Source: Leptothrix sp. (in: b-proteobacteria) (lineage in GTDB: Bacteria; Pseudomonadota; Gammaproteobacteria; Burkholderiales; Burkholderiaceae_C). From it: DNA of 64,000 bases. The stretch is from the NCBI GenBank assembly GCA_013822685.1, contig PNKV01000001.1, forward strand, positions 310,001 to 374,000. The letters run 5' to 3'. The notes beneath the pieces were generated by a model. It searched no databases. It was not told the DNA's origin and saw only the letters and a list, made by a program, of their open reading frames with translations. How positions within the stretch are numbered: position 1 is the stretch's first letter; every line of letters starts with the position of its first letter. This document shows, piece after piece, positions 1-64,000 of the stretch. A program made the position numbers and the translations under genes.

Positions 1-440
1 AAAAGGGCCGCATCAGTTCGACCTGGTCCATCCTGGGCACGGACATCAGCGACCGGGTGCTGCGCAGCGCCAGCCAGGCCATCTACCCAGAAGAACGCCT
101 GCGCCACGTCACGCCCCGGCACCTGAAGCAGTATTGTCTGCGCGGCGATGGTGATGCCGAGGGCTTGGTGCAGATCCAGCCCAAGCTGCGTGAGCACGTG
201 CGCTTTGGCCAACTCAACCTGTGCCGGCCCATCGAAGACCTGGGGCCCTTCGACATCATCTTTCTGCGCAATGTGCTGATCTACTTTGACGCGCCCACCA
301 AGCGCGAAGTGGTGGACCGCGTGCTGACCCAGCTGAAGCCCGGCGGCCTGTTCTTCATCGGCTCGGCCGAAGGCCGCGTGCCCTGTGACACGCCCTTGAA
401 ACCCATTGCCACAGGCGTCTTCCGCAAGGTGGCTGCATGA
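1..440 (+). CDS. cheR: CheR chemotaxis methyltransferase, C-terminal part (5' end outside window)
   Basis: CheR transfers methyl groups from S-adenosylmethionine to glutamates of chemoreceptors in the cytoplasm. The reading frame is open from base 3, so the gene enters from upstream and only about 145 C-terminal residues are seen. Visible family motifs are ILGTDIS (end of the SAM-binding strand), FDIIFLRNVLIYFD (the conserved RNVLIYF block) and LKPGGLFFIGSAE. The stop codon overlaps the start of cheD as ATGA, so the two are translationally coupled. The family assignment is firm; the N-terminal domain cannot be judged. Confidence 0.93.
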   Translation, partial: KGRISSTWSILGTDISDRVLRSASQAIYPEERLRHVTPRHLKQYCLRGDGDAEGLVQIQPKLREHVRFGQLNLCRPIEDLGPFDIIFLRNVLIYFDAPTKREVVDRVLTQLKPGGLFFIGSAEGRVPCDTPLKPIATGVFRKVAA

Positions 441-910
441 TTACCGACCAATGCTTCCACACCTTTTTGCACCCCGGTGATGTCGTGTGCGCCCACCGTG
501 GCGACCGGATGGAGACGCTGCTGGGCTCGTGTGTGTCCATCATCCTGACCGACCCGCACCGCACCGTGGGCGCGATGTGCCACATCGTGCATGCGCACTC
601 GGCCAACGCCAAGGCACGGCTCACCACCGCTCATGCCAGCACGGCCCTGGCCACCATGTACCAGCTGCTCAAGGCCGAAGGCTTTGCTCCCCAGCTGTGC
701 AAGGCCTATGTCTATGGTGGCGGCAACATGTTCCCCAGCTTGTCGCACCAGCGCCCGGTGGGCGACGCCAACGTGAGCTGGGTGCTGGACGCCCTGCAGC
801 GCGATCGCGTTGGGCTCATTCACCACGATGTGGGTGGTTGCACCTACCGGCGTGTGGCCTGGACCGTGGGCGCCCAGGCGCCGCAGGTGAAGGCGGTGAA
901 AGTGGGCTGA
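437..910 (+). CDS. cheD: CheD chemoreceptor glutamine deamidase
   Basis: CheD deamidates specific glutamines of methyl-accepting chemotaxis proteins, making new methylation sites for CheR. The 157-residue product has the family length. LLGSCVSI holds the probable catalytic Cys32, and MCHIVH holds the partner His49. The AYVYGGGNMF and GGCTYRRV segments are typical of the family. The ATG lies inside the end of cheR (ATGA overlap), which fixes the start and places the gene in the chemotaxis operon entering from the left. No cheB follows in the window. Confidence 0.93.
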   Translation: MITDQCFHTFLHPGDVVCAHRGDRMETLLGSCVSIILTDPHRTVGAMCHIVHAHSANAKARLTTAHASTALATMYQLLKAEGFAPQLCKAYVYGGGNMFPSLSHQRPVGDANVSWVLDALQRDRVGLIHHDVGGCTYRRVAWTVGAQAPQVKAVKVG

Positions 911-968
911 TACAGGCGAGAATCGCTGTCATTGCTTGTGCAAGCAACAACGATTCACAAAGACACCC

Positions 969-1220
969 ATGAACGACGAAGCCACACCCACCCCTGCCCT
1001 GCCCGACCGCCTGTCCATCGACCCTCGCAGCGCCCATTACAACGCCGCCGTGTTCGAGCACGACATCGGCATCCGCTTCAATGAAAAAGAACGTTTTGAC
1101 GTCGAGGAGTACTGCGTCAGCGAAGGCTGGATCAAGGTGCCCGCGGGCAAGAAGGTCGACCGCAAAGGCAAGCCCCTGCTGCTCACCTTGAAGGGCAGGG
1201 TCGAAGCGTTTTACAAGTGA
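969..1220 (+). CDS. DUF3297 family protein
   Basis: A small soluble protein of 83 residues. The block LPDRLSIDPRS, then IGIRFNEKER and VEEYCVSEGWIKV, followed by GKKVDRKGKPLLLTLKG, matches the DUF3297 family as I know it; no function has been established for that family. An upstream in-frame start would add 11 residues, but the ATG at 969 gives the usual N-terminus just ahead of LPDRLSIDPRS. It has no signal peptide or membrane segment. It follows cheD by about 60 bases and could share its transcript, although no functional link to chemotaxis is evident. Confidence 0.85.
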   Translation: MNDEATPTPALPDRLSIDPRSAHYNAAVFEHDIGIRFNEKERFDVEEYCVSEGWIKVPAGKKVDRKGKPLLLTLKGRVEAFYK

Positions 1221-1259
1221 CTGAAGGGCTGTCGAACCAATACGCGAATCAGCCTCACG

Positions 1260-2135
1260 ATGAAGCCCCTACCCCGCCAACTGCTGGCAGCCATGGCCTC
1301 TGCAGCAGCCCTGCTCACATCACTTCCAGCAACCGCCGCCCAACACGGCCCAGCACCCGTTGCAGCCAAGCTCAATGAAGCCGGCCCCTACGAAGTCAAC
1401 AGCTACTCGATCCCCGATGCCGACGCAGAAGTCAAAGGCTATGGCGGCGGCACCGTCTACTACCCCAAGGCTTCTTCAGGCGAAACCTTCGGCATCGTGG
1501 CGATGATGCCCGGCTTCCTGGCCTTCCAGGCCGTGTACGCCAAGCTGGTCCAGAAGATCGCCTCGCATGGTTTCATCGTGGCCAGCCTTGACAGCGTGGG
1601 CCGGGCCGACTTCCCCGAAGCCCGCTCGGCACAGTTGGCGGCGGGCCTGGCGCACGTGGCCCAACTCGCCCGGGGTGGCCAAGTGCCTTACGCCTCGGTG
1701 GCCGATCCTTCGCGCCGCGCCATCATGGGCAACTCCATGGGTGGTGGCGCGGCCTTGTCGGCCATGGTGATCGACCCCACGCTGAAGGCCGCGGTGGCAC
1801 TTCAACCTTGGCACACCGTCAAAAGCTTCCCAGCGGTGAAGACACCGACCTTGATCGTGGCCTGCCAAACCGACGGCATTGCGCCCAACAAGACGCACTC
1901 CGACGTCTTCTACGCCAGTTTGCCCGGTAATCTGCCCCGTGCCGAAATCGAGGTCAAAGACACCGGCCACCTGTGCGCAACGTTCCTGACCAGCGAGGCC
2001 AACCTGAACACTATGGGCAAATCGGCCGTGGCTTGGCTCAAGCGCTTCCTGGATGAAGACATGCGTTACGACCCAATGGTGAAGGGCGGCATCAACCAGG
2101 GCGAGTTCAGCCGTTTCACCGTCGAGGGCTTCTGA
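1260..2135 (+). CDS. Exported PETase-like polyester hydrolase homologue (alpha/beta hydrolase, cutinase type)
   Basis: A 291-residue secreted serine hydrolase with a Sec signal peptide (residues 1-27, cleavage near ATAA-Q). Ordered blocks resemble the Ideonella sakaiensis PETase/cutinase family: GGGTVYYP (62-69), IASHGFIV (100-107), the nucleophile elbow GNSMGGG (Ser159), ACQTDGIAP with acid Asp205, TGHLC with His237, and AVAWLKRFLDEDMRY near the end. Cys202 and Cys239 sit where PETase has its active-site disulfide. Differences are the oxyanion Tyr replaced by Phe86, the PETase Trp/His before the nucleophile replaced by Asn158, and no C-terminal cysteine pair. A small ester or polyester is the likely substrate; activity on PET is unproven. 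The catalytic triad is by memory alignment. Confidence 0.85.
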   Translation: MKPLPRQLLAAMASAAALLTSLPATAAQHGPAPVAAKLNEAGPYEVNSYSIPDADAEVKGYGGGTVYYPKASSGETFGIVAMMPGFLAFQAVYAKLVQKIASHGFIVASLDSVGRADFPEARSAQLAAGLAHVAQLARGGQVPYASVADPSRRAIMGNSMGGGAALSAMVIDPTLKAAVALQPWHTVKSFPAVKTPTLIVACQTDGIAPNKTHSDVFYASLPGNLPRAEIEVKDTGHLCATFLTSEANLNTMGKSAVAWLKRFLDEDMRYDPMVKGGINQGEFSRFTVEGF

Positions 2136-2147
2136 TCAGGCAATGTG

Positions 2148-2176
2148 TTGAGCGAAGCGCCGCATGGTGCGCTCAA
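2148..2176. terminator. Inverted repeat between convergent genes
   Basis: TTGAGCG (2148-2154) and CGCTCAA (2170-2176) form a perfect 7-bp stem between the end of the hydrolase gene and the end of the convergent small gene, and the right arm overlaps that gene's stop. There is no T-run, so it is at best a weak or bidirectional transcription stop. Confidence 0.3.
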
Positions 2177-2349
2177 GTGCCATTGTGGCGAGACTCCCAT
2201 GCCCGCAAGGCTTGCCGGTACTGGTCCATGGCCAGGTCGTGGAGGTCGAAAATGCAGGGGTCACAGCCGTTGCCGCAGCAGTCATTGAGGTCTGGCTGCT
2301 CGGGCGGCTGCGGCATGGGATCGTGGTCAGGGACAGCGGATTGGGTCAT
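2173..2349 (-). CDS. Small Cys-rich protein of the oxidoreductase-like family (PF09791 type)
   Basis: A 58-residue gene, easily missed. ATG at 2349, TGA at 2173-2175. The core NDCCGNGCDPCIFD followed by LHDLAMDQYRQAL matches the short 'oxidoreductase-like domain' family, which carries a four-cysteine motif (CC-G-x-GC-x-x-C) in bacteria and as the N-terminal piece of a few eukaryotic mitochondrial proteins. The cysteines suggest metal binding; no enzymatic activity is established. It begins 9 bases after the stop of glnS on the same strand and is probably cotranscribed with it. Family assignment is from the motif alone. Confidence 0.72.
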   Translation of the reverse strand: MTQSAVPDHDPMPQPPEQPDLNDCCGNGCDPCIFDLHDLAMDQYRQALRAWESRHNGT

Positions 2350-2358
2350 GGTTGAAAT

Positions 2359-4164
2359 TCACTTGCCCCAGCTGTCCTTCAACCCCGTCACGCGGTTGAA
2401 CACCGGCTTGCCTGCCACGTGGTCCTTGCGGTCGGCCACGAAATAGCCGTGCCGCTCGAACTGGAACTTCTGGTCAGGCGCGGCCTGGGCCAGTGAAGGC
2501 TCCACAAAGGCCGTGACGATCTTCTTGCTGTCGGGGTTCAAGCTGGCCAGGAAGTCCTTGCCGCCGGCATCTGGCTGCGCATCGGTGAACAGGCGGTCGT
2601 ACAGGCGCACCTCGGCGGCCACGCCATCGGCCACGCCCACCCAGGTGATCGCGGCCTTGACCTTGACGCTGTCGGCGCCGGGCGTGCCGCTCTTGGTGTC
2701 GTGCACCACGGTGGCATGGACTTCGGTCACACGGCCATCGGCATCCTTGGCGCAGCCGGTGCACTCGATCACGTAGCCGCCCTTCAGGCGCACCTTGTTG
2801 CCAGGGAAGAGGCGCTTGTAGCCTTTGGGCGGCACCTCTTCAAAGTCCTCGCGCTCAATCCACACTTCCTGGCCCAGCGTGAAGTGGCGCACTGGCGATT
2901 CAATGCCTTCGGGCGGGTGAGGCAGCGCGGGCAACGTGCAGGGCTCAAGGTGGCCGTTCGAAAAAACGTCGGCCCAATTGGTCAGCACCAGCTTGACGGG
3001 ATCAAGCACAGCCATGCCACGGTGGGCCTTGTTCTCCAGGTCATCGCGCAGGGCGATGTCCAGGGTGCTGTAGTCGATCCAGCTGTCGGCCTTGGTCACG
3101 CCAATGCGTTCGCAGAACAGCTGGATGGCCTCGGGCGTGTAGCCACGGCGGCGCAGGCCGACGATGGTGGGCATGCGCGGGTCGTCCCAGCCTTCAACCG
3201 TGCCTTCATCGACCAGTTGCTTGAGCTTGCGCTTGCTGGTGATGACATAGGTGAGGTTCAGGCGCGCGAACTCGTATTGCTTGGGCGTGGGTTGTTGCAG
3301 CAGGCCCAGTTCAGCCAGGCGGTCGAGCAACCAGTCGTAGAAGGGGCGCTGGTCTTCGAACTCCAGCGTGCAGATCGAATGGGTGATCTGCTCCAGCGCG
3401 TCTTCGATCGGGTGCGCGAAGGTGTACATCGGGTAGATGCACCATTTATCGCCCGTGTTGTGGTGCGTGGCGCGGCGGATGCGGTAAATGGCCGGGTCGC
3501 GCAGGTTGATGTTGGGCGCGGCCATGTCGATCTTGGCGCGCAGCACCATGCTGCCGTCGGCATGCTGGCCATCGCGCATTTCGCGGAAGCGGGCCAGGTT
3601 CTGTTCGGGCGTGCGCGAGCGGAAAGGGCTGTCCTTGCCGGGCGTGGTGAAGTCGCCGCGGTTGGCGCGCATTTCTTCCGGGGTCTGCTCGTCCACATAG
3701 GCCAGCCCAGCGCCGATCAGCGCTTCGGCCGCGCGGTACATGAAGTCGAAATAGTTGCTGGCGTAGTACAGGTGGTCTTGCTGCGCGCCATTGAAGTTCG
3801 ATTGCCAGCCAAAGCCCAGCCACTTGACCGAGTCCAGGATGCTGTCGACGTATTCCTGTTCTTCTTTTTCAGGGTTGGTGTCGTCGAAGCGCATGTGGCA
3901 AACGCCGCCGTAATCGCGCGCCAAGCCAAAGTTCAGGCAGATGCTCTTGGCGTGGCCCACGTGCAGGTAGCCGTTGGGCTCGGGCGGGAAACGGGTGCGG
4001 ACTTTGGCCGGGTCCGGTTGGCCGCTCAGTTGGTGCTGGGCGTCACCGGGTGTGCCGGCCCATCGGCGGCTGGCATACGTGCCCTGCTCCAGGTCGCGGT
4101 CAATGATGCCGCGCAGGAAGTTGCTGGGTTTGTGAGGGGTCGAATCATCAAGGGGAGCGTTCAT
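2359..4164 (-). CDS. glnS: Glutaminyl-tRNA synthetase
   Basis: Class I aminoacyl-tRNA synthetase charging tRNA-Gln with glutamine. The 601-residue protein starts with about 55 extra residues before the catalytic core RTRFPPEPNGYLHVGHAK, where HVGH (68-71) is the HIGH motif. The KMSKS equivalent is ITSKRKL near residue 309. CHMRFDDTNPEKE confirms the GlnRS/GluRS family, and the large C-terminal beta-barrel anticodon domain fits GlnRS rather than GluRS. At its 3' end it is followed by a 58-residue Cys-rich gene. The start ATG at 4164 is 17 bases from the marR stop, so marR, glnS and the small gene may form one transcript. Confidence 0.97.
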   Translation of the reverse strand: MNAPLDDSTPHKPSNFLRGIIDRDLEQGTYASRRWAGTPGDAQHQLSGQPDPAKVRTRFPPEPNGYLHVGHAKSICLNFGLARDYGGVCHMRFDDTNPEKEEQEYVDSILDSVKWLGFGWQSNFNGAQQDHLYYASNYFDFMYRAAEALIGAGLAYVDEQTPEEMRANRGDFTTPGKDSPFRSRTPEQNLARFREMRDGQHADGSMVLRAKIDMAAPNINLRDPAIYRIRRATHHNTGDKWCIYPMYTFAHPIEDALEQITHSICTLEFEDQRPFYDWLLDRLAELGLLQQPTPKQYEFARLNLTYVITSKRKLKQLVDEGTVEGWDDPRMPTIVGLRRRGYTPEAIQLFCERIGVTKADSWIDYSTLDIALRDDLENKAHRGMAVLDPVKLVLTNWADVFSNGHLEPCTLPALPHPPEGIESPVRHFTLGQEVWIEREDFEEVPPKGYKRLFPGNKVRLKGGYVIECTGCAKDADGRVTEVHATVVHDTKSGTPGADSVKVKAAITWVGVADGVAAEVRLYDRLFTDAQPDAGGKDFLASLNPDSKKIVTAFVEPSLAQAAPDQKFQFERHGYFVADRKDHVAGKPVFNRVTGLKDSWGK

Positions 4165-4181
4165 CCCCCGATTCTATTCAT

Positions 4182-4664
4182 TCACCGGTTCGGGTTGGCC
4201 AGTTGCTGCAGCATGGCCAGCAACTGCTCGGCGCCGGCCGCCCCCAATGGCCGCGCGGCCAACTGGTCTTGCTGCACCACGGCCTGGGTGATCGCCACCA
4301 GGTCGGTCTGGCCTTTGGCCGTCAGGGCCAGGCCAAAGGCGCGGCGGTCCTCGGGCACATCCAGGCGCTCTACGTAGCCCAGGTCTTCAAGGGCGTCTAC
4401 CAGCATCACCGCGCCAGAGCGGGCGATGCCCAGCACTTTGGCCAGCTGCGTGAGCTTGAGGCCGGGGTTGCGCGAAATGATCACCAGCGCCGAGAACCGC
4501 GGCGGGGTGATGTTCCAGGGGGCCAGGGACTGGATGAACAGGTCGTTCAGGGCCAGTTGCGCGCGGCGGACCCCGTAGCCCACCAGGGAGTCCAGTACGC
4601 CGTAGTCAATGCCCGGCACCTGGGGATTGAAAAATGCATCAATGGAAACGTCGTTCTTGCTCAT
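4182..4664 (-). CDS. MarR family transcriptional regulator
   Basis: A 160-residue winged-helix repressor. The core ITPPRFSALVIISRNPGLKL, then QLAKVLGIARSGAVMLVDALE and GYVERLDVPEDRRAFGLALT, has the standard MarR layout, with recognition helix about 65-90 and the DRR-containing wing about 100-115. Such proteins usually bind small phenolic ligands and repress a neighbouring gene. The neighbours are glnS downstream on the same strand and a GNAT-like gene divergent across a 234-base gap that contains a short palindrome. The target and ligand cannot be read from the sequence. Confidence 0.9.
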   Translation of the reverse strand: MSKNDVSIDAFFNPQVPGIDYGVLDSLVGYGVRRAQLALNDLFIQSLAPWNITPPRFSALVIISRNPGLKLTQLAKVLGIARSGAVMLVDALEDLGYVERLDVPEDRRAFGLALTAKGQTDLVAITQAVVQQDQLAARPLGAAGAEQLLAMLQQLANPNR

Positions 4665-4752
4665 TGGGACCCTGGGTGACTTGTGCGGCGGATTTTAGTC
4701 CCAGTGCCGAAACACCCATTTCAAACGTCATCAGCGCAAACACTTAGAGAGA

Positions 4753-4770
4753 TTTGATGCTTGTTTCAAA
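4753..4770. promoter_or_regulatory. Short palindrome in the marR/GNAT divergent region (possible operator)
   Basis: TTTGA-N8-TCAAA forms an 18-base inverted repeat. TTTCAAACG occurs twice in direct orientation, at 4719-4727 and 4764-4772. The size and place suit an operator for the neighbouring MarR protein. This is inference from position only. Confidence 0.3.
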
Positions 4771-4898
4771 CGATTACCCCTCAAGCACGGGGGTGATCTG
4801 GCCAGTCAAGGGTTCGCCCTCGCAGGCGATTCAAACAGGGCTTCCGACAATGGCCGGGCGCGAAAAACATCACACAAAGCTGCCCGAGATCGGCCTCA

Positions 4899-5663
4899 AT
4901 GCTCAGCACCCATTACCAAAAAGTACGGTCCCTCAGCGTGTTCGACATCATGCGGATGCACGCCATCTTCTCGGCCAACTACGCCAATGGCCCCATGGAC
5001 ACCTTCATGAGCGATCTGAGCCGCAAGGACGGCGTGTTCCTGGTCCGCAAGAAATCCACCGATGAAATCGTGGGTTTCTCAACGCTGGGCATCCACGAGT
5101 TCCAGCACCAGGGGCGCACCGTGCGCGGCCTGTTCAGCGGTGACACCATCATCGAGAAGGCCTATTGGGGCTCGCGCAGCCTGCAGACCGCGTTCGCGCT
5201 CAAGCTGTTCACCGAGGCCCTCAAGCGCCCGTTCTCGCGCCAGTACTGGCTGCTGATCTCCAAGGGCTACAAGACCTATCTGCTGCTGTCCAAGAACTTT
5301 CCGGAGCACTACCCCAAACGCGGGCAAAACAACCCACGGCTGAAGGAGCTGGTGATCAACTACTGCGACGCGCTGTTCCCCGGTAAGCTCGACCGCGAGT
5401 TGATGACACTGGATTTTGGCGACAACGCCAACTGCCTGAAGCAGGATGTGGCCGGCATCGATGACGCGCTGAGGGCACGCGAGCCCGACGTGGCCTTCTT
5501 CGAACAGCTCAACCCCAACTGGCAACGCGGCACCGAGCTGCCCTGCATTGGCCGCGCCGACCTGGGCATGTTCGTGTGGGCGATCTGGCCCTTCTTGTGG
5601 AAAGCCGCTTTCAAACCGGCCAAGAAACCCGCCGCCACGGCCGGCGTCAATCAGGTGGTCTGA
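4899..5663 (+). CDS. GNAT-like hypothetical protein
   Basis: A 254-residue protein not assigned to a named family. Residues about 40-130 (DGVFLVRKKS, IVGFSTLGIH, VRGLFSGDTIIEKAYWGS) read like an acyl-CoA N-acyltransferase fold: strand, substrate strand and a helix after the turn. No classic acetyl-CoA loop (R/QxxGxG/A) is obvious. The C-terminus LGMFVWAIWPFLWKAAF (about 225-241) is hydrophobic and may be membrane-associated. The gene is divergent from marR, and its stop overlaps the end of the convergent DUF3717/DUF1289 gene by 13 bases. The start ATG at 4899 lacks a good Shine-Dalgarno, so a start at the Met about 17 residues on is possible. Confidence 0.65.
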   Translation: MLSTHYQKVRSLSVFDIMRMHAIFSANYANGPMDTFMSDLSRKDGVFLVRKKSTDEIVGFSTLGIHEFQHQGRTVRGLFSGDTIIEKAYWGSRSLQTAFALKLFTEALKRPFSRQYWLLISKGYKTYLLLSKNFPEHYPKRGQNNPRLKELVINYCDALFPGKLDRELMTLDFGDNANCLKQDVAGIDDALRAREPDVAFFEQLNPNWQRGTELPCIGRADLGMFVWAIWPFLWKAAFKPAKKPAATAGVNQVV

Positions 5664-6118
5664 CCACCGCCCTCGTCAGCGGATGCGGATGCCGGTGCGG
5701 GCGAGGCCGCTACCCCTTCACGGGCCCGCTCTGAATAGCGGTTGAAACGCCAGGCGCTGGATTCCATGGTGATGCGGCGCCAGGTGCCGCGTTTTTCACC
5801 GGGGGTCATCTCGGGCCACAACTGGACTTCGTCAAAGGTGCGGCCACAGCCCTTGCAGATGTCATCGCCTTGGCTGGTCGAGCAGATCGCGATGCAAGGC
5901 GTGTCGGGCGTGGTTTCGTACCATTCCAGCCAGGCCTGTTTGGCCTTGGGTGGCATGGTCGCTTCGTCGCACGAGGGCTCGCGGTAATACACCATCAAGG
6001 CATAAACCTCGGCCAGCGCACCCACTTGCGGACATGACTGGATGCCATCCACGGACGGGCTGCGCTCGCGCCACCAGTTGATGGCCGATTCAATGTCCGT
6101 GATGTGGATGCCAGCCAT
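5651..6118 (-). CDS. DUF3717 plus DUF1289 domain protein
   Basis: A 155-residue protein with two small domains. The N-terminal ITDIESAINWWRERSPS block resembles DUF3717 of beta-proteobacteria. The C-terminal DTPCIAICSTSQGDDICKGC followed by GRTFDEVQLWP resembles DUF1289, with four cysteines that could hold a metal or iron-sulfur group. No activity is known for either. A GTG at 6130 is in frame, but AGGAG lies 11 bases before the ATG at 6118, which decides the start. The gene follows trpS almost without a gap, so the two are probably cotranscribed. The C-terminal 20 residues are low complexity (Ala/Pro/Ser). Confidence 0.82.
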   Translation of the reverse strand: MAGIHITDIESAINWWRERSPSVDGIQSCPQVGALAEVYALMVYYREPSCDEATMPPKAKQAWLEWYETTPDTPCIAICSTSQGDDICKGCGRTFDEVQLWPEMTPGEKRGTWRRITMESSAWRFNRYSERAREGVAASPAPASASADEGGGQTT

Positions 6119-6126
6119 GGTGGCGT

Positions 6127-7434
6127 TCACTCCTGCGCGGCGAGCAGCGCGGCCAAGGCGGCTTCCACGTCGCCCTGGGCCACGCCAGCGGCAAAGGCCA
6201 CCGGTGCGCCCGCCAAGGCCTGCGCGCCCTCTTGCTTGAAGCGCTTGACCCAGCTGCCGGCCTCGCGGCCCTCGGCAAAGGCCTGGCTTTGCAACAGCAC
6301 GCCGCCATCGGCCGTGGTGAGCTTGAAGTAGAACTGGCCGTCGGCCTCGCGGTATTGCTTGAACACCGGCACGGCCACTTTGCTGGCCTGGGCGACCTGG
6401 GCTTGGGGGGCCGCCACGGCCACCATCTTGCGCAGGCCCACGGCGCTGCGTAACTCGGCCAGGAATGGCGTGGCCACGGCGCGGGCCTTGCGGGCACCCA
6501 GCAGCAAAATCTCTTCGATCTGCTCGGGGTGCGCCATCAGGTGCTCGTACTTCTCGCGCATGGGGCCCACATGGGCTTCGATCAGATCGACCACGCGCTG
6601 CTTGGCCTCGCCCCAGGCCAGGCCCGCACGCAGATCGGCATGGAAGCTGGCGCGTTGCGCTTCATTGGCAAAGGCGTCGTGGATGGTCACCAGGTGCGCA
6701 CCCTCGGGGTCTTTCGGCTCGCCGGGCAATCTGGAATCAGTCACGATGCGCGCCACCGCCTCCTTCAAGGCCTTGGGACCACCCTGGAACAAAGGCACGG
6801 TGTTGTCATAGCTCTTGGACATCTTGCGGCCATCCAGGCCAGGCAAGGTGGCCACGGTCTCTTCGATCTCGGCCTGCGGCAGCACGAACAGCTCCTTGCC
6901 GGCGCCAAAGACGTGGTTGAAGCGCTGGGCCACGTCGCGGGCCATCTCGATGTGCTGCACCTGGTCGCGGCCCACGGGCACGCGGTGGGCGTTGAACAGC
7001 AAGATGTCGGCGGCCATCAGGATGGGGTAGCTGAAGAGGCCCATGGTGATGCCCGCATCAGGCTCTTCACCGGCGGCTTCGTTGGCATCGACCGAGGCCT
7101 TGTAGGCATGGGCGCGGTTCATCTGGCCCTTGGCGGTCACGCAGGTCAGCAGCCAGGTCAACTCGGGCGTTTCGGGGATGTCGCTCTGGCGGTAGAAGGT
7201 GACGCGCTCCGGGTCCAGGCCGGCCGCCAACCAGCTGGCCGCGATCTCGATGCGCGAGCGCTCGATGCGCGCCGGGTCATCGCACTTGATCAGCGCGTGG
7301 TAATCGGCCAGGAAGAAAAAGCTTTCAACGCCGGCCTCACGGCTGGCCGCGATGGCAGGCCGGATGGCCCCCACGTAGTTGCCAAGGTGCGGGGTGCCGG
7401 TGGTGGTGATGCCGGTGAGAACGCGTTCGGTCAT
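6127..7434 (-). CDS. trpS: Tryptophanyl-tRNA synthetase
   Basis: Class I synthetase attaching tryptophan to tRNA-Trp. The HIGH equivalent is TPHLGNY (residues 14-20), and KMSKSYDN lies near residue 205, with the ADILLFNAHRVPVGRDQ block between them. At 435 residues it is roughly 100 longer than the usual 330. The extra C-terminal part (about 345-435), with VPVFKQYREADGQFYFKL, forms a small extra domain seen in some proteobacterial enzymes. The downstream DUF3717/DUF1289 gene overlaps or abuts its stop. It is divergent from purN. Confidence 0.96.
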   Translation of the reverse strand: MTERVLTGITTTGTPHLGNYVGAIRPAIAASREAGVESFFFLADYHALIKCDDPARIERSRIEIAASWLAAGLDPERVTFYRQSDIPETPELTWLLTCVTAKGQMNRAHAYKASVDANEAAGEEPDAGITMGLFSYPILMAADILLFNAHRVPVGRDQVQHIEMARDVAQRFNHVFGAGKELFVLPQAEIEETVATLPGLDGRKMSKSYDNTVPLFQGGPKALKEAVARIVTDSRLPGEPKDPEGAHLVTIHDAFANEAQRASFHADLRAGLAWGEAKQRVVDLIEAHVGPMREKYEHLMAHPEQIEEILLLGARKARAVATPFLAELRSAVGLRKMVAVAAPQAQVAQASKVAVPVFKQYREADGQFYFKLTTADGGVLLQSQAFAEGREAGSWVKRFKQEGAQALAGAPVAFAAGVAQGDVEAALAALLAAQE

Positions 7435-7526
7435 GGCTGGCTCGGGTGGGCGGTTGCGTGGTGGCGGGAAAGAGGCGCATTGTAGAAGGCCCCTCTTCCA
7501 AGCGCCCCCGCTACACTCTACGCCGC

Positions 7527-8174
7527 ATGAAAAACATCGTCATCCTGATTTCCGGACGCGGCTCCAACATGGAAGCCATCGTCGAGGCCTGCGCCTCGGA
7601 GCACTGGCCGGCGCGCGTCGCCGCCGTCGTCAGCAACAAGGCTGAGGCCACGGGCCTGCGCTTTGCGGCCGACCGGGGCATTGCCACCGCGTCGGTGGAC
7701 CACCGCCGATTCGACACCCGTGAGGCTTTTGACGCCGAGCTGGCCCGCACCATCGACGGCTTTGCGCCCGACCTGGTGGTGCTGGCCGGTTTCATGCGCA
7801 TCCTGACCGAAAGCTTTGTGCGGCACTTTGAGGGCCGCATGCTGAACATCCATCCTTCGCTGCTGCCCGCGTTTCCGGGCCTGCACACGCACCAGCGTGC
7901 CATTGAGGCAGGCTGCAAGCTGGCCGGTGCCACGGTGCATTTCGTGACACCGGAGTTGGACCACGGCCCGATCGTGGCGCAAACCGCCGTGCCCGTGCTG
8001 GCCGATGACACGCCCGACAGCCTCTCGGCGCGCGTGCTGGTCCAGGAGCACCTGCTCTACCCACGCGCTGTGCGCTGGTTTGTGGAAGGCAGCCTGGCGA
8101 TCAATGGCCACCGCGTTGAGCAAACCGAGGGCGAGGCACAACTTCTGATGAGCACCGCCACGCCTAAGCCATGA
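7527..8174 (+). CDS. purN: Phosphoribosylglycinamide formyltransferase (GAR transformylase)
   Basis: Catalyses the third step of purine synthesis, N10-formyl-tetrahydrofolate plus GAR to formyl-GAR. The 215-residue protein starts ILISGRGSNMEAI (phosphate loop), continues AGFMRILTESFV, and has the catalytic block MLNIHPSLLPAFPGLH (Asn and His) and LDHGPIVAQ (Asp). The ATG at 7527 matches the family N-terminus; a longer in-frame extension upstream is not conserved. Its stop overlaps the ATG of the M50 protease gene as ATGA. Confidence 0.95.
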   Translation: MKNIVILISGRGSNMEAIVEACASEHWPARVAAVVSNKAEATGLRFAADRGIATASVDHRRFDTREAFDAELARTIDGFAPDLVVLAGFMRILTESFVRHFEGRMLNIHPSLLPAFPGLHTHQRAIEAGCKLAGATVHFVTPELDHGPIVAQTAVPVLADDTPDSLSARVLVQEHLLYPRAVRWFVEGSLAINGHRVEQTEGEAQLLMSTATPKP

Positions 8175-8890
8175 TCAAGTGGTTGCTGCTGCTGTTCGGC
8201 GCGCTGAAGTTCAGCAAGGTGCTGCTCACGGGCGGCACCATGCTGCTGTCGGTGGGCGTGTACGCCTGGGTCTATGGCTGGCGGTATGCGGTCGGTTTCG
8301 TGGGCTTGCTGTTCGTGCATGAAATGGGGCATTTCATCGCCGCGCGCCAGCGGGGCCTGAATGTCGGGGCGCCCACGTTCATCCCCTTCCTGGGTGCCTG
8401 GATCGAGATGAAGGACATGCCCCACAACGCCGAGACCGAAGCCTATGTGGGCCTGGGCGGGCCGTTGATTGGCAGCTTTGGGGCGCTGGCCTGCTATTCG
8501 GTGGCGCGCGATGGCGGCCCGGAGTTGATGTGGCTGCTCGCGGTGTCTTACGCCGGGTTCTTCTTGAACCTGTTCAACCTGATCCCGCTGTCGCCGCTGG
8601 ATGGTGGGCGCATCACCGCCGTGTTGTCGCCCAAGCTGTGGTTGCTGGGCGCGCCCATCCTGGTCGGCCTTTTCTGGATGAACCCCAATCCGGTGCTGCT
8701 GATCGTGGCCCTGCTGGCGGCACCGCAGGTGATGAAGGCGTGGAATTTCCGCGCCGAAGACCCGGCCCACGCTGGCTACTACCGCGCCTCAAGCCAAACG
8801 CGTTGGGTGTACGGCACCGTGTACCTGGGCCTGCTGGTGTTCCTGGCCATCATGACGCACGACGTGCATGAGATGCTGAAGATGGGGTAG
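8171..8890 (+). CDS. Site-2-type (M50) membrane zinc metalloprotease
   Basis: A 239-residue integral membrane protein. HEMGH (50-54) inside a hydrophobic segment is the zinc-binding HExxH, and NLFNLIPLSPLDGGR (about 137-151) supplies the third ligand (the LDG motif) of the intramembrane M50 family. About six membrane segments can be seen. There is no PDZ domain, so it is a minimal form unlike RseP. Substrates are unknown. It is translationally coupled to purN (ATGA overlap), an association that probably reflects cotranscription only. Confidence 0.88.
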   Translation: MIKWLLLLFGALKFSKVLLTGGTMLLSVGVYAWVYGWRYAVGFVGLLFVHEMGHFIAARQRGLNVGAPTFIPFLGAWIEMKDMPHNAETEAYVGLGGPLIGSFGALACYSVARDGGPELMWLLAVSYAGFFLNLFNLIPLSPLDGGRITAVLSPKLWLLGAPILVGLFWMNPNPVLLIVALLAAPQVMKAWNFRAEDPAHAGYYRASSQTRWVYGTVYLGLLVFLAIMTHDVHEMLKMG

Positions 8891-8910
8891 TGGATGGCAG
8901 CGCTTCAAAT

Positions 8911-9216
8911 TCAGCCGTGAACTGGTTGCACCACCAAGCGAACCCCTAAGGCGGCGCAAACGCGGCTGATGGTGTCAAAACGCGGTTGAGCATCCGCTCG
9001 AAGTGCTTTGTAAAGCGCCTCGCGCGTGATGCCGGATGCTTTGGCAATCTCGCTCATGCCGCGCGCACGCGCTATATCGCCCAAGGCCGCAGCAAGCAAG
9101 GCGGGATCATTCGCTTCAAGGATGTCGGTCAGGTAGGCGGCCATGGCGACCTCGCTGTCGAGGTACGGTGCAGCGTCGAATTCGGGCAGATCGTCAACTT
9201 TGATACGTGCAGTCAT
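8911..9216 (-). CDS. Antitoxin, HigA-like XRE protein (addiction module antidote)
   Basis: A 101-residue DNA-binding antitoxin. The motif blocks YLTDILEANDPALLAAALGD, then ARGMSEIAKASGITREALYK and FDTISRVCAALGVRL, match the 'probable addiction module antidote' family paired with Gp49/RelE-like killers. The HTH lies at about 52-78. AAGGAG sits 7 bases before the ATG. It follows the toxin gene by 15 bases in the toxin-first order typical of higBA-type modules. It presumably neutralises the toxin and represses the pair's promoter. Confidence 0.88.
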   Translation of the reverse strand: MTARIKVDDLPEFDAAPYLDSEVAMAAYLTDILEANDPALLAAALGDIARARGMSEIAKASGITREALYKALRADAQPRFDTISRVCAALGVRLVVQPVHG

Positions 9217-9231
9217 GATCTTCTCCTTGAG

Positions 9232-9525
9232 TCAGTCCAACAATTGAGCCAAAGCCTTTGCCCGCTTGATGTCAGAAGCCTGACTTCGTTTTGATCCACC
9301 AGCCAGCAACACGATCACCTCTTTGCCGCGCTGAATGAAGTACACCCGCCATCCAGCACCCACATGGATGCGCAACTCAGAGACACCGTCGCCCACCGGG
9401 GCAACATCACCCATCAAGCCGAGCGAAAGGCGCTTGATGCGAGCCACCACCACACCGCGAACCGTGGCGTCAGGCAAGGCGTCCAGCCACCTTGTGAACT
9501 CGGGCAGCGGCTTGATCGATAGCAT
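9232..9525 (-). CDS. Toxin, RelE/HigB (Gp49-like) family
   Basis: A 97-residue toxin. FTRWLDALPDATVRGVVVAR, SELRIHVGAGWRVYF and VIVLLAGGSKRSQASDIKRA are the hallmark segments of the addiction-module killer family, which probably cleaves mRNA at the ribosome. The basic residues Arg52, Arg59 and Lys78/Arg79 (approximate) are where RelE-type toxins have catalytic groups. It is upstream of its antitoxin. The module sits between the purN-M50 pair and the sensor-kinase block and may be a mobile insertion, though no repeats flank it. Confidence 0.88.
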   Translation of the reverse strand: MLSIKPLPEFTRWLDALPDATVRGVVVARIKRLSLGLMGDVAPVGDGVSELRIHVGAGWRVYFIQRGKEVIVLLAGGSKRSQASDIKRAKALAQLLD

Positions 9526-9560
9526 GCTGAACTGTAATCATTCGATTACGAATCGTCAAG

Positions 9561-10169
9561 TCAAGCCAGCACCGCACGGCTGGCCAGGGCCGCGGCTGCC
9601 GCCCGTGTCTCCACCCCCAGCTTTTCAAAGATGTGCTCCAGGTGCTTGTTCACCGTGCGGTGGCTCAGGCCCAGGATCTCGGCGATATCGCGGTTGGTCT
9701 TGCCTTTGGCCAGCCACGACAGCACCTCGGTTTCGCGCGGGGTGAGCGCGGCCAGGTCCAGGCGCGGGCGCGTGCCCCAGGCATTGCGCAGGTGGGTGGC
9801 CAGGCGCGCCAGCACCTCTTCGATGCGCACAGGCTTGACCACGTAGTCCACGCCACCGGCATCAAAGCCGGCCACCACATCGGCGGTCTCGGACAGGCCG
9901 GTCATGAAGATCACCGGAATCTTGCACCACACCTGGTGCGCCTTGATCTGGCGGCAAGTGTCGAACCCCGACAGACCGGGCATCACCGCATCCAGCAAGA
10001 TGGCATCGGGCAGGATCAAGGACAGGCGGTCCAGCGCCTGCAGGCCATCGCGGGCCACCAGCACCGTGTAGCCCTCGTTGGCCAGCGCATCGCACAGCAT
10101 GCGCAAGGTGTCGACGGCATCGTCCACCACCAGCACGGTGCCCAGGTGGGGTTCAGGCTTGGGGCTCAT
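9561..10169 (-). CDS. NarL/LuxR-type response regulator, partner of the transporter-kinase
   Basis: A 202-residue two-component regulator. The receiver domain (10-125) has the acidic pair VDDAVD, phospho-acceptor Asp60 in AILLDAVMPG, and Lys in VVKPVR. The LuxR HTH (about 137-200) is LTPRETEVLSWLAKGKTNRD and following. The ATG at 10169 is preceded by GAGG at good spacing; a start three codons earlier is less likely. The gene overlaps the 3' end of the hybrid kinase, so the two are cotranscribed. By position the likely target is the divergent urtA promoter region and its palindrome. The ligand is inferred to be an amide, urea or another small nitrogen compound. Confidence 0.9.
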   Translation of the reverse strand: MSPKPEPHLGTVLVVDDAVDTLRMLCDALANEGYTVLVARDGLQALDRLSLILPDAILLDAVMPGLSGFDTCRQIKAHQVWCKIPVIFMTGLSETADVVAGFDAGGVDYVVKPVRIEEVLARLATHLRNAWGTRPRLDLAALTPRETEVLSWLAKGKTNRDIAEILGLSHRTVNKHLEHIFEKLGVETRAAAAALASRAVLA

Positions 10170-13100
10170 CCAACACATCCTCAGAGATCACGGGGTTCAA
10201 ACGTTCGATCAAGGTGTCGAACTCGAATTGGTCGGCCAGGTGGGCCAGGTTCACCCACTCGCTTTGCCATTGCGGATAGCGCTCGGCCAACTGCGCCAGC
10301 TTTTCGCGAAGCGCGCGCAGGTGGCCGATGCGGGCCAGGCGGCACAGTTCTTCCACCACCTCCAAGGGCAGGTCGCTGGCGGTCAGGCGTGGGGCGCCGA
10401 TGGCCTCGGCATCGCTGCTTCGCTGGCCCAGCAAGTGCTGCAAGGGCAAGGCCGCGGGCTCGGTGCTCCACTCGATGTGCAAGTGCTCGCCCAAGGTGTC
10501 CAGCAGCTCAGACTCGATCACGGGCTTGGCCACAAAGGCCTGGCATTGCGCGGCCTGCAGGTTCTCGGGCCGGTTCTCGAACACATTGGCCGACACCATG
10601 ATGATGGGCACCTCGGTGAAGCCGGCCGCGCGGATCTGGCGGGCCACCTGCCAGCCATCGACATCGTCCATGGTGATGTCCAGCAACACCGCATCAGGGC
10701 AGGCTTCGCGCACGCTTTCAAGGCACTCCAGGCCACTGGCGGCCTCGCGCAGGACGAAGCCCAAGGGCAGCAACATGCCCGCCAGCATTTGCCGCTGGAT
10801 GGGTTGGTCATCCACCACCAGCAAGGTGCGGCGCGCGCCGGCGTAGGCCGTGATGGGCAAGTGGCGCGGCCTGGCGGCCAGGGCCGATTGCGGCGGCATG
10901 GCGGGCTCGGCGATCTCGCGCAGGTACATGCGCACGGTGAAGGTGCTGCCCTGCCCCAGCTCGCTCTTCACGCTCAACTCGCCCCCCATCAACTCGGTCA
11001 GCAAATGGGTGATGGTCAGGCCCAGGCCCGTGCCCGGTTCGCTGCTGCGGCGGCCCGCGCTGCCGCGCTCAAACGGCAAAAAGATGCGGTCAATGTCTTG
11101 GGGCGCAATGCCAATGCCGGTGTCGATCACTTCAAAGCGCAGCACTTCGCGGCGCGCATCCACCAGCAGCGTGACGCGGCCTTTGTAGGTGAAGCGGGCA
11201 GCGTTGCTCAACAGGTTCAGCAAGATCTGGCGCAGGCGCTTGGCATCGGCATACACCCAGGCCGGCACGCGGCCACGCGTCTCCAGCGCAAAGTCCAGGC
11301 CCTTGGCTTGCGTTTGCGTCTGCACCATGCGCACCACGTCGTCCAAAAACTCGCGCAGCGGCAGCGGCACCGGGTCCAGCCTCAAACGGCCAGCCTCGAT
11401 GCGGGCCAGGTCCAGCAGGCCGTCGATCAGGCCCATGAGGTGTTCGCCACTGCGCTGGATGGTGTTGAGGGCTTCGCGGCCCGAGCCCTGGCGCTGCTCG
11501 TCCTTCAGCAAGATCTGCGCGTAACCCATGATGCTATTGAGCGGCGTGCGCAGCTCGTGCGTCATGCCGGCCACGTAGCGCGTCTTGGCCTGGTTGGCGG
11601 CCTCGGCCAGGTCTTTGGCGGCTTGCAAGGCGGCATCGGTGCGGCGGTGCGCGTCGATCTCCAGTTGCAGCAACTGGTTGTGGCGGTTGCTTTCGTCTTG
11701 CGCTAGGCGCCGGCTTTCTGAGGCCAGCACCACCCACCATGAACACACGGCAGCCGCCAGCAGCAACAAGGCATAGGCCTTGATGAACGGGCCTTCGAGC
11801 ATGGCCACGGCCGGGCCGTTCACGGCATCCACCACGTGGTTGACCACCCCCTCCTGGTAATAGACCACGCCCAGCACCATGGCCAACACAGCGGCCAGTG
11901 ACAAGAAGACGACCAGGTAATGCCCCACCCGGAAATTGATGCGGCTGGACAGTTGCAAGGGCAGCACCGCGGTCAATGCATCAGACACTTGTTCGGCCGC
12001 GCGCGACCGGCTCTTGCAGCGGTCATGGCAGCGCGACTCCAAGGTGCAGCACAGCGAGCAGATGGGCGCGTCGTAAGCCGGGCACGTGGCCATGTCTTCA
12101 GACTCGAACTGGTTCTCGCACACCGTGCAGGCCACCATCTGGCCCGGCGCCCACGGCGTCTTGTTGGGCCTGGCCAGGTAGTAGCGGCCTCTGGTGGTCC
12201 AGGCCAGCAAGGGCGAGGCGATCAAGGCCGTGGTCAAGGCGATGAAAGGCGAGCCCGCCTGCGCCAGCGCGCCGAACATGCCCCCGTGTGCGGCGAAGGC
12301 CATCACCGTGGCCAGCAAGGTGGCGCCCAGGCCCACCGGGTTCAAGTCATACAAATAAGCACGCTTGAACTCGATGTGTTTGGGGCTCCAGCCCAGCGGC
12401 TTGTTGATGACCAGGTCGGCCACCAAGGCGCCCACCCAGCCAATGGCCACATTGCCGTACAAGCCCAGCACACGCTCCAGCGCACCGAACACGCCCAGCG
12501 TCATCAGCATGACGGCGATCAACACGTTGAACACCAGCCACACCACACGTCCCGGGTGGCTGTGCGTGAGCCTCGCAAAGAAGTTGGACCACGCCAGCGA
12601 CCCTGCATAGGCATTGGTGACGTTGATCTTGACCTGCGAGACGATCACGAACAACACCATCGTGCCCAGCGCCCAGGTGGGCGATGTGAAAACCTCGCTG
12701 AAGCCCGCCAGGTACATCTGCGTGGGCTCCATGGCCTTGTGGGCTGGCACGTTGTGCTGCAGGGCCAGAAACGCGAGGAAGCCGCCACCCACCATCTTCA
12801 GCATGCCGGGCACGATCCAGCCTGGGCCAGCCACCAGCACCGCCGTCCACCAGCGCACGCGGTTCTCTTTGGTTTTTTCAGGCAGAAACCGCAGGAAGTC
12901 GACCTGCTCGCCCACCTGCACGATCAGCGAGAACACCACCGTGGCCGCCATGCCAAAGGCCATCAGGTTGAAATCACTGCTGCCCGAGCTGCGACCCACC
13001 ATGCCGGTGAACTCAACATATGCCTCGGGCCGCTTGATGGCCACGACCACAAAAGGGCACACCAACATCAGCGCCCACAGGGGCTGCGTCCACAACTGCA

Positions 13101-13623
13101 AGCGCGAGATCAGCGTGATGCCGTGCGTGACCAGCGGCACGATCACCAGCGATGACACCAAGTAGCACACCGGCAATGACCAGTCGAACACCATCTGCAA
13201 GGCGAGCGCCATGATGGCGGCCTCCAGCGCGAAGAAGATGAAGGTGAAGCTGGCGTAGATCAGCGAGGTGAGCGTGGAGCCCAGGTAGCCAAAGCCCGCG
13301 CCGCGCGTGAGCAAGTCCAGGTCCACCCCGTACTTGGCAGCGTAATAGCTGATGGGCAGGCCCGTCATGAAGATGATCAGGCCCACCACCAGCGTGGCCC
13401 ACAGCATGTTCGAGAAGCCGTAGTTCAGCGCGATGGCGCCGCCAATGGCCTCCAACGCGAGGAAGGACACCGCGCCAAACGCCGTGTTGGCCACGCGGAA
13501 CTCCGACCACTTGCGAAAGGTGCGTGGCGTGTAGCGAAGGGCGTAGTCCTCCAGGGTTTCGTTGGCCACCCAGGAGTTGTAGTCACGACGGATGCGAAAG
13601 ATCTTCTGCCGGGCAACGGACAC
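10153..13623 (-). CDS. NCS1 transporter-hybrid histidine kinase fusion
   Basis: A 1156-residue protein with a GTG start. Residues about 30-490 form a complete NCS1 (purine-cytosine/hydantoin permease) transporter of about 12 membrane segments, with FGAVSFLALEAIGGAIAL early and FVIVSQVKINVTNAYAGSLA later. A Cys-rich knot follows, with Cys499, 502, 514, 522, 525, 526, 532 and 536. Then come two more membrane segments (567-587, 614-634), a coiled linker, the H-box MTHELRTPLNS (His689), an HATPase domain with DTGIGI and GTGLGL, and a receiver domain with VDDQP and DAVLLDITM. The last about 85 residues are helical and could be a phosphotransfer-like tail. The kinase is divergent from the amide transporter and is followed by its response regulator. 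It likely senses a nitrogenous substrate through the permease fold; transport itself is uncertain. Confidence 0.92.
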   Translation of the reverse strand: MSVARQKIFRIRRDYNSWVANETLEDYALRYTPRTFRKWSEFRVANTAFGAVSFLALEAIGGAIALNYGFSNMLWATLVVGLIIFMTGLPISYYAAKYGVDLDLLTRGAGFGYLGSTLTSLIYASFTFIFFALEAAIMALALQMVFDWSLPVCYLVSSLVIVPLVTHGITLISRLQLWTQPLWALMLVCPFVVVAIKRPEAYVEFTGMVGRSSGSSDFNLMAFGMAATVVFSLIVQVGEQVDFLRFLPEKTKENRVRWWTAVLVAGPGWIVPGMLKMVGGGFLAFLALQHNVPAHKAMEPTQMYLAGFSEVFTSPTWALGTMVLFVIVSQVKINVTNAYAGSLAWSNFFARLTHSHPGRVVWLVFNVLIAVMLMTLGVFGALERVLGLYGNVAIGWVGALVADLVINKPLGWSPKHIEFKRAYLYDLNPVGLGATLLATVMAFAAHGGMFGALAQAGSPFIALTTALIASPLLAWTTRGRYYLARPNKTPWAPGQMVACTVCENQFESEDMATCPAYDAPICSLCCTLESRCHDRCKSRSRAAEQVSDALTAVLPLQLSSRINFRVGHYLVVFLSLAAVLAMVLGVVYYQEGVVNHVVDAVNGPAVAMLEGPFIKAYALLLLAAAVCSWWVVLASESRRLAQDESNRHNQLLQLEIDAHRRTDAALQAAKDLAEAANQAKTRYVAGMTHELRTPLNSIMGYAQILLKDEQRQGSGREALNTIQRSGEHLMGLIDGLLDLARIEAGRLRLDPVPLPLREFLDDVVRMVQTQTQAKGLDFALETRGRVPAWVYADAKRLRQILLNLLSNAARFTYKGRVTLLVDARREVLRFEVIDTGIGIAPQDIDRIFLPFERGSAGRRSSEPGTGLGLTITHLLTELMGGELSVKSELGQGSTFTVRMYLREIAEPAMPPQSALAARPRHLPITAYAGARRTLLVVDDQPIQRQMLAGMLLPLGFVLREAASGLECLESVREACPDAVLLDITMDDVDGWQVARQIRAAGFTEVPIIMVSANVFENRPENLQAAQCQAFVAKPVIESELLDTLGEHLHIEWSTEPAALPLQHLLGQRSSDAEAIGAPRLTASDLPLEVVEELCRLARIGHLRALREKLAQLAERYPQWQSEWVNLAHLADQFEFDTLIERLNPVISEDVLDEPQA

Positions 13624-13752
13624 GAAACTGGCTCCGTGGGGTTAAGACCTTATCTGTTTCGCAAGAATCGATCCACCGCGCCGCCTACGTTGAATGACGT
13701 ATTCAAGGAAGCCCGGCTCTTGCTTACTGTGATGGACATGGTCACACCAACA

Positions 13753-13778
13753 GTGCATGCACGAAATCATGCATGCAC
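13753..13778. promoter_or_regulatory. Palindrome upstream of urtA (possible operator)
   Basis: GTGCATGC (13753-13760) and GCATGCAC (13771-13778) form a perfect 8-bp inverted repeat with a 10-base spacer, about 50-70 bases before the urtA start. A second weak dyad, TGTGA-N9-TCACA, precedes it. The 200-base divergent region between the sensor kinase and urtA is where the response regulator would act. Binding is inferred. Confidence 0.4.
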
Positions 13779-13825
13779 CAAGGCGTGGCATCCGTAGTCC
13801 CTTTTTGTGTGCAAGGAGCTTTTCC

Positions 13826-15082
13826 ATGTCGAATGACCGTGACGATTCCAATCAGCAAAACCGCCGCCGCCTGTTGCAAGGCATCGGTGCCCTTCCCCTT
13901 GTGGGCATGACGGGGCTGAGCCATGGAGCCGCCCCCGCCACTTCAGCCATCAACACCACGAAGCTGGCCATCACCGACACCGAAGTCACCGTGGGCCAGT
14001 TGCACTCCGCAACCGGCACCATGGCCATCTCGGAAACCGGCTCGATCCAGGCCGAGCAGCTGGCCATCGACCAGATCAACGCCATGGGCGGCATCCTGGG
14101 CCGCAAGATCAAGGTCATCAAGGAAGACGGCGCCTCGGATTGGCCCACCTTTGCCGAGAAGTCCAAGAAGCTGCTGGTCAACGACCACGTGGCTGCCGTG
14201 TTCGGTTGCTGGACATCGGCCTCGCGCAAAGCCGTGCTGCCTGTCTTTGAAAAGGAAAACGGCCTGCTGTACTACCCCACCTTCTACGAAGGCCTGGAGC
14301 AGTCCAAGAACGTGATCTACACCGGGCAAGAAGCCACGCAGCAAATCATCTGGGGCCTGGACTGGGCCTCGAAAGAGAAGAAAGCCAAGACCTACTTCCT
14401 GGTGGGCTCTGACTACATCTGGCCCCGCACCTCGATGAAGATTGCGCGCAAGCACATCGAATCGGTGGCCAAGCTGGGCAAGGTCGTGGGTGAAGAGTAT
14501 TACCCCCTGGGCAACACCAACTTCAACTCCCTGATCAACAAGATCAAGGTGGCCAAGCCCGATTGCATCTTCGCGGCCGTGGTCGGTGGCTCCAACGTGG
14601 CCTTCTACAAGCAGCTCAAGGCCGCCGGCATCACGGGCGCCAAGCAGTTCCTGCTGACCCTGTCGGTGACGGAAGACGAAATGCTGGGCGTGGGTGGCGA
14701 GAACTTCGCCGGCTTCTACTCGTCGATGAAGTACTTCCAATCGCTGGACAACGACAACAACAAGAAGTTCGTTGCCGCGTTCAAGGGCAAGTACGGCCCC
14801 AAATCGGTGATTGGCGACGTGACCCAAGCCGGCTACCTCGGCCCCTGGCTGTGGAAAGCCGCGGTTGAAAAGGCCGGCAGCTTCGACGTGGACAAGGTCG
14901 TGGCCGCATCGCCAGGCATTGAGCTGAAGATCGCGCCGGAAGGCTACGTCAAGCTGCACGAGAACCACCACTTGTGGAGCAAGGCCCGCATTGCCCAAGG
15001 CCAACCTGATGGCACCTTCAAGGTCGTGGCCGAGTCCAAAGACCTGATCGAACCGAATCCTTTCCCCAAGGGTTACCAGTAA
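13826..15082 (+). CDS. urtA: Urea/short-chain amide ABC transporter substrate-binding protein
   Basis: A periplasmic binding protein of the branched-chain-amino-acid superfamily, UrtA/FmdD type, 418 residues. The N-terminus NRRRLLQGIG followed by a hydrophobic stretch looks like a Tat signal. ITVGQLHSATG-like residues, VAAVFGCWTSASRKAVLPV, then GLLYYPTFYEGLE and YFLVGSDYIWPR are typical of UrtA. The ATG at 13826 has AAGGAG 8 bases upstream; an in-frame upstream start would add residues before the signal and is less likely. With formamidase downstream, the ligand may be formamide or other short amides as well as urea. An intrinsic terminator follows, so this gene is probably expressed above the rest. 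Confidence 0.93.
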   Translation: MSNDRDDSNQQNRRRLLQGIGALPLVGMTGLSHGAAPATSAINTTKLAITDTEVTVGQLHSATGTMAISETGSIQAEQLAIDQINAMGGILGRKIKVIKEDGASDWPTFAEKSKKLLVNDHVAAVFGCWTSASRKAVLPVFEKENGLLYYPTFYEGLEQSKNVIYTGQEATQQIIWGLDWASKEKKAKTYFLVGSDYIWPRTSMKIARKHIESVAKLGKVVGEEYYPLGNTNFNSLINKIKVAKPDCIFAAVVGGSNVAFYKQLKAAGITGAKQFLLTLSVTEDEMLGVGGENFAGFYSSMKYFQSLDNDNNKKFVAAFKGKYGPKSVIGDVTQAGYLGPWLWKAAVEKAGSFDVDKVVAASPGIELKIAPEGYVKLHENHHLWSKARIAQGQPDGTFKVVAESKDLIEPNPFPKGYQ

Positions 15083-15090
15083 GCAGTACC

Positions 15091-15139
15091 CCCCTCGCCC
15101 CCGGCTCAGCAGTATCGGCCGGCCCGGCGAGGGGTTTTT
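15091..15139 (+). terminator. Intrinsic terminator/attenuator between urtA and urtB
   Basis: CCCCTCGCC (15091-15099) pairs with GGCGAGGGG (15126-15134), immediately followed by TTTTT (15135-15139). A perfect 9-bp GC-rich stem plus T-run is a clear rho-independent signal. Since urtB-E and fmdAB follow in the same direction, partial read-through would give an excess of binding protein over membrane components. Confidence 0.8.
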
Positions 15140-15173
15140 CATTGGATTTGATGAGTTCGGCCAGGAGCGTGGG

Positions 15174-16088
15174 ATGACACTTTCAGAAATACTCAACATC
15201 AGCGTGATGCAGGGGTTTGCAGGCTTGAGCCTGTTCTCGGTGCTGCTGCTCATGGGCCTGGGCCTGGCCATCATCTTTGGCCAGATGGGCGTGATCAACC
15301 TCGCGCATGGCGAGTTCATGACCATCGGCGCCTACACCATCTACATGGTGTCCAGCTATGTTGAAGTGAAGTACCCCAACTTCCTCCCCTATTACTTTCC
15401 CTGCGCCATCGTCCTGGCCTTTGTCTTCGCCTTTGCCGTGGGCTACCTGGCCGAATGGGCCTTGATCCGCCACCTGTACAAGCGCCCGCTCGACACCCTG
15501 CTCGCCACCTGGGGCTTGAGCCTGGGCATGCAGCAGTGCTTCCGCACCTTCATCGGCCCCAAAGAAGTGAGCCCGACCTTGCCCGAATGGCTGATGGGTT
15601 CTTGGGCCCCCAAAGAAGGCCTGGACATCCCCATCAACGGCATGTTCGTGATGGGCCTGACAGCCTTAGTGACGGCCGGCGTGATGCTTGCGCTGTACAA
15701 GTCGCGCTGGGGCCTGCGTGTTCGCGCCTCGGTGTCCAACCGCATGATGGCCAACGCCATCGGCATCAACACCAGCCGCACAGACCGCCTCACCTTCGCC
15801 ATTGGTTGCGGCATCGCCGGCATCGCAGGCGCGGCCTTCACCACCATCGGCTCCACCGGCCCCACCTCCGGCTCGCTCTACATCGTCGACGCCTTCCTGG
15901 TGGTCACCTTCGGTGGCGCGGCCAGCTTGCTGGGCACCGTGGCCTCGGCCTTCGGCATCGCCCAAACGCAGTCCATCGCCGAGTTCTTCATCACGGGCTC
16001 GATGGCCAAGGTGCTGACGCTGTCGCTGATCGTGGTGATCTTGATGATCCGTCCGCAAGGCCTGTTCGCCTCCAAGGTGCGTCGCTGA
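15174..16088 (+). CDS. urtB: Urea/amide ABC transporter permease UrtB
   Basis: A 304-residue inner-membrane permease of the LivH family. GQMGVINLAHGEFMTIGAY (about 38-56) is the family's N-terminal signature. About eight hydrophobic segments and the cytoplasmic coupling loop VSNRMMANAIGINTSRTDRL are visible. It lacks the long N-terminal extension of some UrtB proteins. It works with UrtC as the channel and follows the terminator after urtA. Confidence 0.93.
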   Translation: MTLSEILNISVMQGFAGLSLFSVLLLMGLGLAIIFGQMGVINLAHGEFMTIGAYTIYMVSSYVEVKYPNFLPYYFPCAIVLAFVFAFAVGYLAEWALIRHLYKRPLDTLLATWGLSLGMQQCFRTFIGPKEVSPTLPEWLMGSWAPKEGLDIPINGMFVMGLTALVTAGVMLALYKSRWGLRVRASVSNRMMANAIGINTSRTDRLTFAIGCGIAGIAGAAFTTIGSTGPTSGSLYIVDAFLVVTFGGAASLLGTVASAFGIAQTQSIAEFFITGSMAKVLTLSLIVVILMIRPQGLFASKVRR

Positions 16089-16123
16089 ATCCTCGACTTG
16101 ACTGATACACGGAGTAGCTACTC

Positions 16124-17332
16124 ATGAAGAGTCTTTTGAACTGGTTGAAAACGTCGAGTCTGGGCAGCATCTTGTTGCTGGCCCTGGTGATCCTGGTGGT
16201 GTTCCCGCTGTCGATGGACATCTTCCGCCTGAACCTGGTGGGCAAGTACCTGACCTACGGCTTCGTGGCCATCGGCCTGGTGATGCTGTGGGGCTGGAGC
16301 GGCACGCTGAGCCTGGGCCAGGGCGTGTTCTTTGGCCTGGGTGGCTACTGCATGGCCATGTTCCTGAAACTGGAAGCCTCTGACCCCGAGACCACCAAGA
16401 TCCAGTCCACCCCCGGCATCCCCGACTTCATGGACTGGAACCAGATCACGGAGTTGCCGATGCTGTGGAAGCCCTTCCAAAGCCTGCCACTGACGCTGAT
16501 CGCGGTGATCGCGGTGCCCACGCTGCTGGCCTTCATCATCAGCTACGCCATGTTCAAGCGGCGCGTGGGTGGCGTGTACTTCGCCATCATCACGCAGGCC
16601 GTCGCTTTGATCCTCACGGTGTTGATCATTGGCCAACAGGGCTACACCGGCGGCGTGAACGGCATGACCGACCTGAAGACCGTGCTGGGCTGGGACACGC
16701 GCACCGACAGCGCCAAGCTGATCCTTTACTTCGTGAACGCAGGCTTGCTGCTGGGCTGCATCCTGCTGTGCAAGTGGGTGCAGACCAGCAAGCTGGGCAC
16801 CCTGCTGCTGGCCATGCGCGACAAGGAAGACCGCGTGCGCTTCTCAGGCTACGACGTGTCGATGTTCAAGGTCTTCACCTTCTGCCTGGCGGCCGGGATC
16901 TCGGGCATTGGTGGCGCCATGTTCGCCTTGCAAGTGGGCTTCATGTCGCCCTCCTTCGTGGGCATCGTGCCCTCGATCGAGATGGTGATCTTTGCCGCGG
17001 TGGGTGGGCGCATGAGCCTGGTCGGCGCGGTGTACGGCACCTTGCTGGTGAACGCTGGCAAGACCTACTTCTCGGAGACGGCGCCTGACATGTGGCTCTT
17101 CCTGATGGCCGCGCTGTTCATCGGTGTGGTGATGGCCTTCCCCAACGGGCTGGCGGGCTTGTACGAAGAAAAGATCAAGCCGTGGGCCGCCAAGCGCCGT
17201 GTTGATCTGGCCGCCGAGAAGGCCCGCCGCAAGGCCCGCGATGCCGAAGACGCCAAGCCCGTCGGCGCCGTGGCCAACGGCTCGCCCGCCGCCCCCCACA
17301 TGCCCAACGGCATGAGCAATCAGCAAGCCTGA
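16124..17332 (+). CDS. urtC: Urea/amide ABC transporter permease UrtC
   Basis: A 402-residue LivM-type permease. YGFVAIGLVMLWGWSGTLSL and GQGVFFGLGGYCMAMFLKL are the UrtC signatures, and the EAA-like loop is MRDKEDRVRFSGYDVSMFKV. The hydrophilic C-terminal tail of about 50 residues (KRRVDLAAEKARRKARDAED, then Ala/Pro-rich) is cytoplasmic and unusually charged. The start ATG at 16124 is 35 bases after urtB. It pairs with UrtB in the membrane channel. Confidence 0.93.
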   Translation: MKSLLNWLKTSSLGSILLLALVILVVFPLSMDIFRLNLVGKYLTYGFVAIGLVMLWGWSGTLSLGQGVFFGLGGYCMAMFLKLEASDPETTKIQSTPGIPDFMDWNQITELPMLWKPFQSLPLTLIAVIAVPTLLAFIISYAMFKRRVGGVYFAIITQAVALILTVLIIGQQGYTGGVNGMTDLKTVLGWDTRTDSAKLILYFVNAGLLLGCILLCKWVQTSKLGTLLLAMRDKEDRVRFSGYDVSMFKVFTFCLAAGISGIGGAMFALQVGFMSPSFVGIVPSIEMVIFAAVGGRMSLVGAVYGTLLVNAGKTYFSETAPDMWLFLMAALFIGVVMAFPNGLAGLYEEKIKPWAAKRRVDLAAEKARRKARDAEDAKPVGAVANGSPAAPHMPNGMSNQQA

Positions 17333-17357
17333 TCACTCACCACAAGGACCACTGATC

Positions 17358-18101
17358 ATGAGCAACACTGACTTCGTTCTGGCGGTTGAAGACCTCACCG
17401 TGTCCTTCGATGGCTTCAAGGCCATCGACAGCCTGACCTTGTATGTGGACCGCGGCGAGCTGCGCGTCATCATCGGCCCCAACGGCGCGGGCAAGACCAC
17501 GCTGCTGGATTTGATCTGCGGCAAGACCAAAGCCAGCACCGGCAGCATCAAGTTCAAGAACAAAGAGATGACCAAGATGCAGGAGCACAAGATCGTGCGC
17601 GCCGGCATCGGCCGCAAGTTCCAGACGCCCTCCATCTACGAGAACCTCAGTGTCTTCAAGAACCTGGAAGTCTCCTTCCCGCGTGGCCGCAGCGTGTTCG
17701 GCGCCTTGTCCTTCAGCTGCACCGACGAGGTCAAGGCCCGCATCCAGTCGGTGGCTGAAGAGATCGGCCTGGCCGACCAGCTGCACACCGAATCCGGCCT
17801 GCTCAGCCACGGCCAGAAGCAGTGGCTGGAGATCGGCATGCTCTTGATGCAAGACCCCGAGCTGCTGATGCTGGACGAGCCCATCGCCGGCATGAGCGTG
17901 CGCGAGCGCGAGCTGACCGCCGAGCTGCTGCAACGCATCGCCAAGAACCGCTCGCTCATCGTGATTGAGCACGACATGGATTTCGTCAAGCGCATCGCCG
18001 ACAAGGTGACCGTGATGCACCAGGGAAAGATCCTGGCGGAAGGGTCGATGGACAAGGTCCAGAACGACCCCAAGGTCATCGACGTGTATCTGGGCCACTG
18101 A
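17358..18101 (+). CDS. urtD: Urea/amide ABC transporter ATPase UrtD
   Basis: A 247-residue LivG-type ATP-binding subunit. Walker A is GPNGAGKTT (about 39-47), the signature LSHGQKQWLEI (about 152-162), Walker B LLMLDEPIAGMS and the switch His in VIEHDMDFV. It energises transport together with UrtE. It lies 25 bases after urtC and 24 before urtE on the same strand. Confidence 0.94.
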   Translation: MSNTDFVLAVEDLTVSFDGFKAIDSLTLYVDRGELRVIIGPNGAGKTTLLDLICGKTKASTGSIKFKNKEMTKMQEHKIVRAGIGRKFQTPSIYENLSVFKNLEVSFPRGRSVFGALSFSCTDEVKARIQSVAEEIGLADQLHTESGLLSHGQKQWLEIGMLLMQDPELLMLDEPIAGMSVRERELTAELLQRIAKNRSLIVIEHDMDFVKRIADKVTVMHQGKILAEGSMDKVQNDPKVIDVYLGH

Positions 18102-18125
18102 GCCGCAAGCTAAGGAAGCAACACC

Positions 18126-18815
18126 ATGTTGGCAGTCAACGATCTGTTTGTCGCATACGGTCAGAGCGAGGCGCTGCACGGCATCTCGTTCGAGGCCAAA
18201 TCCAAGGAAACCGTGGCCATCATGGGCCGCAACGGCATGGGCAAGACCACGCTGTTCAAGAGCCTGATGGGCGTGCTGCCCACCAAGTCGGGCAAGGTCG
18301 AAGTGGGCGGGCTTGATGTCACCAAGGATGAAAGCTACCGCCGCGTGGCCAAGGGCATCGCCTACGTGCCGCAGGGCCGCATGATCTTCCCCACCCTGAC
18401 GGTGGAAGAGAACATCCAGACCGGCCTGGAGAACGCCAAGCACAAGCGCATCCCCGAAGAAATCTACGCGCTCTTCCCCGTGCTGTTCGACATGCGCGCG
18501 CGCAAGGGCGGCAACCTGTCGGGCGGGCAACAGCAGCAACTGGCCATCGCCCGCGCGCTTGTCACCAACCCCAAGGTGCTGCTGCTGGATGAGCCCACCG
18601 AGGGCATCCAACCTTCCATCATCAAGGACATCGCCAAGGCCCTGAACGAGATCCGCAAGATGCGCGAGATCACGATCATCGTGTCCGAGCAAGTGCTGTC
18701 TTTTGCGCTGGACGTGGCCGACCGCCTCTTCGTCATCGAAGGCGGCCGCCTGGTCCATGAAACCGCCCGCGCCGACACCGACGTCGCGCGCATCAAGCAA
18801 TACCTCTCTGTGTAA
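18126..18815 (+). CDS. urtE: Urea/amide ABC transporter ATPase UrtE
   Basis: A 229-residue LivF-type ATP-binding subunit. Walker A is GRNGMGKTT, with Met in place of the usual Ala/Val as in UrtE proteins; the signature is LSGGQQQQLAIAR, Walker B LLLDEPTEGIQPS, and the switch is VSEQ with Gln in place of His. That VSEQVLSFAL substitution is typical of UrtE/LivF. Formamidase fmdA follows 17 bases later, so transporter and enzyme are one transcription unit. Confidence 0.94.
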   Translation: MLAVNDLFVAYGQSEALHGISFEAKSKETVAIMGRNGMGKTTLFKSLMGVLPTKSGKVEVGGLDVTKDESYRRVAKGIAYVPQGRMIFPTLTVEENIQTGLENAKHKRIPEEIYALFPVLFDMRARKGGNLSGGQQQQLAIARALVTNPKVLLLDEPTEGIQPSIIKDIAKALNEIRKMREITIIVSEQVLSFALDVADRLFVIEGGRLVHETARADTDVARIKQYLSV

Positions 18816-18832
18816 GTCAAAGGAGCCAAGCC

Positions 18833-20062
18833 ATGCCTGAAACCCTCATCAAAGTCGACCTCAACGAATCGCCCTACAGCAACGAGAACATCCACAACCG
18901 CTGGCACCCGGACATCCCGATGGCCTGCTGGGTGAACCCCGGCGACGACTTCGTGCTGGAAACCTACGACTGGACCGGCGGCTACATCAAGAACAACGAC
19001 AGCGCCGACGACATCCGCGACGTTGACCTGACCACGGTGCACTTCTTGTCGGGCCCCGTGGGCGTCAAAGGCGCCGAGCCTGGCGACCTGCTGGTGGTCG
19101 AGCTGCTGGACATCGGTGCCAAGCAAGACAGCCTGTGGGGCTTCAACGGCTTCTTCAGCAAGAAGAACGGCGGCGGCTTTTTGACCGAGCACTTCCCGCT
19201 GGCGCAGAAGTCCATCTGGGACTTCAACGGCATGTTCACCAAAAGCCGCCACATCCCTGGCGTTGAGTTTGCCGGCCTGATCCACCCCGGCCTGATCGGC
19301 TGCCTGCCCGACCCCAAGATGCTTGCCACCTGGAACGAGCGCGAAGTGGACTTCATCGCCACCCAGCCCGACCGCGTGCCCCCACTGGCCAACCCGCCCT
19401 TCGCGGCCACCACCCACGCCGGCAAGGCCACGGGCGCGACCAAGGAAAAGATCGCGGCCGAAGGCGCCCGCACCGTGCCCCCGCGTGAACACGGCGGCAA
19501 CTGCGACATCAAGGATTTGTCGCGCGGCTCCAAGGTCTTCTTCCCCGTGTACGTGGAAGGCGCGGGCCTCAGCGTGGGCGACCTGCACTTCAGCCAGGGC
19601 GATGGCGAAATCACCTTCTGCGGCGCCATCGAGATGGCCGGCTGGGTGCACATGCGCGTGTCGATCATCAAGGGCGGCATGGCCAAGTACGGCATCAAGA
19701 ACCCCATCTTCAAACCCAGCACCATCACGCCCAACTACAAGGATTACCTGATCTTTGAAGGCATCTCAGTCGACGAATACGGCAAGCAGCACTACCTGGA
19801 CGTGCACGTGGCCTACCGCCAGGCCTGCCTGAACGCCATCGAGTACCTGACCAAGTTCGGCTACAGCAAGGCGCAGGCTTATTCGATCCTGGGCACCGCC
19901 CCCGTGCAGGGCCACATCAGCGGCGTGGTCGACATACCGAACGCCTGCGCCACCTTGTGGTTGCCGACCGAGATCTTCGAGTTCGACATCAACCCGAGTG
20001 CCGCGGGGCCGACCAAGTTCCTGGACGGCAGCATCGACATGCCCATCTCGCAAGACCTCTGA
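18833..20062 (+). CDS. fmdA: Formamidase
   Basis: A 409-residue cytoplasmic amidase hydrolysing formamide (and less well other short amides) to formate and ammonium; FmdA/AmdA family. Recognised blocks are MPETLIKVDLN at the start, DLTTVHFLSGPVGVKGAEPG, WDFNGMFTKSRHIPGV, FAGLIHPGLIGCLPD, EHGGNCDIKDLSRGSKVFFP and LHFSQGDGEITFCGAIEMAG. Length fits the family. It directly follows the five transporter genes and precedes fmdB, the same gene content as the fmd cluster of Methylophilus. This points to amide import and ammonium release as the operon's job; no urease gene is in the window. Confidence 0.95.
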   Translation: MPETLIKVDLNESPYSNENIHNRWHPDIPMACWVNPGDDFVLETYDWTGGYIKNNDSADDIRDVDLTTVHFLSGPVGVKGAEPGDLLVVELLDIGAKQDSLWGFNGFFSKKNGGGFLTEHFPLAQKSIWDFNGMFTKSRHIPGVEFAGLIHPGLIGCLPDPKMLATWNEREVDFIATQPDRVPPLANPPFAATTHAGKATGATKEKIAAEGARTVPPREHGGNCDIKDLSRGSKVFFPVYVEGAGLSVGDLHFSQGDGEITFCGAIEMAGWVHMRVSIIKGGMAKYGIKNPIFKPSTITPNYKDYLIFEGISVDEYGKQHYLDVHVAYRQACLNAIEYLTKFGYSKAQAYSILGTAPVQGHISGVVDIPNACATLWLPTEIFEFDINPSAAGPTKFLDGSIDMPISQDL

Positions 20063-20087
20063 TCGATCGAAGCAGGAGACAGCCCCC

Positions 20088-20441
20088 ATGCCGACCTACG
20101 AGTACGACTGTCCAAGCTGCGGGGGCTTCGACGCCATCCGCAGCCTTTCAACCCGCAACGATCCGTGCGCCTGCCCGGAATGCGGCAGCGCCTCGGGCCG
20201 CGTGTTCGCGACGGCCCCGCGCCTGGCCTGCGTGAGCAGCGACACGCGCACGGCCATGGACCGCAATGAGAAGGCGCGGCATGAGCCGCGATCTTCAAAG
20301 GATGGGAGTTATGGGCGGCTGAGCCATCCTTCGGGGTGTGGGTGCTGTTCAACCAGCAAGGGCATCCGCAGCGCGACGGTGACGGCGGCCAATGGAAACA
20401 AGGCGTTTCCGTCGAAGCGGCCCTGGATGATCAGCCACTGA
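20088..20441 (+). CDS. fmdB: FmdB family zinc-ribbon protein
   Basis: A 117-residue protein with an N-terminal zinc ribbon, CPSCGGF (Cys8, Cys11 by count) and CPECGSASG, then a tail with HPSGCGCC and the end FPSKRPWMISH that is common in fmdB-linked proteins. It was proposed as a regulator of formamidase expression in Methylophilus; that role is inferred here. The ATG at 20088 has AGGAGA 10 bases upstream. The last 178 bases are present a second time, diverged, at 22381-22562. Confidence 0.9.
   Translation: MPTYEYDCPSCGGFDAIRSLSTRNDPCACPECGSASGRVFATAPRLACVSSDTRTAMDRNEKARHEPRSSKDGSYGRLSHPSGCGCCSTSKGIRSATVTAANGNKAFPSKRPWMISH
20264..20441 (+). repeat. Direct repeat copy A (3' end of intact fmdB)
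   Basis: This stretch, from CAATGAGAAGGCGCGGCA to the fmdB stop, recurs at 22381-22562 with scattered substitutions, one extra codon and one extra base. It marks one edge of a segment that contains the chemoreceptor gene. See copy B. Confidence 0.9.
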
Positions 20442-20484
20442 GTGGCCCTGGCCTCAAAGGCCAAAATTGCGCGACAGAACTGCC

Positions 20485-20511
20485 TCAACTTCCACCACGG
20501 CCTGCCGAAAA
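20485..20511 (+). promoter_or_regulatory. Sigma-28 (FliA)-like promoter of the chemoreceptor gene
   Basis: TCAA (20485-20488), 15 bases, then GCCGAAAA (20504-20511). The FliA consensus is TAAA-N15-GCCGATAA, so the spacing is exact and 10 of 12 bases agree. It lies about 110 bases before the start of the methyl-accepting chemotaxis gene, a classic sigma-28 target. Confidence 0.5.
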
Positions 20512-20621
20512 GCAACGCACCATTAGAGTGCTCCGCTCACCGCTTCCACCACGGTGCTGCATGAACGAGTCACATGTGGACCGGATTGTCTGGTTCAAAC
20601 CCGGTGGACGGAGAGACAGTG

Positions 20622-22360
20622 ATGGAGTTCTTTCGCAAAGCCCGCATCAGCAGCCGGATGCTGGTGCTCGCCATTCTGAGTGGCCTGCTGACCCTGGCGG
20701 TCGGCATAGTTGGCCTGACGCAATCGTCCAGGATCAACGACATGCTCAACGGCATGTACGACAACAACCTCGTGCCCGTTGCCGACATCGCCAATGCCAA
20801 CATGCAGGCGATTTACCACCACCGCGCCATGCTCACCTATGTGGCGCAGCCCGACGGGGAAGTGATGAAGCGCATCGCGGCCGGTGCGGAAAAAAATCTG
20901 GCCAAGATGAAAGAGCTGCTGGACAAATACCGCAAGACGGAGCTGACGCCGGCGGAAACCAGCCTGCTGGCCAAGCTGGACGAGGCCTGGCAGCCGTACC
21001 TGGCCGCCGCCAGCAAGGCCGCCAAGACCTCACTGGACGGTGACGACGCTGCCGCCATGAAGCTGATGCTTGACGAGGTTCAGCCCCTGTTCCAGAAAAC
21101 AGATGACCTGCTGACTGACCTCGTCAACCTGAACTTGGCGCTCGGAAAGAAGGCCTACGACGACAGCGATGTGGTCGTGGCGGAAGTGCGCTGGCTGCTG
21201 GGCATCGTGGTGCTGGGCGCCGTGTTGCTGTCCGTCGGTGCAGCATCACCAAGCCGCTGGGTGGTGAGCCCGACGACCTGGTTCGGGCGGCCGACGCCGT
21301 CGCCAGTGGTGACCTGAGCCTGACGCTCGCGGTACCGGCCGGCGACACGCACAGCGCGATGGCACGCATGGCCGCCATGCAGACAGCACTGGCCAGCGTG
21401 GTGGCCAACGTGCGAGCCAACTCTGAGAGCGTGGCAACGGCCAGCGCCCAGATTGCCCAGGGCAACCAAGACCTGAGCCAGCGCACCGAAGAGCAGGCCA
21501 GCGCGTTGCAGCAGACGGCGGCCACCATGGAAGAACTGAGCACCACGGTGCGCAACAACACCGACAGTGCCAAGCAGGCCAACCAACTGGCCCAGGGCGC
21601 CTCAACCGTGGCGGCCCAAGGCGGTGAGGTGGTGGGCCAGGTCGTGACCACGATGCAGGGCATCAGCGACAGCAGCCGCAAGATCGGCGACATCATTGGC
21701 GTGATCGATGGCATTGCCTTCCAGACGAACATCCTGGCGCTGAACGCCGCGGTGGAAGCCGCCCGCGCTGGCGAACAAGGCCGCGGCTTCGCGGTGGTGG
21801 CCAGCGAGGTGCGCAGCCTCGCCCAGCGCAGCGCTGAAGCCGCCAAGGAAATCAAGACGCTGATCGGCCGCAGTGTCGAGCAGGTGGAACAAGGCACGGT
21901 GCTGGTCGACCAGGCTGGCAAGACCATGGGCGAGATCGTGGGCTCCATCAGGCGCGTGAGCGACATCGTGGCCGAGATCACCTCGGCCAGCATCGAACAG
22001 AGCTCGGGCATCGCCCAAGTTGGCGATGCGGTGGGCCAGATGGACCAGGTGACGCAGCAGAACGCGGCCTTGGTGGAAGAAAGCGCCGCAGCGGCCGAGA
22101 GCCTGAAGGGCCAGGCGCAGCAACTGGTGCAGGCCGTGGCGGTGTTCAAGCTGTCTGGCGATGGGCATGTGGCGCCGTCTTACGTTGCTTCGCCTTCGGT
22201 GAATGCGCCTACGGGCGAGCGCAGGGGGCCTAACCGGGCCAAGAATGTCAGCCGGCCGGCGTTCAAGGCCAGGTCGGCTGGTGAGGCTTCTGTGAAGGCG
22301 GCTGAAGAACCGGCCTTGGCCAGCGCCAAAACGGGGACTGATGATTGGACTTCGTTCTGA
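20622..22360 (+). pseudogene. Methyl-accepting chemotaxis protein, frameshifted
   Basis: The first part (20622-21237) encodes a membrane segment (about 11-33), a periplasmic four-helix-bundle sensor like Tar/Tsr (MLNGMYDNNLVPVADIANAN) and a second membrane segment. The second part, in another frame (from about 21242 through 22360), encodes HAMP ([20 protein letters not shown]) and the signalling hairpin with [20 protein letters not shown], ending in a Ser/Ala-rich tail. One missing base near 21237-21242, between the second membrane segment and HAMP, breaks the gene. Otherwise all domains are intact, so it is a recent mutation or a sequence error. There is no C-terminal CheR-binding pentapeptide. 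It is flanked by two copies of the fmdB 3' end. Confidence 0.88.
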
Positions 22361-22380
22361 GCCTGCACTTCCGTAGGCTC

Positions 22381-22562
22381 CAATGAGAAGGCGCGGCACG
22401 AGCCGCGCTCTTCAAAGGATGGGAGCTATGGCAGGCTGAGCCATCCATCTGGGTGCGGGTGCTGCTCAACTTCTTCCAAGGGGATCCGCAGCGCAACGGT
22501 GACAGCCGCCAATGGAAACAAGGCGTTTCCGTCGAAGACGGACCTGGATGATTAGTCACTAA
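22381..22562 (+). pseudogene. Direct repeat copy B: fmdB 3' fragment
   Basis: This 182-base stretch matches 20264-20441. Translated, it keeps NEKARHEPRSSKDGSYGRLS and HPSGCGCCSTSSKGIRSATV and then NGNKAFPSK. After that an extra base changes the frame and a TAG at 22553 ends it, in place of RPWMISH. It has no start codon or zinc ribbon and cannot make FmdB. The divergence from copy A looks like roughly one base in ten, too much for a very recent tandem duplication. Its end touches the stop of the hsdR remnant on the other strand. Confidence 0.88.
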
Positions 22563-23590
22563 ACCTGACCGCCCACGCCCTTGAATTTCTCAACAAAGGC
22601 CGCGATCTTCTGAAAGACGGACTGCTTCTTGGTCTTGAACTGCGGATTCAAGGGGCTCATCTTAGGTAACACAGCATTGAGTTCGGTACCGTTTTCACTG
22701 GCGAACTCCCGCTTGATTGAGGTTGCGATGTAGCGCTTGGCAGCTTCGGCATTGAGATTCTCAGTGATGATCAATTCCTGAACTTCACGCTGCTGCACCT
22801 CTCGTGCGAACGAGTAGAAAGCCTCCATCACGCTGGCTGCATCATCAATTTGACCTAGATCGGTCTGGTTGATGAAATCGACGACCAAGTTCTCTTTCGC
22901 TCGCTGGCCGATACTTGCACGAATCACGCGCCGCATTTCCTCTACCAGTTCAGACTTGCTTTTGACCTTCTTGTTGTGCTCGAAGATCAGTTCAAGGATG
23001 TAGTCCAGGTTAATCTCCTGCGACTTCAGCAGGTCCACCTCAAAGACCACGTCATCCCAGTCAATGGTGGACTTCTCTTTCTCTGCCCCCGTCTTCTCAC
23101 GGCGCAGCCAGTCCCGGACATCGTTGTAGGTCGAGCGGTAGTCCTGAACCTTACGCTCCGGCGGGATGGTGATGCCTTTCAGCTCGGTCAGTGCTTCATC
23201 GCTCAAGTAGTGCTTGGCCTTGAAGGCCTCAACCGCTGAGGCATCCGTCAAGTCAACGGTCTGTAGCTCTTTCAGGCTGGCGAACTCGTCGTAGTTCTGC
23301 AGGATGTTCTCGACGCGCAGGTATTCGCCGAATAGCTTGGCAAAGGCCTTCTTGTCGGATTCCTTCTCGATGGCTGCCGGGTCAGGGAAGCGTGCTTCCA
23401 GCTCCTGCACCACATCCTTGAAGCCACGCCGCGCTTCACCGGTGGTTGCATCGGTGAAGCCTTCCATGTACTCGTCGTAGCTCTTCTCCAGCACCACGTT
23501 CTTGGTGTTCTTGTCACCGAACAGGGTGATGGCATCAATGGTTGCCTGCTCAAGGTCGCGGAAGGTGACGATGTTGCGGGTGAAGTTCAT
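22559..23590 (-). pseudogene. Type I restriction enzyme HsdR, C-terminal remnant
   Basis: A 343-residue open frame that matches only the C-terminal helical part of EcoR124-type Hsd[21 protein letters not shown] followed by [14 protein letters not shown], then [34 protein letters not shown] and [20 protein letters not shown] appear in order. A full HsdR is about 1000 residues and needs a nuclease motif (D-ExK) and DEAD-box helicase motifs, all absent here. No hsdM or hsdS is in the window. The DNA is nearer 50% GC than the surrounding about 65%, a sign of acquisition. It is probably non-functional, or at most the HsdM-interacting piece. Confidence 0.8.
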
Positions 23591-23603
23591 GATGAAGGTC
23601 CTG

Positions 23604-23650
23604 TGACACTGTGTTGCGGCAGCACCGTGCTGCGTTGGGGTCCAGTGTCA
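23604..23650. repeat. 47-bp nested palindrome at the hsdR breakpoint
   Basis: TGACACTG (23604-23611) pairs with CAGTGTCA (23643-23650). Inside it, GCAGCAC and GTGCTGC form a second stem around a single central base. It lies immediately 5' of the truncated hsdR frame. It could be the end of a mobile element, a REP-like unit or a terminator; no transposase is nearby. Confidence 0.5.
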
Positions 23651-23655
23651 GCAGC

Positions 23656-23688
23656 GGGCGTTTCAATTCGGTTTCATTGCAAACGCCC
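23656..23688. repeat. Second inverted repeat beside the breakpoint
   Basis: GGGCGTTT (23656-23663) and AAACGCCC (23681-23688), an 8-bp perfect stem with a 17-base loop. It follows the stop of the GAF/PAS/GGDEF gene (minus strand) and could help end its transcription, although no T-run follows. Confidence 0.4.
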
Positions 23689-23712
23689 GTGTGTTTCATT
23701 TGTTGCGCAGCC

Positions 23713-25968
23713 TCACCCAGGTGGCGCGTCGATGACCGTGACCTTATGCGTGTTGCGCCCGGCAGCCTTGGCCTCGTACAAGGCCTGATCGGCGGTTTCG
23801 ATCAGGGCCGATGCACCCTGTGTTGGCCCGGCTTGGTAGGCAATGCCGATGCTGGTCGACACGTGCAGCGTGAGTTCACCGCTGAGCTCGAACGGGGACG
23901 AGATGGCGTTCAGGATCTTGGCGGCCACCACATCGACTTCGGATACACGGTTCATCCCTTCCAACAAGATGACGAACTCGTCGCCTGCCAGCCGTGCCAC
24001 GGTATCGCTGCCTCGCACGCTGGCCGTCAGCCGCAAGGCAAAGGTTTGCAGCACCTCATCGCCAATGCCATGGCCATGGGTGTCGTTGATGGATTTGAAC
24101 CGGTCCAGATCTAGAAAGGCCAGCGCCAATGGTCGGCCGGAGCGGTGCTGCCGGGCAATGGCCTTTTCCAGGATGTCTTCAAAAGCTCGTCGGTTGGGCA
24201 GGCCTGTGAGGCTGTCGGTGCTGGCCAGCGCCAGCAGGTTGTGTTGCGCCAGGCGCGCGTCGGTGACGTCCGTGCCCAGGACGAAGAAGCCGGCCACTTG
24301 GCCGTCGGGCCCACGATCAGGCATGTAGACCAGGTGCAGGTGCCGAAGTGATGCGCCCTCACCCACATCCACATCGGTTTCGGCCGTTTCGCCCCGCAGG
24401 GCCTGCTGTATGGACGCCTCACGCAAGGCGTAGGGCGCATCCCCCAGAACCTCTTTCGCTGTGCGCCCAATGGCTTGCTGCTTGCCCACACCCAGCCAGG
24501 TGTCGTAGGTCTGATTGCAAAAAACGTAGCGCTCTTGGGTGTCCACATAGGCGATCAGCGCGGGCAGGTTGTCGGCGATGGTGTGCAGCCGCCGCTCGCT
24601 GTCTTCCAAGGCGCGCTCGGCCTGTTTGCGTGAGGTGATGTCGTGCAGAAAGGCAAAGTACCGCCGTCTCGGCTCACCCGCCAACGATGGCAATGCATTG
24701 ATGGTGACCTCACAAGGGATGCTGTGCCCCAATCGGTGCACGGCGGGCAGCTCCAGCCGTTGGCCCATCACTGGCGCCTCGCCCGTCTGCAGCATGTGTT
24801 GCATGCCCCGCCGATGGGCATCTTGCAGGTCTGGCGGAATGATGATCTGAGCCAGTTCGAGCCCCATGACTTCATGGCGGCTCCAACCAAAGATGGTTTC
24901 TGCCTGAGGATTCCAATCCAGCACCAGGCCGTTTTCGTCGATGCAGATGAAGGCGTTGAGCGCGTTGTGCAGCACAGCCTTGATCAGATCGTTGCTGTGT
25001 TGCAGGTCCCGGGTGCGCTCCACCACTCGGCGCTCCAGGTCGGCCCGCAGTTGTTCCATGACCTTGTCGGCACGCTTGCGGTCCGAGATGTCGTCGATGA
25101 CCGCGATGAAGTAGCGCGCCACGCCATGGCGGCGTACCAGTGCTACGGTCAGGTTCGCCCATACCACCTCGCCATCGGGGCGCAGGTATCGCTTTTCCAA
25201 GGCGTACTGATCGACCTTGCCTTCGAGCAGTGCCCGGGCGTGCTGCAAATCCAGCGACAGGTCGTCTGGGTGGGTGATGTCCTGGAAATTCGCGCCTTGC
25301 AATGCCTCAGGAGACCGCCCCAGGATGCGGCACAAGGTGCTGTTGAACTCCAGCCAATGTCCGTCCAGCCCAACCAGGGCAATGCCCACGGCAGCCTGCT
25401 CAAAGATGACGCGGAACAAGGCATTGGTTTCGGCGCGGTCGGCGTCCTCTTCGGCGGCCAGGACTTGAGCCCGCCAGGTGGCCTCCCGGCGCAGGATCTC
25501 ATTGCGCGCGAGCACCGCCAGGTCTTTGAGCGTTTCAAGGTCATCGCTGCTGAAGACGCGGGCACGGTGGTCGATGACGCACAGGGTGCCCAAGGCCAGG
25601 CCCTCAGAGGTGGTCAGCGGCACACCTGCATAAGCACGCACCGGGTTTTGGCCGGTCACCAAGGGGTTGCCCTGGAAGCGAGCATCCTGGCTGGCATCCT
25701 CTACCAACAACGGCTCGCTGCCGTGGATGGCATGAGCGCAGAAGGCAAGGTCACGCGGTGTTTCCGTGACCGGCAACCCGACGTTCGATTTGAACCATTG
25801 CCTGGATTCATCGACCAGCGAAATGAGTGCCACTGGTGTGTGCAGCAACCGGGTTGCCAAGCGCGTCAGGGAGTCGAATACAGGCTCCGCAGGCGTGTCA
25901 AGCAGGTGCAATGCACGAAGCATCGCCAGCCTGGCAGCCTCATTGGGTGGTTTGCCCGGAAGGATCAT
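23713..25968 (-). CDS. Diguanylate cyclase with GAF and three PAS domains
   Basis: A soluble sensor protein of about 751 residues. The N-terminal GAF domain (about 15-160) has FCAHAIHGSEPLLVEDA and GVPLTTSEGLALGTLCVID. Three PAS domains follow (about 190-310, 330-455 with FICIDENGLVLDWNPQAE, and 460-570). The C-terminal GGDEF domain has FLDLDRFKSINDTHGHGIGD, an RGSD inhibitory site and AGDEF in place of GGDEF, a variant known to be active in some cyclases. There is no EAL domain and no membrane segment. It makes c-di-GMP in response to a cytoplasmic signal, perhaps redox or light. GTG/ATG starts up to 25995 are in frame; AAGG six bases before the ATG at 25968 favours that one. Confidence 0.9.
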   Translation of the reverse strand: MILPGKPPNEAARLAMLRALHLLDTPAEPVFDSLTRLATRLLHTPVALISLVDESRQWFKSNVGLPVTETPRDLAFCAHAIHGSEPLLVEDASQDARFQGNPLVTGQNPVRAYAGVPLTTSEGLALGTLCVIDHRARVFSSDDLETLKDLAVLARNEILRREATWRAQVLAAEEDADRAETNALFRVIFEQAAVGIALVGLDGHWLEFNSTLCRILGRSPEALQGANFQDITHPDDLSLDLQHARALLEGKVDQYALEKRYLRPDGEVVWANLTVALVRRHGVARYFIAVIDDISDRKRADKVMEQLRADLERRVVERTRDLQHSNDLIKAVLHNALNAFICIDENGLVLDWNPQAETIFGWSRHEVMGLELAQIIIPPDLQDAHRRGMQHMLQTGEAPVMGQRLELPAVHRLGHSIPCEVTINALPSLAGEPRRRYFAFLHDITSRKQAERALEDSERRLHTIADNLPALIAYVDTQERYVFCNQTYDTWLGVGKQQAIGRTAKEVLGDAPYALREASIQQALRGETAETDVDVGEGASLRHLHLVYMPDRGPDGQVAGFFVLGTDVTDARLAQHNLLALASTDSLTGLPNRRAFEDILEKAIARQHRSGRPLALAFLDLDRFKSINDTHGHGIGDEVLQTFALRLTASVRGSDTVARLAGDEFVILLEGMNRVSEVDVVAAKILNAISSPFELSGELTLHVSTSIGIAYQAGPTQGASALIETADQALYEAKAAGRNTHKVTVIDAPPG

Positions 25969-26037
25969 GCTCATCCTTGAAATGGCGACGGGCACATCAT
26001 GGCACGCACAAATGACTGGTGCAGCGCGCCAGGTGTC

Positions 26038-26064
26038 TAAAGTATTTGGGCAAATGGCCGAATA
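26038..26064 (+). promoter_or_regulatory. Sigma-28 (FliA)-like promoter of the twin-GGDEF gene
   Basis: TAAA (26038-26041), exactly 15 bases, then GCCGAATA (26057-26064). This agrees with the FliA consensus TAAA-N15-GCCGATAA at 10 of 12 positions. Transcription would start about 17-20 bases before the ATG at 26088. Confidence 0.6.
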
Positions 26065-26087
26065 GTCGGTGTAGCGAAAGTGTCTTG

Positions 26088-28607
26088 ATGGATCAAACAG
26101 CGGCCAATCAATCTACGCGCCAGTTCAGAAAAAACAGCACGAAGATTGCGGCGCAATGGCGTCATGGCTTCTCAGGGCTTCGTTTCGCCAAAACGCTGGA
26201 GCGCCAGTTCCAGGCGGAATCAGCGCCAGTGCGCAACCAGCATCTGCTCGTTTGCAGTCTCATCGGCTTGGTCGCCGGCCCCTGGGGAGCGGCGCCCACT
26301 GAAGCATTGATGCTGCCCGATCTGGTCGGGCAACTCTGGCCCCAACGTCTCGCTTTCACCGCGCTGGCTCTTTTTCTATTGGCCGTCATCCGCCTGACGC
26401 CGTCCGCTTTCCGCAGCCCTTGGCTGCCCGAGCTGGCGATCTCTTTCGTCATCGTGCTGATGTGCAGCGGGATCATCATCCCCAACACCAGCCGCAGCGT
26501 CACGCTGACCGCGGCCGTTCACTCGGCCGATCTGATCGCGGCCACCATGTTCGTCGGCACGCTGGTCAGGCTTCGATTCTGGTATTCGCTGGGGGTGTCC
26601 TTGGTCAACCTCTTGGCCTTTGCAACGCTGATCCCACATCGATCGATTGAGCAGGGCTTGATCTTGTCCAGCAACTTCAATGTGCTGTTGGTGGCGGGCT
26701 TGTTGGTGCAGGTTTCAAGCTACCTGTTCGAATACCGGGACCGCCAACGGTGGCTGCTGGCCAAACAGAACGATGCCCACGCCAGTGAGCTGAACGAAGC
26801 CAACAGGCGGTTGCGTGACATGTCGCTGAGAGATGGCTTGACGGGGCTCCTCAATCGGCGGGGCTTCGAGGAAGCGCTTTCAACTGCGCAACAAGACGCT
26901 TCCACCCAGTCTTCTGTGCTGTCCCTGCTGGTGCTGGATGTGGACCACTTCAAGCGCTTCAATGACTTCTATGGCCATCCCCAGGGTGACCGTTGCCTGC
27001 AGCAGGTCAGCGCCATCCTGGAAGCCGCGGCACGGGAGCATGGAGGGCAGGCCGCCCGCATTGGTGGTGAAGAGTTTGCGGTCGTGCTGCCATCCAGCAG
27101 CACACAGCAGGCGCAAGCCCTGGCCTCGGCCATCAAGACTGCGCTGGATGCCGCCGCCATCGAGCACCAGGCTTCAGAGGTGGCACGGCATGTCACGGTG
27201 AGCATTGGCATGGCGCAGGGCCCTGCTTCCATCACTGGCGCCCGCTTGGTGGCTGCGGCAGATGCCGCGTTGTATGAGGCCAAACGCAGCGGGCGGAATC
27301 GGGCTGCCGTGGGCGAGGTTCTTGGCGAAGCATCTGGCTTGAAGATGGAAGTTCGGCAGACCTTTGGTTCCCAATCGCCTGGCTACGTGCCCTACACCGT
27401 CGAGGACGACTCCGCGGCCTTGTCGGCCATTTTGGCCAATGGGGTTCGGTGGCTTCGATTCCCAGCCAACGTTGAACAGCACTATCAATCCATCAGAAGC
27501 AGCCGCCACCAATGGCGTCTTCCAGCTTGCATCCTGCTATCGGTACTGGGCTTCAATGTCTTCGCCTTCCTCTACGAGCAAGGCGCGCCAAACGCCACGG
27601 CCTGGATGCAGAAGAACCTGGTTGCCTTCAACATGACGGGATTGGCTTTGAGCTTGTTGCTGATGGCAAGGGGCTGGGTAAGGTGGAAGGAGGCTTTGGT
27701 GGCCGGCGCCTTCTCTGCCCTGGCCTTGGTGGGGGCGCATGCGTTATCGCTGGACCATTCGCTGGTGGCGTACCCCACTTTCATGGTGCTGATCCTGATC
27801 CCCATGGCCAGTTGCATCCTCGCCCAGCAATCGCCTTTTCATGTCTTCCCATCGTGGGCGGCTGTGGTCATTGGCTACCTTGGCTTCACCTCCGCAGAAT
27901 CTGGTTCGATCGAAGTCATCGTCCGCAATGACATCGCGCGCATCCTGATCGTGGGTGGCATGTTCATCCTCCTGGCCAGCTACACGCTGGCACGTGCTGA
28001 AAGGCGGGCCTATCTGCTGAACGGCATCCAGCGCGGCCAACGCGCGGCTTTGTTAGAAAGACAAAAGGACCTGGAATCCCTGGTGAGCCTGGACGCCCTC
28101 ACGGGCTTGCACAACAGAAGGCACTTTGACCAAGCGCTCCAAGCGCTCTGGGACTCCGCCGAACGTGGTGGCACGGCGGTTTCCCTGTTGATCCTGGACA
28201 TCGACTTTTTCAAGCGCTACAACGACAGCCTGGGGCACCAGGCCGGCGATGCGGCCTTGCAGAAGGTGGCCACGGCGCTCAGGCAGGTGGCCGCGGGCAG
28301 CGAGGGTTGCCTGGCCGCCAGGCTTGGTGGTGAAGAGTTCGCGCTGTTGGTCGGGTGTGGCGAGGAAGCCGCCCTGAAGCTTGGAGAAGCTGTTTGCACC
28401 CAAGTGCGCCAATGCGCGATCGATCATCCCGACTCGGACGCGGCGGGCATCCTGACGGTGAGCGTGGGGGTGGCGACGATGATGCCCAGCACGCTTTTTA
28501 AGCCGTATGACTTGATGGGCATGGCTGATCGGTCGCTGTATCAGGCCAAGGCGGCAGGCCGGAACGGCATGGCGGTGGCTTGCACCAGCACGCTTGAGCT
28601 TCACTGA
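26088..28607 (+). CDS. Twin membrane-GGDEF diguanylate cyclase (paralogue 1)
   Basis: An 839-residue protein built of two repeats of [multi-pass membrane block + GGDEF]. Membrane block 1 is about 60-215 and GGDEF 1 about 235-400 (LTGLLNRRGFEEAL, GGEEF near 324). Membrane block 2 is about 475-645 and GGDEF 2 about 660-830 (LTGLHNRRHFDQAL, GGEEF near 744). Neither domain has an RxxD inhibitory site before GGEEF. Both active motifs are intact, so two cyclase domains in one chain could dimerise internally to make c-di-GMP. The layout matches the pair at 39036 and 41438. The ATG at 26088 is preferred over an upstream in-frame start because a sigma-28-like promoter ends just before it. Confidence 0.88.
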   Translation: MDQTAANQSTRQFRKNSTKIAAQWRHGFSGLRFAKTLERQFQAESAPVRNQHLLVCSLIGLVAGPWGAAPTEALMLPDLVGQLWPQRLAFTALALFLLAVIRLTPSAFRSPWLPELAISFVIVLMCSGIIIPNTSRSVTLTAAVHSADLIAATMFVGTLVRLRFWYSLGVSLVNLLAFATLIPHRSIEQGLILSSNFNVLLVAGLLVQVSSYLFEYRDRQRWLLAKQNDAHASELNEANRRLRDMSLRDGLTGLLNRRGFEEALSTAQQDASTQSSVLSLLVLDVDHFKRFNDFYGHPQGDRCLQQVSAILEAAAREHGGQAARIGGEEFAVVLPSSSTQQAQALASAIKTALDAAAIEHQASEVARHVTVSIGMAQGPASITGARLVAAADAALYEAKRSGRNRAAVGEVLGEASGLKMEVRQTFGSQSPGYVPYTVEDDSAALSAILANGVRWLRFPANVEQHYQSIRSSRHQWRLPACILLSVLGFNVFAFLYEQGAPNATAWMQKNLVAFNMTGLALSLLLMARGWVRWKEALVAGAFSALALVGAHALSLDHSLVAYPTFMVLILIPMASCILAQQSPFHVFPSWAAVVIGYLGFTSAESGSIEVIVRNDIARILIVGGMFILLASYTLARAERRAYLLNGIQRGQRAALLERQKDLESLVSLDALTGLHNRRHFDQALQALWDSAERGGTAVSLLILDIDFFKRYNDSLGHQAGDAALQKVATALRQVAAGSEGCLAARLGGEEFALLVGCGEEAALKLGEAVCTQVRQCAIDHPDSDAAGILTVSVGVATMMPSTLFKPYDLMGMADRSLYQAKAAGRNGMAVACTSTLELH

Positions 28608-28665
28608 CATTGCGACTAAAAGTTGCCACGTCCGAGCCGCGATGCTGCGGGCACAGCCTTGCGGT

Positions 28666-28870
28666 TCAGCCAGCAGCCGCAGGCATCGCCGCAGGGTCCA
28701 TCCAGAGCGCGGCCCACATGTGCCCGTCAGGGTCGGCCAGGTCGCGGGTGACCATGAAGCCGTGGGCCTCCATCCTCGTTCATCGCGTCGACGGCGGCGC
28801 GGCTCTCCAGGGCCAGCGAAAGCATCATCCCGCACGAGCCGGCCGGCGGAAACGGCCGCTGCCCATCGCG
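28666..28870 (-). pseudogene. VOC/glyoxalase-family remnant
   Basis: Read on the minus strand, the end of this stretch gives HGFMVTRDLADPDGHMWAAL, then WMDPAAMPAAAG and a stop at 28666. This is the C-terminal hallmark of small VOC proteins (DPDGHxWxxLWMDP). Upstream, in another frame, MMLSLALESRAAVDAMNE resembles the preceding helix of the same family. The two pieces are out of frame and the linking segment is shortened, and the N-terminal half of the protein is absent. It is a decayed gene between two signalling genes. Confidence 0.6.
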
Positions 28871-28886
28871 TCACCTGCCTCCGTAT

Positions 28887-31667
28887 TCAGATCTTCGCCT
28901 GCTGAACCAGGCTCGCGACAGCATCCAAGATGGCCGCGGGCTCAATCGGTTTGGAAAAGTGGGCGTTGTAGCCAACCTCCAGCGCACGGCGGCGGTCTTC
29001 CGCTCGGGCGAAGGCGGTCAGTGCGATGGCGGGCGTGGCGCCGCCGAGTTCAGCTGGCAATTGGCGAATGCGGCGCAGCAACTCAAAACCGTCGATGTCT
29101 GGCATGCCAATGTCCGAGACGATCACCGCTGGCTTGTATTGCTGGAGCGCGCCCATGGCGCTTGCTGCGTCCTGAGCCTGGTACACGGTCGCCCCGCACT
29201 CCTCCAGGATCCGCCCAAGCATGTCTCTTGCGTCGGCATCGTCGTCCACCACCAGGACACGGGCCCCCGCCAAGGCGGCGGATGCGGTGCTGGATGATGG
29301 CAAAGCCGACATGGATCGGAGCAACGTCGACCGCTGGTCCTGCCCGCCAGCCATCAATGGAATCCGGACCGTGAACGTGGCGCCGTGGCCCTCACCGGCG
29401 CTTTCTGCCGTGACGCTGCCACTGTGCAATCTCACCAAGTGCTTCACGATGGAAAGCCCCAACCCCAGTCCGCCGAACTTGCGGGTGATGGAACTGTCGG
29501 CCTGCTTGAACCGCTCAAAGATGTGGCCGAGCACATCTGGTTTGATCCCCGTGCCGGTGTCGACCACACTGATGACCGCACTGTCCAGCTCCTGCCGCAG
29601 CGCCACACGCACCTCGCCGCCAGCAGGCGTGAACTTGATCGCATTGGCCACCAGATTCCAGACCACTTGCTGCAAACGGCCGGCATCGCCTTCAATGACT
29701 TCAACAGGCTCAAGGAGCGTGATCAAGCGCACGCCCGCCGCTTCGGCGCTGGGCCGGATCACATCCAATGCCGGCTGAACAAAGCTCACAGGCGCCAAAG
29801 GCTGCATGTCCAGCGCCATCTTGCCGGAAGTGATGCGGCTCATGTCGAGCAGGTCATCAATCAGTTGCACCTGCGTTTTGGTGCTGCGCGCAATCACATC
29901 AACGCCCCTGATCAGGTCGGGCCTGGCGGGATCCAGCCCCCGCCGCAGGATGTGCACCCAACCCGTGATGGCGCTCAACGGCGTCCTCAACTCGTGGGAC
30001 AAGGTGGCCAAGAACTGGTCCTTGACGGTGCTGGCCTTCTCCGCTTCCTGCCGCGCTGCGCGCTCGCTCTCCAGCAGCATTTCGCGCTCGCGCGTGGCCT
30101 GTTGGGCCCGCGCATAAAGGCGTGCGTTGTCAACGGCGATCGCCGCCTGGCTGGCGATGCCCACCGCGAGTCGCTCGCTGCGCTCGGTGAACATGCCTGC
30201 TTGCGCGTGGCCGAAGAACAGCCCACCAATGACTTCACCGGAGCGCGATGCCACGGGCACGGCCAGATAGCTTCTCACCGGCAAGTGGCCCAGGGGCATG
30301 CCGAAATGCGGGCTCTCCAGGCCGTAGCGAGGATCCAAGAGGATGTCGTCGACCCGAATGGGTGGCTCGCCCCGGAAAGTGGGCCCGAACACGCGCGTGG
30401 GGCGTGGGTGCCCCAGGTTCTCGAACAGTTCGCGGGGCGCGCCTGAGAGGGTGAAGAGCAACAGGGCCTCTCCGCGATCATCCAGGCCGTTGTAGAAAAA
30501 CGCGCCGAACTCTGCTCCGGTGAGTTCCGTGGCGGCATCCGTCGCTCGCTGCAACAGGATCTGCAGATCGAGTTCAGCCGCGAGCACCGTGCCGGTTTTG
30601 TTGAGCACCTCCAAGGACCGGGCTTCCTCCAGCAACGCGCCTTGCACCCTGAGCCGCTCCAGTGAGTCCCAGCAGCGGTCGACCACCGTTCGCACCAGTT
30701 CGATCTCATCTTCTGTCCAATGACGTGGCTTTGCCTGGTGCACGGCCATCGCCGCTACGAACTGACCGTTCTTGTGAAGAGGCACGCAGATGACCGCCTG
30801 GATCTGGGTCTGTCGGTACGCAGAGAGATCCGAGCCTGCCGTGGCGGGATCGGTGTCCACGTCGACGTTCACATAGGGCTCGTCAGCCCGCATCAAGCGG
30901 TCCACCTCGGCCCCGAAGTCAGTGAACTTGTACCGCCCCATGATGCTCGGCACACCGTCGTTGTAGTCCCCAATGAGGTCGAACGTGTTCTGGTCTGCAT
31001 GCACGTGGGCGTAGGCGCACCGGTTGACCCCCAAGTGTCTTCCGAGCATCTCTGCCGTGAAGCGCATCACCTCGGAGGGGTCTGAAAAACGACGCACTGC
31101 CTGCGAGAGATCATCCAGAAAGTGCAAACGGCGTTCGGCTAAAACGCGCTTGGTGGTCTCGGCAAAGGTGACCAGAACGCCTTGAGCATGGCCCTCGTCA
31201 TCGCGCACGGGGCTGTACGAGAAGTTGAAGTAGCAGTCTTCCGGGTAACCAAAGCGCTCGATCGTGAGCTTGAAGTCATCAAAGCCGATGGACTTGCCCG
31301 CAAGAATTTCTTGCCACATGGGCCGGATGGTGGGCCAGATCTCGCTCCAGATGACTGGCGCGAAGTTGCCCAGCGCATCTTGGTCCTTGTGGCCAAGGAT
31401 GGGCCGATAGGCATCGTTGTAGAACTGGATGAAGTCAGGGCCCCAGGCGAGGTACATGGGGAGCTGGCATTCCAGCAAGGTGGAGACCGTGGTCTTCAGG
31501 CTTTGCGGCCACTGGTCCACCGGCCCCAATGGGCTCTTTTCCCACTGGTGGCGCTTCATGCGCCCCGCCATGTCGCTCTGGCCCGTGAACGGCGTGCTTC
31601 CAACGCTCATCTGAGCCGGTTCCTGAGGCATCGTGTCTCGCTTATTGAATGCGGGGTTGAAGCGCAT
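28887..31667 (-). CDS. Hybrid sensor histidine kinase (PAS, two GAF, receiver)
   Basis: A 926-residue soluble sensor kinase. A PAS-like N-terminal domain (about 45-170; WGPDFIQFYNDAYRPILG) is followed by two GAF domains (about 185-335 and 355-515). The H-box is SHELRTPLSAITGW (His near 564), the HATPase has DTGTGI and GLGLGLSIVK, and the receiver has VDDDADA with phospho-acceptor Asp near 852 (VSDIGMPDIDG). There are no membrane segments. No separate response regulator or transcription factor is adjacent, so the output partner is unknown. Alternative starts within the first 20 residues are possible. Confidence 0.92.
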   Translation of the reverse strand: MRFNPAFNKRDTMPQEPAQMSVGSTPFTGQSDMAGRMKRHQWEKSPLGPVDQWPQSLKTTVSTLLECQLPMYLAWGPDFIQFYNDAYRPILGHKDQDALGNFAPVIWSEIWPTIRPMWQEILAGKSIGFDDFKLTIERFGYPEDCYFNFSYSPVRDDEGHAQGVLVTFAETTKRVLAERRLHFLDDLSQAVRRFSDPSEVMRFTAEMLGRHLGVNRCAYAHVHADQNTFDLIGDYNDGVPSIMGRYKFTDFGAEVDRLMRADEPYVNVDVDTDPATAGSDLSAYRQTQIQAVICVPLHKNGQFVAAMAVHQAKPRHWTEDEIELVRTVVDRCWDSLERLRVQGALLEEARSLEVLNKTGTVLAAELDLQILLQRATDAATELTGAEFGAFFYNGLDDRGEALLLFTLSGAPRELFENLGHPRPTRVFGPTFRGEPPIRVDDILLDPRYGLESPHFGMPLGHLPVRSYLAVPVASRSGEVIGGLFFGHAQAGMFTERSERLAVGIASQAAIAVDNARLYARAQQATREREMLLESERAARQEAEKASTVKDQFLATLSHELRTPLSAITGWVHILRRGLDPARPDLIRGVDVIARSTKTQVQLIDDLLDMSRITSGKMALDMQPLAPVSFVQPALDVIRPSAEAAGVRLITLLEPVEVIEGDAGRLQQVVWNLVANAIKFTPAGGEVRVALRQELDSAVISVVDTGTGIKPDVLGHIFERFKQADSSITRKFGGLGLGLSIVKHLVRLHSGSVTAESAGEGHGATFTVRIPLMAGGQDQRSTLLRSMSALPSSSTASAALAGARVLVVDDDADARDMLGRILEECGATVYQAQDAASAMGALQQYKPAVIVSDIGMPDIDGFELLRRIRQLPAELGGATPAIALTAFARAEDRRRALEVGYNAHFSKPIEPAAILDAVASLVQQAKI

Positions 31668-31709
31668 TCTAGAGAGTTCGCGATGAGCCAGCCGGCGCAG
31701 AACCCCATG

Positions 31710-32273
31710 CTAGCGGCGGCGCCGAGACCTTGACCAGACGATGTAGGCCGCGATGCCCAGGCCCACGACCGCCGCCTTCCTGGCCAGCCCTGCGCGGTTG
31801 TACCGAAGCTCGGACCGCAAGCCCATTTCTTTGGCCAGGTTGGGCACGCGCAGCTGCGCCAGGTCGCTCAGCAAGTCTTCCACCACATTGACCCGATCGG
31901 CTGCGATGAGCGTCATCCAGCGCGAGAGCCTGCCCTCGCTGAGCCGATAGGCCAGGTCACGCAGGCTGCCACTGAGGCCACGTGGCGGGCAGGCCGTGCC
32001 GAACACCGGCGTGAGCTTCGCGTGCTCGGTCGATTTGTGGATCTTCACCCGTGGCACCTGCGGGGTGAACGCCGGGTACAGGCACTCGACACCCAGCTCG
32101 GGCGCCTTGTCGCGCGGCACGCCCGGTCGCTTCGCGGGGTCGAGGTCGGAGCCCCAACCGGGGATGCTCGCCGACAGGTCAATCGACTGCCGTTGTGCGG
32201 TGGTCAAGGCCCGCCCGCCAGGAACGGGGGGATTGAGGACGTCTTGCGACGATGAGCCAACTCTTTGATCCAT
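31710..32273 (-). CDS. Conserved-looking hypothetical protein with C-terminal membrane anchor
   Basis: A 187-residue protein I do not recognise. The first 70 residues are polar (PGWGSDLDPAKRPGVPRDKA). The middle contains a helical stretch (GSLRDLAYRLSEGRLSRWMT). The end AAVVGLGIAAYIVWSRSRRRR is one membrane helix with a strongly basic tail, giving a tail-anchored topology. It lies 13 bases after the alcohol dehydrogenase stop on the same strand, so the two are probably cotranscribed. The ATG at 32273 is favoured over a longer frame because the upstream extension overlaps the dehydrogenase coding region. Confidence 0.6.
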   Translation of the reverse strand: MDQRVGSSSQDVLNPPVPGGRALTTAQRQSIDLSASIPGWGSDLDPAKRPGVPRDKAPELGVECLYPAFTPQVPRVKIHKSTEHAKLTPVFGTACPPRGLSGSLRDLAYRLSEGRLSRWMTLIAADRVNVVEDLLSDLAQLRVPNLAKEMGLRSELRYNRAGLARKAAVVGLGIAAYIVWSRSRRRR

Positions 32274-32286
32274 GGTGCTTTCCCCT

Positions 32287-33444
32287 TCAATGCGTACCCG
32301 AGGACGGGATGACGATGGGCTTGATGCACTCGTCAAGCTTGCTGGAGAAGATGTGATAACCCTCACCGATCTCTTCCAGCGGGAACCTGTGCGTGATGAT
32401 GTCCTTGGGGTTGATGTGCCCCGCCTGGATGTGCTCAATGCAGCGGCCCACGTTGCGCTTGACGCTGGCCTGGTTCATCCGCAGCGTGATGCCCTTGTTC
32501 ATCGCCGAGCCGATCGAGACGGCGTTCAGCACCGGGCCGTAGGCGCCCACAACGGAGACCACGCCCCCCTTGCGCACCGAGTTGATGGCCCAGTGCAGGG
32601 CCACCGCCGATCCGCCTTGCAGCTTGAAGGGCCGGATGCCCGTGGCACGGTGCATGGCGCTGCCGCGCGCCTCGCAGCCCACGGCGTCGATGGCCGCGTC
32701 CCACCCCAGCCAGTCGCTTTCCTTCTTGAGGTACCAGACGGGGTCACGCACGTCGCGGAAGTTGAGGGTCTCGCAATGGGCGAACTTGCGGGCAAACTCG
32801 AGCCGGTAGTCGTACTCGTCGACCACCAGCACGCGGCCCGCGCCCATGAACCAGGCCGACTTGGCGGCAAACAGGCCCACGGGGCCGGCGCCGAACACCA
32901 CCACCGAGTCGCCGCGCTTGATCTGCGCCATCTCGGCGCCCTGGTATCCCGTGGGGAACACGTCGGTGCACAACGCGGCGTTGTCGTCGTCCACGTCATC
33001 GGGGATCTTCACTGGGCCCGCATCGGCGAAGGGCACGCGCACGTACTCGGCCTGGCCGCCGTCGTAGCCGCCGGTGGTGTGCGAATAGCCGTAGATGCCA
33101 CCCACCGCCGTCGCGTTTGGATTGGTGTTGTGGCAATTGCTGAAGAGCTCCTTCTTGCAGAAATAACATTCCCCGCAGAAGACGTTGAAAGGCACCAGGA
33201 CGCGGTCTCCGGCCTTCAATGTGTGCACATCCGCGCCAACGTCTTCCACCACCCCGACGAACTCGTGGCCGAAGGTCTGCCCAACCCGCGTATCCGGGAT
33301 AAGCCCGTGGTAGAGGTGCAGATCGGACCCACAAATGCAGGCCCGGGTGACGCGGACGATGGCATCACGCGGATGCTCGATCTCGGGCATCGGCTTGTCG
33401 ATCACTCGGACGCGGTAGGGACCGCGGTAGGTCATTGCGTGCAT
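32287..33444 (-). CDS. Zinc-dependent alcohol dehydrogenase (formaldehyde-dehydrogenase-like MDR)
   Basis: A 385-residue medium-chain dehydrogenase oxidising an alcohol or a thiol-aldehyde adduct with NAD(P). The catalytic zinc ligands are Cys in ACICGSDLHLYHG and His in GHEFVG; the structural zinc loop is CGECYFCKKELFSNC. The Rossmann motif is VVFGAGPVGLFAA. The length and the long loop after the structural zinc fit the glutathione-independent formaldehyde dehydrogenase-like branch, but the substrate cannot be named. AAGGAG precedes the ATG. It is followed by a small tail-anchored protein gene. Confidence 0.9.
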   Translation of the reverse strand: MHAMTYRGPYRVRVIDKPMPEIEHPRDAIVRVTRACICGSDLHLYHGLIPDTRVGQTFGHEFVGVVEDVGADVHTLKAGDRVLVPFNVFCGECYFCKKELFSNCHNTNPNATAVGGIYGYSHTTGGYDGGQAEYVRVPFADAGPVKIPDDVDDDNAALCTDVFPTGYQGAEMAQIKRGDSVVVFGAGPVGLFAAKSAWFMGAGRVLVVDEYDYRLEFARKFAHCETLNFRDVRDPVWYLKKESDWLGWDAAIDAVGCEARGSAMHRATGIRPFKLQGGSAVALHWAINSVRKGGVVSVVGAYGPVLNAVSIGSAMNKGITLRMNQASVKRNVGRCIEHIQAGHINPKDIITHRFPLEEIGEGYHIFSSKLDECIKPIVIPSSGTH

Positions 33445-33533
33445 GAGGGGGCTCCTTGAACGTGAGCTTCATGCGCGGCAAGGGCCGTGCCCGCGATCAT
33501 CCCCGGCGCAGCGCTGGAGTGGCCCAAGTTCAA

Positions 33534-33557
33534 GAAGGAATTGCAGAAGGAATTGCA
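33534..33557. repeat. 12-bp tandem duplication upstream of the dehydrogenase gene
   Basis: GAAGGAATTGCA occurs twice back to back (33534-33545 and 33546-33557) in the gap between the dehydrogenase start and the araC-type gene's stop. Possible regulatory site or slippage product. Confidence 0.6.
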
Positions 33558-33575
33558 ATCAAGCGCGCTTGCGCC

Positions 33576-34610
33576 TCATTGCTGGCATTGCGACTGCCTT
33601 AGCCGCCCAGCGCTTGGCGCAAAACCAAACCACCGCTTGTAAGCCTGAGAAAAGCTGGACAAATCGCTGAAGCCCATCCGCTCGGCGATCTGGGTCAGCG
33701 ACAGCGTGTCATCGGCCAGCAACTCGTTGGCCTGGCGGCCCCGCACCTCGGCCAGCAGCACCCTGTACGACACGCCCTCATCCTGAAGCCGCCGCTTCAA
33801 GGTTCGGTCGCTGAGGCCCAGCGTGCGCGCGGCCTGCAGCAGGTCCGGGGCAGTGTTGAGCGGCACGGAATCAAGGTACTGGCGCACGCATTCGGCCGCA
33901 CCCAAGCGGGCGCGGCGGCGCTCCATCAATTCCTCACAGGCTCTTTCGCACATGGCCACGGTGACCGGATTGGCTTGAGGCAGCCGCAGGCTCAGGAGCT
34001 TGCTGTCGAATGACAAGCTGTTGCTGGCGGCCCCAAACTCAGGGCGGACACCGCCCATGCGCGGATGGTTGGCAAGCACGGCCGCACCAGGCTGCAAGAC
34101 GTGCTTGAGCGTGAACCGAGACAAGGTGAACTCCGCGCCCAGCGTCTCTTTCATCAGCCGCGAAGCCGCCGCCACATCGCGCTCAACCAGGAAGCGCTGG
34201 ATGACGGGCTCAACGTCCGGGGCGTCGAAAGTGACGGTGTACATCTCACCGTCCAGGCCGCCAGAAATCCGGCAGAAGGCAAACGTGAGGGGGATGAAAC
34301 GCAAGGCCAGCGCCAAGGCGTCGGCCGCTGTGGCGCTGCTGACCAGGCCTAGGCCCCACAAGCCGTATGAAGCGAAGTTGTAGCGCATGCCCACTTCCAG
34401 CCCCAACCCCGGCTGCTTGCACGCGCGGATGAGGTTGTGCACCACGCACAGTTCCTGGCTGGCATCGAGCTCAATGGCGGGGTCGGCCAGATCGGCTTCT
34501 TTCAGCCGGGAGCGGGCCAGGATTTTTGGGACATCCAGCCCTTGCTCTTGGCCAAATTCGACCAAAAGCCGAACGCTGGCGGCACTGCGCCTGAAATCCC
34601 AAAAGCTCAT
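33576..34610 (-). CDS. AraC family transcriptional regulator
   Basis: A 344-residue regulator. The N-terminal part is the arabinose-binding-like ligand domain of the OruR/ArgR type (LVEFGQEQGLDVPKILARSR), and the C-terminal double HTH (about 245-335) has LGLSDRTLKRRLQDEGVSYR and TLSLTQIAERMGFSDLSSFS. It is convergent in function with TetR on the other side of a shared upstream region: the AraC gene reads left and tetR reads right, with a copy of the 44-bp repeat between them. Such regulators often activate oxidative catabolic operons; the BVMO-esterase gene or the dehydrogenase are candidate targets. Confidence 0.88.
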   Translation of the reverse strand: MSFWDFRRSAASVRLLVEFGQEQGLDVPKILARSRLKEADLADPAIELDASQELCVVHNLIRACKQPGLGLEVGMRYNFASYGLWGLGLVSSATAADALALALRFIPLTFAFCRISGGLDGEMYTVTFDAPDVEPVIQRFLVERDVAAASRLMKETLGAEFTLSRFTLKHVLQPGAAVLANHPRMGGVRPEFGAASNSLSFDSKLLSLRLPQANPVTVAMCERACEELMERRRARLGAAECVRQYLDSVPLNTAPDLLQAARTLGLSDRTLKRRLQDEGVSYRVLLAEVRGRQANELLADDTLSLTQIAERMGFSDLSSFSQAYKRWFGFAPSAGRLRQSQCQQ

Positions 34611-34630
34611 GGCCGGTCGATCCCATTGAA

Positions 34631-34674
34631 TTGGCCCAAATCATAAAGCCTTTGTCCCCGGCCAACATTCTCAA
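34631..34674. repeat. 44-bp direct repeat, copy 1 (araC/tetR intergenic)
   Basis: Begins TTGGCCCAAATCATAAAG and contains TTTGTCCCC and CAACATTCTCAA. It matches 35400-35443 with four mismatches, and weaker similarity extends about 15 bases further. It lies between the divergent araC and tetR genes. Confidence 0.85.
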
Positions 34675-34746
34675 TGGCGGCGCCATCACAGACGATCACG
34701 GCAAGAAGGCACGCATTTCTCAAAACAAGACGTGGAACTGGGCAAC

Positions 34747-35415
34747 ATGGACAAAAGCGGGATGGATGCGGAACGCCCAGAGCGCCTCCACCTGGGCCGC
34801 TCCGAGGAGCAAAGGATTGCATGGCGTCGACATCGGCTTGTCGATGCGGGTATCCGCATTGCGGGTACACGGGGTTGCGCCCAGCTTGGTGTCCGGAAGG
34901 TGTGTGCAGAGGCCGACCTCAGCCACAGGTACTTCTATGAATCATTCGGATGCACCGATGAATTGCTCCTTGCGGCGTACGAACAGCTTCAGGCAGATCT
35001 CATTGCCACCGTCATGCTCGCGATGGGAAGTCTGTCCGAGCAGTGCTCCACCAGGTTGAATCGTTCCGTTGGGGCATTCCTGGGTTTCTTCGAGCACAAC
35101 ACGCATGCAAGGTGGATTCCATTCTTTGACAGCGCCCTTCTGAAAGCATTGAGCAAGGATCCAAACTGGCGCTTGTTGTCGGCGTATGAGGCGATGTTGA
35201 CTGATGAACTCAGGCGAGGGGGTGTGGGCAACGATCAAGCCGCTCAAGCCACAGCCAGTGGCTTGTTGGGCGCCACCATTCAGCTGACGGTTCGATGGCT
35301 TGCCACCAGGCCGGGCGAGCCGATCGACGAAACGCTGGCCGCGCTGCAGTTCATCCACGGGGCGGCCATTCAGTCCTTGCAGGACAGCGGTGGCGCAGTT
35401 TGGCCCGAATCATAA
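34747..35415 (+). CDS. TetR family transcriptional regulator
   Basis: A 222-residue regulator (a GTG five codons earlier is in frame). The N-terminal HTH (about 25-70) is RHRLVDAGIRIAGTRGCAQL, then VRKVCAEADLSHRYFYESFG, which is the TetR pattern with Tyr-Phe-Tyr in the recognition helix. The ligand domain is helical with no recognisable specificity. It is flanked by two copies of a 44-bp repeat: one upstream of itself and one upstream of the BVMO-esterase gene. A simple reading is that it controls both promoters. Confidence 0.88.
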   Translation: MDKSGMDAERPERLHLGRSEEQRIAWRRHRLVDAGIRIAGTRGCAQLGVRKVCAEADLSHRYFYESFGCTDELLLAAYEQLQADLIATVMLAMGSLSEQCSTRLNRSVGAFLGFFEHNTHARWIPFFDSALLKALSKDPNWRLLSAYEAMLTDELRRGGVGNDQAAQATASGLLGATIQLTVRWLATRPGEPIDETLAALQFIHGAAIQSLQDSGGAVWPES

Positions 35416-35443
35416 AGTCTTTGTCCCCAGGCAACATTCTCAA
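35400..35443. repeat. 44-bp direct repeat, copy 2 (upstream of the BVMO-esterase gene)
   Basis: Begins TTGGCCCGAATCATAAAG; 40 of 44 bases equal the copy at 34631-34674. It overlaps the last codons of tetR and ends about 70 bases before the fusion gene's ATG, the place expected for an operator or promoter. Confidence 0.85.
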
Positions 35444-35512
35444 GCGCGGTGCTATTGCGCATGATTGGCCCCCATGGCGGCGGCCTTTCGCCGCACTTGC
35501 AGGTTTCAGAAT

Positions 35513-37993
35513 ATGCAAAGCACCCGCTTGACCACAGACAACCCCCTCAACACGATCATCATCGGCTCCGGCTTCGCGGGGATCGGCATGGCGGTCGCAT
35601 TGAAGAAGGCTGGGCTTGGCGAATTCCTCATCCTTGAAAAGCGCAACGATGTGGGCGGCGTTTGGCGGGACAACACCTACCCGGGCGCGGCCTGTGATGT
35701 CCCCTCCCACCTGTACTCGTTTTCATTCGAGCCCAACCCGAACTGGTCGAGGGTGTTTGCGCCCCAAGCCGAGATCCACCAGTACCTGAAGCATTGCGCC
35801 GAGAAATACGGGCTGCTGCCATTCATCCGTTTCGGCTGTGAAGTGGCCCAAGCCGTCTACCACGAAGGGCTCGCGTTGTGGACCGTGACCTTGACCAGCG
35901 GCCAGATCCTGCAAGCCCGATTCCTTGTCACAGCCACAGGTCAGCTCAGCCGCCCGGTGTATCCCAAACTGAAAGGCATGGAAAGCTTTGAGGGGCACGT
36001 TTGCCACTCTGCCCATTGGGACCACGGCTACGACATGAAGGGTAAGCGCGTTGCGGTGATTGGCACGGGCGCTTCGGCCATCCAGTTCGTGCCTGCGATC
36101 TCGGATCGGGTGAACCAACTGACTGTTTTTCAACGCTCGGCCGCCTACATCCTGCCTCGTCCTGATGGCCCCTATGCGGGCTGGCGCAAGGCCTTGTTCA
36201 GGATGGCCCCTTGGACGATGAAGCTGCACCGGGCCCGCATCTATTCGCAGTACGAAGGCCGCGCTGTGGGTTTCACCCGCGTCAAGGCGCTGATGGACCT
36301 GGCCGTGGGCCTGCCTTTCAAGGCGTTGCTCCGTCGGCAAGTGGCCGACCCCGGTCTGCGTGCGCGGCTCACGCCCGACTACCCCATTGGCTGCAAGCGC
36401 ATCCTGCTGTCCAACGACTACCTGACCACGATGGCCAAGCCCAACGTGAAGGTGGTGACGGAAGGCATCCGACGCATCACGGCCGATGGCATCGAGACAG
36501 CGGACGGGCAGCACCACGCCGTGGATGCGATTGTCTACGGCACGGGGTTCGCGGCCACCGAGTTCCTCGCGCCAATGACCATCACCGGGCGGGACGGGTT
36601 GGATCTGAACGAAGCCTGGAGCAAGGGCGCGCAGGCCTATCTGGGCATGACGGTGCCGGGCTTCCCCAACTTCTTCATGCTCTATGGGCCCAACACCAAC
36701 TTGGGCCACAGCTCCATCATCTACATGCTCGAAAGCCAGATCGCCCACACCTTGAGGTGCATGAAGGCAGCGCACAAGGCGGGCGCCAACGCGATCGAGG
36801 TCGATGCGGCACGCTATGCCAGCTTCAATGGCACCGTGCAAAAACGATTGGCGGCCACGGTGTGGCAGGGTTGCAAAAGCTGGTACGTCGATGCCAACGG
36901 CCACAACAGCACGAACTGGCCTGGCTTCACCTTTGGGTACCGGTGGCTCACACGCTATTCCTCGCTCAACGCCTACAACTTCATCGAGCCGCATCGCGGC
37001 TCAGGCAATGTGATTCGGTTTGCTGAATCGAAGAGCGCGGTGGAATCACTCACTGCCAGCATCTTGAAGGCCCTGTTGCGCACCACATTCAAAGCCTTCA
37101 TTCGTCCGCCGTTCGGGGTGGGCGCGCAGCGCTTCATCGTGAGCGCCTTGTCTAACCTCATGCCCAGCCACCGGCATGTGCATGTTGCACGGCATGACAT
37201 CCATGGCGTCACCGCAGAAGTGATCTCGCCAAAACAAGCGCAAGTCCGGGGCGCCACCATCCTCTACTTGCATGGCGGAGGCTTTTGCACAGGCAGTGCC
37301 CGCACACACCGCAGTTTGACAACCCGCCTTGCCGCCACCGGCATGACGGTCTGGGTGCCTGAATACCGCCTCGCGCCCGAGCACCCACAGCCCGCCGCTG
37401 TCGAGGACGCACTGACCTGCTATCGCGCCTTGCTCAAGCAAGGCCTTGCACCTCACCAGATCGTGGTTGGCGGGGATTCTGCCGGTGGCGGCTTGGCCCT
37501 CGCGCTGGCCCTGAAACTGCGCGATGCGGGAGAGCCCATGCCCGCAGGGTTGATGCTGCTGTCGCCCTTCCTGGACAACACCCTGTCAGGGAAGACCATC
37601 CGCTCGGCTTCGGAGCTTGATCCGATGCTCAATGTGGCATGGCTGAAGCAGGCTGTGGATTGGTATGCGCCGGGCTCTAAAAATCCACACTTGTTGAGCG
37701 CCGATTTGCATGGGCTGCCTCCCATGCTGATTCAAGTGGGCGACCTGGAAATCCTCGAATCCGATGCAAGCAGGCTGAATGCCCGCGCCGCGCACTATGG
37801 CGTGCCTTGCCGCCTGGAAATCTATTCAGGCCGTTGGCATGTGTTTCAGCTTCAGGCGGCCTTCCTGGCCTCTTCAGCCAACGCGGTGACGCGCCTGGCC
37901 ACCTTCGCCAGCCAGAGAACGCAGGCCCAAACGCCTCACTTTGCCTGGCATGAGAGTGCAGGCGACCCGATCTCCAGGGCCATGGCGTTTTGA
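35513..37993 (+). CDS. Baeyer-Villiger monooxygenase fused to HSL-type esterase
   Basis: An 826-residue two-enzyme chain. Residues 1-about 510 are a type I flavin monooxygenase: FAD loop GSGFAG (18-23), BVMO fingerprint FEGHVCHSAHWD (159-170; FxGxxxHxxxWD) and NADPH loop VIGTGASA (182-189). Residues about 535-805 are an alpha/beta hydrolase of the hormone-sensitive-lipase family: HGGGF (587-591), nucleophile GDSAGGG (Ser656), acid Asp744 and His776. Known chemistry suggests oxidation of a ketone to an ester or lactone and immediate hydrolysis by the same protein. The frame is continuous through the join, so this is a true fusion. The ATG at 35513 was chosen because upstream in-frame residues lack similarity to the family. 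The substrate is unknown. Confidence 0.93.
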   Translation: MQSTRLTTDNPLNTIIIGSGFAGIGMAVALKKAGLGEFLILEKRNDVGGVWRDNTYPGAACDVPSHLYSFSFEPNPNWSRVFAPQAEIHQYLKHCAEKYGLLPFIRFGCEVAQAVYHEGLALWTVTLTSGQILQARFLVTATGQLSRPVYPKLKGMESFEGHVCHSAHWDHGYDMKGKRVAVIGTGASAIQFVPAISDRVNQLTVFQRSAAYILPRPDGPYAGWRKALFRMAPWTMKLHRARIYSQYEGRAVGFTRVKALMDLAVGLPFKALLRRQVADPGLRARLTPDYPIGCKRILLSNDYLTTMAKPNVKVVTEGIRRITADGIETADGQHHAVDAIVYGTGFAATEFLAPMTITGRDGLDLNEAWSKGAQAYLGMTVPGFPNFFMLYGPNTNLGHSSIIYMLESQIAHTLRCMKAAHKAGANAIEVDAARYASFNGTVQKRLAATVWQGCKSWYVDANGHNSTNWPGFTFGYRWLTRYSSLNAYNFIEPHRGSGNVIRFAESKSAVESLTASILKALLRTTFKAFIRPPFGVGAQRFIVSALSNLMPSHRHVHVARHDIHGVTAEVISPKQAQVRGATILYLHGGGFCTGSARTHRSLTTRLAATGMTVWVPEYRLAPEHPQPAAVEDALTCYRALLKQGLAPHQIVVGGDSAGGGLALALALKLRDAGEPMPAGLMLLSPFLDNTLSGKTIRSASELDPMLNVAWLKQAVDWYAPGSKNPHLLSADLHGLPPMLIQVGDLEILESDASRLNARAAHYGVPCRLEIYSGRWHVFQLQAAFLASSANAVTRLATFASQRTQAQTPHFAWHESAGDPISRAMAF

Positions 37994-38005
37994 CCACGCG
38001 CTCAT

Positions 38006-38029
38006 TGCACCACAAGCCTGTGTGGTGCA
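38006..38029 (+). terminator. Hairpin after the fusion gene
   Basis: TGCACCACA (38006-38014) and TGTGGTGCA (38021-38029) form a 9-bp stem with a 6-base loop, followed by TGCTTCCTTTT. The T-rich tail is imperfect, so termination before the next gene may be partial. Alternatively it is an operator for the hydrolase gene. Confidence 0.45.
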
Positions 38030-38068
38030 TGCTTCCTTTTCACATCGCATTACTTTCGGAACCAAACA

Positions 38069-38986
38069 GTGAAATCTCGCCGTTACCCTGACACCTCGCA
38101 TGTGCGCCTGCGGGAGATCAAGTCCACCTTCATGGCCGAAGGGGCCCTCTGTGGCGCCACGCTCTATGTGCCAGCGGACACCGCGCCCGATCAGGAACTG
38201 CCCACCATCCTCATGCTCGGCGGTTGGGGCAGCATTCAGCGGGCCATGACCTCATCGTTCACTCACAGCTTTGTCGAAGCAGGTTTCGCCGTGATGGAGT
38301 TCGACTATCCCGGATGGGGCGACAGTGGCGGCTTTCCCAGGCAGGGCATCGATCCATGGCGCCGCACACGGGTCGCAGATACCGCACTGGCGCACCTGAA
38401 ATCGCTGCCCATGGTGGCTGCCCACAAGATCACCCTGTGGGGCACGTCCTTCGGTGGTGGCCATGTGGTCGATCTGGCTTCTCAACATCCCGAACTGAAG
38501 GGCGCCATCATCCAGGTGCCCATGCTGGACGGCATGGCCGCCACGTTGGCCACGCCACCGCTGAGGCTCATCAAACTGGTGGCCCTAGGCGTGTGGGACT
38601 TGGTCAAACCTGGCGCACCGATCTACGTGCCGACACTGGGCCGCGAAGGCGAGTTCGCCACCATGGACCGCGACGGGGCCTGGGAGGCCATGGAAGTCGC
38701 GCTAGCTGCCTGGAAAGACCGCAGCTATGACAACCGCGTTGCCGCGAAGTCCGTGCTGACCATGCCGTTCTACCGCCCCTGGCTGCGCCTGAAGGACGTG
38801 AAGATTCCGATGCTCATGATCGGTGCGACGGGTGACACGGTCGCGCCATTTGTGGCAGACAAAGTCAAACGGGTCGGCAACCCGAATGTGCAGGTCATCC
38901 AGATCGACGCCAATCACTTCGACCCGTACTTCGATCCGCTGTTTCCAGAGGTCCTGGCCCCACAGCTGAAATTTCTTCGCCGATGA
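38069..38986 (+). CDS. Alpha/beta hydrolase
   Basis: A 305-residue hydrolase with a GTG start (an ATG at 38132 is an alternative). LMLGGWGSIQRAMTSSF is the oxyanion region, GTSFGGGHVVDLASQHPELK the nucleophile elbow (Ser in GTSFGG), with the acid at about 252 (GATGDTVAPF) and His at about 282 (DANHFDPYF). It has no signal peptide. It resembles the X-Pro-dipeptidyl-peptidase/DLH-like hydrolases with a lid. It follows the BVMO-esterase gene on the same strand and may act on a downstream ester or lactone; that is inferred from position only. Confidence 0.82.
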   Translation: MKSRRYPDTSHVRLREIKSTFMAEGALCGATLYVPADTAPDQELPTILMLGGWGSIQRAMTSSFTHSFVEAGFAVMEFDYPGWGDSGGFPRQGIDPWRRTRVADTALAHLKSLPMVAAHKITLWGTSFGGGHVVDLASQHPELKGAIIQVPMLDGMAATLATPPLRLIKLVALGVWDLVKPGAPIYVPTLGREGEFATMDRDGAWEAMEVALAAWKDRSYDNRVAAKSVLTMPFYRPWLRLKDVKIPMLMIGATGDTVAPFVADKVKRVGNPNVQVIQIDANHFDPYFDPLFPEVLAPQLKFLRR

Positions 38987-39035
38987 CGCATTCGACATGG
39001 CCTAATTCGGGGGAATTGCCAATTTAGGCGTCCGC

Positions 39036-41441
39036 ATGCCGCAGTCCAGCCCTCTTGAAACGTTGCTTTACGGGCGCCACGCAGTACAGCGCGAAAGCAT
39101 CGAACGCCTGCTGCGCATCGTCACGCTCAACGTGGTCGGCTGCCTGCTGCTGTGGATTGGCGTTCTGGCAGGGTTCAACCAGGCGTGGGGCACCGGTGCA
39201 GTGACAGCCTACGGGACCTTGGGTGCGCTCGGGTTTTACGCAGCCTTGCGCAGTGGGTTCTCGCGTCGTTGGCCAGACCCATCGTTGGCCTATCCGCTCC
39301 TGTTGTTCAGTGCAAGCGCCGTCGCACTCTCGTATGCGTTGATTGACGAAGCGCGCGGTGCGGCACTCCAGTTGCTGTGCTTGTTGCTCGCCTTTGAGAT
39401 GGACCGCTTGCACTGGCGCAAATTGCTCAGGGTGTCGCTGTACAGCGTTGCTGCCCTTTCAGGCACCTCCTTGGTACGCTGGTTGGTCGAGCCACAAGCC
39501 GTGCAAGTGAGTGTCGAGGTCTATAACCTGCTCATGGCCGGGGTGCTGCTGCCCGTGGCGATCATCGTGGGGGCCGAGGTAAGGCGCGTCTACAAACGAC
39601 AGTTTCAGCAACACGAAGAGCTGGGCCGCACGCTGGCGCAACTCAATGAACTGTCTACCCGCGACACACTGACAGGTCTGCTCAATCGCAGACAGATGTT
39701 GGTGTTGCTGGAGCAGGAGCAAAAGCGGCAACGTCGAACCGGGCAGCCATTTCATGTGGCCATTCTGGACATCGACTGGTTCAAGCGGGTCAATGACCAA
39801 TACGGCCACAACGCAGGGGACGCCGTCTTGCAGAGCTTTTCCACATTGGCCAGCGCTGCTTTGGCCAAGACAAACGCCTTGGGGCGCTGGGGTGGCGAGG
39901 AATTCATGCTGCTGATGCCAGGGGCCGACGACGCTCAGGCCATCAACGCCTTGCTGCGGGTCCGCGAAGCCATTGCCGGCCATGACTGGGGCAGCATTGC
40001 GCCGGGGCTGCAAGTGGGATTTTCAGCCGGAGCCAGCCAGCATGTGATTTCTGATTCCGTGTCCAGCGTCCTGGAGAGGGCGGATCGCGCGCTCTACCGC
40101 GCCAAAGAAAATGGGCGCGGTCAGACGGTCATGGCCAGCGAGGTCGGGAGTGCAGAGAGTTCGGTGCCGGTCGGGCGAGCGGTGCAGCCAATTTCTGCCT
40201 TCGGCAGCGAGCCCTTCCCGCCAAATGCGGCCCCACGGAACACGGCCAAGGCGGCACCATCTGATCAAAGAGACGATGCTGTGCGGGCGCGGCAAGATGC
40301 CTTGCCGGGCGGCCTTTTGAAACGCCTGGGCGATCTCGTTTTCAGCCAACGCGCCGACATACGCGACCATCTGCGCATGCCGATGCTGGCCATGGCCTTG
40401 TACGTCATCTGGATTGCGATGTTCCATTGGTATGCCATTCCGTCCGGACAGATGGACGCGACCTTGGGCATGTGGCTGATCCGCGTGGACATGGTGGCCA
40501 TCGTGGCCTTCTATCCACTGATCCGCAGCGGCTGGTCTGCTCGCTACCAAGATGGCCAATTGGCGCTGCCACAAGTGCTGGTGGCCTATGGAACCTGCAT
40601 GATGGGCTATGCGGCAGCCCCAGCGCTCAGGGCATCGGTGCTGCATTTGATGTGCGTGATACAGGTCTTCGCGATGGTGAGCCTCTACCCGCGAAGCAGC
40701 CGAATCGCCGGTGCCGGGGCTGTGCTGAGCTTGCTGGTGACGCTGGCGGTGATGGCCTGGATCGCTCCACCAGATTTCAATGTGAAGCTTGAGGCCTTGA
40801 AAATCCTGATGACGTGCTTCGTCCTGGGTCGGCTGTCGATGCTGGCATACGACTACAGCCAAGTGCGCGAGAAAGTTGAATCAGAGAAGCGTGAATTGGG
40901 TCACGCGGTCGCGAAGGTTCAGGAGCTCGTGGTGCGTGATGCGCTCACAGGCTTGTTCAACCGCAAACATCTGCAGGATCTGCTGACGCAGGAACAGGAA
41001 CGCTCTGGCCACACCGGCCAAGAGTCGTGCGTGGCACTGATTGACCTGGATCATTTCAAGCAGGTCAATGACACCCTTGGACACCAAGTTGGCGATGAAG
41101 TCCTCCAAAGGTTTGCAAAGCTGGCGCAATCGACACTCCGGGAAAGCGACGTCATTGGCCGTTGGGGCGGGGAAGAATTTCTGGTGCTGATGTATGACAC
41201 TGCGCCTTCAGGCGCCGGCCTGATGGCATTGGAGCGATTGCGAAAATGCTTTGCTGACTGCACTTCCCCCAATGCCCCGAATCTGAAGGTGACTTTTTCT
41301 TGTGGCATTTCGCAAATCGACCCTGGTGAACCGATTGCACAGTTGCTCGAACGCGTGGACCGCGCGCTCTACAAGGCCAAGGCTGCGGGCCGAAACCAGT
41401 GCGTGATCGCGGAAGATCCGGTGCGCCGTGACCAGAGCTAG
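39036..41441 (+). CDS. Twin membrane-GGDEF diguanylate cyclase (paralogue 2)
   Basis: An 801-residue protein with the order membrane block 1 (about 25-185), GGDEF 1 (about 205-370; TLTGLLNRRQMLVLLEQEQK, GGEEF near 285), Ala/Pro-rich linker, membrane block 2 (about 445-610) and GGDEF 2 (about 625-790; GLFNRKHLQDLLTQEQERSG, GGEEF near 708). The second domain has the inhibitory site RESD before GGEEF and the first does not (AKTN), so only the C-terminal cyclase should be product-inhibited. Both catalytic motifs are intact. It converges with its paralogue: the two stop codons share the sequence CTAG. Confidence 0.9.
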   Translation: MPQSSPLETLLYGRHAVQRESIERLLRIVTLNVVGCLLLWIGVLAGFNQAWGTGAVTAYGTLGALGFYAALRSGFSRRWPDPSLAYPLLLFSASAVALSYALIDEARGAALQLLCLLLAFEMDRLHWRKLLRVSLYSVAALSGTSLVRWLVEPQAVQVSVEVYNLLMAGVLLPVAIIVGAEVRRVYKRQFQQHEELGRTLAQLNELSTRDTLTGLLNRRQMLVLLEQEQKRQRRTGQPFHVAILDIDWFKRVNDQYGHNAGDAVLQSFSTLASAALAKTNALGRWGGEEFMLLMPGADDAQAINALLRVREAIAGHDWGSIAPGLQVGFSAGASQHVISDSVSSVLERADRALYRAKENGRGQTVMASEVGSAESSVPVGRAVQPISAFGSEPFPPNAAPRNTAKAAPSDQRDDAVRARQDALPGGLLKRLGDLVFSQRADIRDHLRMPMLAMALYVIWIAMFHWYAIPSGQMDATLGMWLIRVDMVAIVAFYPLIRSGWSARYQDGQLALPQVLVAYGTCMMGYAAAPALRASVLHLMCVIQVFAMVSLYPRSSRIAGAGAVLSLLVTLAVMAWIAPPDFNVKLEALKILMTCFVLGRLSMLAYDYSQVREKVESEKRELGHAVAKVQELVVRDALTGLFNRKHLQDLLTQEQERSGHTGQESCVALIDLDHFKQVNDTLGHQVGDEVLQRFAKLAQSTLRESDVIGRWGGEEFLVLMYDTAPSGAGLMALERLRKCFADCTSPNAPNLKVTFSCGISQIDPGEPIAQLLERVDRALYKAKAAGRNQCVIAEDPVRRDQS

Positions 41442-43774
41442 ATTTCGGCGATGCATTGATTGCGCCCAGCCTTTTTGGCGGCGTACAGCGCGCGATCAGC
41501 GCGCTCCAATGTGTCTGCCCAGGTCTCTCCAACGCGATGGTGAGTCAGACCCGCAGAGAAGGTGACGCGCAGTTCTGGGGCTTGACTCGAAAGCTTGGCC
41601 TGGGCAACCACCGCCAGCAGACGGTCAATGGCCATCTGAGACCCACCTGGCATGACGATCAGGAATTCTTCACCACCCCACCGGCCAACGGTGTCTATGT
41701 CTCGGAAGGCCGTTTTTGCCAGGGCGGCAAACCCCACCAGCACCTCATCACCAACCTGATGTCCATGGATGTCATTGACCTGCTTGAAATGATCCAGGTC
41801 AATCAAGGCAACGCACAAGCCAGGCGAGCCGATGCCACCGCGCATGGTTTCATGATCAAGGACTTCATGCAAATGCTGTCGGTTGTACAGGCCTGTCAAG
41901 GTGTCGATGGTCGTGAGGCGTTCGACTTCGGCGATGGCCAATTCAAGTTCTTTGCGTTCTTGGTGGTTCTTCTCGCGGGAGCGGGCGTAGTTGTATGACT
42001 GCCAGGTGAGCATCAGCAAGACACCGCAAGCTGTCGCCATGCTCAAGCCCTCTGATGCAGCATCGAACCCTGGCCCGCCCCACAAGCTCATCCCGATCCA
42101 GGAGATCACCAGCATCACGATCACGGCTGTCCCCGAATAGCGCGCTTGTCGTGGCGAAAACGAAGGAAACCCGAATGCCTGTACCTGGCAAAGCACGCCC
42201 AACAGCGCGCCCTTGCCGATTGGTGAAAAGAAGTGCGCCGCCACCAGCATCAAGTTGGCCCAGATGCATTGCTCCATCATGCAGATGGGATCTTTGAAGC
42301 GCTTGGACCAACCGCTTCGGATGATCACCAACGGTGCAATGGCCCCGATCGTCAGATGGCCCAACAAAACAAGTTCCAACCAACGGGGAAACATGTGCTT
42401 TGGGATTGCATAGAAGATGACGACGAGCAGCCAGAAAACATACATGCCGGAGACGGCAGATGCCAGCTTCAGGAAAGTGCGCGTCTTGGGATCGTCGGTC
42501 CACAACAGCTTGGACAGCGAACTTGAAGTGGCATGGATTGCCCTCCGCTCTGGCGGGGCAGCAGCCGGTGTCAGCACAGGAAGCGGTCCTCTTGCTGACA
42601 ACGAGGCTTGCGCCATTTCGCGCGAGGCCGCATGGCTTTCGCCATTGACAAACTCAGGGCTGATTCGGTCTCTGCCTGCATGCTTGGCGTCGTACAAGGC
42701 CTGATCGGCCAGCTCCATCAGAGCGTCGATGGAGCCATCTCGGTAGGTTGCCAGGCCCGCCGAAAACGTGACGCGCAGGCCAGGGTGCACGGAGTTCCAT
42801 TCATGCTGGTCAATGGCCGCTCGTAGATCCTGCAAGCGGAGATAGGCCGAACGCCCATCGACCTCCGGCATCAGCACGACAAACTCCTCCCCACCCCAGC
42901 GGGCCACTGTTTCGAGTGGCTCGAACACCGATGAAGCGATCTCGGAAAAGCGTTTGAGGACGGCGTCGCCCACGGCATGGCCGTGCTGATCATTCACACG
43001 TTTGAAGAAGTCGATGTCCAGCATCCCCACCGTGAATGGCACACCAAAGCGTGCCGTTTTGCGGGCCTCCTGCTCCAGGCAGGCCAGCATGTGCCGACGG
43101 TTGTATAGCCCCGTCAAGGTGTCATGGACGGACAGGAATTGAAGGGTTTGAAGCGCTTTTTCCCGCTCCACGTTTTGCTGCTTGCGGCGCTTCACCAAGG
43201 TACGCGCGTGGGTCGAAACCATGGCCAGCGTCGGAAGCAGCAATGCCAGGCAGCCGAGGTTCAACAACTCATCGATCAGCTTGGGCCCGTTCGGGTGTGC
43301 CACCCAAATGCTGATGGAGTTGGCAAGCTGGAGCACAGTGGCCGCTGCGATCACGAACCTCACTTGCTTCACAGGCAGGCGACGCATGTCGTAGACCACG
43401 ATCACGGCCAGCCACATGAAAGCCACCCCTCGGCTGATTTCAATCAGGCGATAAGACAGTGCGACAACCATCACGCTGAACAACACCTGTGGAAGGACCA
43501 CCAATGGATCTCGCCACCGAAGTGTGAGCCCAGACCAGATCAATCCCCCGAAGGTACCGAGGCCACCTGCAATGACCACCGCAATCAAATGCGCTCGCTC
43601 TATGGGGAACAGGTTGAGCCAAGCGCCGGTATAAAGCACCAGCAGCGCCAGCACGTAGCTTGGCAGCGTCAGAACAAACCGGCGCGTCGCCTGGCCGTGC
43701 ACTGTTGACGAAGCAGCTTGAACGCCGCTTTCGTCAAGCTCCGGGCGGAGAGTGGCGGGAGAGGCTGTCAACAC
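41438..43774 (-). CDS. Twin membrane-GGDEF diguanylate cyclase (paralogue 3)
   Basis: A 778-residue protein with a GTG start. Layout as paralogue 2: membrane block 1 (about 30-185), GGDEF 1 (about 215-375; LTGLYNRRHMLACLEQEARK, GGEEF near 293), linker, membrane block 2 (about 430-590) and GGDEF 2 (about 610-770; LTGLYNRQHLHEVLD, GGEEF near 698). Again only the second GGDEF has an RxxD inhibitory site (RDID); the first has EPLE. The similar architecture and linker and the convergent neighbour suggest an inverted duplication, since diverged. Confidence 0.9.
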   Translation of the reverse strand: MLTASPATLRPELDESGVQAASSTVHGQATRRFVLTLPSYVLALLVLYTGAWLNLFPIERAHLIAVVIAGGLGTFGGLIWSGLTLRWRDPLVVLPQVLFSVMVVALSYRLIEISRGVAFMWLAVIVVYDMRRLPVKQVRFVIAAATVLQLANSISIWVAHPNGPKLIDELLNLGCLALLLPTLAMVSTHARTLVKRRKQQNVEREKALQTLQFLSVHDTLTGLYNRRHMLACLEQEARKTARFGVPFTVGMLDIDFFKRVNDQHGHAVGDAVLKRFSEIASSVFEPLETVARWGGEEFVVLMPEVDGRSAYLRLQDLRAAIDQHEWNSVHPGLRVTFSAGLATYRDGSIDALMELADQALYDAKHAGRDRISPEFVNGESHAASREMAQASLSARGPLPVLTPAAAPPERRAIHATSSSLSKLLWTDDPKTRTFLKLASAVSGMYVFWLLVVIFYAIPKHMFPRWLELVLLGHLTIGAIAPLVIIRSGWSKRFKDPICMMEQCIWANLMLVAAHFFSPIGKGALLGVLCQVQAFGFPSFSPRQARYSGTAVIVMLVISWIGMSLWGGPGFDAASEGLSMATACGVLLMLTWQSYNYARSREKNHQERKELELAIAEVERLTTIDTLTGLYNRQHLHEVLDHETMRGGIGSPGLCVALIDLDHFKQVNDIHGHQVGDEVLVGFAALAKTAFRDIDTVGRWGGEEFLIVMPGGSQMAIDRLLAVVAQAKLSSQAPELRVTFSAGLTHHRVGETWADTLERADRALYAAKKAGRNQCIAEI

Positions 43775-44056
43775 GGCTCAACCGAGTTCACGATGTCGAA
43801 TTGGTGGTTCGATTTCATTTCCATCGCATCATCATCTTCAGTCGCGGGTGAGCGGCTCGACCACGCGTTCGACATGAGCGCAACTCGGCAAATCATCCAT
43901 CCGTGTGTTTACGTCTTCGCGCGCTGTTTATGAAATGCCGCAGCTGAAGGAATCGAAAAGGCGGCAACTTTTCACTAAATGCTCGAGCCAAATTGCCGCT
44001 AGAAGCCCGCGCCACGGAAAACCCAGCACAAGCCTTTTCATGAAATTTTTCTGGGG

Positions 44057-45349
44057 CTACAGCTGCGAGCCTATCAAAGAGGCAGCGCGTTCGTTCAAGC
44101 GCTCATGCCAGGGCCTTTGTTGCCATTGCGCCAGCGTGATCTGGCGCGCATGGGCCAGGTCTTGTTCAAACACCTTGGTCTGCTCAGCCGCGAAGCCCGC
44201 GTCCATGATGTTGAGGGTGGCCTCGTCATTCAGGCTGAAGGAGCGGTTGTCAAAATTGGTCGAACCCACGGAGACCATGCGGCCATCCACGATCAACACC
44301 TTGCAGTGGTACATGGTGGGTTGGTATTCGGCGATGACCGCGCCACCCGCCAACAGCGGCCCCCATTGGGCACGCGATGCATGACGCACGGCATCGCTGT
44401 CAATGTGTTCGCCCGGCACGATGATGCGCAGCTTCACGCCCCGCTTCAATGCGGCCACGAGCGCATTGGATGTCAACTCGTCCGGCACAAAATAGGCGGC
44501 GGACAAATCAATGGACTTTGATGCCGCAGCAATGGACAAGAGGTACATCAGCTGCATGTTCTCGCTGCCGCCAGAGGGCGAGCTGCTGAACATCTGCGCC
44601 CAGACATCGCCCCGCGCCTGGATGTCGGGGAAATAGATCGGCCCGTGCAGCACTTCTCCGCTGACTTTGATCCAGTTGTCGAGGAACACAGATTGCATCT
44701 GCGCCACCACGGGGCCTTCGATGCGGAAGTGGGTGTCGCGCCAGTGATCGGGATCCTGCGCATGGCCGGTCCATGGCGGCGCAATGCCGACCCCCCCGGT
44801 GTAGCCAACGCGGCCATCCACCACCAGGAGCTTGCGGTGGGTCCGGTTGTTCATGCGGCCCAGGTGCGTCCAATGGGGTGGGTGGAAGCGGTGGATTTGA
44901 ACTCCCGCTTGGCGCATCTCATCGAGTAGCTCATCTTCCATTTTGGCGCTGCCCACCCAGTCCAGCAGCACATGCACCTTCACGCCGTGCCTGGCTCGCT
45001 CGGCCAGTGCATCAGCGAACTGTTGCCCAATGGCACCAGACCAGTAGATGTAGGTTTCAAAGGTGATGGACGCCTGAGCAGACCGGATGTCCGCCAACAT
45101 GGCGGGGAAGATTTCATCGCCATTGATCAACGCCTGCGATCGGTTGCCACCCACGAATGGTGGCCCCAGCATCACGCCAAGTTCTTTCATGAAGCCTGCG
45201 TCGCCCAGCGCATGAATGCGTTCAATGCGCCGCTCGACGTTGGTTTCGTTGCCTTTGAAGTTGAAAGCGATGAGCGCCACTGCAAGCGTGGAAAGCATCG
45301 TTAAAAGAATGATGCTGAGGGTTCTTTTGGTGGATTGCTGGATGGGCAT
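44057..45349 (-). CDS. Cardiolipin synthase / phospholipase D family protein
   Basis: A 430-residue membrane-anchored enzyme. An N-terminal hydrophobic helix (about 9-29) is followed by two HKD motifs, HRKLLVVDGRVGYTGG (about 170-185) and HCKVLIVDGRMVSVGSTNFD (about 352-371), both complete (HxKx4D). This is the layout of bacterial ClsA/ClsB, which join two phosphatidylglycerols into cardiolipin. It is shorter than ClsA (two N-terminal membrane helices) and nearer ClsB in domain size, hence no gene symbol. It is divergent from the Rnk-like gene across a 381-base gap. Confidence 0.88.
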   Translation of the reverse strand: MPIQQSTKRTLSIILLTMLSTLAVALIAFNFKGNETNVERRIERIHALGDAGFMKELGVMLGPPFVGGNRSQALINGDEIFPAMLADIRSAQASITFETYIYWSGAIGQQFADALAERARHGVKVHVLLDWVGSAKMEDELLDEMRQAGVQIHRFHPPHWTHLGRMNNRTHRKLLVVDGRVGYTGGVGIAPPWTGHAQDPDHWRDTHFRIEGPVVAQMQSVFLDNWIKVSGEVLHGPIYFPDIQARGDVWAQMFSSSPSGGSENMQLMYLLSIAAASKSIDLSAAYFVPDELTSNALVAALKRGVKLRIIVPGEHIDSDAVRHASRAQWGPLLAGGAVIAEYQPTMYHCKVLIVDGRMVSVGSTNFDNRSFSLNDEATLNIMDAGFAAEQTKVFEQDLAHARQITLAQWQQRPWHERLNERAASLIGSQL

Positions 45350-45730
45350 CTAGGGCGTAGGGGTTCAGGGCTGGATTGACGTCACATGACAAGTTGGAGC
45401 AAACGGCGTTCCCAAGTCGGCCCTGGCGGCCACGCAATACGCCTACACCGCAGTGCGACTTCTCTGCCGTTGTTTGCAGGAAAGGACCGACGCGGCTAAA
45501 GTAAATGCATGTTTTCCATCCTTTCCACCGCCCAGCTTCGCCAAGCGACCTGGCCCGCCCTGCGGGCCAAGGCGGGAACACGCACGTGCCTGCCGGCCGC
45601 ACATCACTGAGCCCGGCGATCACTTCCAACCATTTTGCGCAAACATCAGATCGCCGGGCCCTCAGCCCGCGCGGTAGCGTTGGCCGGCGATTGCTCGGCA
45701 CGCGCCTGAAGACTGATGGAGCATGGCCTC
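45350..45730. other. Intergenic region between cls and the Rnk-like gene, with one hairpin
   Basis: About 380 bases without a supported gene. It must hold the promoters of both divergent genes. The only structure noted is TGGCCCGC (45551-45558) and GCGGGCCA (45562-45569), a perfect 8-bp stem with a 3-base loop. No convincing ORF, sigma-54 or sigma-28 element was seen. Confidence 0.6.
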
Positions 45731-46153
45731 ATGGAAGCCCTGGTACTTGAGCGGACGCTCACTGCACTCGACCACATTCGACTTTTGAACGTCGTGCGAC
45801 GCCAAAGGCACAGCGACGGATTTCCCACGCCCCGGTTGGAGATCGAACAGGTGCTGGACGCGTGCACCATCGTGCCGCCCAATCAGACGCCACCTGATGT
45901 GGTGACGATGCAGTCGCGGGTTCTGCTGCAGGAACTGGACACTGCGCAGCGCAGGGAGCTCACGCTGTGCTACCCGTCCGATGCGAAGCCGGGGTCGGGA
46001 TTCCTGTCAGTGCTATCGCCCTTGGGCGCCAGCCTGCTGGGCCTGAAAGCAGGCAGCGTGGCGCGCTGGTCCACGCCCGCAGGTGAAGAGCGGGCTGCCG
46101 AGATCGTGGACATCCTCTTCCAACCCGAGGCGAGCGGCGACTACGCCATGTAG
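45731..46153 (+). CDS. Rnk/GreA-GreB C-terminal domain protein (nucleoside diphosphate kinase regulator type)
   Basis: A 140-residue protein. The C-terminal half (LCYPSDAKPGSGFLSVLSPL, GASLLGLKAGSVARW, AAEIVDILFQPEASG) is the FKBP-like domain shared by GreA, GreB and Rnk that binds RNA polymerase. The N-terminal part is shorter than the GreA coiled coil, which points to Rnk. Rnk binds the secondary channel of RNA polymerase without stimulating cleavage. The ATG at 45731 is chosen because TGGAG lies 9 bases upstream; a start five codons earlier is also possible. It precedes a universal stress protein and the Mrp operon on the same strand. Confidence 0.82.
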   Translation: MEALVLERTLTALDHIRLLNVVRRQRHSDGFPTPRLEIEQVLDACTIVPPNQTPPDVVTMQSRVLLQELDTAQRRELTLCYPSDAKPGSGFLSVLSPLGASLLGLKAGSVARWSTPAGEERAAEIVDILFQPEASGDYAM

Positions 46154-46267
46154 TTGCCTGCCGGGGCGCCCCACCCGGACTTTTAGCCATGTGCAACCTG
46201 CCTTGCGGGGTGTTGCCCTTGCTCGTCCGTTTTTTTTCAAACAATCCTGGCCATGAGGGCACAAGAG

Positions 46268-47176
46268 ATGACACCGTTCAATTCCATCTTGGTCGCCACC
46301 GACCTGTCATCCATCAATGCCAGCCAGGTCGAGCACCGCGCGGCGCTGCTGGCGCAAGAACAACACCGCGCGCGATGGCAATGCGACACAGAAGACCTGG
46401 CCTCGATGACGCTGATGCACGCCTTGCCCAGCTCTCCGCTGGACGAGCTTCGCCGATGGTTTTCCAGCGAGGCTGACAAATGCCAATGCCTGGAAGGCCT
46501 GGCCATTGAACTGAACCAACGCCACGGCGTGGACGTGCGAACGCACATGACGACCGGAGATCCCGTAGAGGAGGTCACCCGGCATGCCGACGATCTCGAC
46601 GCAAGCCTGGTCGTGACCGGACGCCGTGGTGTCGGATTCTTAAGTGGGGCAATGGTTGGATCAACCGCGGAACGCATTGCCAAGCGATCGCCCCGACCAG
46701 TGCTGATGGTGCGTCAGCGGGCTCACAAGCCCTATCAACGCACGCTGGTACCCGTGGACTTTTCCCAGTGGAGCCTCCACGCCATTGACTTGGCAAGGCG
46801 GATCGCACCTCAGGCCTCGCTGGTGCTCATGCACGCTGTCGAAGTGCCTTTCGAAGGCCGAATGCGCTTGGCCGGCGTGACCGAGGACGCGCTGGTGCGT
46901 TACCGGGAGGCCGCGCGGCGCACGGCGCAGCGCCGTCTGCAAGAACTTGCAGCCGATTCAGGATTGGACCAAGGCCTGGTGACCTTGTGCACGCCCAGCG
47001 GTGCGTCTCCCTGGATGCTCATCGTCCAGGAGGCACAGAAACAGAACTGCGACCTCGTGGTGATGGGTCGACAAGGCCGGCATGCCATCGATGAGTTCCT
47101 GCTGGGCAGCACGACGCGCATGGTCATCGCCGAAGGCTTGACCGACGTGCTGATCTCCAGCAGCCAGTCCGGCTGA
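46268..47176 (+). CDS. Tandem universal stress protein (UspA family)
   Basis: A 302-residue protein with two Usp domains. Domain 1 (1-about 150) begins FNSILVATDLS and has the nucleotide motif G-x2-G-x9-GS (GRRGVGFLSGAMVGS). Domain 2 (about 155-300) begins RTLVPVDFSQWS and has a second copy (GRQGRHAIDEFLLGS). Both motifs are intact, so both should bind ATP. A start five codons earlier is in frame but the ATG at 46268 gives the usual N-terminus. It lies 52 bases before mrpA on the same strand, a possible stress-linked pairing. Confidence 0.92.
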   Translation: MTPFNSILVATDLSSINASQVEHRAALLAQEQHRARWQCDTEDLASMTLMHALPSSPLDELRRWFSSEADKCQCLEGLAIELNQRHGVDVRTHMTTGDPVEEVTRHADDLDASLVVTGRRGVGFLSGAMVGSTAERIAKRSPRPVLMVRQRAHKPYQRTLVPVDFSQWSLHAIDLARRIAPQASLVLMHAVEVPFEGRMRLAGVTEDALVRYREAARRTAQRRLQELAADSGLDQGLVTLCTPSGASPWMLIVQEAQKQNCDLVVMGRQGRHAIDEFLLGSTTRMVIAEGLTDVLISSSQSG

Positions 47177-47227
47177 TGACCCCGCGCATGAGATTCGCTG
47201 CAGCATTCGAAAGTAGACTGTCCAGCA

Positions 47228-50149
47228 ATGTCGCTGCTCCTTCTTCTCTCACTGCCATTTATCGGCAGCGTGATCGCCGCGCTGCTGCCGACCACTGCCC
47301 GCAACCTCGAGTCCTTGTGGGCCGCGGCCATTGCGCTGGTGATTGCCGTCTCTCTGGCCATGTTGTACCCGGCCATCAGCGCCGGCACCGTGGTCACCGA
47401 ACGCCTGGTTTGGCTGCCCAGCCTGGGCATAGATGTGGTCGTTCGGCTGGATGGCTTTGCATGGATGTTCGCGATGCTGGTCAGCGGCATGGGCTTGCTG
47501 GTCATCATCTACGCGCGCTACTACCTTTCAGCCGATGACCCGGCGGCGCGCTTTTATTCTTTGATGCTGGGCTTCATGGGGGCGATGCTCGGCGTGGTCG
47601 TCTCGGGCAACCTGGTGCAGATGGTCGTGTTCTGGGAGCTGACCAGCGTCTTTTCCTTCCTGCTGATCGGCTACTGGACGCACCGCAAGGACGCGCGCCG
47701 CGGTGCACGCATGGCCTTCACTGTCACGACCACCGGTGGGCTGGCCTTGCTGGCCGGGGTGCTGCTGCTGGGCCACATCGTCGGCAGCCATGAACTTGGC
47801 GCGGTGCTGCAAGCGGGCGATGTGGTGCGCGCGCACCCCCTTTATCCCCTGGCCCTGGGCCTGGTCCTGCTGGGCGCCCTGACCAAGAGCGCGCAGTTTC
47901 CGTTCCACTTCTGGCTGCCGCACGCGATGGCCGCGCCCACGCCGGTGTCGGCCTATCTGCACTCGGCCACCATGGTCAAGGCCGGCGTTTTTCTGCTGGC
48001 CCGGCTTTGGCCCGTGCTGTCGGGCACGGACGAATGGTTCTGGATCGTCGGTGGTGCCGGCCTGGTAACGCTGTTGCTCGGCAGTTATGCCGCCATGTTC
48101 CAGAACGACTTGAAGGGCCTGCTGGCGTACTCCACCATCAGCCACCTGGGCCTGATCACGCTGCTGCTGGGGCTGAACAGCCCGCTGGCCGCCGTGGCCG
48201 CCGTGTTCCATATGATGAACCACGCGACCTTCAAAGCCTCGCTGTTCATGTCGGTGGGCATCATCGACCACGAAAGCGGCACGCGCGACATGCGCCGGCT
48301 TGACGGCCTGTTTCGCTTCATGCCGATCACCGGCACGCTGGCCATCGTGGCCTGTGCCGCGATGGCGGGCGTGCCGCTGCTCAACGGCTTCCTCTCCAAA
48401 GAGATGTTCTTTGCCGAAACGGTGTTTGTCTCGTCGCACCCCGCCATCGAATTCGGCCTACCTGCGGCCGCCACGCTGGCGGGCATATTTGCGGTGGTGT
48501 ATTCGCTGCGCTTCGGCCACGACGTGTTCTTTGGCGATCCGCCCACCCGCTGCCCCCGGCAGCCGCACGAGCCAGTGCACTGGATGCGGGTGCCCGTCGA
48601 GTTGCTCGTGCTGGCTTGCGTGGTCGTCGGCACGCTGCCGGCATGGTCCATCGGCCCGGTGTTGGCGATTGCCGCGCAGCCGGTGGTCGGCGGCGCGTTG
48701 CCCGAGTACAGCTTGGCGGTCTGGCATGGCTTCAACACCCCGCTGATGATGAGCTCGGTGGCCACCTTGGGCGGACTGCTGGTCTACCTGCGCTTCGCTG
48801 ACCGGTTCAAGCGGCGCCGGGGACGCGGCGTACCGATGCTGCAAGTCCTGGACGGCAAGCGCCTGTTCGAGAACCTGTTGGCCCGCACCTCGAATACCGC
48901 GCGGCATTTTTCCCGCAGGTTCGGCACCCGACGCCTGCAGCCACAGCTGTTCGCGATGCTGCTGATCGCGGGCCTTGCTGGCTTGAGCTCGGCCTTGATC
49001 GTGCCTCTGGTGTGGGGCGATCGTGCGCGTGTGCCGGCCACGCCCGAGTTCGTGCTGCTGTGGGTCATTGCTGGCGTCTGTGCTTTGGGCGCTGCCAACC
49101 AAGCCAAATTTCATCGGCTCGCGGCCTTGACGATGCTGAGTGTGGTTGGCTTGGCGCTTTGCATCACCTTCGCCTGGTTTTCGGCGCCCGACCTGGCCCT
49201 GACCCAGCTGGCTGTCGAGGTGGTCACCCTGGTGTTGTTCCTGCTGGGGCTGCGGTGGATGCCCAAGCGCATGGAACAGGATGATCCAGGCATGCTGGCA
49301 TTCACCTGGTGGCGCCGTCGCCGCGATCTGGTGCTGGCCGCAGCCATTGGCGCGGGCATGTCGGCCCTGTCATACGCGCTGCTGACACGCCACGCGCCGC
49401 TGTCGATCTCGCCTTTCTTCATCGAGAAGGCGCTGCCCGAGGGTGGCGGCACGAACGTGGTCAACGTCATGCTGGTCGATTTCCGCGCCTTCGACACGCT
49501 GGGCGAGATCACCGTGTTGGGCATCGTCGGGCTGACGGTGTATGCGTTGCTGCGCCGCTTCCGCCCGGCGCGTGAGGCGGTCGAACAGACGCCTCAGCAG
49601 CAGGCATCGGCCGTGGCGTCCGGCGAGGACTTGATCGACCGCGATGGTGACAATGACGATCACCTGCCTCCCTACCTGGAGGTGCCAGCCGTGCTGGTGC
49701 AGCTGCTGCTGCCGGTGGCCGGGCTGTTCGCTTTCCACCTGTTCATGCGCGGCCACAACGAGCCTGGCGGCGGCTTCATCGCAGGGCTGGTGATGGCCAT
49801 CGCTTTCATCGCGCAGTACATGGTCAGTGGCACGCGCTGGGTCGAGTCCCGACTGCACTTGCTGCCCACGCGCTGGATCGCCATCGGCCTGCTAATCGCG
49901 CTGGCCACGGGGCTGGGCTCGATGGCCGTGGGCCATCCCTTCCTGACGACGCACACCGCCCACGTCACGTGGCCGCTGGTCGGCGAGGTTCACCTGCCCA
50001 CCGCGGCGGTGTTCGATGTGGGAGTGTTCGCAGTCGTGGTGGGCTCGACCTTGCTGCTGCTCACCGCCATCGCCCACCAGTCGCTCCGCGCGCGTCGCCG
50101 GCAGGCCGCGGCACCAGCCGAAGAAAGAGGGGGCGGATGGAAATCGTGA
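47228..50149 (+). CDS. mrpA: Mrp Na+/H+ antiporter subunit A, fused to subunit B
   Basis: A 973-residue membrane protein, the large subunit of the multi-protein Mrp antiporter. Residues 1-about 500 are the NuoL-like part, with conserved Glu in VVFWELTSVFSFLLIGYW and Lys in LTKSAQFPFHFWLPHAM. Residues about 590-800 are the MrpA C-terminal extension. Residues about 815-955 are a complete MrpB domain (LLLPVAGLFAFHLFMRGHNE, GGGFIAGLVMAIAFIAQYMV). With A and B fused, the operon is of the group 2 type (A-C-D-E-F-G), as in Sinorhizobium pha. It sets cytoplasmic Na+ and pH. The next gene overlaps its end by 13 bases. Confidence 0.94.
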   Translation: MSLLLLLSLPFIGSVIAALLPTTARNLESLWAAAIALVIAVSLAMLYPAISAGTVVTERLVWLPSLGIDVVVRLDGFAWMFAMLVSGMGLLVIIYARYYLSADDPAARFYSLMLGFMGAMLGVVVSGNLVQMVVFWELTSVFSFLLIGYWTHRKDARRGARMAFTVTTTGGLALLAGVLLLGHIVGSHELGAVLQAGDVVRAHPLYPLALGLVLLGALTKSAQFPFHFWLPHAMAAPTPVSAYLHSATMVKAGVFLLARLWPVLSGTDEWFWIVGGAGLVTLLLGSYAAMFQNDLKGLLAYSTISHLGLITLLLGLNSPLAAVAAVFHMMNHATFKASLFMSVGIIDHESGTRDMRRLDGLFRFMPITGTLAIVACAAMAGVPLLNGFLSKEMFFAETVFVSSHPAIEFGLPAAATLAGIFAVVYSLRFGHDVFFGDPPTRCPRQPHEPVHWMRVPVELLVLACVVVGTLPAWSIGPVLAIAAQPVVGGALPEYSLAVWHGFNTPLMMSSVATLGGLLVYLRFADRFKRRRGRGVPMLQVLDGKRLFENLLARTSNTARHFSRRFGTRRLQPQLFAMLLIAGLAGLSSALIVPLVWGDRARVPATPEFVLLWVIAGVCALGAANQAKFHRLAALTMLSVVGLALCITFAWFSAPDLALTQLAVEVVTLVLFLLGLRWMPKRMEQDDPGMLAFTWWRRRRDLVLAAAIGAGMSALSYALLTRHAPLSISPFFIEKALPEGGGTNVVNVMLVDFRAFDTLGEITVLGIVGLTVYALLRRFRPAREAVEQTPQQQASAVASGEDLIDRDGDNDDHLPPYLEVPAVLVQLLLPVAGLFAFHLFMRGHNEPGGGFIAGLVMAIAFIAQYMVSGTRWVESRLHLLPTRWIAIGLLIALATGLGSMAVGHPFLTTHTAHVTWPLVGEVHLPTAAVFDVGVFAVVVGSTLLLLTAIAHQSLRARRRQAAAPAEERGGGWKS

Positions 50150-50481
50150 TCTCTATCGCCATTGGCGTGATGGCCAGCGCTGGCGTGTGGCTGGTCCTGC
50201 GGCCGCGGACATTTCAAGTGCTGATCGGCCTGTCGATGCTGTCTTATGCGGTCAACCTGTTCATCTTCAGTGTGGGCAGCCTGGCCATTGACCGTGAGCC
50301 CATTGTCAAGCCCGGACTGGTGGCCAACCTGGCCAACTACAGCGATCCGCTGCCGCAATCGCTGGTGTTAACAGCCATCGTCATCGGCTTCGCGACGACG
50401 GCACTGTTCCTGGTGGTGCTGCTGGCATTGCGTGGGCTGTCCGGTGGTGACCATGTCGACGGACAAGAGGAGCACCCATGA
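50137..50481 (+). CDS. mrpC: Mrp antiporter subunit C
   Basis: A 114-residue NuoK-like membrane protein with three hydrophobic helices (about 3-25, 30-50, 72-95). TFQVLIGLSMLSYAVNLFIF and DPLPQSLVLTAIVIGFATTA are the MrpC signatures. The ATG at 50137 lies within the last codons of mrpA; the gene ends in ATGA overlap with mrpD. Confidence 0.93.
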   Translation: MEIVISIAIGVMASAGVWLVLRPRTFQVLIGLSMLSYAVNLFIFSVGSLAIDREPIVKPGLVANLANYSDPLPQSLVLTAIVIGFATTALFLVVLLALRGLSGGDHVDGQEEHP

Positions 50482-52124
50482 TGGGCGCGCCCGAGCATCT
50501 GCTGGTGGCGCCCGTGCTGCTGCCGCTGGCCACGGCGGCGGTGATGCTGCTGCTGGGCGATAACCGGCAACGCCTGAGGGCAGGCATCAGCGTCCTGTCG
50601 ACGGCCTTTGGGCTGGCCATCGCCGTGAGCCTCTTGCTCGGCCTGGCCCACCGCGAGGCGCCCGCAGCCTTCGGCATCTACCTGCCCGGCAACTGGCCCG
50701 TGCCTTTCGGCATCGTGCTTGTAGCCGACCGGCTGTCGGCGCTGATGGTGGTGCTGACGGGCTGCGTTGGACTGGCCTCGCTGCTGTACGCGCTGGCGCG
50801 CTGGCAACACGCCGGCGTGTATTTCCATGTGCTGTTCCAGCTGCAGCTGATGGGGTTGTATGGCGCGTTCCTGACGGCCGACCTGTTCAACCTTTTCGTC
50901 TTCTTCGAGGTGCTGCTGGCGGCAAGCTACGGTTTGCTGCTGCACGGCGGGGGCGAGGCACGGGTGCGCGCCGGTCTGCACTACATCGCCATCAATCTGG
51001 TTGCCTCGCTGCTGTTCCTGGTGGGCGTGGCTGTTTTGTATGGGGTCACCGGCACCTTGAACATCGCCGACATCGCGCAAAAGCTGCCGGCCGTGCCGGT
51101 CAGCGACCGGGGGTTGCTGCACGCGGGGGCGGCCATCCTGGCCATTGCCTTTCTGGCCAAGGCCGGTCTGTGGCCGCTGAACTTCTGGCTGCCACCGGCC
51201 TATGCCGCAGCCAGCGCTCCGGCCGCGGCGATGTTCGCCATCCTGACCAAGGTCGGCGTGTACGCCGTGCTGCGGTTGTGGACCTTGTGCTTTCCTGCCG
51301 ATGCAGGCGCCTCGGCGGGCTTCGGCGGCGATGTGTTGGTGTGGGGCGGCATCGCCACCCTGGTCTACGGGTCGGTGGGCATGTTGGCCTCGCAACGGCT
51401 GGCAAGGCTGGCGGGCCATGCCGTGATCGCGTCCTCGGGCACGCTGATCGCCGCGATCGGATTCGACGCGCCGGCGCTGAGCGGCGGCGCGCTGTTCTAC
51501 CTGGCCAGTTCTACCCTGGCCGGCTGTGCGCTGTTTCTGCTGGTGGAACTGCTGGAGCGGTCACGCGAGGTCGAAGTGGGCCCTCAGCAACTCGACGATG
51601 GCAACGATGCCCTGCCGGCCTTCCTGGACGCCGAAGCGCACGCCAGCACCAACCTCGACGATGACGAGAAGGCGCTGATCGGCCGCGCAATCCCCGCGGC
51701 ACTGGCCTTCCTGGGCGTAGCCTTCACCGTTTGCGCGTTGGTGACGTCGGGTCTGCCGCCACTGTCTGGCTTCGTCGCCAAGCTGGCCATGCTCACGGCG
51801 CTGCTCGATCAACCCACACCGGCCGCCTGGACGCTGTTCGCGCTGTTGATCCTGTCAGGCTTGTTCGGTGCCATCGCCTTGATGCGGGTGGGCATGCGCC
51901 ATTTCTGGACGGCCAACGACCGCCCCGCGCCGCGCCTGCGCGTGATCGAGACACTGCCCATTGCGGGCCTGCTGGCTGCTTCGGTGGCGTTGGTGCTGCA
52001 GGCCGAAGCCGTGCTTGGGTACACCCGCACCGCGGCCAATTCTCTGCACGCACCGCGGCTGTACATCGATGCGGTGATGGGTGCCCGGCCCAAGGTGCCG
52101 CACGGCACGGAGGCCACGCCATGA
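50478..52124 (+). CDS. mrpD: Mrp antiporter subunit D
   Basis: A 548-residue NuoM/N-like antiporter subunit with about 14 membrane helices. The conserved Glu lies in FVFFEVLLAASYGLL and the Lys in LAKAGLWPLNFWLPPAYA, both needed in proton-translocating homologues. The acidic insertion LDDGNDALPAFLDAEAHAST followed by NLDDDEKA (about 373-398) is cytoplasmic or periplasmic and larger than usual. Starts and stops overlap the neighbours (ATGA at both ends). Confidence 0.93.
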   Translation: MMGAPEHLLVAPVLLPLATAAVMLLLGDNRQRLRAGISVLSTAFGLAIAVSLLLGLAHREAPAAFGIYLPGNWPVPFGIVLVADRLSALMVVLTGCVGLASLLYALARWQHAGVYFHVLFQLQLMGLYGAFLTADLFNLFVFFEVLLAASYGLLLHGGGEARVRAGLHYIAINLVASLLFLVGVAVLYGVTGTLNIADIAQKLPAVPVSDRGLLHAGAAILAIAFLAKAGLWPLNFWLPPAYAAASAPAAAMFAILTKVGVYAVLRLWTLCFPADAGASAGFGGDVLVWGGIATLVYGSVGMLASQRLARLAGHAVIASSGTLIAAIGFDAPALSGGALFYLASSTLAGCALFLLVELLERSREVEVGPQQLDDGNDALPAFLDAEAHASTNLDDDEKALIGRAIPAALAFLGVAFTVCALVTSGLPPLSGFVAKLAMLTALLDQPTPAAWTLFALLILSGLFGAIALMRVGMRHFWTANDRPAPRLRVIETLPIAGLLAASVALVLQAEAVLGYTRTAANSLHAPRLYIDAVMGARPKVPHGTEATP

Positions 52125-52609
52125 AGCGCTTGTTGCCATCGCCATGGCTCTCACTGGGCCTGCTGGGGGGCTGGCTGCTGCTGAACCGCAGCCTCGGTAT
52201 CGGCCAGGTGTTGATGGGTGTTGGTGTGGCGGTGGTGATGCCACTGCTGATCGCGCCTTTGCGGCCACGGCCTGGGCCTCTGCGGCACTGGTGGGTGCTG
52301 CTGCGCCTGATCCTGCGGGTTGGCCGCGATGTGCTGTGGTCGGCGGTTCAGGTGGCCACCGGGGTGTGGCGCGCGCAGGCCCAGCCGCCGCGTGGCGCTT
52401 TCGTCGTCATTCCCCTTGATGTGCGCGACGTGCACGCCTTGGCGGCCCTGGCGATGATCACGGCCGTCGTGCCGGGCACCGTCTGGTCTGAACTCGCGCC
52501 CGACCGCAGCGCCCTGCTCCTGCATGTTTTCGACCTGGACGACGAGGTCGCTTTCATACAGCACTTCAAGAGCAGGTACGAACAGCCGCTGAAGGAGATT
52601 TTCGAATGA
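52121..52609 (+). CDS. mrpE: Mrp antiporter subunit E
   Basis: A 162-residue membrane protein. PSPWLSLGLLGGWLLLNRSL near the start and the block ALAAMITAVVPGT-like LAMITAVVPGTVWSEL, then HVFDLDD, are typical of MrpE. It has two N-terminal membrane helices and a soluble C-terminal part. The start ATG at 52121 overlaps the mrpD stop, and the stop overlaps the mrpF start. Confidence 0.9.
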   Translation: MKRLLPSPWLSLGLLGGWLLLNRSLGIGQVLMGVGVAVVMPLLIAPLRPRPGPLRHWWVLLRLILRVGRDVLWSAVQVATGVWRAQAQPPRGAFVVIPLDVRDVHALAALAMITAVVPGTVWSELAPDRSALLLHVFDLDDEVAFIQHFKSRYEQPLKEIFE

Positions 52610-52881
52610 GTGACCTGCTGTCGGTGGCGATCAACGCCACGCTGATCCTGTACACCATCGCCATGGGCATCGGCGCGGCGCGCCTGTTCCGAGGGCCAAG
52701 CGCGCAGGACCGTGTGCTCGCCATGGATTTCATCTACGTGGTGGGCATGCTGGTAATGCTGGTGCTGGCCATCCGCTACGACAGCGAGATGTACTTCGAA
52801 GGCGCCTTGCTGATGGTGCTGTTCGGTTTCGTCGGATCCTTGGCCATGGCCAAGTTCCTGCTGCGCGGCGAGGCGATTTGA
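52606..52881 (+). CDS. mrpF: Mrp antiporter subunit F
   Basis: A 91-residue protein with three membrane helices. LFRGPSAQDRVLAMDFIYVV (about 25-44) is the MrpF signature containing the conserved Asp residues. AAGGAG precedes the ATG at good spacing. It is part of the mrpACDEFG set. Confidence 0.92.
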   Translation: MSDLLSVAINATLILYTIAMGIGAARLFRGPSAQDRVLAMDFIYVVGMLVMLVLAIRYDSEMYFEGALLMVLFGFVGSLAMAKFLLRGEAI

Positions 52882-52883
52882 CC

Positions 52884-53219
52884 ATGCCGCCCCTCGCCGA
52901 GATCCTGGTGGCAGCGCTGCTGTTGAGCAGCGGCGCCGTGGTGCTGATCGCAGCGCTGGGCCTCTGGCGCTTGCAGGATTTTTTCCTGCGCATGCACGCG
53001 CCCGCGCTCGCATCCACACTGGGGGCCTGGATCGTTGCCTTCGCCTCCATCGTGCATTTCAGCTCGCATGGCGAAGGTCTGAACCTGCAAGCCTGGCTGA
53101 TCATCATCGTGCTGTCGATCACCGCCCCGGTCACGACCATCGTGCTCGCGCGCGCCGCGCTTTTCCGCCGCCGACAAGCCGGTGATCCCGTGCCAGAGCC
53201 GCTGCAGCGCCGCGACTGA
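52884..53219 (+). CDS. mrpG: Mrp antiporter subunit G
   Basis: A 111-residue protein with three membrane helices; GLWRLQDFFLRMHAPALAST (about 31-50) is the MrpG family signature. The ATG at 52884 is preferred over an in-frame TTG at 52878. It ends the operon, and the convergent monooxygenase gene ends 43 bases further. No clear terminator is seen between them. Confidence 0.92.
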   Translation: MPPLAEILVAALLLSSGAVVLIAALGLWRLQDFFLRMHAPALASTLGAWIVAFASIVHFSSHGEGLNLQAWLIIIVLSITAPVTTIVLARAALFRRRQAGDPVPEPLQRRD

Positions 53220-53262
53220 CAACGGTCACAGCAGGCCGGTCAAGCCCGAGCGCTGCTGGACG

Positions 53263-54753
53263 TCAAGCCGCCTTGCGCGGCGCCGTCGGTGTCGCCCCAG
53301 CCACATACGGCTTGCGGAAAGCCATCACGCCATCTTCAAGGTCACCGTTGTGCAGCTGTTCCGTGTCCAGCTTGTAGTTCTGGTAGAGCTTCCACGGTGC
53401 GCGGTCGGCGCCCTTGGGCAGATAGTGCTCCGCACGGGCCACGTAGTTCGAGCTCATGTCCAGCAGCGGGCCGGCCTTGACGTTCGGATCCTTGCGCTCA
53501 GGCACCGCGATGCGCGTGCCCGTCTTGTCCATGTGCTTGAGCAGGCGGCACACGTACTCGGCGATCAGGTCGGCCTTCAGTGTCCACGAGGCGTTGGTGT
53601 AGCCAAAGGTGTTGGACAGGTTGGGGATGTCGCTGAACATCAGGCCCTTGTACGAGATGTGCTGGTTCATCTCGATGGCCTTGCCATCCACGCTCATCTG
53701 CATGCCGCCAAACAAGCGCATGTTCAGGCCCGTGGCGGTGACGATGATGTCGGCCTCCAGCGTCTGGCCTGACTTGAGCAGGATGCCCTTGTCAACGAAG
53801 CGATCAATGTGGTCGGTGACCACCGAGGCCTTGCCCCTGCGCAGCACCTTGAACATGTCGCCATTGGGCACGGCGCACAGGCGCTGATCCCACGGGTTGT
53901 AAGGCGGCGTGAAGTGCTTCATGTCGAAGTTCGGGCCCACCTGCGCCTTCACTTGCTTGAGCAGCAGCTTGCGCATGAAGTTGGGGTACTTCTTTGACAG
54001 CTTGAAGATCGATTGGGTGATGAAGTTGTTGCGCGCCCGGCTCATGCGGTAGACCGTCATCTCGGGCAGGAACTTGAGCAGGAAGCGCACCATCGGGTCG
54101 AACTGCGGCACCGAGATCACGTAGCTTGGCGTGCGCTGCAGCATGGTCACGTGCTTGGCCTTGTCCGTCATCGAGGGGATGAGGGTGATGGCGGTGGCGC
54201 CAGAGCCGATCACGACCACGCGCTTGCCGCTGTAGTCCAGCTTCTCGGGCCAGAACTGCGGGTGGATGATCTGGCCCGTGAAGTCGTCGCGGCCCTTGAA
54301 CTCGGGCGTGAAGCCTTCTTCGTAGTTGTAGTAGCCCGAGCACATCATCAGCCAGCCGCAGCTCATCTGCACGGTCTCGCCCGAGCTCTTTTGCACCGTG
54401 AGCGTCCAGGTGGCAGTGTCACTGCGCCAATCGGCCGAGACCACTTTGTGGCCGCAGCGGATCTTGCCTTCGATGTTGTTCTCACGGGCCGTTTCGCGGA
54501 TGTAGTGGCGGATGCGGTCGCCATCGGCGATGACCTGCGGCTCCGTCCAGGGCTTGAAGTTGTAGCCCAGGGTGTACATGTCCGAATCAGAACGGATGCC
54601 GGGGTAGCGGAACAGGTCCCAGGTGCCACCTGTGGTGTCCCGGCCTTCCAGGATGGCATAGCGCTTGTCGGGGCAATGGGCCTGCAGGTGGCGCGCCGCG
54701 CCAATACCGGACAGGCCGGCACCCACGATCAGGACATCAAAATGTTCAACCAT
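53263..54753 (-). CDS. Flavin-containing monooxygenase, Baeyer-Villiger type
   Basis: A 496-residue single-domain flavoenzyme. The FAD loop is GAGLSG (11-16), FTGQIIHPQFWPE (about 153-165) is the FxGxxxHxxxWP BVMO fingerprint, and VVIGSGATAI is the NADPH loop. It probably inserts oxygen beside a ketone or oxidises a soft heteroatom. Unlike the protein at 35513 it has no hydrolase domain. It is divergent from the hemerythrin gene, with a 127-base shared upstream region. Confidence 0.9.
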   Translation of the reverse strand: MVEHFDVLIVGAGLSGIGAARHLQAHCPDKRYAILEGRDTTGGTWDLFRYPGIRSDSDMYTLGYNFKPWTEPQVIADGDRIRHYIRETARENNIEGKIRCGHKVVSADWRSDTATWTLTVQKSSGETVQMSCGWLMMCSGYYNYEEGFTPEFKGRDDFTGQIIHPQFWPEKLDYSGKRVVVIGSGATAITLIPSMTDKAKHVTMLQRTPSYVISVPQFDPMVRFLLKFLPEMTVYRMSRARNNFITQSIFKLSKKYPNFMRKLLLKQVKAQVGPNFDMKHFTPPYNPWDQRLCAVPNGDMFKVLRRGKASVVTDHIDRFVDKGILLKSGQTLEADIIVTATGLNMRLFGGMQMSVDGKAIEMNQHISYKGLMFSDIPNLSNTFGYTNASWTLKADLIAEYVCRLLKHMDKTGTRIAVPERKDPNVKAGPLLDMSSNYVARAEHYLPKGADRAPWKLYQNYKLDTEQLHNGDLEDGVMAFRKPYVAGATPTAPRKAA

Positions 54754-54880
54754 CGACAGTCTCCGCGGCTCTATGTGAAAACGAATGTGAGCAGTTTACG
54801 ATCTGGCAATGGGTATTGTCAAATGCTAGGAATGCTGATTGCCTCTCCATGGCCATGCTTTCCAACACCCGGAGCCCCCC

Positions 54881-55462
54881 ATGAGCACATTGATGAGCCA
54901 TTTCTCGCCCACGATCACCAACATGATCCGCCTGGACCACACCCATGTGCTGAGCACTTTTCACAAGTACAAGGCCGACACCCCGCCCGACACCAAACAG
55001 GCCCTGGTGAACACCGTGAGCCTGGCCCTGGAGATCCACGCCCAGCTGGAAGAAGAGATCTTCTACCCCGCCCTGCGGGCCGTCACCACCAACGAGGCGG
55101 TGCTGGCCAAGAGCGAGCCCGAGCACAACGAAATGCGCAGCCTGATCGGCCAATTGCGCGACATGAAGCCCACGGCCACGCACTACGACAGCACTTTCAT
55201 GAGCTTGATGCGCCATGTCATCCACCATGTGGCCGACGAGGAAACCGTGCTCTTGCCCGAGGCCGAGGTGTTGCTGGCTGACCAGTTGAGCGAGCTGGGG
55301 GCGCAGATGACCAGGCGCCGGCTGGCTCTGGCAGCCCCTAAGGCGGGCCACATCGCGGCCAACATGGTCCGCGCCATGCCCACCAGCACCATGCTGGTGA
55401 CCGCGGGAGGCCTGGTGGCCGGCGGCTACCTGCTCAAGCGTGCCCTGGAGCGCCGAACCTGA
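54881..55462 (+). CDS. Hemerythrin-domain protein
   Basis: A 193-residue protein with an HHE four-helix fold that usually holds a di-iron centre. Ligand candidates are His in RLDHTHVLSTF, His and Glu in HAQLEEEIFYPAL, His in EPEHNEMRSL and His/Glu in HHVADEETVLLP. The C-terminus MLVTAGGLVAGGYLLKRAL is a single membrane-like helix, so the protein may be tail-anchored. Roles in oxygen, nitric-oxide or iron handling are possible. The ATG at 54881 is the family start; an earlier in-frame codon lacks support. Confidence 0.88.
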   Translation: MSTLMSHFSPTITNMIRLDHTHVLSTFHKYKADTPPDTKQALVNTVSLALEIHAQLEEEIFYPALRAVTTNEAVLAKSEPEHNEMRSLIGQLRDMKPTATHYDSTFMSLMRHVIHHVADEETVLLPEAEVLLADQLSELGAQMTRRRLALAAPKAGHIAANMVRAMPTSTMLVTAGGLVAGGYLLKRALERRT

Positions 55463-55470
55463 GGCCGCCA

Positions 55471-56511
55471 TCACCACTTTGAACGGTGATCCTCGGTCAC
55501 GCCGAGGAGGCCGTCGATCGACCGGGGCACAGCGGCCCTCGACGCCCTGACGGTACCGCTGAAGGTGCCCACCGGTTGCACGTAGTGGCTGGACGCCATC
55601 CAGACATCGCGGTCTTCTTTGCGGGCCCCTTCCGGGGTGAACATCAGGTCGAGCAAACCGTCATCGGTGCTGACCCGCCAGGGCGCCATTGGCCGTTTGG
55701 GATTGAACTCGAAGTGGGCGGCCCCCAGCGGGATCAGCTGCCCATCCAGCCACAGGGCGTTTTCATTCACGCCGAAATAGCCTTGCTGCAGGTTGAAGCC
55801 CACTTCGGCACTGTGCGCGCTGGCCCAACGCCACTCGGTGTCGCGCGCCAGCAAGCCGTTGGAGCTGTCCAGGCAGGCCACGGCATCGGACAGGTCAAAG
55901 CGCCGCCCGCGCACATTCAGCCACCCGCTCACGGGCAGAGCCGGTGACTTTTGCGTGGCGTGGGCCACGCCCCCCTCAACCGGGCCCACCCCCAGTAAAA
56001 AAGGCGCGGCATGGGCCAGAGAAAGGTCAACTTGTACTTTCATGGCGCGCGTGCGCACGCTCAGCTCCAGGATGTCACCGCCCTCGGCCTCGCCGTCTTC
56101 GTCATAGGCGCCATGCTGAAGCCTCAAGCGCGCAAAAGGCCCTTTGAACCAGGCGTGCGCGCCCTGCACCGGTTCGTCAGACACTCGGCCCTGCCAGCCG
56201 GCCAAGCCATCCTGCCGCCAATTGGCCACCATCTCGCCGCGCACCCGGTCAAACGCATACGCGAACGCGGTGCACATCCAGCCCAGATCCACGATGGCCA
56301 CGCCAATGAACACCTCGTCATTGCCGATGCCGACATACTGCCAACGCTTGTGGTGAAGGCGGCGCCACAGCCAGGAGCGCGCATGCGGCCCTTGCAAGGC
56401 TTGCCAATCGATGTAATCAATGCGGCCCGCATAGCGGCCGCACAGCGGCGCGCCATCGGACACGACTTCGGAAGGTACTGGCGGCAACATGGGCAGTGCA
56501 TCTCGCTTCAT
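55471..56511 (-). CDS. DUF2804 domain protein
   Basis: A 346-residue soluble protein with the DUF2804 pattern: KRWQYVGIGNDEVFIGVAIV and LGWMCTAFAYAFDR near the N-terminus, FELSVRTRAMKVQVDLS-like ILELSVRTRAMKVQVDLSLA mid-chain, and PMAPWRVSTDDGLLDLMFTP at the end. No catalytic activity is known for the family. The ATG at 56511 follows a TTG alternative at 56532. It converges with the hemerythrin gene (8-base gap) and is divergent from the rRNA methyltransferase gene. Confidence 0.8.
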   Translation of the reverse strand: MKRDALPMLPPVPSEVVSDGAPLCGRYAGRIDYIDWQALQGPHARSWLWRRLHHKRWQYVGIGNDEVFIGVAIVDLGWMCTAFAYAFDRVRGEMVANWRQDGLAGWQGRVSDEPVQGAHAWFKGPFARLRLQHGAYDEDGEAEGGDILELSVRTRAMKVQVDLSLAHAAPFLLGVGPVEGGVAHATQKSPALPVSGWLNVRGRRFDLSDAVACLDSSNGLLARDTEWRWASAHSAEVGFNLQQGYFGVNENALWLDGQLIPLGAAHFEFNPKRPMAPWRVSTDDGLLDLMFTPEGARKEDRDVWMASSHYVQPVGTFSGTVRASRAAVPRSIDGLLGVTEDHRSKW

Positions 56512-56633
56512 GGTGCGAAGCCTGGACCGCAATGGGTTCCGGGCAACTCAGTGTTTTCCAACATGCGGGTGACAAATCACCGCTTTGGCGGGCGATCCAA
56601 CCAGGCAAGGCGCACTCGCGGGATAATCCCCCC

Positions 56634-57899
56634 ATGCATCCCCAAGCCCTCCTCGACCTCACCGGCGCCCTGCTGCGTGACATTCTCAAGCTCGACGCCC
56701 CGGCTGACACCCTGGTTTCGCTGTTTTTCCGCAAGAACAAAAACCTGGGCCAGCGCGAACGCCACGCCCTGGCCGAGACGGCCTACGCCGTGTTGCGCCA
56801 GAAGCTGCTGTGGCAGCACCTGGCCCAGTCGGGTTTCGGTCCCATGGACCGCCGCCTGACCTTGCTGGCCTGGCAGGGCCAGGATCACGTGTTGAAGCTC
56901 GGCATCAACCCCGACGAAGCCGCCTGGCTGGACCGCATCAAGAAAATTGACCGCACCACCCTGCCGGACAAGCTGCGCCACAACCTGCCTGACTGGCTGG
57001 CCAACCGCCTGCGCGAGCAGCTCAGCCCGGAAGAGTTCTGGGCTTTTGTCGAAACGATGTCCGGTGGCGCGCCGCTGGATTTGCGCGTCAACCCCTTGAA
57101 GTCCAAGCGCGAAGCGGTGCTGGAAGCCTTGACCGCCGCCGAGATCCCCGCCACCGAAACGCCATTTTCGCCTTGGGGCATCCGCATCGAAGGCAAGCCC
57201 GCTCTGCAAAAAATGGATTTGTACACCGGCGGCCATGTCGAGGTGCAAGACGAAGGCAGCCAGTTGCTGGCCTTGATGACGGGCGCCAAGCGCGGCGAGA
57301 TGATCGTTGACTTTTGCGCGGGCGCTGGCGGCAAGACGCTGGCCCTGGGCGCCATGATGCGCAACACCGGCCGGCTGTACGCTTTTGACATCTCCGGCCA
57401 CCGGCTCGAGGCGCTGAAGCCGCGGCTGGCGCGCAGCGGCTTGTCCAATGTGTACCCGACGCAGATCGCGCACGAACGCGATGACCGCATCAAGCGCCTG
57501 ACCGGCAAGATTGACCGCGTGCTGGTGGATGCGCCTTGCACTGGGCTGGGCACCTTGCGGCGCAACCCCGATTTGAAATGGCGCCAAAGCCCCAAGGGCG
57601 TTGAAGAGATGCAGGTCAAGCAAAAGGCCATCTTGCACAGCGCCGCGCGCTTGCTGAAACCGGGCGGCCGCCTGGTTTACGCCACGTGCAGCCTCATGCC
57701 CGGCGAGAACGAAGTCGTGGCCGATGCCTTCACGGCGGAACATCCGGAGTTTGTGCAGCTCGACGCACGGCAGGTGCTGGAGCAAGGTGGGGTTGTGCAG
57801 GCCGAATTGCTGACAACCCCGGCGGGCCACCTCAGGTTGTGGCCCCACCGGCACCACACCGACGGCTTCTTCGCCGTGGCGTGGGAAAAGAAGGCCTGA
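56634..57899 (+). CDS. RsmB-like RNA (cytosine-C5) methyltransferase
   Basis: A 421-residue SAM-dependent enzyme of the NOL1/NOP2/Sun family. VDFCAGAGGKTLALGAMM (about 224-241) is the SAM loop. DAPCTGLGTLRRNPDLKW carries the motif IV cysteine and YATCSLMPGENE the catalytic motif VI cysteine. The N-terminal about 150 residues contain a NusB-like helical region (FRKNKNLGQRERHALAE), which fits RsmB-type 16S rRNA m5C methyltransferases. Other RsmB paralogues exist in such genomes, so no symbol is given. The ATG at 56634 matches the family start; the in-frame extension upstream overlaps the divergent promoter region. Confidence 0.9.
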   Translation: MHPQALLDLTGALLRDILKLDAPADTLVSLFFRKNKNLGQRERHALAETAYAVLRQKLLWQHLAQSGFGPMDRRLTLLAWQGQDHVLKLGINPDEAAWLDRIKKIDRTTLPDKLRHNLPDWLANRLREQLSPEEFWAFVETMSGGAPLDLRVNPLKSKREAVLEALTAAEIPATETPFSPWGIRIEGKPALQKMDLYTGGHVEVQDEGSQLLALMTGAKRGEMIVDFCAGAGGKTLALGAMMRNTGRLYAFDISGHRLEALKPRLARSGLSNVYPTQIAHERDDRIKRLTGKIDRVLVDAPCTGLGTLRRNPDLKWRQSPKGVEEMQVKQKAILHSAARLLKPGGRLVYATCSLMPGENEVVADAFTAEHPEFVQLDARQVLEQGGVVQAELLTTPAGHLRLWPHRHHTDGFFAVAWEKKA

Positions 57900-57918
57900 C
57901 TGACGCCAGGCCCTCAGG

Positions 57919-58728
57919 TCAGAACAGGCTTTCCTTGACGTAGATGACGTCGTTGGCCAGGAGCTTGTCATTCATGCCAGGCTCCAGGATCTGCACAGTG
58001 CCACCAGCATCACGGCGGTGAACCTTGATGCCCTTGGCCGTGCCACGTTGCGTCAGGCCACCGACCGAGGCCAGGGCCTGCAGCAAGGTCATGTCACGTT
58101 CCAGGCGCATGGCACCGCCACGCAGCACTTCACCATAGATGTAGACCATGGGCGCACGGTCGACCCAGATGGCATCGTTGTTCTCCAGCGCGAAATCTTC
58201 GGTGGTGCCCGAGGCGGCAAACACCAAGGGGAAGTCGATTTCCTTGCGGAAAGGCTTGCCATTGCGCTTGCCAGACACCACCACTTTGTCGGAGCCCTGA
58301 ATCGCCACAATCCCGCCGGCCTGGGCCAGCAGATCGCTCAGGCGGTTGGAGCCAGACTCAAGGGGATAACGCCCTGGGCGGTTGACCAAACCCAGCACCG
58401 ACACCTGATTGCTCTTGACCGACGTCAGCAAAATGGAGACTTGAGGCTGCTTGAGGAAGTTGCCGTTCTTCAAGCCATCGGCGATCTTCTTCTCGGCATC
58501 AGACACTGAAAGACCGCCCAGCTTGACCGTGCCCAGCAAAGGATAGGAAATGGTGCCGGCTTCAGAAATGCGGGCGTCCAAGGTCAGGTCCACATTCTGG
58601 AATACTGTGATGCGGAGGATGTCTCCGGGGCCCAAGACGTAGTCCCCTTGCGATTGAGCATGGGCATGACCTGCGGCCATCAAGGTCACCGACAGCAGCC
58701 ATTGAGCGATGAGTCGCATCCACTTCAT
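57919..58728 (-). CDS. Polysaccharide export protein (Wza/EpsE-like)
   Basis: A 269-residue exported protein with a signal peptide (residues 1-24, cleavage near AHA-Q). YVLGPGDILRITVFQNVDLT is the poly-export N-terminal domain, followed by SLBB-like repeats (VLGLVNRPGRYPLESGSNRL and VYIYGEVLRGGAMRLERDMT). It lacks the lipobox Cys of Wza, so anchoring differs. Such proteins form the outer-membrane or periplasmic channel for exopolysaccharide. No other EPS gene is seen next to it, because the gene's downstream side is the rsmB-like gene. Confidence 0.86.
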   Translation of the reverse strand: MKWMRLIAQWLLSVTLMAAGHAHAQSQGDYVLGPGDILRITVFQNVDLTLDARISEAGTISYPLLGTVKLGGLSVSDAEKKIADGLKNGNFLKQPQVSILLTSVKSNQVSVLGLVNRPGRYPLESGSNRLSDLLAQAGGIVAIQGSDKVVVSGKRNGKPFRKEIDFPLVFAASGTTEDFALENNDAIWVDRAPMVYIYGEVLRGGAMRLERDMTLLQALASVGGLTQRGTAKGIKVHRRDAGGTVQILEPGMNDKLLANDVIYVKESLF

Positions 58729-58874
58729 GTTGAAAGATCCTCTGGTCAGATAAATATGTAGGAGCAGGCAACCTGGCTGGCGCCCCGCGGAACGTGTCAA
58801 TGTATCACCTGGCCTGACGCTACTGGGTAACCCCAAGAACGCCCCAAATGGCCTGGCACAACAGCTCTGTAGAG

Positions 58875-61271
58875 TCAGTTTTCGCGGACTGGTTCCATGC
58901 GGGCCAGAAATGCAGGGATCTCGGTGGCGGGCATGGGGCGCGCCATCCAGAAGCCTTGCACCACATCGCAGCCCAGCGCGCGGAGCATCACCATCTGCTC
59001 TGGCAGTTCCACGCCTTCGGCAGTGGTCTCCAGCCGCAGGGCCTTGGCCAGGCTGATGATGGCGGTCACCACCGCTTGGGCATCGGGGTCGCTGTCCAGG
59101 GACCGCACGAACATCCCATCGATCTTGAGCTGGTCCATTGGAAACCGGCGCAGGTAGGCCAGCGATGAATAGCCCGTGCCAAAGTCATCCAAAGCCACGC
59201 GGATGCCTCGACTGCGCAAGGCGGCCAGGGTGGCCTGCGCACCTTCGTGGTCATCGATCAGGGCCGATTCGGTGATCTCCAGCTCCAGGCGCTCGGCGGG
59301 CAAGCCGCTGTCGGCCAGCGCCTGCTCCACCAGGTCCACCACCGAATGGCTGCGAAACTGCACTGCCGACAGGTTGACCGCCACGCGGATCTCGCCCGGC
59401 CACTGCATGGCCACCTTGCAAGCCTGTCTCAGCACCCAGGTGCCCAAGGGCACGATCTGGCCGGTTTCTTCGGCCACGGGGATGAACTCGTTGGGGCCGA
59501 TCAGGCCGCGCTCCTGATGCTGCCAGCGCACCAGGGCTTCGAAGCCCACGACTTGCCCGGTCAGCGTGCTGACCTGAGGTTGGTAATGCACGGCAAATTG
59601 CTCGTCGGCCAGGGCAACGCCCAACTCTTGCTGCAGCCGGGCACGCGCCCGGGCGCTTTCGCCCATGAAGGGCAGGAAGAAGCGGTGGGTGTTGCGACCA
59701 CCAGCCTTGGCCGCGTACAGGGCCAGGTCGGCGCTTTGCAGCAAGGTCTGGGGGCTGGTGCCATCGCGGGGCGCCAACGCCATGCCAATGCTGGCACGCA
59801 CTTCCACGCGCACGTCTTCCAGCTGGCAAGGTGTGGCCAAGGCGGCCAGGACGCGGTCGCCTAGTTGGACTGCGGAGGCTTCATCGCCCGCCTGCCAACT
59901 CAGCAGCGCAAACTCGTCACCGCCCAGGCGTGCCAGCAGATCGCCCGGCGCCACGCAAGCCTGGATGCGCGCAGCCACACTGCGCAGCAACTGGTCGCCC
60001 ACCGCATGCCCCAGCGAATCGTTGATGCCCTTGAAGTTGTCCAGATCCACAAACAGCAAGGCACAGCCGCGCTGCGATGTCTCGACGCTGGCGCAAACGC
60101 GTGCCAGTTCCAGGCTGAAGCAATGCCGGTTGGCCAGGCCCGTCAAGGCATCGACATTGGCCAGGCGCGCCATCTCATCTCGGGCGATGCGCCCCTGCGT
60201 GACATCGGCCCCCACGCCACGCCATCCAGCGGCACGGCCCCGGTCGTCGAACAGCGGCTTGGCCATCAATGACCACCAGCGCAATTGGCCATCGACCCGC
60301 ATCGGCAATTCCAGATCGCGGAATGGGCGACCCAAACTGAGGTGGGTTTGAAGCTGATCAAACGCCGCCACGGCTTCAGGCAATTCGCGGGGCAGCATGC
60401 TCTCGACCAATTCGGAGAAGGAATGCGTCAGCAGTTGGCGCGAAGGCAGGCCGAATGATTGGGCCAGCCGGGCGGAGACATGCCGGAAGTGCCCGGTGTG
60501 CGAGACCTCCCACAACCAGTCGCTGGCGTGCTCTTCGAAATCGCGCAGCAAGAGGTCGATCAACTGGCGCTGCCGATCGGACTCGGCCTCGGCCCGCAAA
60601 CGCGCAAAGAACATGCGCGCATTGGCCATGGTCACGCCCATGACGGTGATGGACCAGATGCCCAGCAAACCCAGCAAGGACACATTGTTGACGTAGGCCG
60701 AGCGTTGCAGGGCCAACGCGGTTGCAGCGCAGATCACCAAGACATAGGTGCAGGCCGCGATGGGCACGGAGCTGAGAATCAGGCCACCGCCGCACATCAT
60801 GCCGACCAGCACCGAGGCGATCAGCAACTGGCCCAGGTGATCGGTGATGGGGAACATCAAGGCCGGGATGACGGCCCAGATGCCGGCGAAAGCCGCGACA
60901 CTGAGGCACACCACATGCAGGCTCGATGGCTCGGCCACCGGCTTGGCGCCCACCATGGTCACCAACAGGCGCAGGCCCCTGTCCAACGCGACCAGGCTCA
61001 ACACCGCCAGGATCACCCACAGGCACAGTGCCCACGAAGGCATTTGCCCCCAAAAGGTAGCCGCGATCGTCACCGTGCCGATGAGGTTGCCCGTGAAAAC
61101 CATGGGCAGCAGGCCCACCACGGCCAGGATCTGCCGAGCCCGGAAATGGCGGGCGTTGAAGCCGTCGACATGCTCAGTGGCCGACACTTCGCGCCACAAA
61201 GGCTTCAGGCGCTGCCGCCAACCGGTTGGGGCCGGCGTGGCGGTCTTCAAAGGAACGGAGAGTTCGGTCAT
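58875..61271 (-). CDS. Membrane GGDEF-EAL protein (diguanylate cyclase/phosphodiesterase)
   Basis: A 798-residue protein: a membrane block of about seven helices (about 45-210), a PAS domain (about 240-360), a GGDEF domain (about 370-535; RLGGDEFALL near 449) and an EAL domain (about 550-795; EALVRWQH near 578, LDDFGTGYSSLAYL, KIDGMFV). The GGDEF motif is intact but the inhibitory site is APGD, lacking Arg. The EAL signature residues are present, so it could degrade c-di-GMP and might also make it. The ATG at 61271 is preceded by a good sigma-28-like promoter; an in-frame start at 61316 lies upstream of that promoter and is less likely. Confidence 0.92.
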   Translation of the reverse strand: MTELSVPLKTATPAPTGWRQRLKPLWREVSATEHVDGFNARHFRARQILAVVGLLPMVFTGNLIGTVTIAATFWGQMPSWALCLWVILAVLSLVALDRGLRLLVTMVGAKPVAEPSSLHVVCLSVAAFAGIWAVIPALMFPITDHLGQLLIASVLVGMMCGGGLILSSVPIAACTYVLVICAATALALQRSAYVNNVSLLGLLGIWSITVMGVTMANARMFFARLRAEAESDRQRQLIDLLLRDFEEHASDWLWEVSHTGHFRHVSARLAQSFGLPSRQLLTHSFSELVESMLPRELPEAVAAFDQLQTHLSLGRPFRDLELPMRVDGQLRWWSLMAKPLFDDRGRAAGWRGVGADVTQGRIARDEMARLANVDALTGLANRHCFSLELARVCASVETSQRGCALLFVDLDNFKGINDSLGHAVGDQLLRSVAARIQACVAPGDLLARLGGDEFALLSWQAGDEASAVQLGDRVLAALATPCQLEDVRVEVRASIGMALAPRDGTSPQTLLQSADLALYAAKAGGRNTHRFFLPFMGESARARARLQQELGVALADEQFAVHYQPQVSTLTGQVVGFEALVRWQHQERGLIGPNEFIPVAEETGQIVPLGTWVLRQACKVAMQWPGEIRVAVNLSAVQFRSHSVVDLVEQALADSGLPAERLELEITESALIDDHEGAQATLAALRSRGIRVALDDFGTGYSSLAYLRRFPMDQLKIDGMFVRSLDSDPDAQAVVTAIISLAKALRLETTAEGVELPEQMVMLRALGCDVVQGFWMARPMPATEIPAFLARMEPVREN

Positions 61272-61298
61272 GGACAGGTCATGGACAACATCCAGGGG

Positions 61299-61325
61299 AC
61301 ATCGGCTTTTGGGCACCTAACTTGA
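61299..61325 (-). promoter_or_regulatory. Sigma-28 (FliA)-like promoter of the GGDEF-EAL gene
   Basis: On the minus strand: TCAA (61325-61322), 15 bases, GCCGATGT (61306-61299). Nine of 12 bases agree with TAAA-N15-GCCGATAA with exact spacing. Transcription would begin about 20 bases before the ATG at 61271. Confidence 0.55.
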
Positions 61326-61458
61326 GCGTGCCGGGGCACTTGGGGGTCATTTCAGGCAGGGTTGGCCCCAGGAAGGGAATGCCTCACGACGGGCGGCATC
61401 AACGGGCCAGGCAATTGGCTTACCATGGCCGCCCCTGCTGAGCCCTGAATTGCCTGCC

Positions 61459-63771
61459 ATGAGCGACTCGAAGTCCACCCTGTCCGACGCCGAACAATCC
61501 TTGAGCGATGCCGCTCTGGAATACCACCGACTGCCCACACGGGGCAAGATCGCCGTCACCCCCACCAAGCCGTTGACGAACCAGCGTGACTTGTCGCTGG
61601 CTTATTCGCCCGGGGTGGCCTACCCCTGCCTGGCCATTGAAAAAGACCCGGGGCTGGCGTTTGACTACACCTCGCGCGGCAATCTGGTGGGCGTGATCAC
61701 CAATGGCACGGCCGTGCTGGGCTTGGGCGACATCGGCCCGCTGGCCAGCAAGCCGGTGATGGAGGGCAAAGGCTGCCTGTTCAAGAAGTTCGCCGGCATT
61801 GATGTGTTCGACATCGAACTGGCCGAGCGGGACCCCGACAAACTCGTGGACATCATCGCTGCGCTGGAACCCACGCTGGGCGGCATCAACCTCGAAGACA
61901 TCAAGGCGCCCGAGTGCTTCTACATTGAGCAAAAGCTCAAAGAGCGCCTGAACATCCCCATCTTCCACGATGACCAGCACGGCACGGCCATCATCTCGAG
62001 CGCCGCTTTGTTGAACGGCCTGGAACTGGTGGGCAAGCAGATTGGCGAAGTAAAGATCGCGGTCTCCGGTGCGGGCGCGGCGGCGATTGCGTGCCTGGAC
62101 CTGATGGTGGGCCTGGGCGTGAACCGCGCCAACGTGTTCGTGTGCGACTCAAAAGGCGTGATCCACACCGAGCGCAGCGACAAGCTGGACGAATCCAAAC
62201 GCCGCTATGCGCAGCCCACCAATGCCCGCACCCTGGCCGACGTGATGAACGGCGCCGATGTGTTCCTGGGTTGCTCGGCGGCAGGCGTGGTCACGGCCGA
62301 GATGGTCAAGAGCATGGCGCGCCAGCCCATCATCCTCGCCTTGGCCAACCCCGAACCCGAGATCCGGCCCGAGATCGCCAAGGCGGCGCGACCCGATTGC
62401 ATCATCGCCACGGGCCGCTCTGACTACCCCAACCAGGTCAACAACGTTCTGTGCTTCCCTTACATCTTCCGGGGTGCGCTGGACTGCGGCGCCACCAAGA
62501 TCACGGACGAGATGAAGCTGGCCTGTGTGCGCCAGATCGCCGATCTGGCCAAGTCAGAAACCAGCGATGAAGTGGCCGCGGCCTACCCCGGGCGCGAAAT
62601 GCGCTTCGGCCCTGATTACCTGATCCCCACGCCCTTTGACTCGCGCTTGATTCTGCGCATTGCACCGGCCGTGGCCGAAGCCGCGGCGGCATCGGGCGTG
62701 GCCACGCGGCCCATCACCGACATCGTGGCTTACCGCGACTCGCTGTCGCAGTTCGTGAGCAACACGGGCTTGTTCATGCGCCCGGTGTTCATGGGGGCCA
62801 AGGCCGCGCCCAAGCGCATCGCCTTCTCGGAAGGTGAAGACGAGCGCGTGCTGCGCGCCGCCCAAGTGGCCATTGATGAAGGCATCGCGCACCCCATCCT
62901 GGTGGGCCGCCCCGAGGTGATCGAAGAGCGCGTGCTGCGCGCGGGCCTGCGCCTGAAGGCTGGCGTCAACTGCGAGGTGGTCAACCCCGGCAAGGACGAC
63001 CGCTTCCGCCAGTACTACGAGGCCTACCACGCGCTGCGCGCCAGAGACGGCATCACGCCTGAGCTGGCCAAGGTGGCCGTGCGCCGCTCCAACTCGCTGA
63101 TCGCCACGATGATGGTCAAGCTGGGTGATGCCGACGGCATGATCTGCGGCGTCATCGGCCGCTACGACCTGCACCTCAACCACATCCAGGAAGTGATCGG
63201 CCAGAAGCCCGAGGCCCATGGCCTGGCCGCGCTGAACGCGCTGATCCTGGAGAACCATTCGCTGTTCATCGCCGACACCTTCGTGAACGAAGAGCCCACG
63301 GCCGAGCAGCTGGCCGACATCGCCGTGCTGGCCGTAGAAGAAGTGCAACGCTTTGGGCTGCCGCCGCGCGTGGCTTTCTTGTCGCACTCCATGTTTGGCT
63401 CCAGCACACGGCCCTCGGCCCGCAAGATGCGCCTGGCGCGTGACCTGTTCGTGGCCCGCATGCCGCACATCCCGGCCGATGGCGAGATGCAGGGCGACGC
63501 CGCCTTGAGCGAGAACGTGCGCAACAAGTTGCTGCCCGACAGCACCCTGGACGGCGCGGCCAATGTGCTGATCTGCCCGAACCTGGACGCGGCGAACATT
63601 TTGTTCAATGTGCTGAAGATGACGGGCGGCCAAGGCGTGACCGTGGGCCCGATCCTGCTGGGCGCGGCTGCGCCGGTTCACATCCTGACGCCATCGGCCA
63701 CGGTGCGCCGCATTGTCAACATGACGGCGCTGGCCGTGGCGCACGGGGCGGCGGCGAGCGCGTCGCGTTGA
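61459..63771 (+). CDS. maeB: NADP-dependent malic enzyme with phosphotransacetylase-like C-terminus
   Basis: A 770-residue MaeB. Residues about 20-430 are the malic enzyme (malate + NADP to pyruvate + CO2 + NADPH), with [39 protein letters not shown] (NADP loop) and [14 protein letters not shown] at the join. Residues about 440-770 are the Pta-like domain ([44 protein letters not shown]), usually regulatory. The start ATG at 61459 is preferred over an in-frame TTG at 61450. It is divergent from the GGDEF-EAL gene. It supplies NADPH and pyruvate. Confidence 0.96.
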
Positions 63772-63787
63772 TGTAGTTCGCTGCGGG

Positions 63788-63842
63788 GGGCAACTGGGGC
63801 GGTCTTCGGCAGGGCGCCAGCCCTGTTCGCCCCAAGTTGCCC
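63788..63842 (+). terminator. Two-tier stem-loop after maeB
   Basis: GGGCAACT plus GGGGCG (63788-63801) pairs with CGCCCCAAGTTGCCC (63828-63842) with one bulged base, enclosing a second stem CAGGGC (63810-63815) and GCCCTG (63820-63825). It lies 17 bases after the maeB stop. No T-run follows, so it may be a factor-assisted terminator or an mRNA-stabilising structure. Confidence 0.5.
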
Positions 63843-63863
63843 ACACGAAACTCACAAACCCCC

Positions 63864-63892
63864 TTGACGGCGCTCCTCAGCCTCAATACATT
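63864..63892 (+). promoter_or_regulatory. Sigma-70 promoter of the PaaX-like gene
   Basis: TTGACG (63864-63869), 17 bases, TACATT (63887-63892): a good -35/-10 pair with ideal spacing. It is about 38 bases before the ATG at 63931. The left arm of the following palindrome overlaps the -10 box. Confidence 0.65.
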
Positions 63893-63926
63893 ACAAACAA
63901 GATCATAAATATCGATTGTTTGTAAT
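63890..63926. promoter_or_regulatory. Palindromic operator before the PaaX-like gene
   Basis: ATTACAAACAA (63890-63900) and TTGTTTGTAAT (63916-63926) are perfect 11-bp arms with a 15-base AT-rich spacer. It overlaps the end of the -10 box and the predicted transcription start, which is the ideal place for repression, probably by the PaaX-like product itself. Confidence 0.65.
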
Positions 63927-63930
63927 ATTC

Positions 63931-64000
63931 ATGAGTGTCACCGCCAAGAACCTGATCCTTGATTTGCTGCTGGCCGCGGGCAGCGATCACCTGCCTGTTC
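63931..64000 (+). CDS. PaaX-like transcriptional regulator, N-terminal end (runs off the window)
   Basis: From the ATG at 63931 the 23 visible codons read MSVTAKNLILDLLLAAGSD and continue HLPV. This resembles the N-terminus of PaaX-type regulators of phenylacetyl-CoA catabolism (K-x-L-I-L-D-L-L-L-A-A). Only 70 bases are present, so the identification is tentative. There is no strong Shine-Dalgarno before the ATG. Confidence 0.5.
   Translation, partial: MSVTAKNLILDLLLAAGSDHLPV

Follow-up and report, generated by a model that had tools for sequence, protein, structure and literature searches.

A Baeyer-Villiger monooxygenase joined to an HSL/family IV esterase in one open frame: a probable bifunctional enzyme of ketone catabolism

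The window analysed in this study, a 64,000-nt stretch of bacterial DNA, carries a gene (35513..37993, plus strand) in which a type I Baeyer-Villiger monooxygenase (BVMO), a short linker and an esterase of the hormone-sensitive lipase (HSL)/family IV type form one fused chain in a single open frame. The product is probably a bifunctional catabolic enzyme that converts a ketone into an ester and then into acid and alcohol; judging from its sequence and from its relatives, we put the probability of this reading at roughly 0.7.

Domain organization and conserved residues

The coding sequence starts with ATG, its stop codon ends at 37993, and its 826 residues are uninterrupted; mechanically, the frame stays open further 5′ to a TTG at 35465, corresponding to 842 aa. 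All features of the fusion described below are on the plus strand. Pfam searches of the protein gave FMO-like (residues 15-216), Pyr_redox_3 (15-209) and Abhydrolase_3 (583-779), the last (PF07859) at 168 bits compared with a cut-off of 25. Pfam and solved-structure matches delimited a BVMO part of approximately residues 1-490 (35513..36982) and an HSL/family IV esterase part of approximately residues 514-805 (37052..37927). Solved BVMOs aligned from about residue 11, with E values of 3.6e-71 for steroid monooxygenase 4ap3 and 3.8e-70 for CHMO 5m0z, and solved HSL esterases aligned over about residues 539-802, with a best E value of 4.3e-50. The end of the BVMO part was set near residue 490, within a few codons of which many standalone relatives terminate; the end of the fast-evolving linker (approximately residues 491-513; 36983..37051) was placed by eye from the start of a standalone HSL. 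The C-terminal tail (37928..37990) ends in AGDPISRAMAF, and a similar end was seen in one congeneric protein lacking the esterase (see below). The best NCBIfam match, NF058651, a GESAG-motif HSL subfamily, scored 229.5 bits, which is below its curated cut-off of 430; the motif here is GDSAG.

Motif scanning located the long type I BVMO fingerprint, for which the pattern FxGxxxHxxxW[P/D] is printed in PMC9836352, at residues 159-170 (FEGHVCHSAHWD; 35987..36022). The second fingerprint, [A/G]GxWxxxx[F/Y]P[G/M]xxxD, was present at residues 48-62 (GGVWRDNTYPGAACD; 35654..35698). Two Rossmann motifs of the form GxGxx[G/A] flank the fingerprints, namely GSGFAG for FAD (residues 18-23; 35564..35581), found by motif scan, and GTGASA for NADPH (residues 184-189; 36062..36079), read from the translated sequence. 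Lys295-Arg296 (36395..36400) presumably represents the active-site Arg region of BVMOs. Four motifs of bacterial HSL/family IV esterases were found in the C-terminal part: the oxyanion motif HGGG at residues 587-590 (37271..37282), GxSxG as GDSAG at 654 with Ser656 as the nucleophile (37472..37486), (E/D)xL at 746, and HxF at 776, where His776 of the triad (37838..37840) lies within WHVF at 775. The fingerprint at 159-170, Ser656 and His776 had been placed at these positions in the first-pass annotation, which also named FAD and NADPH loops and HGGG, and the motif scan bore these positions out.

Conservation was assessed in an alignment of 32 fused proteins, picked for being fused and including that of the window. 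Residues H165, W169, R296, H587, S656, E746 and H776 were each conserved in 32/32, as were G588 and G589 of HGGG; G48, W51, P57 and D62 of the second fingerprint and the columns of GTGASA were also invariant, while F159, G161 and D170 occurred in 30, 31 and 27 of the 32, respectively. The architecture is common to all the aligned proteins, in agreement with the unbroken passage from BVMO into hydrolase claimed at first pass.

The catalytic acid of the esterase had been assigned to Asp744. This residue is Asp in 22 of the 32 proteins (Glu in 7, and Gly, Ser and Ala in one each), whereas position 746, which belongs to the (E/D)xL motif, holds Glu in every one of them (37748..37750). In EstD11, the best solved match, Thr, Ala and Glu are aligned to positions 744, 745 and 746, the Glu being that of its ExL motif; the (E/D)xL rule, together with a modelled Glu in a GDSAG relative, is given in PMC10385968. 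On these grounds Glu746 is likely the catalytic acid, forming the triad Ser656-Glu746-His776, and Asp744 was rejected as probably wrong. The joining of a BVMO to an HSL-type esterase, with the main catalytic positions conserved, was otherwise supported.

Compared with the window, seven fused congeners gave dN/dS values of 0.06-0.15 for the BVMO part, 0.12-0.21 for the HSL part and 0.26-0.76 for residues 491-530. Both halves, with values well below 1, are under purifying selection.

There is next to no chance that the fusion is a sequencing or assembly artefact, and this explanation was rejected because the open frame is conserved across the fused relatives, being the same in nine further Aquabacterium genomes and in 23 proteins outside the genus. 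Nothing in favour of an artefact was found for the window. One relative, from Sphingomonas aquatilis (L120:5905-8468), has the two halves in different frames, compared with one frame in S. zeae (L116), and the difference is due to either a frame break or a sequencing error.

Neighbouring genes

An AraC-type regulator gene (Arabinose_bd and HTH_18 by Pfam; 33576..34610, minus strand) lies upstream of the fusion and is divergent from it. Between the two is a TetR-like regulator gene (34747..35412, plus strand), with a TetR_N score of 23.4 bits, just under the Pfam cut-off of 24. The further alpha/beta hydrolase reported to follow the fusion is indeed present 75 bp downstream (38069..38986, plus strand) and is Hydrolase_4/Peptidase_S15-like by Pfam. 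The sole alcohol dehydrogenase-family gene among the neighbours scanned (32287-33444) is on the strand opposite to the fusion.

This arrangement was compared over 22 Aquabacterium loci, comprising 9 fused loci (window included) and 13 without the HSL part. The AraC gene adjoins the BVMO gene in 21 of them, with a gap of 79-159 bp in 19, 903 bp in the window and 1733 bp in one other; in 19 of the 21 other loci the gap is too small for the TetR-like gene of the window. A hydrolase like 38069-38986 was found in 9/9 fused and 10/13 esterase-less loci, one of the misses being at a contig end. Among the best 80 loci of the GTDB scan, relatives of this hydrolase were detected at 72-83% in L111, L115 and L119, none of which is fused, and at 33% in L099.

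Outside the genus, the fusion has aldehyde dehydrogenase and GMC oxidoreductase genes as neighbours in Paraburkholderia (L096), Sphingomonas (L116) and Burkholderia glumae, and an SDR gene stands behind the split pair in both such loci scanned (L140 and L134). These operon partners, from the few relatives scanned, fit a two-step route.

Elsewhere in the window, three genes (26019-28607, 39036-41441 and 41438-43774) encode long proteins each having two GGEEF-type motifs, as if containing two GGDEF domains; the latter two genes adjoin each other convergently on the downstream side of the fusion locus, and some of the GGDEF-like halves cross-match. Another FMO-like flavin monooxygenase is encoded at 53266-54753 on the minus strand, and the region 46253-52124 holds a universal stress protein gene followed by genes for Mrp-type cation/proton antiporter subunits A and D (47228-52124).

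Distribution and evolutionary history

We took the genus of the window, by inference, as Aquabacterium and searched 42 genomes of the genus. Matches at E 1e-180 or better were obtained in 27, of which 10 are fused and 17 contain the BVMO only, as called from the end of the best match (residues 488-505, no HSL part). Two fusion-bearing genomes (G001 and G003) each hold a second, BVMO-only copy. An internal stop is present in 2 of the 17 BVMO-only best matches, and one of the 17 (G024) is placed in the tree apart from the fused clade. Fused genes were found in 2 of 369 genomes in a class sample (threshold 1e-100) and in 2 of 399 in an order sample (threshold 1e-180), with the window's own genome counted in each and two candidates scored per genome, such that both counts may be too low; one more genome of the order sample has separate adjacent genes. 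Overall, the fusion looks uncommon.

The fusion is present in several genera and is not unique to the window. In the GTDB scan, 19 of the best 80 loci were fused, from Burkholderia, Paraburkholderia, Ralstonia, Rhodoferax, Paracidovorax, Curvibacter, Ideonella, Massilia, Limnobacter and Hydrocarboniphaga, among others, as well as Sphingomonas zeae and two Pseudomonas. Of 1586 matching plasmid records, 89 cover at least 80% of the query in one place, adjacent separate genes included. No viral carriers were found in one scan sensitive to close relatives only. Two long-frame matches, G521 (L176) and G284 (L084), turned out to be separate adjacent BVMO and HSL genes and were discarded as fusions.

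A BVMO tree was constructed from 114 rows (7 of 121 were left out), comprising 32 fused, 40 with a separate HSL, 40 without and 2 undecided; a separate HSL was defined as one within 2.5 kb downstream, and "without" as none in the flanking DNA examined. The 40 separate HSL genes are on the same strand as the BVMO, and for 35 the distance to the BVMO match is no more than 205 bases. In Pseudomonas and Alcanivorax, many relatives carry BVMO and HSL as adjacent genes; in most loci of these two genera, as well as in Sapientia, the longest BVMO and HSL frames share a few to some tens of bases, although the HSL starts in split loci were set mechanically and the real overlaps may be smaller. A 50-row clade (SH-aLRT 98) contains all 32 fused rows together with 14 esterase-less, 3 split and 1 undecided. 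When rooted on L167/L171, the fused clade includes 13 maximal non-fused subtrees, or 6 with forks below 95 collapsed, both counts taking in the 3 split rows and the undecided row. In the HSL tree (72 rows), the 32 fused domains and 3 split ones form one clade (100/96); the nearest branch outside it is L003, a long-branched paralog from the same genome as the window, followed by separate Pseudomonas genes.

The simplest reading of these trees is that adjacent genes became fused and that the esterase half was then lost repeatedly in Aquabacterium. Alternatively, a split ancestor may have given rise to fusions several times, or regain through recombination may have occurred. Repeated loss is probable, and in one lineage a trace of it may persist: the esterase-less L040 protein ends in AGDPLARAIA, compared with AGDPIARAMA at the fused C-terminus of a congener, a tail score equalled by 1 of 2000 shuffles. 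This supports interpretation of the L040 tail as the scar of an internal esterase deletion in that lineage only; the other 7 of 8 tails tested, from the 13 esterase-less Aquabacterium loci, did not resemble the fused C-terminus. Relocation of the esterase in esterase-less congeners was considered and rejected, as no standalone HSL of the genus with more than 45% identity to the fused HSL part was present among the matches listed, with at most 16 candidates scored per Aquabacterium genome.

Two further loci are worth recording. A split pair on a Planctomycetaceae-labelled contig (L123) is placed inside the mostly proteobacterial fused clade, owing to either transfer or a mis-binned contig. The genome of the window also has a separate BVMO-HSL pair (G000:C1:259510-264243; L002, L056 and L184) downstream of an FA_desaturase-family ORF, the motifs of which we take to be AlkB-like; this ORF (L184) had no match in NCBIfam, and an alkane context, considered for the pair, was not adopted.

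Proposed function and comparison with known systems

In the proposed mechanism, the N-terminal BVMO, using FAD and NADPH, would insert oxygen beside the carbonyl of a ketone to form an ester or lactone, and the C-terminal HSL esterase would hydrolyse this product to acid and alcohol by means of Ser656-Glu746-His776. The AraC-type neighbour would probably turn the fusion on in response to the ketone or its precursor alcohol. The gene most likely arose by merging of two adjacent genes; the fused chain would fix the two activities at a 1:1 ratio and may shorten the transit of the ester. The reactions, substrate class, regulation, order of events and any channelling are what we infer; the two-step reading draws on the chemistry of the two families, on relatives in which both genes are neighbours, and on a reversed fusion in Deinococcus.

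The first-pass annotation described a "two-step machine". Taken as obligate coupling, this was weakened, since close congeners keep the BVMO, the AraC gene and usually the next hydrolase without the HSL part. The 17 of 42 Aquabacterium genomes with no HSL part in the best match imply that the esterase is dispensable or replaceable there, and its absence in congeners where the BVMO is constrained counts against strict coupling; the 40 of 114 tree rows with no downstream HSL in the flanking DNA examined count against the two-step reading as well. The apparent repeated loss of the esterase half disfavours strict dependence on the fusion and suggests that coupling would be helpful and not essential. 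A stronger version, in which the protein is a self-contained ketone cleaver that passes the ester directly from the BVMO site to the tethered esterase and was selected for a forward pull on the oxidation or for retention of a reactive or volatile ester, is conceivable and can be offered only tentatively. If it holds, Aquabacterium would provide matched natural fused and esterase-less versions, with BVMO parts up to 89% identical (L017), for measuring what the fusion is worth.

Alternatively, the two halves could act on different steps, the BVMO product being cut by 38069-38986 or other esterases and the HSL part deacylating another compound of the pathway, so that the fusion would serve co-regulation and not a coupled reaction. 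The downstream hydrolase is retained whether or not the HSL part is present and could be the enzyme that actually hydrolyses the ester, and in four esterase-less loci the BVMO remains constrained (dN/dS of 0.10-0.14 compared with the window) where the HSL part is missing. However, across the best 80 GTDB loci the pairing of BVMO with HSL is far wider than the downstream hydrolase, and the same two families are joined in the reversed-order fusion; separate steps are rated as unlikely. A different objection concerns the BVMO itself. Its motifs cannot separate Baeyer-Villiger oxidation from S- or N-oxidation, family motifs do not assign a reaction, and no known substrate was found among the members examined. 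The BVMO half might thus mainly oxygenate S, N or aldehyde substrates, or the ester might be the end product and the esterase a side activity, but the recurrence of the pairing with an esterase as split and as fused genes, along with the long BVMO fingerprint, makes this very improbable. Sequential ketone oxidation and ester hydrolysis by one chain is the reading preferred here.

BVMO-esterase pairs are already known, and separate proteins acting, or proposed to act, in this order are described in PMC12753306, PMC6304351 and PMC9836352. The open-access literature searched yielded BVMO-hydrolase gene clusters and no named natural BVMO-esterase fusion. An earlier description is possible, since PMC4498894 mentions a domain-architecture supplement. 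The fusion architecture is already in public records under a generic name. Cascades of BVMO and esterase have been proposed for breakdown of alkanes and plastic-derived ketones and are of interest in biocatalysis. The natural fusion, with its split, fused and apparently secondarily esterase-less relatives, makes the benefit of tethering directly measurable, and should acid and alcohol prove to be the products, the protein would be a ready one-gene ketone cleaver.

The sad cluster of Acinetobacter includes an alcohol dehydrogenase; in the window, where the BVMO and the esterase share one chain and a hydrolase gene comes next, none of the neighbours scanned is an alcohol dehydrogenase gene running in the same direction. 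As described in PMC12753306, the BVMO SadD makes an ester from a ketone and the esterases SadA/SadB hydrolyse it, and the genes are clustered. By this description the chemistry and clustering resemble those proposed for the window, and the difference is that SadD and SadA/SadB are separate proteins. The tree contains related BVMOs from Acinetobacter, and in two of these rows (L094 and L154) an HSL lies roughly 1 kb downstream. In the VirS-MymA-LipR locus of mycobacteria, VirS is an AraC-type, divergent regulator. In PMC10272862 this locus is described as having a gene for a transcription factor next to one for a monooxygenase, after which comes an esterase gene; the regulator-monooxygenase-esterase arrangement, compared by description, is similar to that of the window, whereas the proteins are separate and the proposed role is in the cell envelope. 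Adjacent BVMO and hydrolase genes in Sphingobium sp. AntQ-1 are co-induced and proposed to cleave a ketone (PMC9836352); unlike in the window, the genes are separate, the growth substrate is anthraquinone, and one of the two BVMOs is of type II.

The closest counterparts are themselves fusions. WP_257829991.1 and its kin, from Burkholderia glumae plasmids, have the same domain order and similar length, with 60.5% identity over 97% of the window protein, and the public annotation reads "alpha/beta hydrolase fold domain-containing protein"; these loci differ in having aldehyde dehydrogenase and GMC oxidoreductase genes upstream and no hydrolase gene next downstream. In Deinococcus radiodurans, the plasmid-encoded WP_010884002.1 (L095:4926-7427; 100% identical in the R1 plasmid record NC_000958.1) likewise has an HSL-type hydrolase and a type I BVMO fingerprint in one chain. 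It differs from the window protein in that the hydrolase comes first, with GESAG at 177, and the BVMO second, with the fingerprint at 510 ending in WP; identity to the window domains is approximately 31-32%. The reversed order would be explained most simply if these two families had been joined there independently.
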